Of a stretch of 44,630 nucleotides of DNA, positions 1 through 44,630 are shown in pieces. The translations under genes were made by a program, and so were the position numbers. This DNA is from an uncultured Chthonomonas sp. (GTDB taxonomy: Bacteria > Armatimonadota > Chthonomonadetes > Chthonomonadales > CAJBBX01): NCBI GenBank assembly GCA_903885605.1, contig CAISJD010000143.1, positions 1 to 44,630 of the forward strand, written 5' to 3'. The notes below the pieces were generated by a model. It did not search any database. It was not told where the DNA came from and saw nothing but the letters and a program-made list of their open reading frames with translations. Numbering within the stretch: position 1 is the first letter of the stretch; each line of letters opens with the position of its first letter.

Positions 1-818
1 GCCGGGGCGTCCTTGATGTAGAAGGAGCCATAGTAGGTCCCGTGGCGTTCCGGGCAGAAGTAGACGTCTGCATCGATCGAGCCCGCGTACCAGCTGAACA
101 GGTCGCCGGCGTAGGTCATGACCGCGACCCCGGCGCCCTGCGGCAGGCCGGCCATCCTGGTCCGCACCTGGTCGTCGGTAATGTCAGGCCACGACTTCCA
201 GCCCTTGCCCTTCATGGCGTCAAGATACGCCTTCTGGTCGGCATCCATCGATCCAAGGACCTGGGCGTACAGCAGGGCGCGGTCGAAGCTGATCTGGCCG
301 TCGAGTTGGTACAGCTCCCGGGACGCCTTCTTCACCGCATTCAGGTTCAGGCCGGTCGAACCTGCCGGCAGGTCGCCCTCCAGCAGCCGGCGGAACGCCT
401 TCATGAGCGGGTAGCGCTTCATGCCGTAGAGATTCAGCTGCTCGCTTTGAGCGAGCGCCAGGGTCTTCAGGCGGCTGAACTGGCTGTCGTTGAGCATGAA
501 GATGACGTTGTTGGCGACGCGGGTGAGGAAGCTCGTGTTGTGCCCCATGCCGTCGGGATCGTTGTCCCGCAGGTACTGGAAGCCGGTGTAGTCGGCCACT
601 TTGCCCGGCGGGAAGAATGACTGCGACTCCAGGTTCCCGGTCACCATGGCAAGGCCTGAGAAGGCGATGGTGGTTCGCTGCGCGCCGTCGGACAGCGTCT
701 GGGAGAGGTTGTACTGGGGCGTCGGCGCGGCAGACTGGCTTGAGCCGCCTCCGCAGCCGACGAGGGACGACGCACTCAGTACGGCGACAAGCAGAGCAGT
801 GATGGTCTTGGTGGACAT
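1..818 (-). CDS. Secreted lipoprotein of the CPERHGTY family (3' end cut by window edge)
   Basis: I do not recognise this family. The frame is open from an ATG at 818 to the left edge, so the C-terminus is missing. A GGGAGG Shine-Dalgarno sequence lies just upstream (about 826-831). The N-terminus is a lipoprotein signal with lipobox LVGC (Cys22) followed by Gly/Ser residues, so the protein is predicted to be membrane-anchored outside the cytoplasm. The mature part aligns without gaps by eye with the two genes to its right: a segment ending in SFFPPGKVADYTGFQYLRD, a GHNTSFL segment, and CPERHGTYYGSFYIKD at the truncated end. Two LTxxQ-like helices (LNDSQ, MDADQ) are visible. It is the third and last member of a same-strand paralogue array, 143 nt after the stop of the second. 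Family relationship is certain; function is unknown. Confidence 0.85.
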   Translation of the reverse strand, partial: MSTKTITALLVAVLSASSLVGCGGGSSQSAAPTPQYNLSQTLSDGAQRTTIAFSGLAMVTGNLESQSFFPPGKVADYTGFQYLRDNDPDGMGHNTSFLTRVANNVIFMLNDSQFSRLKTLALAQSEQLNLYGMKRYPLMKAFRRLLEGDLPAGSTGLNLNAVKKASRELYQLDGQISFDRALLYAQVLGSMDADQKAYLDAMKGKGWKSWPDITDDQVRTRMAGLPQGAGVAVMTYAGDLFSWYAGSIDADVYFCPERHGTYYGSFYIKDAP

Positions 819-961
819 GACAACCTCCCGGGCTTTCGCCCTGTGTGCTCCCCGACCGGCTCGCGCCGGCATCTGTGGCTGTCAGATCGACCGGGGCTGG
901 GAGTGGCTGTGGATGCCCGATCGATGTCACGTCATGCGGAACGCCATGGGCCGTCGCACCG

Positions 962-3139
962 TTACGGCTGCGCCGGGCCCGGTTCGTCGGCCGTGCCGCC
1001 GCGCGTGTAATTCGTACTGAGCGCCGCCGATGCCAGGACCTTGCCCCGCATGGCGTCCAGCAGCGTCTGGCGGGTGACGTCGGCGGCCGGCGCCGATAGG
1101 CTGATCGGCTCGGAGAGCGCGTAGAGCGTCAGCACGTAGGTCTTCGTGCCGGGGCCCTTGGAGTGGGGCGGCGCGTAGGCCGTCTTGCCGTCGACGCTGT
1201 TGTTGCCTGCGACCCCGACCCCGGCGCTGCCCTTGGCGAGCTTCCGGACGGTAGCCGGGATGTCGTAGAGGGTCCAGTACCACTTGGTCCTGCCCTCGGG
1301 ATCGACGTGGTGCATGATCAGCGCATAGCTCTTCGTGGCGGCGGGTGCGCCGGACCACTCCAGCGGAGGGCTGGCGCTTTCGCCGTCGCCGGTGAACTCG
1401 ACCGGGAGCACGCCGTCCGCGCCGATGGCCGGGCTGCGAAGGACGAAGCCTGCCTGCTGCTTCGGCGCGCTCGGGGCCGGCCGGGCGGAGCCGCCCGAAG
1501 GCGACCCCGCGTTCTTGGCCGGAGCGAAGAAGAAGTGATCCGTGGATGGGATCGGCACGGCGGTCCGGACCGGATCGGAGTAGAGGTAGGCCGGCGCGCT
1601 GGTGTAGCCGTCCAGGTTGCGCAGCCGAACCAGCTCCGCCCGCTGCTCGGAGGTGAGGGTCTTGCCCGCCGATGCGAAGGCCGCCGCGTAGAGGTAGGAC
1701 ATGGCGCCGTCCAGTTCGCCGTAGCGGCGTCCGAGCGACACAACCTTCTCCTTGCTCGCCTGCCCTCCGGTCAGGAACTTCCGCAGCTCCTGGGATATCG
1801 CCTGGCGAACGGTGACCACCTCGTTCATGTCCTTGCGCTGCAGGTCAGGGATGGCGATGATCGGCCGGCGCTGCTCCTGGGAGAGCGTGGCGAGGAAGGC
1901 CTGGCCGCTATCGCCCGTGACCGAGGTGCTGATGTCGTAGTCTCGCTTGCCCATCGCCGGCATGTCCTTCATGTAGAAGCCGCCGAAGTAGGTGCCGTGG
2001 CGCTCGGGGCAGAAGTAGACATCCGCCTTGACCGATCCGGCGTACCAGCTAAAGAACTCGCTGGCGCAGCTCATGTAGGCCACGTTCACCGGCTTCTCGG
2101 TGCCGCGCGGCAGCTTGTAGCCTGAGACATCCAGGTCCGGCCAGCTGCCGAAGTCGCCGAACTTCATCTTGCCGAGGTAGGCCTTCTGGTCGGCCGTCAG
2201 GGAGTTGGCGATCTTGCCGAAGACCCGGGACCGCTCGTAGCTGATCTCGGCGTCGAAGGCGAAGATGTCACCGACGGCGCGTACGACCGCGGCCTTGTTG
2301 AGCCCGGAGCTGCCCGACGGGACCTCACCGGTCAGGTTGCGGCAGAAGGCCTTGATGATCGGCAGCCGCATGAGCGCGAGCTTGTTCATCTGCACGGCCT
2401 CCTGGCGGGCCAGGGCCTCCAGGGTCTGCTTCTGGGCCGGCGTCATCACGTGCAAGACGTTGGCGACCACGCGGTCGAGGAACTTGGGGTTGTGCCCTGC
2501 CTGGGCCGCGTCGATGTCGCGCATGTACTGGAACCCGAAGTAGTCGCAGACCTTGCCGGGCGGCAGGAAGGTGCAGGCGCCGTAGTCGCCCGTGATGAAG
2601 GCCAGCCCGCTGAAGGCGATCGTATGGAGCTGGGCGTTGTCAGAGATGGCCTGCTCCAGCGAGTAGGCCTGCGGCCCGCCCTGGCCCTGGCCCCGAGGCC
2701 CGCCGGGGCCGCCCTGGCCGTCGTCGCCGGGTCTGGCCGGCCCACCCGGCCCGCCCTGCTCGTTGGGGCCGCCCTGGCCCTGTTGCCGACGGCCGCCGGG
2801 CCCGTTGCCCTGCCCCGCCCCGGACTGGGCCGGGAGGTTGGCCTTGCTCACGAGCTTCAGGTCCTTGGCGGAGTACTGGTAGAGCACGTTGCCGACCAGC
2901 ACGTACACATAGTCGCTGTTGGCCACGACCACCGCCTGCTGCTGCGCCGGCGGCCGCCTCTCGTCGGTCCGGCCCTGTTGCGCGTTAGCGCCTCCGCGAG
3001 CGGCGCCCGATGCGCCGGCCTCGGGGCGGTCCTGCATGTCCCCCTCCTGGGCGCAGGCCCCCATCGTCCCTGCTGCCAGGGCGAAGCCCGCCAGCGCACT
3101 CCAGGAGGCGTACCGTCTGATCATCAGCCTCGATCTCAT
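962..3139 (-). CDS. Secreted CPERHGTY-family protein with C-terminal PEBP (YbhB/Raf-kinase-inhibitor-like) domain
   Basis: This is a 725-residue exported protein. I chose the ATG at 3139 because GGAGGAGG lies just upstream; the open frame runs 16 codons further without a better site. The order is: signal peptide (about 1-30, ending MGACAQ, either a poor lipobox or a signal-peptidase-I site), a short propeller-like strand motif (YVYVLVGNVLYQY, about 78-90), a Gly/Pro/Gln-rich linker (about 104-159), the family core (about 160-545) with CPERHGTY at 377-384 and several LTxxQ-type helices (MTPAQ, LTADQ, LSQEQ, LTSEQ), and a PEBP-like domain (about 564-714) recognisable from the SPPLEWSG and YALIMHHVDP segments. 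PEBP proteins bind small ligands or inhibit enzymes, but nothing here fixes a ligand. The core is of unknown function. It sits between two paralogues on the same strand and shares an upstream block with the gene that starts at 4917. Confidence 0.85.
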   Translation of the reverse strand: MRSRLMIRRYASWSALAGFALAAGTMGACAQEGDMQDRPEAGASGAARGGANAQQGRTDERRPPAQQQAVVVANSDYVYVLVGNVLYQYSAKDLKLVSKANLPAQSGAGQGNGPGGRRQQGQGGPNEQGGPGGPARPGDDGQGGPGGPRGQGQGGPQAYSLEQAISDNAQLHTIAFSGLAFITGDYGACTFLPPGKVCDYFGFQYMRDIDAAQAGHNPKFLDRVVANVLHVMTPAQKQTLEALARQEAVQMNKLALMRLPIIKAFCRNLTGEVPSGSSGLNKAAVVRAVGDIFAFDAEISYERSRVFGKIANSLTADQKAYLGKMKFGDFGSWPDLDVSGYKLPRGTEKPVNVAYMSCASEFFSWYAGSVKADVYFCPERHGTYFGGFYMKDMPAMGKRDYDISTSVTGDSGQAFLATLSQEQRRPIIAIPDLQRKDMNEVVTVRQAISQELRKFLTGGQASKEKVVSLGRRYGELDGAMSYLYAAAFASAGKTLTSEQRAELVRLRNLDGYTSAPAYLYSDPVRTAVPIPSTDHFFFAPAKNAGSPSGGSARPAPSAPKQQAGFVLRSPAIGADGVLPVEFTGDGESASPPLEWSGAPAATKSYALIMHHVDPEGRTKWYWTLYDIPATVRKLAKGSAGVGVAGNNSVDGKTAYAPPHSKGPGTKTYVLTLYALSEPISLSAPAADVTRQTLLDAMRGKVLASAALSTNYTRGGTADEPGPAQP

Positions 3140-3208
3140 TGTCCTATCCTCCTCCAAAGGCGCCTGGCGGTTGGCTCGTCCGCCCACCAGGCGTCCATCA
3201 GATACACT

Positions 3209-3240
3209 CTAACAGGCGCAGATGACGCCTGCGTGACGAC
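3209..3240 (-). promoter_or_regulatory. Conserved upstream block, copy 1 (candidate promoter/operator)
   Basis: This 32-nt block lies 70 nt upstream of the ATG at 3139. It matches 26 of 32 positions of a block 105 nt upstream of the paralogue starting at 4917 (5022-5053). The shared core on the plus strand is CAGATGACGCC, followed by TGACG. Read towards the genes, a TAGAGT-like hexamer at its proximal edge could be a -10 element. Duplication together with the genes could also explain the similarity. Confidence 0.45.
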
Positions 3241-3285
3241 AACGGGTGGTTTCGCAGAGTCGGCGAAAACGCCCCGATGCCGTCC

Positions 3286-4917
3286 TCACTTCACCTGGAA
3301 CGGGGCGCTGTCGACGGTCTGCAGCCCGCTTGCGGTGGCGCGCAGCGTGTAGGCGCCGGGCCTGTCGATGCTCAGGCCGGGGAACGTCGCGATACCCGCC
3401 ACGGCGGCGACCGAAGTCACGCCGCGGAGCTTGGCGCCTGTCCTGTTGATGCCCAGGTTCAGGCTGACCACGTTGGTGGCCGTGGTGACCACGTTTCCGG
3501 CGGCGTCGAGGACCGCGATCCGCACGGGCGGGTTGATGGCCGCGCCGACGCGCGTCGGCGCGGGCTGCACAGCCACCGCCAGCTTCGCCGGGAGCGACGG
3601 CGCGGCGAACAGGAAGTCCGTGTTCGCCACGTACGGAGCCAGGAGCGACAGGTCCGTGATCACGGCCGAGTAGAGGAACGGCGTGGTGCAGAGGGTGAAG
3701 TCGAACGGCGTTCCGTCGGCGTACGTGCCGCACAGGATCTGGGCCCTGAGGGCGGCGAGCTTGGCCCTCTGGGCATTGGTCAGAGAGCGTCGGAGCTGGG
3801 CCATGGTGGTGGCGTAACGGACCTCGTTCTCGCCGTCCAGTTCGCCGTAGACCGCCGACCTGGCCAGCACGTAGGCGCGCACCTGGGCCAGGTGCGCCGC
3901 GCTGGGCGGATCCGGAGTGACGAGGCTACGCAGTGCGGCGGCGATATCGGTCCGCGCCTGCACCATGTTGACGGCGCCCGCGTACAGGTTGTTGCGCTGG
4001 GCGTCCACCAGCTGGGTGAAGAGGGCGGCCTGCGCCGCCGTCACGTAGCCGAGTCGGCTGTCGCAGAGGGCGCTGCCCGCATCCGCCGTAAGCGACTGCG
4101 AGATGCTGTAGCCCTCGTGCCCTATGGCGGGCGCGTCCTTCATGTAGAAGGAGCCGAAGTACGTTCCGTGGCGCTCCGGGCAGAAGTAGACATCGGCCTC
4201 GAGCGAGCCCGCGTACCAGCTGAAGAGGTCGCCCGCGTAGGTCATCACGGCCACCGACTGGTCGTGCGACAGGCCGCGAAGCCTATCCCGGACCTGGTCG
4301 CCTGTGATGTCGGGCCACGATCCCCATCCACGGCCGACCATGGCGTCGAGGTAAGCGACCTGGGCCTCGGTCATGCTCCGGTAGATATCGGCGTAGAGGA
4401 CCGCACGGTCGAAGCTGATCTGCCCATCGATGAGGTACAGCGACCTTGAGGCGTCCTTCACGGCGGCGAGGCTCAGGCCCGGCGATCCGGCCGGCCCGGT
4501 CCCGTCCACCAGCCTGCGGAACGCCTTCATCAGTGCGAATCGCTTGTACCCGTACGCATTGATCAGGCCCACCTGGCCGGTAGCCACGGCCTTGAGCGAC
4601 GCCAACTGTGCGTCGGTGAGGATGTACAGCACGTTGTCGGCCACCCGGCTCAGGAAGCTGGTGTTGTGGCCCATGTCGTCCGGGTCGTTGTCGCGAAGGT
4701 ACTGGAAGCCGGTGTAGTCCGCCACCTTGCCGGGCGGGAAGAACGACTGCGCCTCCAGGTTCCCGGTGATCATCGCCAGCCCGCTGAACGCCAGGGTGGT
4801 CCGCTGGGCCTGGTCCGAGATCGCCTGAGCCAGGGTATGGTCCTGCGCACAAGCCGGAGCCGCCGACCAGAGCAGCATCGCCGCGGTGAGCGCTGCGAAC
4901 CGAAATCCCACTCTCAT
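3286..4917 (-). CDS. Secreted CPERHGTY-family protein with C-terminal Ig-like domain
   Basis: This is a 543-residue exported protein of a family I do not recognise. The start at 4917 has a GAGAGGGG Shine-Dalgarno about ten nt upstream and gives a clean type-I signal peptide ending at about ACA|Q (residues 1-24). The core contains SFFPPGKVADYTGFQYLRD (58-76), GHNTSFL (83-89), SWYAG followed by CPERHGTY (246-253), and four xTxxQ helices (LTDAQ at 100, MTEAQ at 182, VTAAQ at 292, LTNAQ at 379) that resemble the motif of Spy/CpxP periplasmic proteins. Residues about 445-543 form a bacterial Ig-like beta-sandwich (AVLDAAGNVVTTA and GAYTLRATA strands), as in adhesins and cell-wall enzymes. It is the first gene of the three-member array. 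The role is unknown; an envelope-located binding or stress function is only a guess. Confidence 0.87.
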   Translation of the reverse strand: MRVGFRFAALTAAMLLWSAAPACAQDHTLAQAISDQAQRTTLAFSGLAMITGNLEAQSFFPPGKVADYTGFQYLRDNDPDDMGHNTSFLSRVADNVLYILTDAQLASLKAVATGQVGLINAYGYKRFALMKAFRRLVDGTGPAGSPGLSLAAVKDASRSLYLIDGQISFDRAVLYADIYRSMTEAQVAYLDAMVGRGWGSWPDITGDQVRDRLRGLSHDQSVAVMTYAGDLFSWYAGSLEADVYFCPERHGTYFGSFYMKDAPAIGHEGYSISQSLTADAGSALCDSRLGYVTAAQAALFTQLVDAQRNNLYAGAVNMVQARTDIAAALRSLVTPDPPSAAHLAQVRAYVLARSAVYGELDGENEVRYATTMAQLRRSLTNAQRAKLAALRAQILCGTYADGTPFDFTLCTTPFLYSAVITDLSLLAPYVANTDFLFAAPSLPAKLAVAVQPAPTRVGAAINPPVRIAVLDAAGNVVTTATNVVSLNLGINRTGAKLRGVTSVAAVAGIATFPGLSIDRPGAYTLRATASGLQTVDSAPFQVK

Positions 4918-5021
4918 CCTACGTTCCCCTCTCTACGGGTAGCCCGCGGCGGCGCCGGGGGTGGTCCTGCTGCGTATGGAAGGCGGCTGATGGAGCACCG
5001 CGGCTACCCGTGACACCTATG

Positions 5022-5053
5022 CTATCAGGCCCAGATGACGCCCACATGACGGC
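5022..5053 (-). promoter_or_regulatory. Conserved upstream block, copy 2 (candidate promoter/operator)
   Basis: This is the second copy of the block described at 3209-3240, matching it at 26 of 32 positions and lying 105 nt upstream of the ATG at 4917. The distal edge carries TGACG and the proximal edge carries a TAGCAT-like hexamer in the position of a -10 box when read on the minus strand. The flanking sequences are not visibly conserved. Confidence 0.45.
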
Positions 5054-5176
5054 GACCGAAATGCTGCAGATCGCAGAAGCACGCACGGGGCGGCGTGACG
5101 CGAGGCGGGGTGCAGGGCATGGAGGAAGGCATGTCCGTTGGGACCCGGAAGGCGGCGCTGAACAGGATCGGGCGGG

Positions 5177-7270
5177 CTACTCGCGAGCTGTCACCGCCGC
5201 GCCCACGAGCGAACGCACGACGCCCGAGCCGGAGCGCACGGTGAACCGGCCGCCATCGACACGGACATCGAATGTCCGGCCGCGAATGCGCAACCCCTTC
5301 AGGGCCATGCGCGGCGAGTAGGCCGGCGGGTGCGGGTCCACGGTGACGGAGCCGTCGGCATGGACCTCGATGCCGAAGAGGCCGAAGATGACGGCCTGCG
5401 CACCGGTGGCGCCGTCCAGCGTGCACTGGAGCGGCGTGTCGTGGCGGGTATCGATCCGCTCGGCGACGATGCTGTCGCCCCAGTAGGGGAGCCTCTCGCC
5501 CCACCAGAGGATGCGCTCCAGGAGATCGGCGGCCTCGGCGGGGCGGCCCGCGCGGCAGAGCTTCTCGATGACCTGCGGCGGGAAGCAGGTGCAGGCGCCG
5601 GGTCCGCCGTTGTCCACATCCGCCGGGTCATAGGCCACATCGGTCTTCGCCAGGCTGTGCATGCCGTAGGCCGAGAGGAACTCGCGGTCGTTGAGGTGGC
5701 TCAGGAGGCCCTCCTCCTGCTCGGCGTCCAGCACGCCGCTGCCGAAGAGCTTGTACATCTGGATCGTCCAGCGCAGGTCACGCTTGCCCTCGCCCTCGAA
5801 GGCGAACCAGCGGGCCCGGGCGTCCCACAGCTCGCGCTTCAGCAGCGCCTTGAGCCGCGCCGCGCGGTCGCCCAGCCAGGGCTTCGGCTCTCCGGCCAGT
5901 TCGCAGAGCGACTGCGCCCAGAGGTAGCCCTGGTAGCGGCGTCCGTTCAGGTCCGGCATCACGTGGTTGTACGGGTAGCCGCGCCGCAGCTCCAGGTGGC
6001 TGTTCGAGGGGCCGTAGTCGATCATCGCCACCGGCTTGGCCGTGTCGTCGAGGAGGGTGGCGTGGTGGACCACCCACTCCAGCACGCTCCGCCCGTTCAC
6101 CTGCTCACGCAGGAGCGCGGTGTCGCCGGTCAGGCGCACGTAGTGAAAGATCGAGCCGAGGATCTTCTCCTGGTTCACCGGGTACCAGGGGCCGAAGGCG
6201 GCGCCATTCACCGGGTTGAAGGCGAAGTGGGTCGAGATGTCGCACTTCAGGTAGTGGAGGATGTGCGCCCGCGCCGCGGCGGGGTCGTCCAGCGGCAGGA
6301 TCTCCCAGACCTCGCCGTAGTTCCAGAGGTAGCAGCAGACACAGCCGCCCTTGACGCTGCCGGTGGAGTAGTAGGGTTGCAGGATGAACTCCGGCACGTC
6401 CCAGCGGTTGGTGAGCAGGTGGACGAGCGACCGGTTGTAGAAGGCCGTGAGCCGAGGGTCCGACGCCTCCAGCCGGGGGAGCCGCTGGAAGAGCCCTTCG
6501 GCGCGGCGAGACCAGTGGCGGCGGGTCGCGTCCATGGCTCGGGCGGGATCGGCGGCCACGCGGGCGCACTCGGCGCGGGCCTCGGCCTCCCGACCCATGG
6601 CCAGCACGACCCAGACGCGGCGCGCCTGACCGGGCCGCAGCCGCACAACGGCGCTCCAGTGCGACCCCTCGGCGTCCCACGTCCCGTCCGCGCCCACGGT
6701 GCGGAGCGGCATGCAGAGGCCGCCCCGGCCGCGCTCAACGCCTCCGGCCGCCGGGCGCGACGGGGCAGGAGTAGCGCTCGACGGGCGGGCGAACTCCCAC
6801 TCGGTGCGCGAGTCCAGCGTGCCGGAGAAGGCCAGCTCCAGCGGCACATCGACGGCCGATGAGCCGCGGTTGCGCATCTCGGCTTCCAGCGCCAGCGCCC
6901 GCGAGCCCGCCACGGCCAGCGTGGTGGTCGTGACCTCGACGCCGCCGCACCGCCCGTGCCGGACCACCTGCATGGGGAGCCACTCGTACCGCTCGGCGGG
7001 AAGCGACCGCCCGAAGAAGCGCAGGTCCAGCCGCAGGTCCGAACTCACATAGGGCGGCGCCCAGACGCCCCGCACGGCGCTCAGGTCCGCATGCGCCACG
7101 CCGCACGTGAGCCGCCCGCCGACGATGCCGAACTGCTCCTCGTCGAGGATGTTGCGCTCACCCGCCATGCCGAAGAGCCGGAGCGACGGCGAAATGGACG
7201 AAGCCCCCACGGCCGGCGACGCCACGGCAACCACCACGAACGCGGCCAGCGCCGCAGAAAGCCAGGGCAT
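5177..7270 (-). CDS. Secreted six-hairpin (alpha/alpha)6-barrel glycoside hydrolase
   Basis: This is a 697-residue secreted enzyme. The open frame reaches a TTG at 7300, but the ATG at 7270 has GAGGGAG upstream and begins a proper signal peptide (cleavage near VGA-SS). An N-terminal beta-sandwich (about 25-230) precedes an alpha-helical catalytic region (about 260-610) with the aromatic, repeated-helix look of six-hairpin glycosidases (YNRSLVHLLTNRW, YLWNYGEVWEILPL, GPWYPVNQEKILGSIFHYVR). A short C-terminal beta-domain follows, as in GH63/GH65/GH78-like proteins. I cannot name the exact GH family or substrate. The gene starts 36 nt after the stop of the peptide synthetase upstream on the same strand, so the two are probably co-transcribed. 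Acidic residues that could be catalytic are present but I cannot assign them by eye. Confidence 0.8.
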   Translation of the reverse strand: MPWLSAALAAFVVVAVASPAVGASSISPSLRLFGMAGERNILDEEQFGIVGGRLTCGVAHADLSAVRGVWAPPYVSSDLRLDLRFFGRSLPAERYEWLPMQVVRHGRCGGVEVTTTTLAVAGSRALALEAEMRNRGSSAVDVPLELAFSGTLDSRTEWEFARPSSATPAPSRPAAGGVERGRGGLCMPLRTVGADGTWDAEGSHWSAVVRLRPGQARRVWVVLAMGREAEARAECARVAADPARAMDATRRHWSRRAEGLFQRLPRLEASDPRLTAFYNRSLVHLLTNRWDVPEFILQPYYSTGSVKGGCVCCYLWNYGEVWEILPLDDPAAARAHILHYLKCDISTHFAFNPVNGAAFGPWYPVNQEKILGSIFHYVRLTGDTALLREQVNGRSVLEWVVHHATLLDDTAKPVAMIDYGPSNSHLELRRGYPYNHVMPDLNGRRYQGYLWAQSLCELAGEPKPWLGDRAARLKALLKRELWDARARWFAFEGEGKRDLRWTIQMYKLFGSGVLDAEQEEGLLSHLNDREFLSAYGMHSLAKTDVAYDPADVDNGGPGACTCFPPQVIEKLCRAGRPAEAADLLERILWWGERLPYWGDSIVAERIDTRHDTPLQCTLDGATGAQAVIFGLFGIEVHADGSVTVDPHPPAYSPRMALKGLRIRGRTFDVRVDGGRFTVRSGSGVVRSLVGAAVTARE

Positions 7271-7306
7271 GGTTTGGTTAGCTCCCTCGGCAGAAGGCAA
7301 TGCCCC

Positions 7307-10300
7307 TCAGTTCTGCACGAGGCCTGGCGGCTCCTGCTCGGCTGATGCCGCGGCAGCTTGGCGAATCTCGCGGACGAGCGCCTGAGAGAGCGCTTGTACG
7401 TGCGGCTCCTCCAGCATGGTCAGGTGGTCGCCCGGCACGTCAATCACCCTCAAGTCACCTCGGGCGAATCGCCTCCAGCCCATGGCGCCGTCAGGATCGA
7501 TATGCAACGGGTGTTCATCCGCCCTGAACAAGGCGACGCGCCCGCAGTAAGGACCCGGGCGGTAGCGCTCATAGGCAAGCCGGTGTGCGATCTTGGTCCG
7601 CTCCCAATGGTCGAGGGCGCTCGGCGCCACGATCTGGTGGAGGCGGCGTATCCAGAGCCTGCGCGAGAGCGTATGCAGTTTGGCACGGATGTGCCGCAAT
7701 CGGTCGCCGTTCGGAGTACGCACCAGCTTGCCTACGTGGTAGGCGATCCGGCGGTGCAGCGGCTGCGCCGCGCAGCCGTCGGGGAAGCCGGCATCGAGTA
7801 GGACCACGAGTGGCACGCGAACGCTACGCCGCGCAAGTCGGCACGCGAGCTCGTAGGCGACGGTGCCGCCAAAGGATGAGCCGATCAGCATGCATTCCGG
7901 CAAGGGCAACTGGGCGGCAAGGACCTCGGCGTAGTCCTCGGCCAAACGCACGACATCGTCCACAGGCGGGTTCCGCCCGTCCGTAGAGCGTGCGACCAAC
8001 GCGTAGACCGGCAGCTCGTCGCCGAGCGCAAGGAAGAGTGAGCGGTACCCAAACGCACGCCCGGCGAGCCCATGCACGAGCACCAGGGGCGGTAGCGAGC
8101 CCTGCGGCCTGATGGGCACCAGCGGCAGGCTATGCATGGCGGCCTGCCCCTCCTCGATGGCGTGCGCGATATGCGCTACGGTCGGCCTTTCAAAGATAAT
8201 GCGGAGGGGCACATCGGCGCCCATCGTCTCCCGTACGCGATGGGCAAGCATGGCCGCCAGCAGGGAGTGGCCGCCCAGGGCGAAGAAGTCGTCCTGCACG
8301 CCGACGCGTTCCAGGCCGAGCAGGCCGGCGCAGAGCCCGGCAATCTCCTCCTCCAGCGGCGTCCGCGGGGCCACGTAGGTGTCGGGGTCCGCAACTGCGA
8401 CCCGATCCGGCGCGGGAAGGGCCTTTCGGTCCACCTTGCCGCTCGGCAGGAGCGGCAGGGCATCGAGGGCGATGTAGGTCCAGGGCAGCATGTAGTCCGG
8501 CAGCCGCGCTGCGGCCGCCGTCCGAGCCGCTCCCTCATCGAAGGTAGCCCCGTCCCTCGGGACGACATACGCGACCAGGCGTACATCACCGTCGGCCCAC
8601 TCGTGGGCAACCACAAGCGACTGGCGGACGCACGGCGCGTCGGCCAGGACACACTCAATCTCCCCTGGCTCGATGCGATGGCCCCGGATCTTGATCTGGT
8701 GGTCGGCGCGCCCCATGAAGTGCAGGAAGCCGTCAGGCGATCGTCTCGCGAGGTCTCCCGTACGGTACATCCTCTGCGGCGGCCGGCCAGGCAGGCTCAC
8801 GGCCATGAAGCGTTCGGCGGTCAACTCCATCGCGCCCGAGTAGCCCAGGGCGAGGCACTCGCCGGCGAGGTAGACCTCACCCGTCACGCCCACAGGAACC
8901 AGGCGGCGCCGGTTGTCCAGGAGGTGGGCCTCGGCGTTTGCGATTGGGCGCCCCAAGCAGACCGGGCCCGGCGGCTCGTCCCCTGTGACCGCGTAGCTTG
9001 TCGCCCAGATGGTCGCCTCGGTCGGCCCATAGACGCAAAGTGGACGAACCCGGCCCTCGGTGATCTCAATGAGCCGCGCCATCAGGTCGGCCGGCACCGC
9101 TTCGCCGCCGCAGAGCGCGCCGCGCAAGGCTGTGCATCGACCGAGACCGGGCATATCCAACAGCATACGGTAGAGCGACGGCGTGCCCTGGATGATCGTC
9201 ACGCCGTGGCGCTCGATCAGCCCGAGGAGGGACCCCGGGTCGAGGCGCTCGCCTGGAGGCGCCAGCACGACGCAGCCCCCCACCAGTAGCGGCGCCCAGA
9301 ACTCCCAGACGGAGATGTCAAAGATGGGGGTCGTGCTCTGCAGCACACGGTCGCCGCACCCAATCCGCAGGGCGTCGACCGACCACCAGAGATAGTTAAC
9401 CACGGCTCGGTGCGGCACGGCGACGCCTTTGGGCCTGCCGGTGGAACCCGACGTGAACATGACGTATGCGGCCGTCTCCGGCTCGACCTCCGGCCATGCG
9501 GTGTCGGCAGGAGCAGGAGGACAGCCACGCAGGTCGGTGACGGGCACGAAGGGCGCCGCTCGGAAAGCCAGGTCTGGATCGCAGACGGCCAGTACGCACG
9601 CGGCATCCTGCAGCATGTGCGCCATTCGCTCCTGCGGGCATTCCGTATGAACCGGCACGTAGGCGGCACCGGACAGGAGTACACCCAGGTACGCCACAGC
9701 CAGATCCAGTGAGCGCCGCATCAGGACCGCGACCGTGTCGCCCGGCCCTACGCCCTGCGCCCGCAGGTGCGCCGCCAGAGCCCCGGCTTGATCGCGCAGT
9801 GCTGCGTAGGTGAGCGAACCTGTGTCAGACAGGACGGCGACGACGCCCGGGGTTCGCTCCGCCTGCTCAAGCGCCAGTTGATGCAGCAGGCCCCTCGGGT
9901 AGGTGGCGCCTGTATCGTTCCATTGGTCTAGAAGCTGGTCCGCCTCCTGCCGCGTCAAGAGCGGCAGTTCGTGGAGGCGCTCCTCGGGGTTCGCTACGGC
10001 GCCGGCCAGCAGCGTTTCGAAGTGGACCGCGAGCCGCTCGATGGTGGCGGCGTCGAACAGGTCGGTGCTGTACTCCCACTCCGCCGCCATGCTGCCGTCA
10101 GGCATCGGCGTTGCGGCCAAGGTCAGGTCCAGTTTGGCTGTGCCCGTTGCGATGGGCACGGGCTCCATCGCCAGTTCGCCCAGACGGTCCGGGTAGGCTT
10201 CGGTGTTCTGGAACAGGAGCATCACCTGGAAGATCGGGTGGCGGCCCATGTCCCGTTCAGGCCGGACGGCGTCCACAACCAGGTCGAACGGCGTCTCACC

Positions 10301-13300
10301 ATGCTCAAAGGCATCCAGGGCTGTGTCCCGAACTCGCGCCATGAGGTCGGCGAAGGTCAGGTCGCCGACAACCTCTGTTCGCATCGCGAGCATGTTCACG
10401 AAGAAGCCTACGAGCCCCTCAAGTTCAGGCCGCGACCGGCCAGCCGCCGCGGCTCCCACAACGATGTCCGATGTCCCCGTATACCGGTGGATGAGCGTCT
10501 GCAGGCCGGCCAGCAGAGCCATGAAGAGGCTGGCGCCGTGCCGATTCGCCAGGTCGGTGAGCGCACCGACCTGGTCGGCAGGCAGCCGACGGCGGACAAC
10601 CGCGCCGCGGTAGCTCTCTACCGCCGGCCGGGAGCGATCTGTGGGCAGGCTGACGGGCTCCAGCGCGGCAAGGCGACGGCTCCAGTACTCCAGATCAGCC
10701 GCTTCGGCGCCGCATCCCAGCCCCCTCCGTTGCCAGGCGGCATAGTCGGCGTACTGCACGGCCGGCTCTGGCAGTTGCGCGGTCCGTCCCGCTGTTGCTG
10801 CGGCGTAGAACCCCGACAGCTCACGCAAGATCAGCGCGACCGACCAGCCATCCACTACCGCATGGTGGAAGACAAGCAGGATGACGTACTCGGTCGCTTC
10901 GAGCCGGTAGAGTGTCGCGCGGTACAGGGGGCCGGCCGACAGGTCGAACGGTAACCGGACCTCCCGTTCGGCCGCCTGCCGGAACCGCTCGTCCCTTGCC
11001 TCATCGGCCGCATCCGTCAGGTCGACCGTTTCAATGGACCCCGAGTGCCTTGCTGCCACCCGCTGGCGGGGCTCGCCATCCACGAGCTCGAATGTCGTCC
11101 TCAGCGCTGCATGGCGGGCAACCACATGGCTCAGCGCAGTCTGGAGTGCGGCCTCGTTGAGCGAGCCCGTGAGCCGCACCGCGACAGGCGTGTTGTAGAC
11201 AGGTGACCCCGGCGTGAGCCGATCGAGGAACCAGAGGCGCTCCTGCCCGGATGAGAGCGGCGCCGGGCCATCGTCGGCTCGCCGCGGGATGGGCTGCAGC
11301 GCATCGGATGGCGCCGTCGCGCCGCCGCCGGCCTCCGCCATGCCGGCGACGGTGCGGCGCTCGAAGACGACCCTGAGCGGCACTTCAACTCCGGTGGCTT
11401 CGCGCACCCGGTGCGTCAGCATCACCGCCAGCAGGGAGTGGCCGCCCAGGGCGAAGAAGTCGTCCTGCACGCCGACGCGTTCCAGGCCGAGCAGGCCGGC
11501 GCAGAGCCCGGCAATCTCCTCCTCCAGCGGCGTCCGCGGGGCCACGTAGGTGTCGGGGGCCGCAACTGCGACCCGATCCGGCGCGGGAAGGGCCTTTCGG
11601 TCCACCTTGCCGTTCGGCAGGAGCGGCAGGGCATCCAGCACCGTGAAGCTCGATGGAACCATGTACTCGGGGAGCGTCTGCCGCACGAATGCAGCCAGCT
11701 CAGCGGCCGTCGGCATCGCGCCGGGTACGGGCGTGGCATAGGCCGCCAGGTACGTGCCAACCGGGCCGTCGTCGCGCGCGACCACCACCGCCTGGCGCAC
11801 CCCCGCATGCGCCGTCAGCACGGCCTCGACCTCGCCTGGCTCAATGCGGTGACCCCGAATCTTCACCTGGTCGTCGATCCGGGCCACGAAATCCAGGTTG
11901 CCGTCCGGCAGGTACCGCACGAGGTCGCCGGAACGGTACATGCGCGCTTCGGGTTCCTCCGTGAATGGGTCTGCAACGAAGGCGGCTGCCGTGAGTTCGG
12001 GGCGGTTCAGGTAGCCCCTGGCAAGACCATCGCCGCCGATCCACAGTTCGCCGACGCAACCAATGGGCAGGGGTTGCCGGTGAGCATCAAGGACATAGCA
12101 GCGCGTATTCGCAATGGGCCGACCTATGGGAATGCTATCTCCACGGTACGCGGCGGGGACGGCGTAGCAGGTGGTGAAGGTTGTGCTTTCCGTGGGACCG
12201 TAGCCGTTGGTGACGCGCAGATCGGGCAGGGCCTCCATGGCGGCCCTGACATGCGGTACCGATAGCCGCTCGCCACCGGTAAGCACGTGACCCAGGCCTG
12301 ACAGGGCGGCCGGATCGGTCGCCACAATGCTGTTGAACAGGCTGGCGGTAAGCCACATTGCTGTCACGCCGTGGCGGGATATCAGCGCTCCAAGCGCCGC
12401 CGGGTCGACTGGCCCCGGATGGTACACTGCCACCGCTCCGCCATTCAGGAGCGCCCCCCATATCTCAAACGTCGATGCGTCAAATGCTAGCGGCGCCTGG
12501 TGGAGTACCGTCTGGCCGGGGCCGAGGTCGGTATAGTCGGTGCCACAGAGCAGTCGAACCACGCCTCGGTGGGGTATCTCCACGCCCTTCGGGGTTCCAG
12601 TCGAACCGGATGTGTACGAGACGTATGCCAGGTCAAGCGCGTCGCCGGCAGGCATGACAAACGGCCTATCAGCCGCCGGGTTGTCTGCGTCAATGCAGAT
12701 GCGGTGCATCACAGATGCCGGCAACCGATCCGCCGTCCGCTTTTGCGTCAGCGCCACGGTGATGCGTGCGTCAACGACCATGTACTCAAGGCGGTCGGTT
12801 GGGTAGTCAGGGTTAAGGGCCACATATGCGCCACCTGCCTTGAGGATGGCCAATAGGCCCGTGACCATCCCGGCGCAGCGCTCCATGCAGACGCCTACCA
12901 TTGACCCGCGCAGCACCCCCGCAGCCTGCAAACGCGCCGCCAGGTGATCAGACGCCCTGTGGAGGTCGCTGTAGGTCTGCACGCTATCGCCGAAGCGGAC
13001 GGCAACGGCATTGGGGGTTCGTTCCGCCTGCGCAAGGAACAGCTCATGCACACGTGCGTCACGGGGATACGGTAGTGCCGTACGGTTCCACTCCACCAGT
13101 ATCTGGTGTCGCTCGGCTTCGGTGAGGAGCGGCAGTTCGCTGATGCGTCGCTCGGGGTTGGCAATGGCTCCAGCCAGCAGCGTCTCGAAGTGGCCCGCCA
13201 ACCGAGCAATGGTAGCGGCGTCAAACAGGTCCGTACTGTACTCCCAGAGCAACCGCGCGGCGCCCGCCCGTTGCTGGATGCCGAGTGACAGGTCAAACTT

Positions 13301-14530
13301 CGAGGTTCCGGTGTCGATGTCCACCGGCTCGGCGACCAAGTCACCCCACTGCCCCCCCGAAGCCGGGTCCAGCATCTGGGTACAGGCGACGCTGAGCAAG
13401 CGGCTGTCGCCGATGCCGGCTGCCCTGCCCATCTCTCGGATGAGGTGGTCATATGACGCTAGCTGATGGGTTAGTCCCTCCCGCATCACGTGGCGCGTCT
13501 GCTCGACGAGGTCGGCAAAGCTCCGTGAGGGAGCGGCGTCCAGCCGCATAACGAGTGTGTTTACAAGGAACCCGACGACTCCGTCGAGGTTGGGCGCTTC
13601 TGTCCCCAGGCGCCGACCCGAGGCAACGGTGCCGAACACAATGTCTTCATTGCCTGCCCACCGATGCAGCAGCGCCGCGAACGCAGCCGTCAGTACCATG
13701 AACGGCGTGGCGCCAAGCCGTTCTCCGATGCCCAGAACATCCCGGTACAGCGGGGGCGGCATCGGCCGTATGTGCGTCGCTCCTCGGTAGGAGGCGCTCT
13801 CTCCGGGCCGGTCAACGGGGAGGTTGGGTCCGGGCACACCGTGGAGCCGCTCAAGCCAGTAAGCGATGTCACGGTCGCACGCATCCGCCGGTAGGCCGTC
13901 CTGCCACCGCGCGAAGTCGGCGTATTGCACGACTTCGGCGCCCAGCGGCGAGGGAGTGTGCGATGTGCGTGCCATGTAGGATGCAGCCAGTTCGCGGCTC
14001 AGGATTCCCTGTGAGGCGCCGTCAGTCACGATGTGGTGCACGACGACCAGGAGGACATGATCCTGCGGCCATATGTGGAACAGATGCGCGCGAATCAGGG
14101 GGCCCTCGGTCAGGTCGAATGGCAGGCGGGCCGCCTCGCGCAGGAGCTGACGCAACGCCTCCTCACGCTCTGCGGCCTGGATGCCTTCGAGGTGGGTATG
14201 GGCCATGTCCACGATAGCGGCTTCGTGGATGCGTCGAAGGGGAATGCCATCTACCGCCGGGAAGCTTGTCCGCAACGAGCCGTGCCGGCTGACTACCTCG
14301 TTCAGGCTTGCCGCAAGTGCTGATGCGTCGAGGGGGCCACGAAGGCGGATGGCGACAGGTTCGTTGTAGGCAGGCTCATCGCCATGAGGCCGACATTCGA
14401 GCCAGATGCGCAACTCGCCTGCGGTCAATCGTTCCATGCCTTGCCGATCATCGATGGCGGATGGTCCTTTGTCGCGGCAGGCGTCGCACGGCGCATCCGG
14501 ACAGCAGCAGGAGTGAACATGGCGGTTCAT
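7307..14530 (-). CDS. Two-module non-ribosomal peptide synthetase, C-A-T-C-A-T-TE
   Basis: This 2407-residue cytoplasmic megasynthase would build and release a short peptide. Domains in order: C1 (HHIVTDG at 165-171), A1 (TSGSTGTPKG near 645), T1 (LGGHSL, carrier Ser1032), C2 (HHAVVDG near 1222), A2 (TSGSTGRPKG near 1695), T2 (LGGHSL, Ser2089), TE (GSSFGG near 2218, His in GDHLTM near 2372). All core motifs look intact. Aligning the pockets to GrsA by eye gives DAFWLGGTF-K for A1, close to the valine code, and DIWQLGVIW-K for A2, closest to the glycine code. Starting with a C domain suggests N-acylation by an acyl donor or an upstream partner, but no partner, MbtH, Sfp-type transferase or exporter lies nearby. 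The ATG at 14530 has GAGG eight nt upstream; it adds a Cys-rich N-terminal tail before the C domain. No epimerase or methylase domain is seen. Confidence 0.95.
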   Translation of the reverse strand: MNRHVHSCCCPDAPCDACRDKGPSAIDDRQGMERLTAGELRIWLECRPHGDEPAYNEPVAIRLRGPLDASALAASLNEVVSRHGSLRTSFPAVDGIPLRRIHEAAIVDMAHTHLEGIQAAEREEALRQLLREAARLPFDLTEGPLIRAHLFHIWPQDHVLLVVVHHIVTDGASQGILSRELAASYMARTSHTPSPLGAEVVQYADFARWQDGLPADACDRDIAYWLERLHGVPGPNLPVDRPGESASYRGATHIRPMPPPLYRDVLGIGERLGATPFMVLTAAFAALLHRWAGNEDIVFGTVASGRRLGTEAPNLDGVVGFLVNTLVMRLDAAPSRSFADLVEQTRHVMREGLTHQLASYDHLIREMGRAAGIGDSRLLSVACTQMLDPASGGQWGDLVAEPVDIDTGTSKFDLSLGIQQRAGAARLLWEYSTDLFDAATIARLAGHFETLLAGAIANPERRISELPLLTEAERHQILVEWNRTALPYPRDARVHELFLAQAERTPNAVAVRFGDSVQTYSDLHRASDHLAARLQAAGVLRGSMVGVCMERCAGMVTGLLAILKAGGAYVALNPDYPTDRLEYMVVDARITVALTQKRTADRLPASVMHRICIDADNPAADRPFVMPAGDALDLAYVSYTSGSTGTPKGVEIPHRGVVRLLCGTDYTDLGPGQTVLHQAPLAFDASTFEIWGALLNGGAVAVYHPGPVDPAALGALISRHGVTAMWLTASLFNSIVATDPAALSGLGHVLTGGERLSVPHVRAAMEALPDLRVTNGYGPTESTTFTTCYAVPAAYRGDSIPIGRPIANTRCYVLDAHRQPLPIGCVGELWIGGDGLARGYLNRPELTAAAFVADPFTEEPEARMYRSGDLVRYLPDGNLDFVARIDDQVKIRGHRIEPGEVEAVLTAHAGVRQAVVVARDDGPVGTYLAAYATPVPGAMPTAAELAAFVRQTLPEYMVPSSFTVLDALPLLPNGKVDRKALPAPDRVAVAAPDTYVAPRTPLEEEIAGLCAGLLGLERVGVQDDFFALGGHSLLAVMLTHRVREATGVEVPLRVVFERRTVAGMAEAGGGATAPSDALQPIPRRADDGPAPLSSGQERLWFLDRLTPGSPVYNTPVAVRLTGSLNEAALQTALSHVVARHAALRTTFELVDGEPRQRVAARHSGSIETVDLTDAADEARDERFRQAAEREVRLPFDLSAGPLYRATLYRLEATEYVILLVFHHAVVDGWSVALILRELSGFYAAATAGRTAQLPEPAVQYADYAAWQRRGLGCGAEAADLEYWSRRLAALEPVSLPTDRSRPAVESYRGAVVRRRLPADQVGALTDLANRHGASLFMALLAGLQTLIHRYTGTSDIVVGAAAAGRSRPELEGLVGFFVNMLAMRTEVVGDLTFADLMARVRDTALDAFEHGETPFDLVVDAVRPERDMGRHPIFQVMLLFQNTEAYPDRLGELAMEPVPIATGTAKLDLTLAATPMPDGSMAAEWEYSTDLFDAATIERLAVHFETLLAGAVANPEERLHELPLLTRQEADQLLDQWNDTGATYPRGLLHQLALEQAERTPGVVAVLSDTGSLTYAALRDQAGALAAHLRAQGVGPGDTVAVLMRRSLDLAVAYLGVLLSGAAYVPVHTECPQERMAHMLQDAACVLAVCDPDLAFRAAPFVPVTDLRGCPPAPADTAWPEVEPETAAYVMFTSGSTGRPKGVAVPHRAVVNYLWWSVDALRIGCGDRVLQSTTPIFDISVWEFWAPLLVGGCVVLAPPGERLDPGSLLGLIERHGVTIIQGTPSLYRMLLDMPGLGRCTALRGALCGGEAVPADLMARLIEITEGRVRPLCVYGPTEATIWATSYAVTGDEPPGPVCLGRPIANAEAHLLDNRRRLVPVGVTGEVYLAGECLALGYSGAMELTAERFMAVSLPGRPPQRMYRTGDLARRSPDGFLHFMGRADHQIKIRGHRIEPGEIECVLADAPCVRQSLVVAHEWADGDVRLVAYVVPRDGATFDEGAARTAAAARLPDYMLPWTYIALDALPLLPSGKVDRKALPAPDRVAVADPDTYVAPRTPLEEEIAGLCAGLLGLERVGVQDDFFALGGHSLLAAMLAHRVRETMGADVPLRIIFERPTVAHIAHAIEEGQAAMHSLPLVPIRPQGSLPPLVLVHGLAGRAFGYRSLFLALGDELPVYALVARSTDGRNPPVDDVVRLAEDYAEVLAAQLPLPECMLIGSSFGGTVAYELACRLARRSVRVPLVVLLDAGFPDGCAAQPLHRRIAYHVGKLVRTPNGDRLRHIRAKLHTLSRRLWIRRLHQIVAPSALDHWERTKIAHRLAYERYRPGPYCGRVALFRADEHPLHIDPDGAMGWRRFARGDLRVIDVPGDHLTMLEEPHVQALSQALVREIRQAAAASAEQEPPGLVQN
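8254..8464 (-). repeat. Intragenic duplication, copy in module 2 (A-T linker and carrier domain)
   Basis: This 211-nt segment is identical to 11425-11635 except at two positions. It encodes the end of A2 (GKVDRKALPAP), the linker and the first half of T2 including the carrier serine. The surrounding A and C domains are far more divergent, so this tract looks like a recent duplication or gene conversion. Confidence 0.95.
11425..11635 (-). repeat. Intragenic duplication, copy in module 1 (A-T linker and carrier domain)
   Basis: This is the partner of 8254-8464 at an offset of exactly 3171 nt (1057 codons), with two mismatches in 211 nt. It covers the end of A1, the linker and the first half of T1. 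The frame is kept, so recombination between copies would delete or duplicate one whole module in frame. Confidence 0.95.
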
Positions 14531-14778
14531 GGCAATTCCTCAACACCGCAGGGCCGTCAGCTTGCCTCTGAATGCGTATTGGCTCGGCTCTGCGGTAGCA
14601 GCCATAGGGTGCTGCGATGTGGCGACGCTCTCCCATGATGCCGAAGCCTCGTCATACGGCGCCTGTGTGGCGCACGGAATGTTCGATATTACCCAATGGA
14701 CTGGAGCGCTACGCCTGGGGGCCAGCGCCACCAGTGATGTCATCGCCCCGGCACGCATACCCGCGTCCGCCGCGTACA

Positions 14779-15630
14779 ATGATGTATGCTTCTCTCCTCC
14801 ATAGCGCCGCCGGCTTGAGACAATCCTCCCGTTGGCCCTGGCGCGCGCTGGGTGTGCTCGGGTGCCAGTTGGCTGCGATCAGCGGCTGCGCCGGGTTCGG
14901 CGTCTGGGTGTCGCTGCTGGCGGACACGCCCCCGTGGTTGCCAGCGCTGGCCACCGGGCTGGTGGCGGCGCTGGTCCATGCGGTGATGTCGGGCTCGGCG
15001 GAGCGCACGCGTCGGTCCCAGTCGCGGCGGATCGGCTTCCACCTCTGCTTTCCCGCGGCCCAGCGAGTGGCGCTCCGTTCGGGCGTGGCGATCCGCGGCG
15101 TGACGATCCTCAAGGACCCCGGCATGAACGCGGCCGCGCGTTGCGCCGGGCAGATCGAGCTGACTTCGGGCCTCGTGCAAGGCCTCTCGGCGCTCCACCT
15201 GGACGCCGTCATCGCCCACGAGGCGGGCCACCTGAGCCTGAAGCGGCCCATCTCCGCCCTCGCCGTGCGCCTGCTCAGGAGCCTCGCGCTGGGACTGGGC
15301 GCAGGCGGCACGGTGGTTGCCGTGTCGGTTGCCGCGGGGCTGCCGCCGGAAGCCGCCGAGCTGGCCGCTATCCTCGGGACGGTCGCCGCGCTGTTCCTCG
15401 GCTACGGGGCCGGCCTCCGCGCACGCGCGGCGGAGTATGCAGCGGACCGTTTCGCCGCCGGTGTGCTCGGCGGCCCCGAGCACGTCATCGGCGCGCTCGA
15501 GGCGATGCACGCCGCCGACGGCCACGGCGACACACTGACGCGCCTGGAGGAGGCGGTCTCAACGCACCCCTCGCTGGCCAACCGCCGCCGCGCGCTGCGG
15601 GAGTGGTGGGGCCCGCACGGGCCGGAGTAG
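14779..15630 (+). CDS. M48-type membrane zinc metallopeptidase
   Basis: This is a predicted integral-membrane endopeptidase of the HtpX/Oma1-like M48 group. The zinc site HEAGH is present in AVIAHEAGHLSL, and the third ligand is the Glu of RAAEYAADRFAAG, the usual M48 EExAD-type helix. Two hydrophobic segments precede the catalytic part (starting LGVLGCQLAAISG and LPALATGLVAALV) and two more lie between the zinc motifs. The start is uncertain. I chose the ATG at 14779, giving 283 residues with a short tail before the first membrane helix; there is no clear Shine-Dalgarno, and a TACAAT hexamer at 14775-14780 overlaps it. The open frame goes back to 14617, but that extension has no protein-like character. 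It is divergent from the peptide synthetase, so the 248-nt gap should hold both promoters. M48 enzymes degrade damaged membrane proteins; the substrate here is unknown. Confidence 0.8.
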   Translation: MMYASLLHSAAGLRQSSRWPWRALGVLGCQLAAISGCAGFGVWVSLLADTPPWLPALATGLVAALVHAVMSGSAERTRRSQSRRIGFHLCFPAAQRVALRSGVAIRGVTILKDPGMNAAARCAGQIELTSGLVQGLSALHLDAVIAHEAGHLSLKRPISALAVRLLRSLALGLGAGGTVVAVSVAAGLPPEAAELAAILGTVAALFLGYGAGLRARAAEYAADRFAAGVLGGPEHVIGALEAMHAADGHGDTLTRLEEAVSTHPSLANRRRALREWWGPHGPE

Positions 15631-15744
15631 CGCCGGCGGCCTACGGCGGACGGGACGCCCTCGCATTCCGGGGTTTCCCTGTGCAGGAAATCAGGCGATA
15701 GCCGACGAATCGTGCGGCACATCCTGCGTTGAAGGGCGACCACT

Positions 15745-17361
15745 ATGACCTCGCGGTTCACTCGCCGAAGCCTGCTGGCGGCCGCCGGTGCGGCATCGGT
15801 CGGAGCGTCGGCCGTGCGTCTGCACGGACAGGGCCAAGCGGCCCCCGGCCCGCTCTTTACGAACCCGCTCGACGTGAAGCTCGCCGATCCCTGCATGATC
15901 CGGGTCGGCGGGACCTACTACCTGTATGCCACGGCATCCATACCCGAGGACGCCGACGAAGGGATGCCCGTCTGGTCGTCGCAGGACCTGGTCCGCTGGC
16001 AATGCCACGGATGGGCTTTCCGCAAGACGCCCAACGGCTGGGGCGACCACTGGTTCTGGGGACCGGACGTGCACCGTTTCGGCGACGCCTACCTGATGCA
16101 CTACGGCGCGTTCCGCAAGGTGGACGGCAAAGCCGTCGGCCGCATCTGCGTCGCCCGGAGCGCTTCTCCGCTCGGCCCGTTCACCGACATCAAGGCGCCC
16201 ATGTTCGAGTGGACCGGACGGGGCGACGCCATTGACGCGTTCGTGCTTGAGGAGGCCGGCGGCCCGGCGATCCTCTACTTTACCGATGCGTGGAACGGGC
16301 GCAACACGATCTGGGGAGCCAGGCTGAGCCCCGATCGCCTGAGCCTCGCCGAGGCGCCGAGACTGCTGCTCGAGCCGAACCAGCCATGGGAGGTCGAGCC
16401 CGTCAACGAAGGCGCCCATGTATGGAAGCACGGCTCGACCTACTGCATGATGTTCTCCATCAACGACTTCCGCAATCCCGCCTACGCCATGGGGTTCGCG
16501 ACCGCCCCTTCGCCGCTGGGGCCGTGGAGCAAGCGCACCGAGGGGCCGGTGATCCGCCAGGCGCCCGGACTGCCCGGGCCGGGATGCGCGGGGCTCATCG
16601 AGTCGCCGGACGGCAAGGAGACGTGGGCCTATATGCATGTGCACCTGCATCCCGACGGCAATGCGCGGCAACTGGCCTTGAGCAGGGCGCGTCTCATGAC
16701 GGCGCCGGGCGGGGCGGCGGACCTGCGCATCGAGCCGCTGACGGTCGCGCCCCAGGCAAGGCCGTCGGGCGCGCCCGCGCCGCGCGAGCCTCGGAGCGAT
16801 GCCTTCGGCGGCGATGGCCTGGACCGGTCCCTCTGGACGATCGTCGATGAGCGTGCGGATCACTGGCGCAAGGAGCCCGGCAAGGTCGTGATCACGGCGC
16901 TGGACGGCGACATGTGGAAACAGCGATGCGACTACCGCAACCTGTTCCTGCAGGGCCCCGCGGCGGGCGACTTCGATATCGACGTCGAGGTGGAGGCCGC
17001 GCTTGAGGGGAACTACGAGCAGTGCTTCATCATCGCGTGGCAAGACGCCGGCAACTACGTGCGCCTGGGGATGGTGCACGCCGACGGCCCCAGGTTCAGC
17101 ACGGCGATTGAGCTGAACGGCATCTACGAGGAGCTGATCACGCCCAACGGCCTCGGCTCGAAGGTGGGGCTGAGGCTGGTGCGCCGCGGCGATCTCTGGA
17201 GCTTCTCCGTCGGGGCCGGAGGCCGTTGGACGCCGATCGGCAGTTCGCGCGAAGCCCGTCTTGCCCTGCCCAGGATCGGCTTCGGCGCCGTCGCGCCCGG
17301 GACCAAGCGCCCCTACACGGCGGCGTTCCGCAGCTTCGCAGTGACACGCAAGGGGGTGTAA
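15745..17361 (+). CDS. Tat-exported GH43-like glycosidase with C-terminal beta-sandwich
   Basis: This 538-residue enzyme has a twin-arginine signal (FTRRSLLAAAGAA, residues 5-17), so it is predicted to be exported folded. Residues about 35-335 look like the five-bladed propeller of GH43 arabinanases and xylosidases. The general base would be Asp48 (LADPCMIRVGGTYYLYAT), the pKa-modulating Asp is probably Asp164 (DAIDAFVL) and the acid Glu222 (NEGAHVWKHGSTYCMMFS), all in the expected order. Residues about 350-538 form a concanavalin-like sandwich (DAFGGDGLDRSLWTI onward) of the DUF1349/GH43-C2 type, often involved in substrate binding. Products are likely pentoses such as arabinose or xylose, but this is inferred from the family. 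It begins the plus-strand carbohydrate locus, 114 nt after the peptidase gene. Confidence 0.85.
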   Translation: MTSRFTRRSLLAAAGAASVGASAVRLHGQGQAAPGPLFTNPLDVKLADPCMIRVGGTYYLYATASIPEDADEGMPVWSSQDLVRWQCHGWAFRKTPNGWGDHWFWGPDVHRFGDAYLMHYGAFRKVDGKAVGRICVARSASPLGPFTDIKAPMFEWTGRGDAIDAFVLEEAGGPAILYFTDAWNGRNTIWGARLSPDRLSLAEAPRLLLEPNQPWEVEPVNEGAHVWKHGSTYCMMFSINDFRNPAYAMGFATAPSPLGPWSKRTEGPVIRQAPGLPGPGCAGLIESPDGKETWAYMHVHLHPDGNARQLALSRARLMTAPGGAADLRIEPLTVAPQARPSGAPAPREPRSDAFGGDGLDRSLWTIVDERADHWRKEPGKVVITALDGDMWKQRCDYRNLFLQGPAAGDFDIDVEVEAALEGNYEQCFIIAWQDAGNYVRLGMVHADGPRFSTAIELNGIYEELITPNGLGSKVGLRLVRRGDLWSFSVGAGGRWTPIGSSREARLALPRIGFGAVAPGTKRPYTAAFRSFAVTRKGV

Positions 17362-17406
17362 GGCCGCGAGCCGCGGGGCCCGCGTGACGCCGCCGGGCCG
17401 CCACGG

Positions 17407-17441
17407 CTTTTCACTTTGCCCTTTCGACTTTGGACTTCCCG
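17407..17441 (+). repeat. Degenerate heptanucleotide tandem repeat
   Basis: Five 7-nt units follow one another: CTTTTCA, CTTTGCC, CTTTCGA, CTTTGGA, CTTCCCG. The tract is conspicuously T-rich in an otherwise GC-rich region. It lies between the GH43-like gene and the beta-helix gene, 48 nt before the latter's start. Confidence 0.7.
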
Positions 17442-17488
17442 GTCCGGTATGCTTTGGCCGGCCCCAATGCGGCCGCGGGAGGTCCACC

Positions 17489-18754
17489 ATGCAATCCCTT
17501 CTCATGTTCTGCCTGGCCCTGACGGCGGCCTGCGCCGCCCTGGGGCAGGCCCCCTTGCCGAAGAGCGTCAACGCGCGCGACTTCGGGGCCGTGGGCGACG
17601 GCGTCGCCGACGACACCGTCGCCATCCAGAAGGCGCTGGACGCGGTGCAGGGCGCGCCCGGCGTGGTGCACCTGCCGGCGGGCAAGTTCCGCATCACGGC
17701 CACGCTGCTGGTCCGCGATGGGGGCACGCTCCTGGGCGAGGGCGCCCGGTGGGAGAACTCGGCCACCCAGATCGTGATCCTGCAGCCCGGCTTCGCCGCC
17801 GTGCGGCTGCACCACGCCGGCGCGCTGAAGGGCGTCTGCCTCTCCTACCCCAACAACCGCAAGAACGTGCAGCCCGTGAAGTACCCGCCGGCCATCCTCC
17901 TGGGAGGCATCAACCCGGCCGTCGAGGATGTCACCTTCGACTGCGCCTGGGACGGCGTCTCCACGGTGCCGGGCATCCAGACGGGCCAGTCGCTCTTCCG
18001 GAACCTGACCGGGCATATCCACAACGTGGGGATGCACCTCAGCGGCATCCGCGACGTGGTCCGCGTGGAGAACGTCCACTGGTTCGTCGGCGGCGACCCC
18101 ATCGACGGCACGGCCTACTACACGCGCAACCGCGTGGGCTTCGAGCTGGGCGACGTGGACGGGCTCATCATGAGCAAGTGCTTCGTCATCGGCGCCAAGA
18201 CCTTCTTCCACCAGCTCCCCACGAAGGACACCACCGACGGCACGAAGCAGCCCGCCCACTCGCTGGGCCTGCACATCGACCAGTGCTGGATCGAGGACGT
18301 GGACAACGGCTTCATCTTCGAGGGCACCTCCGGCTTCGTGCTGGAGAGCACCAACATCCTCGTCCGCAAAGGCGGCGTGGGCGTGAAGGTGGACGCTGAC
18401 TACCTCTTCTACAACGCGGTGATCACCGGCGTTCAGGTGCGGCCCTTCGACCAGCCCATCCGCGGCTTCGAGTACCGCGTGAAGAACCCCCACGAGCGGA
18501 ACCGCCTCAGCATCGCCGACTGCCAGGTGATCATGGGCTCGCCCGCCGTCCACCTGATGAAGGGCGCCATCCGGGCGAACATCCACGACAGCCACTTCAA
18601 GAGCGTGCCCGGCCGGCCGGCGGTGCAGATCGACGAGGGCGTGGACCTCTTCACGCTGACCAACAACATCCTCACGTCGGCTGAGCCCATCCGGGACCAG
18701 AGCGGCCCCAAGGCCCGAAAGACCATCACCGGCAACCTGGTCGAGAAGCCGTAG
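17489..18754 (+). CDS. Secreted pectate-lyase-superfamily right-handed beta-helix protein
   Basis: This is a 421-residue secreted protein. The ATG at 17489 has GGGAGG six nt upstream and starts a signal peptide (cleavage near ALGQ). The first mature segment NARDFGAVGDGVADDTVAIQ (about 27-46) is the hallmark of the Pectate_lyase_3/GH28-like beta-helix family, followed by VHLPAGKFRIT and many short beta-rung repeats with Asn ladders (NNRKN, LTNNIL near the end). Members cleave polygalacturonan or other acidic polysaccharides, or act as lyases or epimerases. I cannot place catalytic Asp residues with certainty, so lyase versus hydrolase stays open. The next gene starts 16 nt downstream, so the two form an operon. 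Confidence 0.82.
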   Translation: MQSLLMFCLALTAACAALGQAPLPKSVNARDFGAVGDGVADDTVAIQKALDAVQGAPGVVHLPAGKFRITATLLVRDGGTLLGEGARWENSATQIVILQPGFAAVRLHHAGALKGVCLSYPNNRKNVQPVKYPPAILLGGINPAVEDVTFDCAWDGVSTVPGIQTGQSLFRNLTGHIHNVGMHLSGIRDVVRVENVHWFVGGDPIDGTAYYTRNRVGFELGDVDGLIMSKCFVIGAKTFFHQLPTKDTTDGTKQPAHSLGLHIDQCWIEDVDNGFIFEGTSGFVLESTNILVRKGGVGVKVDADYLFYNAVITGVQVRPFDQPIRGFEYRVKNPHERNRLSIADCQVIMGSPAVHLMKGAIRANIHDSHFKSVPGRPAVQIDEGVDLFTLTNNILTSAEPIRDQSGPKARKTITGNLVEKP

Positions 18755-18770
18755 GGGGAGAGATGACACG

Positions 18771-21700
18771 ATGAACCCACTCCTGGCCGCACTGGTTCTG
18801 GCCCTGCCGGGCGGCGCGCCTGCGGGACCGGCGGACCCGTTCGCCTACCCGGCCGACGCCGAGTGGACGGCGCAGTGGGTCTGGGGCTCGGAGGCGCCGC
18901 ATGGACCGAACGGCTGGTTCCGCCGCGAGATCCAGGTGGGCGCGGGGCTCACGGCGGCGTGGGGTCAGATGAGCGGCGACGACGGCTATACGCTCCTCGT
19001 GAACGGACGCGAGGTGCGCCGGGGCGGCTTCTGGTGGAAGACCACCGACCGCGCCGACCTGCGCCCGTTCCTGCACGCGGGGACCAACGTGCTGGCCGCC
19101 CGCGTGGCCAATGCGGCGCACCCCGGCGGCTTCCTCCTGCAGGCCGACCTGCTCTACGGCGACCGCCTCCAGACCGAGGCCACCGGAGCGGCCTGGCGGT
19201 TCACTCCCCGCGACCCGGGCGCCGGCTGGGCGGAAGCCGGGTTCGACGACGGCGGCTGGGAGCCCTGCAAGCCCATGGGTTCGCCGCCGGCGGCCTCGCC
19301 CTGGGGCGCGCTGCCGCTGACCTATGCCGGTCCGCGCTTCCCCGTGCGGCTGGAGGCGCCCGTGGCCCCGCAGCGCGTGAGGGCCGGTTCGGCGCTCACC
19401 TTCACGCTGCGGCTCGCCGTGCCGCCGCAAGCCGCGGGCCGTGGCACGCTGGACGTGGCCCTGCGCGACGATGTGCGGCTGGCCGCCCGCGTGGCGATCC
19501 CGGTGGCGCTGCCGGCCGGGGGCGGCCGCGTCGCGCTGAAGGTCCGGGTCCCGGTGGGCCGGTATGCGGCCGACGGCCGGTTCCGCATCGAAGCCGGGCT
19601 CCGGCGCTCGCGCTACACGAACGCGGCGATCCGGGGCTTCCGCGTGGGCGAGGCGACCATCCAGCGATCCGTGCCGCCGGGGACGGTGACCACCGCCGAG
19701 GTGAGGCCCTACCACGGCGCGCCCACGCTCCACCTCAACGGCAAGCCGACCTTCGCGCTCTGGTTCTACCAGGGGCAGCCGAACCCCCGCGACCTCCGCG
19801 CCTTCCACCGCGCCGGCGTCGATGTCGTCACCACCGATATGCCGATGGGCTGGACCGGGCCGGGCAAGAGCGACTTCGCGACCTTCGATGACGCCGCGGC
19901 CCGCATCCTGGACGCCAACCCCAACGCCTACCTCGTGCCGCGGCTCTGGCTCTCCGCGCCCGGCTGGTGGCTCGACGCGCACCCCGACCAGATCGTCAAG
20001 ATGGCCGACGGCTCCGGCTGGGTCGAGAACGGCTTCGGCGGCACGCGGCACGAGTCCTTCGCGTCGGAGCTCTGGCGCCGCGAGGCCGGCGAGGCCCTGG
20101 CGCGCCTCATCCGCCACGTGCTGGCCTCGCCCTACTCCGACCGCGTCATCGGGTACCACCTCGGCAACGGCATCTACACCGAGTGGCACGCCTGGAGCGC
20201 GCCCAACCTCCCCGACGTCTCCGAGCCCATGCGCCTGCGCATCGCAGCGTTCGCCCGCGACCGCTACGCCGGCGACGAGGCCGCCCTCCGCGCCGCCTGG
20301 GGCATGCCCGAGGTGACCTTCGATACCGTCCGCTGCCCGACGCAGGCCGAACGCCGGAGCGGCGACGTGGGCGTCTTCCGCGACCCGGCCCGGTCGCGCT
20401 TCGTGGCCGACGCCTACGAGGCCTTCCACCTGGCGTCCGTCGAGGCGATCCTCTCGTTCTGCAAGGTCGTGAAGCGGGAGACGCGCCGCCGGGCCTTCAC
20501 GCTGGCCTTCTACGGCTACATGCCCGACCTCGACTGGCCCCAGGAGGGCGACCACCGCGCACTGGACGTGCTGCTCCGCTCGCCGGACATCGACTGCCTC
20601 GCCAGCCCCCACTCCTACGAGCGGCGCGCGCTGGGCCAGGACGGCCTCTTCCGACACCATCCCGCCTCGGTCAGGCTCCACGGCAAGCTCTTCATCGATG
20701 AGGGCGACGACCGCACGCACCTGGCCAACGACCCGCAGTTCACCCACGTGAAGAACGCCGCCGAGGCCGCCGCCGTGCTGCGCCGCGCCGCGGCCAACGC
20801 GCTGACGCACCACGTGGGCATCTGGACCATGGATCAGCAGGGCAACTGGTTCAACGACCCGCGCCTCATGGCCGAGATCGCCCAGCTCAAGCGGCTGGGC
20901 GAGGAGTCGATGGCATCGCCCAGGCGGCGCACCGCGCAGGTCGCCGTGGTCATCGCGCCGCACAGCGACTTCCACATGGCCGGCCGCACCTCCGGGCTGG
21001 ACCACGTCACGTTCGCCCTGCTCCAGAAGCAGATCGGCGAACTGTGCCGCGCCGGGGCGCCCTTCGAGGTCTACCTGGTGGATGACCTGGCCGACGCGCG
21101 CATGCCCGACTACAAGCTCTACGTCATGCTGGAGTGCTTCGCCCTGACCGACTCCCAGCGGGCCGCCGTGAAACGCAAGCTCGCCCGGCCAGGCGCCACG
21201 GCGCTCTGGTTCTACGCTCCGGGCTATGTCACCGATCACGGCCTCTCCGCCGAGGCCGCCTCCGAGACGGTCGGCATGGCCTTGCGGGCCGAGACGGCGC
21301 CGCGGGAGCTCAGGCTCGCGTCATGCGATCCGGCGCTGGGGCCGGTGGGCACGGAGTTGGGCACGGGCGGCGGCCAGTCGCCGGCGTTCACCTGCATCGA
21401 TGGGGCGGCCCGCCCGCTGGCCCGGTACGCCGGATCGGACGCCGTCGGCATGGCCGCCCGTGGGAGGTCGGTCTTCTGCGCCGTGCCCGGCCTGCCGCCC
21501 GCCATGCTCCGGTCCGTCTACCGCATGGCCGGCGTACACGTCTACGCCGACGCCGACGACCCGCTCACCGCCGATGCCCGGTTCGTCTCCCTGCACACGG
21601 CCACGGCCGGCGCGAAGACGATCCGCCTGCCCGAGCGCCGCACGGTGGTGGACGCCCTCACCGGCGCCGCCCTCGCCCGCAACGCCACCTCCTTCACCTT

Positions 21701-21779
21701 CCCGGCGCGGGAGCACGAGACCTACCTGTTCCGGCTGCTCGGCGAGGGCGTCGCCGACCGCGGGCATGGGCGGCAGTAG
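18771..21779 (+). CDS. Secreted GH42-like (clan GH-A) glycoside hydrolase with N-terminal galactose-binding-like domain
   Basis: This 1002-residue enzyme has a short signal peptide and GGGGGAGAG upstream of its ATG. Residues about 30-180 resemble the N-terminal jelly-roll of alpha-rhamnosidases (WVWGSEAPHGPNGWFRREI, GFDDGGWEPC). A beta-domain (about 190-300) precedes a TIM barrel (about 315-680). In the barrel the acid/base is probably Glu471 (GNGIYTEWHAW) and the nucleophile Glu644 (LHGKLFIDEGDD), in the order and spacing expected for GH42-type beta-galactosidases. The part after about 710 (QVAVVIAPHSDFHM, ADARMPDYKLYVML) looks like the flavodoxin-like trimerisation domain of GH42, and a small beta-domain ends the protein. 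The substrate is unknown; the sugar-binding front end suggests a polysaccharide or decorated oligosaccharide. Confidence 0.8.
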   Translation: MNPLLAALVLALPGGAPAGPADPFAYPADAEWTAQWVWGSEAPHGPNGWFRREIQVGAGLTAAWGQMSGDDGYTLLVNGREVRRGGFWWKTTDRADLRPFLHAGTNVLAARVANAAHPGGFLLQADLLYGDRLQTEATGAAWRFTPRDPGAGWAEAGFDDGGWEPCKPMGSPPAASPWGALPLTYAGPRFPVRLEAPVAPQRVRAGSALTFTLRLAVPPQAAGRGTLDVALRDDVRLAARVAIPVALPAGGGRVALKVRVPVGRYAADGRFRIEAGLRRSRYTNAAIRGFRVGEATIQRSVPPGTVTTAEVRPYHGAPTLHLNGKPTFALWFYQGQPNPRDLRAFHRAGVDVVTTDMPMGWTGPGKSDFATFDDAAARILDANPNAYLVPRLWLSAPGWWLDAHPDQIVKMADGSGWVENGFGGTRHESFASELWRREAGEALARLIRHVLASPYSDRVIGYHLGNGIYTEWHAWSAPNLPDVSEPMRLRIAAFARDRYAGDEAALRAAWGMPEVTFDTVRCPTQAERRSGDVGVFRDPARSRFVADAYEAFHLASVEAILSFCKVVKRETRRRAFTLAFYGYMPDLDWPQEGDHRALDVLLRSPDIDCLASPHSYERRALGQDGLFRHHPASVRLHGKLFIDEGDDRTHLANDPQFTHVKNAAEAAAVLRRAAANALTHHVGIWTMDQQGNWFNDPRLMAEIAQLKRLGEESMASPRRRTAQVAVVIAPHSDFHMAGRTSGLDHVTFALLQKQIGELCRAGAPFEVYLVDDLADARMPDYKLYVMLECFALTDSQRAAVKRKLARPGATALWFYAPGYVTDHGLSAEAASETVGMALRAETAPRELRLASCDPALGPVGTELGTGGGQSPAFTCIDGAARPLARYAGSDAVGMAARGRSVFCAVPGLPPAMLRSVYRMAGVHVYADADDPLTADARFVSLHTATAGAKTIRLPERRTVVDALTGAALARNATSFTFPAREHETYLFRLLGEGVADRGHGRQ

Positions 21780-21872
21780 CTCAGCCCATCGCGAAGCCCC
21801 ATGCGTCCCCATGGGTCACACGGGGCCCATCCTTCCCATGCCGCCATGACGGACGCCGGTGGTCCCCTGCGC

Positions 21873-21894
21873 TATACTGATTGAACCGGTTACA
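21873..21894 (+). promoter_or_regulatory. Candidate -10 box followed by LacI-type operator
   Basis: A good -10 hexamer TATACT (21873-21878) is followed two nt later by TTGAACCGGTTACA (21881-21894). The operator candidate has a perfect AACCGGTT palindrome with a central CG, the pattern bound by many LacI-family sugar repressors. The site covers the expected transcription start, about 60 nt before the ATG at 21954. The -35 element is weak. Confidence 0.6.
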
Positions 21895-21953
21895 TGGGTC
21901 GCCGCAGCGCCTCAGCCGGCCGAGCCCATCTCAGGTTCGTGAGGAGGTAATCG

Positions 21954-24725
21954 ATGCCTCAGTCGAGCGCAATCCACCGAGCGTGCCGACGGGTCCGTTC
22001 CGCGCGGCAGGGCCTGTTGCGCGGGTCGGCGCTTGCCGCGCTCTGGTCGGTCTGCTTCGCGTGCCTGCCCGGCGCCCCGGCCTCGGCCGCCCCGCAGGTC
22101 GGCGCCGTCCGGAACCTGACCCCGCGGGTCAGCCGTTACGGGCGCTTCGAGTTGGCGGCGCCCATCACGGGGGCCTGGACCAACCCCTTCGACCCGGAGC
22201 AGGCGGACGTGTGGGCCGAGTTCACCTCTCCCAGCGGGCGGAACCTGCGCGTGCCGGCGTTCTGGCACCAGGGCTATGCGGAGAGCCCACCGGCAACCCC
22301 GGTGCGCCGGCAGATGGACACGGTGTCCCTGTTCGCCTACGACCGCGACTGGGCCACGGGCACGCGGTGCGAGTTCTTCATCGACGATGTGAGCCTCATC
22401 GACCGGCAGGGCCGCGAGCAACCGTACGACGACATGGAACTGGGAGCCGAGCCTCGCCAGGAGGCGCTCCATGCCCCGCCGCTGACCTGGTCGACCACAG
22501 TGCGCCGGAGCGGCAAGCGCTCCCTGCTCTTCGCGCCGACTTTCGAGGGGCAGACCCGCTGGCCAACCGTCCTCTTCCGGCTCGGCGGCAAGGACTGGAC
22601 CGGCTACCGCGGGATGGCGCTCTGGGTCTACCCGCGGTGCGAGACGCCGATCGGTCCGCTACGGATCTACTACACCGACAAGGTGTGGGGCAAGTCGCGC
22701 GACGGCGCCTGGGAGCCGCGCGCCGGTGCGCTGAAGCCGAACCAGTGGAACCGGCTCGAGTGGCGGTGGGTCGACCCATGGGCGCCGGTGTCCCTTACCG
22801 CGACCGGGGCTCCGGAGTGGCGCGCGCGGTTCACTCCCACCGAGGTCGGCCGGTACCAGGGGCGCCTCACCGCTCGCGATCCCGAGGGCGCGACCGCCTC
22901 CGAGCCGTTCGTCTTCGATGTTGCGCCGTCGACCAGCCACGGCTTCGTCCGCGTCAGCAAGCAGGACCCGCACTACTTCGCCTTCGACGACGGCGCCCCG
23001 TTCGTCCCCATCGGCCACGACGTTCCGCTCGGCCTCCCCGACGTGCGAGCGTGTTACCCGCGCATGAAGGCGCACGGCGAGAATGCCACCTACTTCATCC
23101 TCTGCCCCTATGACCTCTCGTTCGAGTGGAACCAACTGGGCGTCTACGACCTGGAGAGGGCGGCTCGGATCGACCGGGTGATCGAGGCCGCGGAGCAGAA
23201 CGGCATCTACATGAAGCTCTCGTTCGACGTGCACGATGCCCTCCGTCCCAGCTCATGGTGGGGTACGAACCCGTACAATGCGGCCCGCGGCGGTCCTTGC
23301 GCCAATCCCAATGACTACTTCACGGACCCCACGGCGTGGCAGTACTACGCCAAACGCGCCCGCTACCTGGCCGCCCGCTGGGGCTACAGCCCGAACATCA
23401 TGGCGTGGGAGCCGGTGGCCGAGCTGGACGGCGCCACGTTCTTCGGCGGCTATGAGGGCTGGGGTTACCCGACCCGAGCAGGCGGCGACAAGGTATCGGT
23501 GATGCTTGCCGGCTTCCTGCAGAAGCTCGCCGGGCGCCTGCGCCAGTTCGACCCGTACGGCCGGATGTTCACCACCTCCTACGGCGGCGACACGTCGGAC
23601 GAACGCCACTGGCGGCTACCGGAGGTCGCCTACACGCAGATCCACTGCTATGACAGCGCCGATCCATCCGAGACACTCAGCCGGTGGGCACGCGACCTGA
23701 CCCGCCGGTACGCCAAGCCGATGATGATCACCGAGTTCGGTCCCGGCATTGAAGGGCCCGCGCCGGGCATCGACCCCCTCGCCATCAACCTCCATAACGG
23801 CATCTGGGCAAGCCTGCTGGGCGGATCGGCGGGTTGCGCGCTGAACTGGCACTGGTGGTACGTCCACGACTGGGGCCTCTACTGCCACTACTCCCCGCTT
23901 CGGCGCTTCGCCACGGGTATCGACTGGCCTCGAGAGCAGTTCCGGCCGGCCCAGGTGACGACGCAGGTCCCCGATCTGCGGCGCATGATCGAGGTTGAGA
24001 CAGCCGTGCAGACGCGCGGAGGCTTCGGAGACGTGACCGTCACCGACTACCGAATCCGGCCAGACGGCACGCCGTCCGGAACCGCCGTGCCGCCTGCGTT
24101 CACGCTGGCCAGGGGACGCTCCGAGAAGCGCGTCTCGCCGCGGTTCACCACCAGCTTCCCGCGGCCCAGCCGGTTCGTCGTCGATGTCCGCGAGGTCTGC
24201 CCCGATGCCAGGCTGACCATCACGCTGGACGGCCGGACGGTCCGCACCATCGAGTTGCCCGCCCGCAGTGTTCCTGGAAAGCTCTCATGGAAGGACCCGA
24301 CCCACGGCATCTGGGTCTGCCGGTACGACCAGTCCTACTCGATCGAGGTCCCCGCCGGCCGCCACGTCATCCAGGTGGAGAACAGCCATCCGGGCACGAG
24401 CTGGGTCCAGGTGCGCGCCTATCGCTTTGTGCGGCGGGAGCCCGCGGGACTGCGGGTCATCGGGCTCGCCGGCCGCCGCTCCGTCCTGCTCTGGGTCCTG
24501 AACCGGGAGAGCGTGTGGGAGCGATGGCGGGAGCCGGCGCCGGCAGCGATATCCGGCGCCACGCTGGTCCTTCGCGGGCTCACTCCCGGCAGGAGGCGGG
24601 TCGAGTGGCTCGATCCGTGGTCCGGCAAGGTCGTTCGGACGGAGGCCGCCACACCGCGGCGGGGGATCCTGAAGGTGGAGGCGCCGCCGATCAAGCGGGA
24701 CCTCGCCTGTCGGGTCCTGCGATAG
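21954..24725 (+). CDS. Secreted DUF5060-containing GH5-like glycoside hydrolase
   Basis: This 923-residue enzyme starts at an ATG with GAGGAGG seven nt upstream and has a signal peptide with a long basic N-region (cleavage near PASAA, about residue 45). Residues about 65-325 hold a DUF5060 beta-sandwich (VWAEFTSPSGRNLRVPAFW, then WRARFTPTEVGRYQGRL) that is split by a CBM-like insert of roughly 160 residues. The TIM barrel (about 335-650) starts at YFAFDDGAPFVPIGHDV. The predicted nucleophile is Glu594 (MMITEFGPGIEG). The acid/base position is Glu490, but it stands in WEPVAELDG, where the Asn normally before it in clan GH-A is Ala489. Beta-rich C-terminal domains follow (about 700-923). Family knowledge suggests a mannanase- or cellulase-like endo-enzyme, but the substrate is unknown. 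It has its own promoter and probable sugar-responsive operator. Confidence 0.82.
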   Translation: MPQSSAIHRACRRVRSARQGLLRGSALAALWSVCFACLPGAPASAAPQVGAVRNLTPRVSRYGRFELAAPITGAWTNPFDPEQADVWAEFTSPSGRNLRVPAFWHQGYAESPPATPVRRQMDTVSLFAYDRDWATGTRCEFFIDDVSLIDRQGREQPYDDMELGAEPRQEALHAPPLTWSTTVRRSGKRSLLFAPTFEGQTRWPTVLFRLGGKDWTGYRGMALWVYPRCETPIGPLRIYYTDKVWGKSRDGAWEPRAGALKPNQWNRLEWRWVDPWAPVSLTATGAPEWRARFTPTEVGRYQGRLTARDPEGATASEPFVFDVAPSTSHGFVRVSKQDPHYFAFDDGAPFVPIGHDVPLGLPDVRACYPRMKAHGENATYFILCPYDLSFEWNQLGVYDLERAARIDRVIEAAEQNGIYMKLSFDVHDALRPSSWWGTNPYNAARGGPCANPNDYFTDPTAWQYYAKRARYLAARWGYSPNIMAWEPVAELDGATFFGGYEGWGYPTRAGGDKVSVMLAGFLQKLAGRLRQFDPYGRMFTTSYGGDTSDERHWRLPEVAYTQIHCYDSADPSETLSRWARDLTRRYAKPMMITEFGPGIEGPAPGIDPLAINLHNGIWASLLGGSAGCALNWHWWYVHDWGLYCHYSPLRRFATGIDWPREQFRPAQVTTQVPDLRRMIEVETAVQTRGGFGDVTVTDYRIRPDGTPSGTAVPPAFTLARGRSEKRVSPRFTTSFPRPSRFVVDVREVCPDARLTITLDGRTVRTIELPARSVPGKLSWKDPTHGIWVCRYDQSYSIEVPAGRHVIQVENSHPGTSWVQVRAYRFVRREPAGLRVIGLAGRRSVLLWVLNRESVWERWREPAPAAISGATLVLRGLTPGRRRVEWLDPWSGKVVRTEAATPRRGILKVEAPPIKRDLACRVLR

Positions 24726-24820
24726 GGCTGCCCGGACTACCAGCGTCAGGATGGCGGCGGCGCCTCAGCCGCAGGCCCGCGCGGGCGCGATGGAGCCCGG
24801 CCGACAAGGAGGAAGACCCG

Positions 24821-25822
24821 ATGGATTCCCGTGAGGTGGTGCTGCGAGCGATCGAGTTCCGGAGCCCGCCGAGGTTGCCCATGAACTACGGCAACCGTGA
24901 CCTTGAGTGCTCCGACACGACCACCGTGGGAGCGGCCGCCGACCCGTCGTTCAGGGCGACCCGCCCCGGCCTGACGGAGTGGGGCTACACATGGGAGACC
25001 ATCAACGACACGATGGGGCAGCCTCGCGACCACCCGCTCGCGGACGCCGACAGGATCAATGCCTACCGCCCGCCGGACCCGTCGGCTCCCGAGCGCACCG
25101 CGCACGTGGCCGCTCAGGCGGCCGCCAACCCGGGCCGGTTCGTCAAGGCGAATGTCGGCATCACCGGCTTCAACCAGGCCACCTTCCTGCGCGGCTATGA
25201 GGCCCTGCTCGACGACTTGCTGACCGATCCCCGGCGGGCGGCTCGGATACTCGACATGGTGTTCGGCTTCGAGAACGGGCTGATCGACCGGTTCTGCTCC
25301 CTGCCCATCGACGCGATCCAATTCTACGACGACTGGGGAACGCAACAGGGGCTGATGGTCTCCCCGGCGCTGTGGCGTCGCGTCTTCCGGCCCCGCTATG
25401 CCGAGCAGTTTGAGCGCATCCACCGGGCCGGCAAGAAGGTCTGGTTCCACTCGTGCGGCAACATCCGGGCCATCATCGGCGACCTGATCGATATCGGCGC
25501 CGACGTGCTGGAGCTCCTCCAGCCGGACGTCATGGGCATTGAGCGGCTGGCATCAGAGTTCGGCGGCAAGGTCTGCTTCTGCTGCTCCGTCGACCATCAG
25601 GGCGTTGCGCTGTCGGGCGCCCACTCAGAGATCACGGCCTACGCCGACCGGCTGTGCGCGGAGTTGGGCCGGTTTGGCGGCGGCCTGATCGCGTGCATCG
25701 AGGACTACAGCCCGCTGGGGATGACCGACGAGGCCTACCAGTGGATCAGACAGGCGTTCGGCTCGACGGCGCCCGGGGTCTCGCGTCCGATGCCCCCCGG
25801 TTCGGCGGCCTCGCTGATCTGA
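24821..25822 (+). CDS. Uroporphyrinogen decarboxylase (URO-D) family protein, MtaA/CmuA-like
   Basis: This is a 333-residue cytoplasmic TIM-barrel protein. AAGGAGG lies eight nt before the ATG at 24821. Recognition rests on MDSREVVLRAIEFRSPPRLP at the N-terminus, the helix following GFNQATFLRGYEALLDDLL, IQFYDDWGTQQGLMVSP, KKVWFHSCGNIRAIIGDLID and the C-terminal CCSVDHQGV. True HemE lacks the HSCGN segment; this set is typical of the methyltransferase-like branch (methylcobalamin:coenzyme M, chloromethane and O-demethylation systems), where His and Cys bind zinc. It directly follows four secreted glycosidase or lyase genes, 95 nt after the last. A role in demethylating or activating an O-methylated sugar or phenolic is inference; no corrinoid protein is encoded in the window. 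Confidence 0.82.
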   Translation: MDSREVVLRAIEFRSPPRLPMNYGNRDLECSDTTTVGAAADPSFRATRPGLTEWGYTWETINDTMGQPRDHPLADADRINAYRPPDPSAPERTAHVAAQAAANPGRFVKANVGITGFNQATFLRGYEALLDDLLTDPRRAARILDMVFGFENGLIDRFCSLPIDAIQFYDDWGTQQGLMVSPALWRRVFRPRYAEQFERIHRAGKKVWFHSCGNIRAIIGDLIDIGADVLELLQPDVMGIERLASEFGGKVCFCCSVDHQGVALSGAHSEITAYADRLCAELGRFGGGLIACIEDYSPLGMTDEAYQWIRQAFGSTAPGVSRPMPPGSAASLI

Positions 25823-25871
25823 ATCACCCGACGGATGTCTGTGCGCGGTCTTCACTACGAACGCGGCGGTT

Positions 25872-25885
25872 CCGAGCCGGCTCGG
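25872..25885. terminator. GC palindrome between convergent genes (possible bidirectional terminator)
   Basis: CCGAGCCGGCTCGG is a perfect 14-nt palindrome in the 82-nt gap between the converging URO-D-like and DUF4143 genes. As RNA it would fold into a 5-bp stem with a 4-nt loop on either strand. There is no following U tract, so termination is only suggested by position. Confidence 0.3.
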
Positions 25886-25904
25886 CATGATGGGTCGGGC
25901 GATC

Positions 25905-27080
25905 CTACACCGCCTCGGATGCCAGCAGGCGCATCATCTCCGGCAACGGCACGGCCTCAGTGGTCGCTGTGATTGGGAAGGCCTCGGCTCCGGGGTAGAC
26001 GACGAACCGCCGATCCGCGGCCAGGTCGTCGCACGCGATGTGGAAGCCCTTCTCCGGCCTCGGAGAGAGGCTCCGCTTCACCTCCACGGCCCACTGTTGG
26101 CCGGTCGGCAGGCTCAGGACGAGGTCCACCTCGGCGCCGGAGCTGGTCCGGTAGAAGGCGGCTTGCGTGGCCTCAGGTGCGGCCGCCAGCAACTGCTCGA
26201 TGACAAACCCCTCCCAACTCCCGCCGACCACGGGGTGCGACAGCAGGGCGTCGTGGTCGCGGATCGCCAGCAGGGCATGGACCAGGCCGCTGTCGCGCAC
26301 GTAGACCTTGGGCGATCGCACCAGGCGTTTGCCGGCGTTGGTGCACCAGGCCGGGAGGCGCCGAACCAGCAGCAGGTCGACGAGCAGGTCGATGTAACTG
26401 CCGGCGGTCTTGGTGTCGATGCCCAGGTTGCGGGCGAGGTGCGCCACATTGAGGAGCCCGCCCTGATGATGGGCCAGCATGGTCCAGAACCGGCGAAGCG
26501 CCTCGGCGGCGATGCGCGGGCCGAACTGGGGGATGTCCCGCTCCAGGTACGTGCGGATGAAGTCCTGCCGCCAGCGCAAGCTCGCGGGCTCTGTGGCCGC
26601 CAGGTAGCTATCCGGGAAGCCGCCCCGAAGCCAGAGCAGGTCCACGGCATCGCGGTCGCCGCCGGCCTCCAGGGCATCGAAGGGCGCCAACTCCAGGATG
26701 CTGATGCGGCCGGCTAGCGTCTCGCCGGACTGGCGCAAGAGATCGAGGGAAGCCGAGCCGAGCAGCAGGAACAGACCCGCCCGGCGTCCCTCCCGCCGCG
26801 CGCGGTCGATGATCCCTCGGAGCACGGGCAACAGGCCGGGCGCACGATGGATTTCGTCGAGGATCACCAGCCGCCCTTCCTGCCGACCCAGGTAAAGCTC
26901 AGGCTCTGCCAGCCTGGCGCGGTCCTCCGGCGACTCCAGGTCAAGGTAGAGGGCGTCCTTGGCTCCGGCGAGCTCGAAGGCGAGGGTGGTCTTGCCCACC
27001 TGGCGCGGTCCGAGGAGAGCCACGGCAGGGGCTTCGGCAAGCCTATGGGTGAGGATCGGTAGGAGGCGTCGCTGGATCAT
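25905..27080 (-). CDS. AAA-type ATPase with C-terminal DUF4143 domain
   Basis: This is a 391-residue ATPase. The Walker A motif is GPRQVGKTT (about residues 24-32), Walker B is RLVILDEIH, and a sensor-like LLLGSASLDLLRQSGETLAGR follows, the typical AAA_14 arrangement. The C-terminal half has the DUF4143 nuclease-like fold signature (SGAEVDLVLSLPTGQQWAVEVKRSLSP: an E-x-D then E-x-K pair). Members are common accessory proteins, often single and laterally transferred, with no settled role. The ATG at 27080 begins MIQRRLLPIL, the usual family start; the frame is open to 27116, which would add 12 residues and place a long palindrome inside the gene. It stands alone, convergent with the URO-D-like gene. 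Confidence 0.85.
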   Translation of the reverse strand: MIQRRLLPILTHRLAEAPAVALLGPRQVGKTTLAFELAGAKDALYLDLESPEDRARLAEPELYLGRQEGRLVILDEIHRAPGLLPVLRGIIDRARREGRRAGLFLLLGSASLDLLRQSGETLAGRISILELAPFDALEAGGDRDAVDLLWLRGGFPDSYLAATEPASLRWRQDFIRTYLERDIPQFGPRIAAEALRRFWTMLAHHQGGLLNVAHLARNLGIDTKTAGSYIDLLVDLLLVRRLPAWCTNAGKRLVRSPKVYVRDSGLVHALLAIRDHDALLSHPVVGGSWEGFVIEQLLAAAPEATQAAFYRTSSGAEVDLVLSLPTGQQWAVEVKRSLSPRPEKGFHIACDDLAADRRFVVYPGAEAFPITATTEAVPLPEMMRLLASEAV

Positions 27081-27084
27081 GCCT

Positions 27085-27114
27085 GCAATTATGGAGTCTC
27101 GCTCCATGAATTGC
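27085..27114. promoter_or_regulatory. 30-nt inverted repeat at the start of the DUF4143 ATPase gene
   Basis: On the plus strand GCAATT-ATGGAG (27085-27096) is separated by a 5-nt loop from CTCCAT-G-AATTGC (27102-27114). The arms pair over 12 bp with one bulged base. It ends four nt before the preferred start codon at 27080 (read on the minus strand), so it could be an operator or a hairpin controlling translation. If the gene starts at 27116, the repeat is coding. Confidence 0.6.
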
Positions 27115-27144
27115 AAGGTTCAGAGGCGCAGTTCGGCCTCGGCG

Positions 27145-27687
27145 TTACTTCTCGGCCGGCATGTCGGCCAGTTCGAGCAGGGATAGCGGCTTGACGGCCC
27201 TCATCTCGGCCACGACCTTGCGTGTGCGATCGGTGGGCTTGTAGAGCTCGACGATGGCGTCGGTTACGTCGACGACCTCGACGTTCGGCCCGGCGAAGTC
27301 GCACTCCATGGCGATGGCCGCCAGGCCCTTGACCCGGGCAAGCTGCGCGAGTTGGGCCTTGATGGGCTCGAGCAGGTCGCCGACCGGCACGTGGCCGAAG
27401 CCCTGGAAGTGCATGAGGCGCTGCTGGTTCTTGCCCCAGGTCTCGAGCTCGTTCGCCCTGGCGGTGTTGCCGGCCTTCTTGGCGGCCTCATACTCGGCCA
27501 TCCTGGCCTTCATGGCCTTGACGGGTCCCATTCCGGCCATGGCGCACGCGACGGCGACCGCGCGGTTGTCGTAGACGCCGATCCGCACCTTGCCCTGTGC
27601 CCCGGCGCGCCCGGCGGCCTGCGCCGTCGAGCCCAGCCCCGCCAATACCGCCAGCGTCGCGGCCAGACCCAGACTTCGTGATCGCAT
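27145..27687 (-). CDS. Small secreted protein, possibly Skp/OmpH-like
   Basis: This is a 180-residue exported protein. The ATG at 27687 has AAGGGGGG about nine nt upstream and starts a signal peptide ending near AQAAG. The mature part starts with a strand (KVRIGVYDNRAVAVACA), continues with a charged helical stretch (KAMKARMAEYEAAKKAGNTARANELETWGKNQQRLMH, about 60-96) and ends with VEVVDVTDAIVELYKP. This strand-long helix-strand pattern, with the VDVTDAIV ending, recalls Skp/OmpH periplasmic chaperones. The match is only by pattern, so the assignment is tentative. It is the last gene of the long minus-strand run that includes two glycosidases, 120 nt after the previous one. Confidence 0.7.
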   Translation of the reverse strand: MRSRSLGLAATLAVLAGLGSTAQAAGRAGAQGKVRIGVYDNRAVAVACAMAGMGPVKAMKARMAEYEAAKKAGNTARANELETWGKNQQRLMHFQGFGHVPVGDLLEPIKAQLAQLARVKGLAAIAMECDFAGPNVEVVDVTDAIVELYKPTDRTRKVVAEMRAVKPLSLLELADMPAEK

Positions 27688-27807
27688 CGCAGTTCCCCCC
27701 TTGGACCTGATGTTCGTTACGCTTCCCTTGCTCACATCATGGTAGGCGCGATCCGGCGCGCGAGCATGGGCCAAACGGCCCATTCGCCGCAGGGAGCGGC
27801 GCGATGC

Positions 27808-29508
27808 TCAGTTCGGCCGGACCGGCGACGCCGCGGCGGCCGGTCCCGTCTTGTCGTCGCGCCTGGCCCGCGAATCGGCGTAGATCGACGGGTATTGCCG
27901 CTGCCAGAGGTACTTGGCGACCATGCGGAGGGCGTCTTCGGCGGAGGCGCTGCCCCAGCGCTCGGTCTCCGGGTCGCCCGTGTCGACGATCCGGGCGCCT
28001 GACCGCTCGCCGTAGCGCTTCAGGTCGTAGTAGTCGCCATAGACCCAGACAGCCAGGTCGTAGTAGCGCTTGTTTCCCGTGATGCGGTAGAGCGTGAGCA
28101 GGGCGTCGGTGTGGTACCAGATCGACAGCGGGTTCTCGCCATACTTCGGCCCCGACGGCTTGAGGTCCGGCAGGGCCGTGTAGTAGCGCCGGTCCAGCTT
28201 CAGCGACGGGATCACGGCCTTGTCCAGCCAGAGGTCGGCCTCGCGGAGGTACCGGGCGTCGCCGGTGGCCCTGGCGGCCCAGGCGAGGCCGAGGGGCGCC
28301 CAGGGCATGTTCTCGCCGAAGTCGCTCATCTGGGAGCGCCCCTCGGGCGTCAGCATGGCGTCGGCCAGGGTACGGATGTCCTGCAGGTCACGTTCGGCGT
28401 GGGTGTCGAGCCGGCGGTGGTAGGCGGCCTCGATGAGGGCTGCGTTCCCGCTGGCCCTCCCGAAGAAGAGCCCATTGACCATCTTGGTCCGGGCGAAGGA
28501 GCGGAGGAGGTCGTACCCCGCCCGCAGCTTCGCCGCGAAGGCCCGGTCGCGCTTGAACGCCGGGATGCCCTCGGCCAGGGCGCGCATGCTGTGGTAGGTA
28601 TCAACCAGTTGGCCGGGCTCCGAGTGCTTGCCGTTCCACGGGTAGAGCATGTAGGGCATGGCGCCGTCGGGGCGCACCGTGTCCAGGATGGCCTGCAGCC
28701 CCTGCCGGGCCCGACGAAGGGCGTCGCGATCGCCGGTGGCTCGGTAGTACCGCAGGTAATAGAGCGGGAAGCGGGGCACATCGTCCATGTTGAAGTGCGA
28801 CCGCTCGGCGAGCTGGTTGAAGGGCTCGCAAAGAAGCGGCGGAACGGCGTCAACGGCGGTGGGCATCTGGGTCCAGTGGGCGAACTCGTACCAGAGGTTC
28901 CAGCGCGCCGAGTAGAGCAGGTCCAGTTGGATGCGCGAGGCCGGCTGCCGGAGGTCGACGAGCCCGGTGGTATCGAGGAGCCCGCGTTGCCAGTCGTTGA
29001 CCGTGTAGGAGAGGCTCATCCCGGCCCCGGCGGCGTCGATGGGGCGGTACTCCTGCGGGACGGGCAGGGCGCCGGCGCCGCTCAACAGGAAGAGCCCGAT
29101 GGCCTGTGGCGTGCCGGCCTCGTGGGTGAAGGCGACCCGCAAGCTGTCCCCGGCGCGGAGGGCGCTTACCGGGCCCACAGGGCGGTCGCCGCGCAGGATA
29201 TGGAACGGCCGGCGCTGCAGCCGGCCGTCCACCACGCGCAGGTCGCGGGCTCGCTGCCGGCCCACGCGGTCGCCCAGGAGCGCCTCCACCGGGAACGCGG
29301 CAAGCACGCGGCCGGCCCCTTCGGCCGGCCGCTCGGCGGCGGGGAAGGTGTAGAGCGCGGTCAGGTACCGGAAAGCCCGCCCGTCCAGGCGGATATAGTT
29401 ACGCTCGCCACACCCCACGGTCGCGGGTTCGGCCTGCGCGGCAAGGGCGCCGCACGCCAGGAGCATGCAAGAGGCGACCGACCACGCGACGACGGAAGCG
29501 ATAGGCAC
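27808..29508 (-). CDS. Secreted six-hairpin glycosidase-like protein
   Basis: This is a 566-residue exported protein. The start is a GTG at 29508, supported by AAGGAGG eight nt upstream and by the signal peptide that follows it (cleavage near AAQA, residue 26). Residues about 35-175 form a beta-rich domain. Residues about 195-530 are alpha-helical with repeated paired helices (FPLYYLRYYRATGDRDALRRA, LGLAWAARATGDARYLREADLW, LLTLYRITGNKRYYDLAVWVYGDYYDL), the pattern of (alpha/alpha)6 enzymes such as unsaturated glucuronyl hydrolases or GH127-like proteins. I cannot choose a family. It starts 36 nt after the upstream small secreted protein and is likely part of the same operon. Confidence 0.75.
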   Translation of the reverse strand: MPIASVVAWSVASCMLLACGALAAQAEPATVGCGERNYIRLDGRAFRYLTALYTFPAAERPAEGAGRVLAAFPVEALLGDRVGRQRARDLRVVDGRLQRRPFHILRGDRPVGPVSALRAGDSLRVAFTHEAGTPQAIGLFLLSGAGALPVPQEYRPIDAAGAGMSLSYTVNDWQRGLLDTTGLVDLRQPASRIQLDLLYSARWNLWYEFAHWTQMPTAVDAVPPLLCEPFNQLAERSHFNMDDVPRFPLYYLRYYRATGDRDALRRARQGLQAILDTVRPDGAMPYMLYPWNGKHSEPGQLVDTYHSMRALAEGIPAFKRDRAFAAKLRAGYDLLRSFARTKMVNGLFFGRASGNAALIEAAYHRRLDTHAERDLQDIRTLADAMLTPEGRSQMSDFGENMPWAPLGLAWAARATGDARYLREADLWLDKAVIPSLKLDRRYYTALPDLKPSGPKYGENPLSIWYHTDALLTLYRITGNKRYYDLAVWVYGDYYDLKRYGERSGARIVDTGDPETERWGSASAEDALRMVAKYLWQRQYPSIYADSRARRDDKTGPAAAASPVRPN

Positions 29509-29544
29509 CGGCTTTCCCTCCTTAGGCCGGCGGCGGCGGCCCCA

Positions 29545-30144
29545 TCAGTTTGATTGGATCGCCCTCTTCGCGTACCACGAACGCGGCGGCTGCCTGAACC
29601 GGGCCGGCAGAGGAGCCGCTTGCCGAGGCAGCGCCTCAACCACGAGCTGGTTAACCGCGCGCCAGGCCTTCTTCAGCGCGAGGTAGTTGGGCGTGGGGCG
29701 CGAGTTGGCCCCATACGTCGGCGACTCGCACTCGTCCCAGTAGAGCGTCTGCTTCATCCCGTCGAACTGCAGCGAGACGCAGTCCACCTCGGCGTCGGGC
29801 ACCAGGTAGGCCGTGCCCTTCAGCGCGAAGACGCCGGTGGCGCGGACCTCCCGCCGGAGCTGCGCCAGGCGCGGCGCGGCGATGCGCCCGACCAGCAGGT
29901 CGCGGCCCCAGGCCTTCGGGTCCTTGCCGAACACCGCGCGCCCGTCGGCCCAGACAGCCGCCCGCAGGCAGGGCTCCCAGCCATTCGGCCCGAAGCCCGC
30001 GCTCTCTTGCCAGATGGCGATGATCGGCGTCCCGCCGCCCACCAGCGGGTTGCCGTCAGCCGCCGGCCCCGCGGAGGCGGGAACGGCCATCGACAGCAGG
30101 AGGAGCGCCGCGGTGGCTGTCCGTCTGGTCGTGCCGATCTGCAT
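29545..30144 (-). CDS. Small secreted protein of unknown function
   Basis: This is a 199-residue exported protein that I do not recognise. Two adjacent ATGs are possible; the one at 30144 has the better spacing to GGAGGAGG. The signal peptide ends near ASAGP (about residue 25). The mature part contains PIIAIWQESAGFGPNGWEPCL, a Trp/Gly-rich segment, and a short VDCVSLQFDGMKQTLYWDECE stretch with two cysteines that could pair with the earlier Cys. No enzyme motif is visible. It lies between two glycosidase genes, 26 nt after one stop and 36 nt before the next start, so an accessory role in the same pathway is plausible but unproven. Confidence 0.72.
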   Translation of the reverse strand: MQIGTTRRTATAALLLLSMAVPASAGPAADGNPLVGGGTPIIAIWQESAGFGPNGWEPCLRAAVWADGRAVFGKDPKAWGRDLLVGRIAAPRLAQLRREVRATGVFALKGTAYLVPDAEVDCVSLQFDGMKQTLYWDECESPTYGANSRPTPNYLALKKAWRAVNQLVVEALPRQAAPLPARFRQPPRSWYAKRAIQSN

Positions 30145-30170
30145 CATGCCTCCTCCGTCCCAAAGCCTCA

Positions 30171-32399
30171 TCACCGCACCGGCCTCAGCGTCACCGGGCC
30201 GGTCATCGTCCTCAGGGTTACGCGCCGGCCCTCGACCGTCGCGCCGGGGGCGTCGGTGCGCCAGGCGCCCTCGGGCAGGTCGATCACCAGCGGCAGGTCG
30301 GGCGACTTGTCCGCCGTGATCGTGATCGTGCCGTCGGCCCGGGCGGTCAGGTCGAGCACCTGGTCGTGGAGGTGGACCTGGGTGATCCGTAGCTCCGGCC
30401 AGGCCTTCGGCAGGCGAGGGCGCAGGCGCAGGCCCTCGGCCGTGGGCTCCATCCCCAGGAAGCCGTAGAGCATCACCTGCGGCACGAGCACGCTCTCGAA
30501 GAACTCGTTGTCGATGCCCAGCCCTCCGGCCACGTTGCCGCCCTGCATGGTGCCTCGGGAGTGGTCGCGGGCGTAGTAGGCCCGGTAGCCACCATCGGCC
30601 TGCGTCTCGTCGAACCAGGTGAGGATCTCCTGCAGCCGCTGCCATGCGTCGTCGGGACCATCCACCTGCAGGCGGCACATCAGGTCGTGGTAGGACCAGC
30701 CCAGGACGGCGCCGCCGTCCTGCACCTGGTAGCCCCAGGGGATGCCCTCGGGGTTCGACCAGGCCCAGAAGTAGTAGTCAAGATTGCGCCGGGTGGAGGC
30801 GCGTGGCCCGAACCGCCAGTGGAAGATATCGGCGCCGGTGGAGGTGTCTCCGGCCACCGTTCGCCTCCCGCTGATCCAGTCGCGGATGCTTCGAGCCTGC
30901 CGCTGCGTGGCGAAGCCGTAGTACACCGCCTCGTTGTTGAGGAAGGTCCAGCCGTAGTCGTGCATCACGCCGTCGAGGTCCACGGTGCCGAAGCGCCCGG
31001 TCTTCTCGTTCCAGAAGCGCTTCGTTCCGTAGGCCCGCACCGCCCTGGCGTGGGTCCGCAGGTCGGCCGGGTCGTAGGCATCGGCTCCGGTCGCCACGCC
31101 CCACTCGGGATGGGCGCTGATCTGCTCCTCCAGGTTCGCAAGGTCGAGGACGGCATCGTAGTAGTAGATCGTGGCCAGCGCGTCCTCGCCGCCGAAGGGG
31201 AGCAGGTCCCAGTAGTTGCTGCCGATCCCCTCGCCGGGCACGATCTGCTTGCCGCCGGCGGCCGTCCGGCGCACGCCGCTGCGTCCCTCGTGGCCCGGCC
31301 AGGTGGTATACATGCAGTTGCGCCGCCGCGTATCGAACTCGCGCATGGTGAAGCGCATGGCGCTGCGGACCCGGACGATCTGCTCGCGCAGGAAGCTCAG
31401 GTCGCGCGACCAGGCGAAGGTGTCGCATACGCCGCGCACGAAGTTGGGGTTGTTGATGGAGTGGCGCGTGTCGCAGGCGGTGTGGAACGACTTGATGACC
31501 ACGCGCCCCGCCGCCGGGTTGTCGAAGCGGATGCGGAGGCCGGTGATGACGCCCGTCCAGCCCGGCGCGCGATGGACGGGGATCATGGTCCGCGTCTCGG
31601 CCCGCACGGTCTCCATCTTGCCGCCCGCGCCGCCCGTGGGCATGTGGGCGACGTCGTGGCCGTCGGAGCCCGCCGGTGCGAAGTAGAAGCGGCGGTCCGG
31701 CCCGAACTCGGGCTTGTCGCGGGTGGTCCACTCGACGCAGCAGTTGGCCCGGCCCAGCCCCTCGGCCCACCAGTTGAGCCGGAGCCAGGGACCGTTCCTG
31801 GCCGGCGTCTCGAACGCCGGGGTCTGCAGCGTGGCTCCGGCCTCGGTCAGGTCGAGGACCCAGCCGCGCTCGTTCACCTCGCCGCCCCGGGCGCCGGTCG
31901 GCTTCCACTTCTCGGGCGTGACGATGGGAGCGTCGTAGCCGGGCACGCCGGTGCCGCGGAAGTGCCAGCCCACGCCTCCGGCCTCCATCCAGCGCGGGAA
32001 GGGCCACCCCTCGGCATGGGCGGGTCCGTCGTGCTGGTGGGTGTTCACGTAGCCTTCGGCGTTGATGGTGCGGCCGGCGAGCGCCTCTACCCAGCGGCTC
32101 CGCATGGCGCCCAGCGCGCCGTCGGCGGTGCGGGCGGGCCAGAGCGTGGCGTTGGGCATCCACTCATCCCAGAGCGGGATCAGCGGGCCGGCGGGACGGT
32201 AGTGGAGCCAGTAGAGCGCGCGCAGCGAGCCCATCTGGCGCTCGTATCCGGGCGCCTCGAAACGGACGAAGTCGTCAGGCGCTGCCTCGGGCATGGGCGT
32301 TCCTCCGATGGAGAGGGCCGGCATGAGCGCGGCCGCCAGCATCGCAAGCAGTCGTGCGGCGCGCACCGTGCGCGCGAGTGGCGATCCCAGACGCGGCAT
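30171..32399 (-). CDS. Secreted glycoside hydrolase of the six-hairpin type
   Basis: This is a 742-residue exported enzyme. The open frame extends far upstream into the next gene's shadow; the ATG at 32399 has GAGGAGGGGG just before it and a signal peptide (cleavage near SIGG). An N-terminal beta-domain (about 45-290) with WEYGEP-like surfaces precedes an alpha-helical barrel (about 320-660) containing MYTTWPGHEG, GIGSNYWDLLPFGGEDALATIYYYDAVLDL and GIDNEFFESVLVPQVMLYG. The C-terminal beta-domain (LRLRPRLPKAWPELRI onward) closely follows the ending typical of GH65/GH78/GH94-type proteins. Asp or Glu residues in SNYWDLLPFGGED are reasonable catalytic candidates. The substrate is unknown. It is followed by a small secreted protein 26 nt away. 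Confidence 0.8.
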   Translation of the reverse strand: MPRLGSPLARTVRAARLLAMLAAALMPALSIGGTPMPEAAPDDFVRFEAPGYERQMGSLRALYWLHYRPAGPLIPLWDEWMPNATLWPARTADGALGAMRSRWVEALAGRTINAEGYVNTHQHDGPAHAEGWPFPRWMEAGGVGWHFRGTGVPGYDAPIVTPEKWKPTGARGGEVNERGWVLDLTEAGATLQTPAFETPARNGPWLRLNWWAEGLGRANCCVEWTTRDKPEFGPDRRFYFAPAGSDGHDVAHMPTGGAGGKMETVRAETRTMIPVHRAPGWTGVITGLRIRFDNPAAGRVVIKSFHTACDTRHSINNPNFVRGVCDTFAWSRDLSFLREQIVRVRSAMRFTMREFDTRRRNCMYTTWPGHEGRSGVRRTAAGGKQIVPGEGIGSNYWDLLPFGGEDALATIYYYDAVLDLANLEEQISAHPEWGVATGADAYDPADLRTHARAVRAYGTKRFWNEKTGRFGTVDLDGVMHDYGWTFLNNEAVYYGFATQRQARSIRDWISGRRTVAGDTSTGADIFHWRFGPRASTRRNLDYYFWAWSNPEGIPWGYQVQDGGAVLGWSYHDLMCRLQVDGPDDAWQRLQEILTWFDETQADGGYRAYYARDHSRGTMQGGNVAGGLGIDNEFFESVLVPQVMLYGFLGMEPTAEGLRLRPRLPKAWPELRITQVHLHDQVLDLTARADGTITITADKSPDLPLVIDLPEGAWRTDAPGATVEGRRVTLRTMTGPVTLRPVR

Positions 32400-32434
32400 G
32401 GCCCCCTCCTCTGGTCTGACGTGACGCCCCTCGG

Positions 32435-33274
32435 TCAGGCGTCCAGGCTCCGCAGGTACTCCACGGCGCGAGCCACGTCGCCCATGGCGTCGTCGCCGCA
32501 CTCGCGCTCGATGGCGTAGAAGCCGGTGTAGCCGTTCTCCTTGAAGATGCTGTGGAGGACCGGCCAGTTGGTCATGCCGGAGCCCAGCGGCACCTCCTCG
32601 CAGCTCTCGTCGCGGTGGAGGTAGCTGTCCTTGGCGTGGACATGCGCCACGTAGGGGATGAGCGTGCGGAGGCCCTGCACCGGCTCGAAGTCGGCCATGG
32701 CCGCGTCGTAGTCGAAGGGCACGCCGTGGGCCTTGGCGATGTGCGTGGGCCAGAGGAGGAGGTTCGCCGGATCGAAGTTGACGCGGAGGGCCGTGCTGCC
32801 GATCTGCTCGATCATGCGGCGGAAGACGCGGGGCGGCTCGGGGCCGGTCTCCAGCGCGAGCACGGCGCCGACCTTCTCGCCATGCTCGGCCAGGGCGCCC
32901 AGGGCGTCCGCGAAGCGTTGCCACTTGGGCGACTCGGGGCCGTCGGGCATAATGCCGACGTGGGCCATCCAGAGGCCGCCGGCCACATCCACGGCGGTCT
33001 CGTTCAGCCGCTTGCCCCACTCGATGTTCTCGGCGTAGTTGTGATCCTCGCCGAAGTCGACGTTGCCGCCCCAGCCGATGAGCGCCGAGACCTCCAGGCC
33101 CATCTCACGCACGCGGCGCAGCACCTCGGCGCGCTGGCCGCTGGTCTTGGCCTCCAGGTCGAGCCCGCCGCCGCCCGCGGGCAGGTGCACGCCCTCCACG
33201 CCGAGCTTGACGGCGGTTCGCATGCCCTCGTAGGGGTCGGACCCGCCGGTGGTGGGGATAATGGCGATTCGCAT
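32435..33274 (-). CDS. Sugar phosphate isomerase/epimerase-like TIM barrel (AP endonuclease 2 / xylose isomerase-like)
   Basis: This is a 279-residue cytoplasmic enzyme. The ATG at 33274 has AAAGGAA about eight nt upstream; the frame extension beyond it is not protein-like. The four metal ligands of the family can be placed: Glu142 (LALETGPEPP), Asp168 (VNFDPANLLLW), His211 or His213 (AHVHAKDSYLH) and Glu256 (FYAIERECG). Such proteins isomerise or epimerise sugars or inositol derivatives using a divalent metal. It lies 43 nt downstream of CorA and 35 nt upstream of a secreted glycosidase gene, which suggests it processes a sugar released by that enzyme. Confidence 0.85.
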   Translation of the reverse strand: MRIAIIPTTGGSDPYEGMRTAVKLGVEGVHLPAGGGGLDLEAKTSGQRAEVLRRVREMGLEVSALIGWGGNVDFGEDHNYAENIEWGKRLNETAVDVAGGLWMAHVGIMPDGPESPKWQRFADALGALAEHGEKVGAVLALETGPEPPRVFRRMIEQIGSTALRVNFDPANLLLWPTHIAKAHGVPFDYDAAMADFEPVQGLRTLIPYVAHVHAKDSYLHRDESCEEVPLGSGMTNWPVLHSIFKENGYTGFYAIERECGDDAMGDVARAVEYLRSLDA

Positions 33275-33317
33275 GGGGGTTCCTTTCTTAGAGCGGCGAA
33301 GCCGCCCGGGCGTCATT

Positions 33318-34292
33318 CTAGAGAAATCGGATTCTGCGGAAGAGCGCCAGCAACGCCGCCGCGATGACCGCCATGGCCGCCAGAGCGGCGGGGTAGCCGT
33401 AGGGCGAGGCTAGCTCGGGCATATGCTGGAAGTTCATGCCGTAGATGCCGGCGATGAGCGACGCCGTCATCAGCACGGTAGAGGCGACGGTGAGGACCTT
33501 CATCACCTCGTTCATCCGGTTGCCGGCTTGCGCCACGGCGGCGTCCAGCGCACCGGTGAGGATATCGCGGTGGAGGTCGATCTGCTCGGTCAGCCGCAGG
33601 GCGTGGTCGTAGACATCCTGCAGAAAGACGTGGACCGGCTCGGGTACCAGGTCGTTTCGGCCCCGGAGCAGCTCGTTCAGCACGTCGCGCAGGGGGCTCA
33701 CGGCCTGGCGGAGAACCAGCAGCTCGCGCTTCAGCAGCAGCGCGGGCTTGGGATCGAAGGGGACCGAGCCGTCGAACACGGCGTCCTCCACTGCGTCGAT
33801 CTGGTCGTTCAGGTAGTCCAACACGGGGAAGTAGCCGTCCATGACGGCGTCGAGGAGCTCGTAGAGCAGGATGCTGGGCGTCAGCCGGGCCACGGTTCGG
33901 CGCGCCCGGATGCGCTCGGCCAACTCGGTGATCGGTGCACAGCCATCATGCGCGAGGGTGACGATGCAGTCGGCCCGCAGGAAGATGTCGATCTCGCGGG
34001 TGGTCTCATGCAGGCCGTCGGCCCGGTCGCCGGGCTCCCAGTAGCGGACGGCCACGAAGAGATGGTCGCCGTAGATATCGACCTTCGGCCGCTGGTTCTG
34101 GTTGCGGGCATCCTCCAGAGCCAGCGTGTGGAAGGCGAAGGCCCGGTCCAGCGCGTCCAGGTCGCCCTGTTCAGGATCGCGGATGTCGATCCAGACCGGC
34201 TCGGAGGCGGCTCCGGAAGCCGCCTCCTCCGGCGTGGCGAAGGGAGCCGGGCCGCCGACGCCCGGTCCCGTCAGCGCGGTGATGCTGAGCAT
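33318..34292 (-). CDS. corA: CorA-family divalent metal (Mg2+/Co2+) transporter
   Basis: This 324-residue inner-membrane channel has the family plan: a large soluble N-terminal domain (about 1-260) with the long helix bundle (PVLDYLNDQIDAVEDAVF, RELLVLRQAVSPLRDVLNEL), then two C-terminal membrane helices. The selectivity motif YGMNF is present (GMN at 285-287), followed by HMPE in the loop and the second helix (AALAAMAVIAAALLALF). It takes up Mg2+ as a pentamer. The Shine-Dalgarno is weak. The ATG is 26 nt from the stop of recA, so it is probably co-transcribed with recA. No unusual residues seen. Confidence 0.95.
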   Translation of the reverse strand: MLSITALTGPGVGGPAPFATPEEAASGAASEPVWIDIRDPEQGDLDALDRAFAFHTLALEDARNQNQRPKVDIYGDHLFVAVRYWEPGDRADGLHETTREIDIFLRADCIVTLAHDGCAPITELAERIRARRTVARLTPSILLYELLDAVMDGYFPVLDYLNDQIDAVEDAVFDGSVPFDPKPALLLKRELLVLRQAVSPLRDVLNELLRGRNDLVPEPVHVFLQDVYDHALRLTEQIDLHRDILTGALDAAVAQAGNRMNEVMKVLTVASTVLMTASLIAGIYGMNFQHMPELASPYGYPAALAAMAVIAAALLALFRRIRFL

Positions 34293-34318
34293 GGCGGCCT
34301 CGGCCGGCTCTCCTGCCC

Positions 34319-35329
34319 CTACTCGTTCGCCGTGTTCGGCGTGGCGGTCGGGATGCTGGCGGAAGCGCGGATCTTGTCCTCGATCTCCTTCATGACTTCC
34401 GGGTTCTCATCCAGGTAGTTGCGCGCGTTCTCGCGTCCCTGGCCGATCCGCGTCTCGCCGTAGCTGAAGTAGGCCCCACTCTTGCCGATGAGGCCCATCT
34501 CCACGCCCAGGTCGAGGATGCCGCCGGACTTGCTGATGCCCTTTCCGAAGAGGATGTCGAACTCGGCCACTCGGAAGGGCGGCGCCACCTTGTTCTTCAC
34601 CACCTTCACCTTGGTCTTGGCGCCGATGACGTCGGTGCCGGACTTCACGGTCTCGGTGCGCCGCACATCCAACCGCACGCTGGCCCAGAACTTGAGGGCG
34701 CGGCCGCCGGGGGTGGTCTCCGGGTTGCCGAACATGACGCCGATCTTCTCCCGGATCTGGTTGATGAAGATGCAGGCGCAGTTGGCGCGGCTCAGGTTGC
34801 CGGCGATCTTGCGCATGGCCTGCGACATGAGGCGTGCCTGCAGACCCATATGGCTGTCGCCCATCTCGCCCTCGATCTCGGCCTTGGGCACCAGGGCGGC
34901 TACTGAGTCGAGCACGACCACGTCGATGGCGCTGGAGCGGATCAGGTAGTCCATGATCTCCAGGGCCTCTTCGCCGCTGTTCGGCTGCGAGACGTAGAGC
35001 TCGTCGATGTTCACTCCCAGCCGCTTGGCGTACTCGGGGTCCAGCGCGTGCTCGGCGTCGACGAAGGCGCAGACGCCGCCCAGCTTCTGGGCCTCGGCCA
35101 CCACCTGAAGGGAGAGGGTGGTCTTGCCGGAGCTCTCCGTGCCGAAAATCTCGATGATGCGGCCCCTGGGGAGCCCTCCCACTCCCAGCGCCAGGTCCAG
35201 CGTGATGGAACCCGTGGGGATGACGTCGACGTTGAGCTTGGTGGTCTCTCCCAGACGCATGATGGCCCCTTTGCCGAACTGCTTCTCAATGTTACTCAGG
35301 GCCATATCCAGGGCTTTATGCTTATCCAT
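34319..35329 (-). CDS. recA: Recombinase RecA
   Basis: This 336-residue protein forms filaments on single-stranded DNA, catalyses strand exchange and activates the SOS response. The ATG at 35329 has GGAG six nt upstream and gives [11 protein letters not shown], the expected start. All core segments are present: the P-loop (63-70), [16 protein letters not shown], the Walker B segment [24 protein letters not shown], loop L1 and [22 protein letters not shown] with loop L2. The P-loop reads GTESSGKT, where the usual second residue is Pro, a mild variant. The acidic C-terminal tail is short. It sits 29 nt after thpR and 26 nt before corA. I see no SOS box in front of it; its promoter is probably upstream of thpR. 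Confidence 0.98.
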
Positions 35330-35358
35330 TGGGTCTCCTCTCGGGATTTGGGGCCGGT

Positions 35359-35937
35359 TCACTGTGACGCCTGACCGCGGAGGTCGAAGCGCTCGATCAC
35401 CTTATAGACCGGGCCGGTGGGATGCAGGATGCTCTGCATGAGTGCGAAGTCGGTGATGGTGAAGGCGCCCACCGAGGGCGGAGGCAGTGCCGGGAAGACC
35501 CGTGCGGCCTGCTCCTCGGCCTGATAGCTCTTGATGCGCGCCAGGGTCAGGTGCGCCTTGGGCGGCTTGTTCTCCTTCAGGAACCGGTAGCGGGCCAGCT
35601 CCGCGTCCAGGCCCTGTGCCAGCGCCAGGAGCTCCTCTCCGCCCCTCTCGGCTCCGAGCCAGAGGATGGAGGGCCGCTCCGGGTTCGGGAAGCAGCCGAG
35701 GCCCCCGAGGGTGAGCTCGAACGGCGGGTACCGGTCGCCTACGGCCCTGGCAACATCGATGGCCTTGTAGACCCGTTCGAGCTTCTGCTCGCCCAGGAAC
35801 TTCAGTGTGTAGTGAAACTGGTCCGGCTTGGTCCACCGGACCCCGGGGTCGGTCAAGGCGGCCTGAAGCCCCTTCTGGGCGGCCTCGATGGCGTCCAGGA
35901 GCTCCAGCGGCAGCGTGACGGCTAGGAATAGGCGCAT
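35359..35937 (-). CDS. thpR: RNA 2',3'-cyclic phosphodiesterase ThpR (2'-5' RNA ligase family)
   Basis: This 192-residue protein belongs to the 2H phosphoesterase superfamily. Both catalytic HxTL motifs are present, HYTL at 42-45 and HLTL at 129-132, at the correct distance. The enzyme opens 2',3'-cyclic phosphates on RNA ends. It is adjacent to recA, as in Deinococcus-Thermus and some other phyla (cinA-ligT-recA order), but no cinA lies upstream here. There is no Shine-Dalgarno before the ATG at 35937; the first gene of the run may be translated from a leaderless transcript. Confidence 0.95.
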
Positions 35938-35944
35938 AGTGTGA

Positions 35945-35950
35945 ATGGTA
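35945..35950 (-). promoter_or_regulatory. Candidate -10 box for a leaderless thpR-recA-corA transcript
   Basis: On the minus strand TACCAT lies seven nt before the thpR ATG. With no Shine-Dalgarno present, this spacing would place the transcription start at or next to the start codon, as in leaderless genes with a TANNNT box. The -35 region is not recognisable. Confidence 0.4.
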
Positions 35951-36137
35951 CCGGGTGATGTCTGCTCACGCTACTGCTCCAGCCCGGGTCGAACCGGAAA
36001 AGACGCCCCTAGAATCGCGCAATTCGGTCGCCGGGGGCTCGGGCAAGCGGAACACGGCCCGGCCCTTGCCGTGGGCAGCAGGTCCGGTACGGCCAAGCCC
36101 TGGGGCGCCGCAGGAGGAACTCGGGGCGCCTGCGCGG

Positions 36138-36176
36138 TATGTTATCTCCATGGGTCGGAACCAAGGAGACAACATA
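36138..36176 (+). promoter_or_regulatory. Inverted repeat covering the ribosome binding site, with a 9-codon upstream ORF
   Basis: TATGTTATCTCC (36138-36149) and GGAGACAACATA (36165-36176) pair at 11 of 12 positions around a 15-nt loop. The right arm contains the Shine-Dalgarno GGAG and ends at the A of the start codon at 36176, so folding would hide translation signals. The loop opens with an ATG (36150) that begins a 9-codon ORF ending in TGA over the next gene's ATG. If TATGTT is the -10 box, the left arm is not transcribed and the repeat is instead a DNA operator. Confidence 0.6.
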
Positions 36177-37126
36177 TGAGCTACAGGAAGCCGGCCGCTA
36201 TGGCCGCGGCAGTGCTGGCATTGGCGGTGATGGCGGGCTGCGCGGGCGAGAAGAAGGAGGCGAAGAGCCAGAAGGTGATCGGCGTCTCCGTCCTCACGCT
36301 GGCCAACCCCTTCTTCAAGGTGATGGCGGACTCGATGGTGGCCGAGGGCAAGAAGCGCGGCTACGAGGTCATCGTCACCTCCGGTGAGCTGGACCCCAGC
36401 CGGCAGAAGGACCAGGTGAGCGACTTCATCGTCAAGAAGGTGAGCGCCATCGTCCTCTGCCCCTGCAACTCCACCTCCATCGGCACCTCGATCCAGGAAG
36501 CCAACAAGGCCGACATCCCGGTCTTCACCGCCGACATCCAGTGCCTGGCCAAGAACGCCAAGGTCGTCTCCCACATCGCTACGGACAACTACAGTGGCGG
36601 CAAGCTGGCCGGCGAGGCCATGGTGGAGGCCCTCAAGGGCAAGGGCAACGTGGCGATCATCGACCACCCCGAGATCGAATCGGTCATGCTCCGCACCAAG
36701 GGCTTCCGCGAAGTGCTGGCCAAGCACAAGGGCATGAAGATCGTCTCGTCGGTGCCCGGCGGAGCCCTGCGCGACACCTCCTACAAGGCGACGCAGGACG
36801 TGCTGGAGAAGAACCCCGAGCTGGACGGCCTCTTCTGCATCAATGACCCGACCGCCCTGGGCGCCCTGGCGGCCATGGAGAAGGCCGGCCGCACGGGCCG
36901 CATCAAGGTCATCTCGTTCGACGGCCAGCCCGAGGCCAAGGAAGCGGTCCGCGCAGGCAAGATCTACGCCGAACCCGTGCAGTTCCCCGACCGCATCGGC
37001 GCCAAGACCATCGAGTCCATCGCGGCCTACTTCGCCGGCAAGCGCGTCTACGCCGAGGAGCTGATCCCCACCGAGCTGTACCGTAAGGCCGACGCCGACA
37101 AGGATCCGAGCCTCAAGAAACCGTGA
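36176..37126 (+). CDS. Sugar ABC transporter substrate-binding lipoprotein, RbsB-like
   Basis: This 316-residue protein is a lipoprotein (lipobox MAGC, Cys22). Its fold is the type-1 periplasmic binding protein family of ribose, galactose and AI-2 importers: KVIGVSVLTLANPFFKVMADSMV at the front, then IVLCPCNSTSIGTSIQEANKADIPVF, VVSHIATDNYSGGKLAGEAM, LDGLFCINDPTALGALAAMEKAG and IKVISFDGQPEAKEAVRAG. The ligand is a sugar or similar small polar molecule; the exact one cannot be read. The ATG at 36176 has GGAGA six nt upstream, inside an inverted repeat. Its stop overlaps the GTG start of the permease by two bases (GTGA), so translation of the two is likely coupled. Confidence 0.92.
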   Translation: MSYRKPAAMAAAVLALAVMAGCAGEKKEAKSQKVIGVSVLTLANPFFKVMADSMVAEGKKRGYEVIVTSGELDPSRQKDQVSDFIVKKVSAIVLCPCNSTSIGTSIQEANKADIPVFTADIQCLAKNAKVVSHIATDNYSGGKLAGEAMVEALKGKGNVAIIDHPEIESVMLRTKGFREVLAKHKGMKIVSSVPGGALRDTSYKATQDVLEKNPELDGLFCINDPTALGALAAMEKAGRTGRIKVISFDGQPEAKEAVRAGKIYAEPVQFPDRIGAKTIESIAAYFAGKRVYAEELIPTELYRKADADKDPSLKKP

Positions 37127-38478
37127 CGCAGCCATCCGCAACACGGGCTGCGCGACGGCGCACCGCCGCAGCCCAACTCGCCAACGCGTACGGCATGCTG
37201 GCCGTGCTGGCGTTGCTCTGCGCCTTCTTCGCGTTGGCGACCTACCATGACGAGAACCCCACAGGCGCCGCCGCCGGGAGAGCCCTGGCGGCCGACCTGA
37301 AGGGCCGAACGGGCGTCATCATCGTCCAGAGCCAGGACAGCGAGGGCGAGGCCTTTGCGCGGAGCCTTGAGGAGGCGCTCAGCAAGGCAGGCACGCCCGC
37401 GCGCGGGACCCTGAGCGGCGATCCGCCCACGGTCCGCGCCGCGCTGGAGCGGGTGGCGGCCGCGGAGCCGCTGGGCGTCGTGGCCACCACTCGGGCCTGC
37501 GCCGACTGGACCCTCTTCGAGGCGCTGAAGGCCGAGGCGCCCGCCTGCGCCGGGCTGGAGGTCGTGACGCCCCGCACCGTCCGGGGCAGCACCTTCCTCT
37601 CCTCCAGCAACCTGCGCAACATCGCGGACCAGATATCGGTGATCGCCATCATGGCGGTCGGCATGACGCTGGTCATCATCACCGGCGGCATCGACCTCTC
37701 CGTGGGGAGCCTTCTCGCCTTCGGCTCCGTGACCGCCGCCTGGATGATCGCGCACATGGGCGGCGTCGGCGCCGGGCCGGGCGCGCTCCTCCTCGCCTCG
37801 GTGGCCACGATCCTCCTCTGCGGGCTGGTGGGCAGCGTCAACGGGGCCATGGTCACCCTCTTCAAGGTGCCGCCCTTCATCTCTTCGCTGGCCATGATGC
37901 AGGTGACCAGCGGCCTCGCCTTCATCGTCTCCGGCGGCCTCAGCATCTTCGATATCCCCAGGTCGTTCGTCTGGCTCGGCCGCGGAGCCGACCTGGGCGG
38001 CCTCCCCAACGCCGTGGCTCTCATGGCGCTGATCTATGTGGCGGCGCACATCGTCATGTCGCAGACGCGGATCGGGCGGAACATCTACGCGCTGGGCGGC
38101 AACTTCGAGGCGGCGCGCCTTTCGGGCATCAGCACGCGCAAGGTGCTCATGCTGGTCTACTCCATCTCGGGCGTCATGGCCGGCGTGGGCGGCGTCATCA
38201 CCACCAGCCAGCTCCGGGCGGGCTCGGCCACCTACGGCGCCATGTACGAGCTCTACGTCATCGCCGCGGTAGTCGTGGGCGGGGCGAGCCTGTCGGGCGG
38301 CGAAGGGCGCATCTTCGGTACGCTGATAGGGGCGCTCATCATCGGCGTCATCCGCAACGGGATGAACCTGATGGACGTGGAGCCCTACCTGCAGAAGGTC
38401 GTGCTGGGCCTCGTGATCCTGGGCGCCGTGCTGCTGGATATGCTGAAGCGCAAGCGCTGGAACAAGGCGGGAGCCTGA
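37123..38478 (+). CDS. Sugar ABC transporter permease, RbsC-like, with a soluble insertion after the first membrane helix
   Basis: This 451-residue inner-membrane protein starts at a GTG overlapping the previous stop. The conserved RbsC segment ISVIAIMAVGMTLVIITGGIDLSVGSLLAFG (about 171-201) and YVIAAVVVGGASLSGGEG identify it. Usual family members are about 320-340 residues; here the extra length is a stretch of about 115 residues (about 41-156) between the first membrane helix (24-40) and FLSSSNLRNIADQ. It contains RTGVIIVQSQDSEGEAFARSL and PLGVVATTRACADWTLFEAL, alternating strands and helices like part of a periplasmic binding lobe. The insert faces the outside by topology. No ATPase gene adjoins the pair; the next gene begins 21 nt downstream. 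Confidence 0.93.
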   Translation: MTQPSATRAARRRTAAAQLANAYGMLAVLALLCAFFALATYHDENPTGAAAGRALAADLKGRTGVIIVQSQDSEGEAFARSLEEALSKAGTPARGTLSGDPPTVRAALERVAAAEPLGVVATTRACADWTLFEALKAEAPACAGLEVVTPRTVRGSTFLSSSNLRNIADQISVIAIMAVGMTLVIITGGIDLSVGSLLAFGSVTAAWMIAHMGGVGAGPGALLLASVATILLCGLVGSVNGAMVTLFKVPPFISSLAMMQVTSGLAFIVSGGLSIFDIPRSFVWLGRGADLGGLPNAVALMALIYVAAHIVMSQTRIGRNIYALGGNFEAARLSGISTRKVLMLVYSISGVMAGVGGVITTSQLRAGSATYGAMYELYVIAAVVVGGASLSGGEGRIFGTLIGALIIGVIRNGMNLMDVEPYLQKVVLGLVILGAVLLDMLKRKRWNKAGA

Positions 38479-38499
38479 TCCCGCCGGAAGGGCGGAACC

Positions 38500-41400
38500 A
38501 TGGCAACCTCGATCTCGTTCCCGGCGGCCGTCGGGCTGTTCCTCGGCCTGGCGTCGACGTGCGCCGCCGCGCCGCTGAACCTGGTGCGCAACTCCGACTT
38601 CTCCCGGCGCTTCGCCTCCGACGGCCCGGCTGACGGCTGGGCGGCCACCCGCATCGCCGAGGGCGGCGTCAATACCCGCGTCGAAGCCAAGGGCGTGGCG
38701 GGCGGCCCGTGCCACCGCATCACTGCCCCAACCTCCGCCGAGGCGACCTGGTACATCGCCCGGCAGATCGTCCGGGGCCTGAAGCCCGGCGACACGGGCC
38801 TGCTCAGCGGCCAGGTCCGTACGCGCGGCGCGGCCGGGGGCAGCGGCGCCTACCTGGGCCTCAACTATTTCGACTCCGCCGGCGTGCGCCTGAGCTGGCA
38901 GGACTCGCCCGGACGCGTGACCGGCGACGCCGGATGGACGCGCCTGACGATGCCCTTCGCCGTGCCGCCGGGCACGGCCCGTGTGGAGGTGAACCTGGTG
39001 CTCCACGGCCGCGGCGACGCCTGGTTCGACCGGATGCAGGTGACCCTCGGCCCCGCGGACACGCCCTGGGCCCCGCAGGAGGCCACCGCCGCCGCTCGGG
39101 GATCGGGCCGACCCCGGCTGGCCATCCTGCGCGACGGCCTGCCCGCCTCCGGCACGCCCTCCGATCCCGCCGCGCTGGCGCGCATGGCTTCGGCCGCGGG
39201 CGCCGCTCCGGCCTTCCTCACCGCCGCCGACCTCGCCGACCCCGCGCGCCTCAACGCCTCGCGCTTCGAGGCTCTGGCCATGCCCTATGGCGGCGCCTAT
39301 CCCGCGGCCGCGGCCGACAACCTCCGCGCCTTCCTCGAGCAGGGCGGCGGCCTTCTGAGCGTGGGCGGCTATCCGTTCGACAAGCCCCTCGTACGCACGG
39401 CCAGGGGATGGGCGCCGGTCGGCGATGCCGAGCCCGACCGTTCGTCCCTGCGCCCCTTCCTGACCCCTGCGCCCGGCGCGGGCTGGTCGGCAGGTGGCCG
39501 CGACATCGCCGAGGCGCCCGCCGCCATCCGCACAGACGCCGGCCGAGCCTGCGCCGCCTTCGGCACGCCCGCCATGCCCTCCGGCGGCTGGATCACCCTC
39601 GGTAGCCCCGAGCTCAAGGGCCTCCCTGCCGACGCCCTGGCCATCGCCTTCGAGGCCCGCTCGGCCCAGCCCGACCTGCACGTGGCCGTGGAGATGCTGG
39701 AGCGCGACGGCGCCCGGTGGCGTTCCACGCTGACGCTGACGAACCGATGGCGCCTCTACCTGGTCTCGCTGGCCGAGCTGGAGTACTGGAAGGATAACCC
39801 CTCCACCGGGCGCGGAGGTGCAGGCGACCGGCCCAAGGTCGCCGACATCACCGCCATCCGGTTCGGGATCACCACCGAGTTCGTCAAGGCCGCCCAGCCC
39901 TATGAGGCTCTGGTGGGCCAGGTCTGGACCAGCGCGGTGCAGCCCGTCTCGTGGCGCCATGCGCGGCTCAACTCGGCCGAGGGCGGCGTGAACCCCGCTA
40001 CCTTCCTGGAGACCGATCCGGCCGCCGTCTCGATCTGCGACGCCGGCGCGCCGATCTCCGACGTGGCCGCGATCCTGCCCGACCCCGGCGCGCCGGACCT
40101 CGGCGCAACGTGGCGGCTGGCGGGCTCGGCAGGGGGATGGTCCGCCACCGGCCAGACCGCGCAAGGAAGCCCCGGAGGCCCGCTGAAGGCCCGATGGGAG
40201 CCGCTGGCCCGAGCGGTGGACCGCTACGGCCGGCGGCGCGGCACGGCCTTCGGCCTCATGTGGAACTACGCGGGCAGCTACCCCGGCTCGGTCTGGGCCT
40301 ACTCGGGCATCAGCGACCGCAACCTGCTCGCCCCGGGTCCGGCCGGCCAGGCGCTGCTCAGGGCAGCGTTGGACCGGATGACGCGGGGTGTCTTCCTCTT
40401 TGAGGCCGCCGGCGCGCCCGCATGCGCTCGGCCCGGCGAGGCGGTCCGCGTCTCGGCCATGGTCGGCAACGTGGCCGCGCGGCCGCGCAAGGCCGTGGTG
40501 CGCCTCCGCGCGACCTGCGGAGCGGCCCTGGTGGCCTCCCGGTCGCTGGCCGTCACGCTCCCGGCGCACGGTTCGGCGCCGGTCCGGTTCGACGTGACCG
40601 CCCCCGCCGACGCGCCCGCCGGGCTCCTGCGCCTGAGCTTCAGCGTCACCGTGCCCGACGGGCCCGGCAACGCGCTTGAGTGCGGCGTGGCGCTCTGGAG
40701 CCCGAAGCGGCAGCAGGAGGGCGCGAAGATCGCCTACCGAGACAACGTCATGGACCGGGGCCGCGGGCCGGAGTTCCTGCTGGGTAGCCAGATCTACTGG
40801 GGCAACGGATCCGTCACGGGCGCCGATCCCCTCCGCTGGCACGACCAGCTCGCGGCCATGGCCGACAACGGCATCTCCGTGGCCCGCTCCTTCATGAACG
40901 TGCCCGGCGGCGAAACCGAGGAGGCCTGGCGCCGCCGCGACGCCATGGTGCAGCTAGCGCAGGAGGCCGGGATCAACCTCTTCTACGAGGGCCTCTCCTG
41001 GCCCAGCGCCGACCCGGCCGTGGTCCGCGAGCGCAACAGCCATGGCGCCACGGCTGCCGAGCGCTACCGCAACGCGCCGGGGCTCTTCATCGACATCCGC
41101 AACGAGCCCACGCTGGCCCAGCCGGCCGATACGCCCGACCCGCTCCGCACCGGTACCGACGCCCTGCGCAAGTGGGCCGCCGAGACCCGCGCCGCCGTCC
41201 GCGCCGTGGACCCTAAGCGCCTGGTCAGCGTAGGCTACCTGCAGGGCTTCGGCAACCCGACCACCGTCTGGGACCCCATCCACGCCTCGCTGGACCAGGA
41301 CTTCGCCAATCGGCACTACTACGGCGCGTTCAGCCAGTTCGCCGGTGAGCTGAAGCAGATCGACCTGCGCCTGCTCGGCAAGGCCCCGTCCACCGGCGAG

Positions 41401-42546
41401 TTCGGCTTCACCAGCCACCCGGGCCTCAAGACCCACTTCGTCTATGAGCCCGAGGCTTCCGGTAAGCTCCGCTACGGCGCGGTGCCGCACCTCTGCTTCG
41501 GCTCCGGCGCCCTCTTCAGCGCCAGCTGGCACTGGCAGGACCCGGTGGAGGACATCTTCCCCTGTGGGGCGCTCCTCTCCGACGGCGCGCCGCGCGACCG
41601 GCTGCAGTCCTACCGCAACGCCGGGGCGCTCTTCCGCACCTTCCGGCCGCGCTACCAGCGGCCCGATGCGTGGCTCGTGCTGCCCACAGCCGAGCGCCTC
41701 AGCGCACGCCGTCCGGGAGCCCTGGCGGCCATGGACCGCGCCACAGAGGCCCTGCTGGGCCTGCACGTCGACTTCACCACGCTGCCCGACGACCAGATCG
41801 ATCAGGTGCAGGGCGTCCCGAAGCTGGCCGTTTGGGCGGGCGATGACAAGCCCTCCGGCCCCGCCGCCGACCTGCGCGCCAGGGTGCTGGCGGCCGGCGG
41901 CGCGTGGGTCCACGTGCGGTCGAAGGCCGAACCGGACGCCCTCCGCGTCGAGCTGGTCCGGGCCTGCGCCGCCGCCCGCCTCGCCCGCCACAGGCTCGCG
42001 CCCGACGCCGCCGTCGTGCAGTCGTTCCGCGTCCAGGGGCTCGGCGGCTCCGTAGCGCACGTGCTGGTGAACACGCTGGGCATCCCGTTCAAGGTGCAGA
42101 TCATGGACCTGCCGAAGCCCGTGGAGATCTGGCTGGCGCCCGGCGGCTGCGGCTACGTGGCCTTCGACGGCGAGGGGCGCATCGCTGCCGCCGAGGGAAC
42201 CATCGTGGCTGTCGCAGGTGAGAGGCTCTGGGCCGCGGAGCGCAACCTCGCTGCCGTGTCGCTGGACGGCCGCGACCTGGCCGAGAGCCGCACCCTCCTG
42301 CTCCTGCCCGATGACGCGGGATCGGTCTGGTTCTACGGCATGTCGGCCAAGGCCATGCTATCGGTGGGCGAGATCGTCAATCGGGCTTGGAAGACCTACG
42401 AGACGGTGCGACCGACCAAAGGGCAACTGCGCCTGGACGCCACCATGGCGCGCTCCTGGATACTCGCCACGCAAGGCCCACCCACGCCCGAGCAGCGTCG
42501 AGCGGCGGCGGCAGCGCTGGGGATCGCGGCTACGGGCAGGCGGTGA
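38500..42546 (+). CDS. Very large secreted multidomain glycoside hydrolase (clan GH-A)
   Basis: This 1348-residue protein has a signal peptide (cleavage near AAAP) and GGAAGGGCGG upstream. A CBM-like jelly-roll comes first (NLVRNSDFS to DAWFDRMQVTLG, about 27-185). A flavodoxin- or GATase-like segment follows (RPRLAILRDG to GGGLLSVGGYPF, about 203-290), then beta-domains to about 740. The TIM barrel (about 750-1060) begins at EFLLGSQIYWGNG; acid/base Glu869 lies in the canonical IRNEP and the nucleophile is probably Glu967 (TGEFGF). A second flavodoxin-like region and a beta-tail end the protein. The substrate is unknown. It is 21 nt from the permease gene, so transport and hydrolysis genes share one operon. 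Confidence 0.78.
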   Translation: MATSISFPAAVGLFLGLASTCAAAPLNLVRNSDFSRRFASDGPADGWAATRIAEGGVNTRVEAKGVAGGPCHRITAPTSAEATWYIARQIVRGLKPGDTGLLSGQVRTRGAAGGSGAYLGLNYFDSAGVRLSWQDSPGRVTGDAGWTRLTMPFAVPPGTARVEVNLVLHGRGDAWFDRMQVTLGPADTPWAPQEATAAARGSGRPRLAILRDGLPASGTPSDPAALARMASAAGAAPAFLTAADLADPARLNASRFEALAMPYGGAYPAAAADNLRAFLEQGGGLLSVGGYPFDKPLVRTARGWAPVGDAEPDRSSLRPFLTPAPGAGWSAGGRDIAEAPAAIRTDAGRACAAFGTPAMPSGGWITLGSPELKGLPADALAIAFEARSAQPDLHVAVEMLERDGARWRSTLTLTNRWRLYLVSLAELEYWKDNPSTGRGGAGDRPKVADITAIRFGITTEFVKAAQPYEALVGQVWTSAVQPVSWRHARLNSAEGGVNPATFLETDPAAVSICDAGAPISDVAAILPDPGAPDLGATWRLAGSAGGWSATGQTAQGSPGGPLKARWEPLARAVDRYGRRRGTAFGLMWNYAGSYPGSVWAYSGISDRNLLAPGPAGQALLRAALDRMTRGVFLFEAAGAPACARPGEAVRVSAMVGNVAARPRKAVVRLRATCGAALVASRSLAVTLPAHGSAPVRFDVTAPADAPAGLLRLSFSVTVPDGPGNALECGVALWSPKRQQEGAKIAYRDNVMDRGRGPEFLLGSQIYWGNGSVTGADPLRWHDQLAAMADNGISVARSFMNVPGGETEEAWRRRDAMVQLAQEAGINLFYEGLSWPSADPAVVRERNSHGATAAERYRNAPGLFIDIRNEPTLAQPADTPDPLRTGTDALRKWAAETRAAVRAVDPKRLVSVGYLQGFGNPTTVWDPIHASLDQDFANRHYYGAFSQFAGELKQIDLRLLGKAPSTGEFGFTSHPGLKTHFVYEPEASGKLRYGAVPHLCFGSGALFSASWHWQDPVEDIFPCGALLSDGAPRDRLQSYRNAGALFRTFRPRYQRPDAWLVLPTAERLSARRPGALAAMDRATEALLGLHVDFTTLPDDQIDQVQGVPKLAVWAGDDKPSGPAADLRARVLAAGGAWVHVRSKAEPDALRVELVRACAAARLARHRLAPDAAVVQSFRVQGLGGSVAHVLVNTLGIPFKVQIMDLPKPVEIWLAPGGCGYVAFDGEGRIAAAEGTIVAVAGERLWAAERNLAAVSLDGRDLAESRTLLLLPDDAGSVWFYGMSAKAMLSVGEIVNRAWKTYETVRPTKGQLRLDATMARSWILATQGPPTPEQRRAAAAALGIAATGRR

Positions 42547-42588
42547 GGGCATGGGGCTGGAGCGTGGGCAGGGAACGCCTGACCTTGA

Positions 42589-42649
42589 CGTCGCCCTGAG
42601 CGAAGCGAAGGGCCCCGACTCCGGCACTGCACCGTCGTCCCCCGGCGCG
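42589..42649 (+). repeat. Interspersed repeat, single copy upstream of the DUF4268 gene
   Basis: These 61 nt differ at one position from 44304-44364, inside the tandem repeat at the right end. The shared core includes CCTGAGCGAAGCGAAGGG, an imperfect palindrome. The rest of the 253-nt gap between genes (42547-42799) shows nothing else I can name. Confidence 0.85.
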
Positions 42650-42799
42650 CCAAGCCTGCGTGGTTGAAGGCTCTCTGCTGGTACATGCATTGCGCAGAGG
42701 TTGGGTAGCTGTGTCGCACCGCTTTGCAGGAAGAGGCCATGCTATAGGTACTGGAATTCCGGTGCGCATGGGTCGCGTCGGAGGTGCGGAGGAATGACC

Positions 42800-43753
42800 A
42801 TGGAGCTTGGCAGGCGTGAGCGTGTCGCTGATGTCCGAACGGTATGGGGCAAGGAAGCCGACTTCTCAGATTGGCTCGTGACAGCCGATGGCATCGCGCT
42901 GTTGGCGCAAGACCTGGGCGTGGAGATCGAGGAGCCCAGTCGGGAAGGCAGGCCGGGTGACTTCCCCTGCGACATCGTGGCGAAGCTCTTGGGGGATGAG
43001 AGCCACGTGGTGGTCATTGAGAACCAGTTCGGCAAGACCAACCACGATCATCTGGGTAAGTTCCTGACCTACGCGTCGGTCCACAAGGCCATGACGGGCA
43101 TATGGATCGCTGAACAGGCCGCAGATGACCACCGCCAGGTGATCGACTGGCTCAACGAGAACACGCCCGCCACTGTAAACCTCTACCTGGCGGAACTCAG
43201 GGTCTTCCGGATCGGCCAGAGCCCTGCGGCGCCACAACTCGATATGGTCTGCCGACCCAATGTGTCGCAGAAGATTGCGCGCTCCGCGGAAAGCGCTGCC
43301 AACAAGGAACGCTACGGATGGCGGCTTGCGTTCTGGGAGGATATCCACAAGTCCGTCTCAGCCCGCAAGCAGCCCTTCCGCCTGCAAAAGGCCGGCACCT
43401 CCCACTGGTCGACGGTGTCGATCGGCCGCTCAGGATTCAGCCTCTCAATGCTCCTTACGCCCAGGAACCAGAGCATCGGCGTCGAGCTCTACGTGAACCC
43501 CGTCGGCTGGAAGGACGCCGCGTTTGAGCAACTCCGCGCAGACAAGGAGGCTATCGAGGAGCAGATTGGATGCCCGCTGGAGTGGATGCCGCTGATCGGC
43601 AAGAAGAGCGCGCGCATCCTCCTGGAGGCGAAGATCGACCCTCGGAGGGATACTGAGCGCAAGGCTGTCTGCGAGTGGTTCGCCGACAAACTCCCGCTGA
43701 TGTACGCGACGTTCAAGGACCGCGTTGCCGCACTTCAGGCTAGCACGGACTAG
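42800..43753 (+). CDS. DUF4268 domain protein, PD-(D/E)XK nuclease-like fold
   Basis: This is a 317-residue cytoplasmic protein. Of two ATGs, the one at 42800 has the proper spacing to GGAGG. The N-terminal half has the usual DUF4268-protein pattern: WGKEADFSDWLV, then FPCDIVAKLLG, VVVIENQFGKTNHDHLGKFLTYAS and MTGIWIAEQ. The Asp, the Glu of IENQ and the nearby Gln resemble a nuclease active site (D...ExQ instead of ExK). The C-terminal half (about 190-317) is the DUF4268 region proper (YGWRLAFWEDIHK, EEQIGCPLEWMP). Such proteins are scattered accessory genes, sometimes near restriction systems, with no proven function. It is flanked by repeat copies on both sides. Confidence 0.85.
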   Translation: MELGRRERVADVRTVWGKEADFSDWLVTADGIALLAQDLGVEIEEPSREGRPGDFPCDIVAKLLGDESHVVVIENQFGKTNHDHLGKFLTYASVHKAMTGIWIAEQAADDHRQVIDWLNENTPATVNLYLAELRVFRIGQSPAAPQLDMVCRPNVSQKIARSAESAANKERYGWRLAFWEDIHKSVSARKQPFRLQKAGTSHWSTVSIGRSGFSLSMLLTPRNQSIGVELYVNPVGWKDAAFEQLRADKEAIEEQIGCPLEWMPLIGKKSARILLEAKIDPRRDTERKAVCEWFADKLPLMYATFKDRVAALQASTD

Positions 43754-43795
43754 CGGGCACTGGCGCGCTGGGCAAGCGCCAAGCAGGCGCCGCGG

Positions 43796-43865
43796 CACCT
43801 CCGGGCAAGCCACCGCATCGAGGGAGTTGGGGTGCTTCACTGCATTCAGCACGATCGGCAACGGC
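43796..43865 (+). repeat. Degenerate copy of the right-end repeat
   Basis: This stretch, in the gap between the DUF4268 and GIY-YIG genes, resembles the second half of the 177-nt unit at 44290-44466. The best-kept part is GGGTGCTTCACTGCATTCAG, which differs from the tandem copy at 44467-44630 at one base. It fills the 180-nt gap between the two genes, which otherwise shows no signal. Confidence 0.7.
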
Positions 43866-43933
43866 AATGGCGGCTGGAGCTTTGTAGCGCGCCCGTTGTT
43901 CGAGTACGAACCATGGTCCTGGAGGGCGGCTCG

Positions 43934-44218
43934 ATGCTGCGGTACTGGTACACGTACATCATGACCAACCCGCGTGCCACGGTTCTCTACGTTGGGGTGA
44001 CCGGGGATCTCGCGCGGAGAGTCGGGGAGCATAAGCAGCGCTGCGGCGGGTTCACGGCTCGGTACAACGCGACCCGCCTGGTCCTGTTCGAGGTCCACTT
44101 GTCGCCACAGGACGCCATCACGAGGGAGAAGCAACTGAAGGGATGGACCCGAACCCGCAAACTGGCGCTGATCCGCCAGTGCAACGAGCAGTTCCGTGAC
44201 CTAGCCGAGGACTTGTGA
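43934..44218 (+). CDS. Small GIY-YIG nuclease-domain protein
   Basis: This is a 94-residue single-domain protein. The ATG at 43934 has GGAGG eight nt upstream. YTYIMTNPRATVLYVGVTGDLARRVGEHK contains the GIY-YIG pair (YTYI and LYVGVT) with the catalytic Arg following in DLARRV, and the C-terminal part AITREKQLKGWTRTRKLALI carries the metal-binding Glu position (REKQLK) found in this YhbQ/UPF0213-like group. Such proteins are presumed DNA endonucleases, but their cellular role is not settled. It lies between copies of an intergenic repeat. Confidence 0.88.
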   Translation: MLRYWYTYIMTNPRATVLYVGVTGDLARRVGEHKQRCGGFTARYNATRLVLFEVHLSPQDAITREKQLKGWTRTRKLALIRQCNEQFRDLAEDL

Positions 44219-44289
44219 TGGACGGCGTCACATCGTTACCGGGTGACGCCGAGACCGTGCGCGGATGTGCGCGTCTGCCCTCGCAACTG

Positions 44290-44630
44290 CCGTTCGCCCT
44301 CGCCGTCGCCCTGAGCGAAGCGAAGGGCCCCGACTCCGGCGCTGCACCGTCGTCCCCCGGCGCGAAGCGCGCCGTGGCGCCTGCCTCCGGTCCACCAACG
44401 CAAGCCACTGCACCGCTGGGATCGGGGTGCTGCACTGCGTTCAGCACGACGGTAACGGCGCCGCCGCCGTTCGCCCTTGCCGTCGCCCTGAGCGAAGCGA
44501 AGGGCCCCGACCCCGGCACTGCCCCGTCGCCCCCCGGCGCGAAGCGCAACGCAGCGCCTACCTCCGGTCCACCAACGCAAGCCACTGCACCGCTGGGATC
44601 GGGGTGCTTCACTGCGTTCAGCACGACGGC
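44290..44630 (+). repeat. 177-nt tandem repeat, two copies (second cut by window edge)
   Basis: Copy 1 spans 44290-44466 and copy 2 starts at 44467 and runs to the window edge; they differ at scattered bases and keep an exact 177-nt offset. Each unit has CCTGAGCGAAGCGAAGGG, a GGCGCGAAGCGCGCC-type palindrome (perfect in copy 1 only) and a GTGCTG/CAGCAC hairpin arm pair (perfect in copy 1). The 412-nt stretch 44219-44630 holds no gene I can support; apparent open frames on the minus strand are translations of the repeat. Confidence 0.9.

Follow-up and report, generated by a model that had tools for sequence, protein, structure and literature searches.

The first 4.9 kb of the window (the whole 44,630-nucleotide stretch of DNA analysed here, from an uncultured Chthonomonas sp.) contain three minus-strand genes, P0001, P0002 and P0003, whose products have a common core, raising the question of what this core is and in what setting it acts.

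Three exported proteins with one core

Pairwise comparisons bore out the kinship proposed by a sequence-only reading of this DNA, with P0001 sharing 71% identity with P0003 (E 4.9e-114) and 45% with P0002 (E 4.7e-81). In all three proteins the secreted core is ~400 aa long and carries CPERHGTY, and this segment, the SFFPPGKV-type segment and SWYAGS lie where they had been placed (Table 1). The export signals, read by eye, likewise agree with that reading: a lipobox (LVGC) in P0003, a signal peptidase I-like site (ACA|Q) in P0001 and an ambiguous signal in P0002.

Table 1. Positions of the array's features in the window (last row: loci in other genomes)
Feature	Position	Strand	Basis or remark
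P0001, secreted core protein (clade B) with C-terminal Ig-like domain, 543 aa	3286..4917	-	
P0001 core repeat 1, residues 28-212	4282..4836	-	half-vs-half profile comparison; predicted helices
P0001 repeat-1 signature FFPPGKVADYTGFQYLRD, residues 59-76	4690..4743	-	
P0001 GHNTSFL segment	4651..4671	-	G83, H84 invariant 80/80
P0001 core repeat 2, residues 217-440	3598..4269	-	LTXXQ sub-threshold match, residues 302-390
P0001 repeat-2 signature CPERHGTYFGSFYMKD, residues 246-261	4135..4182	-	
P0001 C-terminal Ig-like domain (putative), residues 443-543	3289..3591	-	identity to the phylum's tandem repeats; low-confidence strands in model
P0002, secreted core protein (clade A) with C-terminal PEBP, 741 aa from GTG	962..3187	-	
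P0002 N-terminal motif YVYVLVGNVLYQYSAKDL	2858..2911	-	related stretch at G000:C72
P0002 core	1511..2683	-	profile match, 560 bits
P0002 CPERHGTYFGGFYMKD	1964..2011	-	
P0002 PEBP domain, residues 594-727	1007..1408	-	PF01161, E 3.5e-24
P0003, lipoprotein core protein (clade B), from likely ATG at 818	3..818	-	window edge cuts gene
P0003 CPERHGTYYGSFYIKD	9..56	-	
Small unnamed helical domain	L100 956-1489; L092 1178-1729		also at N-termini of clade A cores

The three proteins differ in what is attached to the core. P0002 ends in the PEBP domain that had been proposed, which passes the Pfam cut-off for the YbhB/YbcL-type family (86.1 versus 24 bits). In contrast to that known family, this domain is fused to a core and, judged by eye, reads DPEGRTKWYW and GPGTKTY at the motif segments that in PEBP proteins usually read DPDxP...H and GxHR, such that its anion site may be altered. 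The 'propeller-like front motif' assigned to the same protein turned out to be a single stretch of ~20 residues, related to one in another part of the same genome, and not a propeller. As to the Ig-like domain claimed for P0001, the C-terminal ~100 aa are ~40-53% identical (best matches) to tandem Ig-like repeats of giant proteins from the phylum, whereas Pfam returned sub-threshold matches only.

For P0002, the ATG at 3139 is a more likely start than the GTG. The P0003 reading frame spans 3-872 overall and is cut by the contig edge, where an exact 29-base overlap links it to contig C181 on which the frame continues; we infer from this overlap, although it falls within a segment conserved between paralogues, that P0003 very probably completes there as core only. 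The homologue of P0001 in a sister genome (G001 contig C175; L033 7926-9571) falls into two reading frames that overlap, owing to a frameshift or else to a misassembly.

A duplicated core distantly related to LTXXQ proteins

Profile comparison of the two core halves with hhalign was decisive in revealing that the core is a tandem duplication: the halves aligned over 151 columns with a probability of 98.7% (E 1.6e-16), versus at best 0.8% in 30 column-shuffled controls. In this alignment PPGKVADYTGFQYLRD lies opposite CPERHGTYFGSFYMKD, and the segment PPGKVADY is the repeat-1 counterpart of CPERHGTY. The predicted helices of the two halves also correspond one to one and in the same order in a confident AlphaFold model of the core (pLDDT mostly 91-98). 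When the second half was modelled alone, confidence was lower and lowest around the signature, a weak hint of mutual dependence between the halves.

The core carries no NCBIfam name and had been regarded as unmatched to any known family, a view that its homologues do not bear out. Of 80 homologues, 64 hit Pfam LTXXQ (PF07813) with E<=0.1 (best 5.2e-12), and one of them (L091) exceeds the curated cut-off (34.6 versus 24.3 bits), while two window proteins stay below it at 16.3 and 18.4 bits and P0003 gave no match. Either half suffices for such matches, since first halves alone hit LTXXQ in 15 of 40 cases (best 5.8e-6) and second halves alone in 16 of 40 (best 3.8e-7). Metal_resist (PF13801) was weakly matched by 28 of the 80 members. 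In the family consensus LTxxQ-like segments occupy corresponding places of both halves, and Q104, Q186 and Q307 are invariant (80/80), with Q383 at 79/80. For the full core, Foldseek retrieved nothing from the PDB at E<0.001, the matches returned (mostly transporters) being discarded for their low probability, and PDB sequence searches with the core yielded nothing useful. An isolated half gave non-significant fold matches (probability ~0.2) to Spy (target TM 0.55, E 4.7) and NccX (0.51, E 6.3).

On the basis of these profiles, the core appears to be a distant LTXXQ relative that should not be filed as a plain member. Like LTXXQ proteins (Spy, CpxP, ZraP) and the CnrX/NccX-like Metal_resist proteins, it is exported and helical with a similar helix pattern, and the profile similarity extends to both halves. 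Unlike the single small LTXXQ domain (~100-150 aa, homodimer), it consists of two fused copies, each preceded by a signature, and it is found in many domain fusions and in operons with enzyme-like genes. The conserved His/Glu/Met ligand pattern of CnrX, NccX and ZraP is absent, H84 being the only conserved His of the core. The boundary of the family is sharp, with whole or half cores scoring far above a few stray matches near 20-30 bits. What was an unnamed 'hypothetical protein' becomes a defined family of recognisable origin, an internally doubled LTXXQ unit.

Distribution, clades and associated modules

A pattern scan retrieved 78 loci, many of them from metagenome bins, with best-segment identities from ~40% to 91%. 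The hosts are bacteria (Armatimonadota, Chloroflexota, Acidobacteriota, Verrucomicrobiota, Planctomycetota, Bacteroidota, sulfate-reducing Desulfobacterota-type bacteria, Bacillota, Actinomycetota and others) and methanogenic archaea. Within the phyla sampled the core is patchy and rare (~1-3%): it occurs in 10 of 291 Armatimonadota genomes (one case being a weak fragment), in 2 of 197 genomes of the archaeal phylum and 3 of 301 of Chloroflexota (both samples including the centre genome), and in 7 clear cases among 289 Verrucomicrobiota (including the centre genome and a second known carrier). Twenty genomes that we checked hold 1-3 cores each, one weak fragment not counted. No core match was found in phages, and the one plasmid match, on a Chlorohelix plasmid, is a 'hypothetical protein' adjoining a YbhB/YbcL gene.

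In a maximum-likelihood tree (rooted at the midpoint only, the deepest split reaching 90/96, below the starred level), P0001 and P0003 belong to deep clade B and P0002 to deep clade A. At least two core members occur in 28 of the 78 loci, always on one strand, and clades A and B adjoin in 13 loci from at least seven phyla, again all on one strand; these multi-member counts include some partial genes or frameshifted pieces. Because the two deep clades adjoin in so many phyla, the window array is an old mixed array whose B-A-B order follows a recurring pattern. We therefore reject a recent local triplication: P0002 falls outside clade B, and P0003 groups more closely with a Silvanigrella protein than with P0001. 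The three genes do share one core, but are not just local copies of it.

That one core is combined with interchangeable accessory domains, as the sequence-only reading had it, is a pattern widespread in other genomes. Fusions join the core to PEBP, Lcl_C, SMP-30, PKD, dockerin-like, EF-hand, SLH or metallophosphoesterase domains, and separate neighbours (from mechanical gene calls) comprise metallophosphoesterases, arylsulfotransferase-like, FGE-like, Lcl_C and sulfatase proteins. Several of these are recognised Pfam families: Lcl_C (PF07603), SGL/SMP-30 (PF08450), FGE-sulfatase (PF03781), Metallophos (PF00149), Arylsulfotrans (PF05935) and Sulfatase (PF00884). At least one module lies within ~8 kb of the core in 67 of the 78 loci and at least three in 27; the 11 loci with none include some on short contigs. 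Module matches fall nearly always on the core's strand (MPP 60/60, ASST 37/37, FGE 18/18, Lcl 59/59, SGL 31/31, PEBP 35/36, sulfatase 7/9), counts that include fused domains and several matches per protein, so that the numbers of loci (MPP 34, Lcl 28, ASST 18, FGE 16) are the fairer measure. Modules are also joined to one another, as in a 2441-aa neighbour (locus L066) that combines ASST, metallophosphoesterase, Lcl_C, FGE and SMP-30, and in another that combines FGE, PEBP and ASST. A small unnamed helical domain (LTxxQ...LTAEQAKAIHEAFRQAGLRGG...AAGFDP) belongs to the recurring set as well; it occurs in 25 loci, and 20 proteins carry it in one chain with the core.

The window carries a reduced set, consisting of the B-A-B cores with PEBP and Ig-like domains, and one Lcl_C protein of the same kind is encoded elsewhere in the genome (L149 8032-11822, contig C72). 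Its neighbours are a propeller protein of PQQ type and a short gene in which the YVYILRGNTLFQFSAKEL motif from the P0002 N-terminus recurs. As the window locus is without most partner modules, and an arylsulfotransferase was not found in the window's genus, an assembly of these parts cannot need all of them. Our queries of an open-access literature library found no paper on the core family or the gene set, none that joins three of the module names and none that links LTXXQ with PEBP.

Possible roles of the core and its signature

In the reading that we propose, two diverged helical units of LTXXQ type (Spy/CpxP/NccX-like), each preceded by its signature (PPGKVADYxGFQYLRD in copy 1, CPERHGTYFGSFYMKD in copy 2), make up the exported core and would form one pseudo-symmetric body. 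The signatures would be counterpart elements, probably structural or in contact with a ligand or partner, rather than a stand-alone Cys/His metal site. The core itself would most likely serve as the constant binding or scaffold subunit, possibly a ligand-sensing one, of a modular assembly at the cell surface. The remaining parts, fused or adjacent to the core, would be PEBP-like, Lcl_C, SMP-30 propeller, metallophosphoesterase, arylsulfotransferase-like, FGE-like and sometimes sulfatase modules, and paralogues of the two old clades are probably used together. We assign this explanation as a whole a probability of about 0.5. The duplication, the LTXXQ relation of the family, the fusions, the neighbourhoods and the clade structure on which it builds were computed (the export signals were read by eye); what we infer from them is the assembly, the pairing, the role in binding or sensing, and any activity towards phosphate or sulfate esters.

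Domain fusion and a gene order conserved over bacteria and archaea argue for one functional cell-surface system. We tentatively consider, at somewhat less than even odds, that several bacterial phyla and methanogenic archaea share this as an undescribed system, whose doubled LTXXQ-like proteins act in pairs and either recruit phosphoesterase, sulfotransferase, sulfatase, lactonase-like, PEBP and Lcl_C modules or regulate them. Across these distant hosts, fusion and gene order tie the core to recurring exported enzyme-like domains. Should this link prove physical, the result would be a new surface system, the composition of which can be tested directly, and it would give context to the poorly understood Lcl_C, bacterial PEBP and FGE-like domains.

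The alternative first suggested for this array places a metal or cofactor site at CPERHGTY and would make the core a metalloprotein or enzyme. The motif is invariant within the three window genes and varies across the family (H/Q and G/A). In 80 sequences P247, E248, Y253 and K260 are invariant, C246 is conserved in 77 (Phe, Ala or Asn replacing it in the other three), and D67, Q72, R75, H84, R126, R171 and D242 are further invariant polar residues, H84 (80/80) being the sole His among invariant or nearly invariant columns. The conservation of C246, P247, E248, Y253 and H84 would suit a metal site, as would the weak Metal_resist matches and the fact that the relatives NccX and ZraP bind metal. 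However, position 250 is His in 44 sequences and Gln in 36, and the residues aligned to Cys, Glu and His in repeat 1 are P, G and V, which makes a Cys-Glu-His site unlikely and rules it out as the default reading; a metalloprotein or enzyme is accordingly a distinctly improbable reading of the core. The invariance of E, P and Y rather indicates that the segment is important, likely as a structural or binding element. Motif conservation among the scanned loci is biased, because these were found with P0001 patterns, one of which covers YFGSFYMK; against a mere search artefact, 14 profile-found cores carry the motif too (9 with H, 5 with Q; the display pattern required part of the motif).

The main rival to the scaffold proposal is CpxP/NccX-like sensing, a role that we judge unlikely and that is raised by signalling genes near some loci. 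CpxP, ZraP and CnrX are periplasmic sensor or accessory proteins of signalling systems, and the core, as their LTXXQ relative, could similarly bind a ligand to tune a histidine kinase or a sigma/anti-sigma pair controlling surface enzymes. Response regulators of a single cluster occur in 16 and histidine kinases in 12 of the 78 loci, some signalling genes lie ~100-800 bp from the core (L091, L068, L097, L067) and sigma-factor-like genes are present in 5 loci. Yet most loci are without signalling genes, no such gene was noticed next to the window array, two-component genes are widespread in general, and extracellular modules fused to the core better fit a structural or enzymatic setting. The LTXXQ relation would equally allow an ATP-independent, Spy-like extracytoplasmic chaperone for the very large exported proteins encoded next to the core, which we consider very unlikely on the grounds that many invariant polar residues and a sharp family boundary suggest a specific site, and that permanent fusion to a PEBP or propeller domain would be unusual for a general chaperone.

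Several further genes accompany the array in the window. Directly upstream, 5177-7300 (-) encodes a 707-aa protein that appears glycosidase-like by eye and has no Pfam match at E<=1e-5. In the 2407-aa product of 7307-14530 (-), motif sets of the condensation, adenylation and carrier types occur twice each, along with a thioesterase-like motif at the C-terminus; these motifs mark it as a putative two-module non-ribosomal peptide synthetase. An ATPase with AAA_14 and DUF4143 is encoded at 25905-27116 (-), and large proteins at 18771-21779 (+) and 38500-42546 (+) have weak GH42-like and GH5-like matches, which suggest carbohydrate-active genes around the array.
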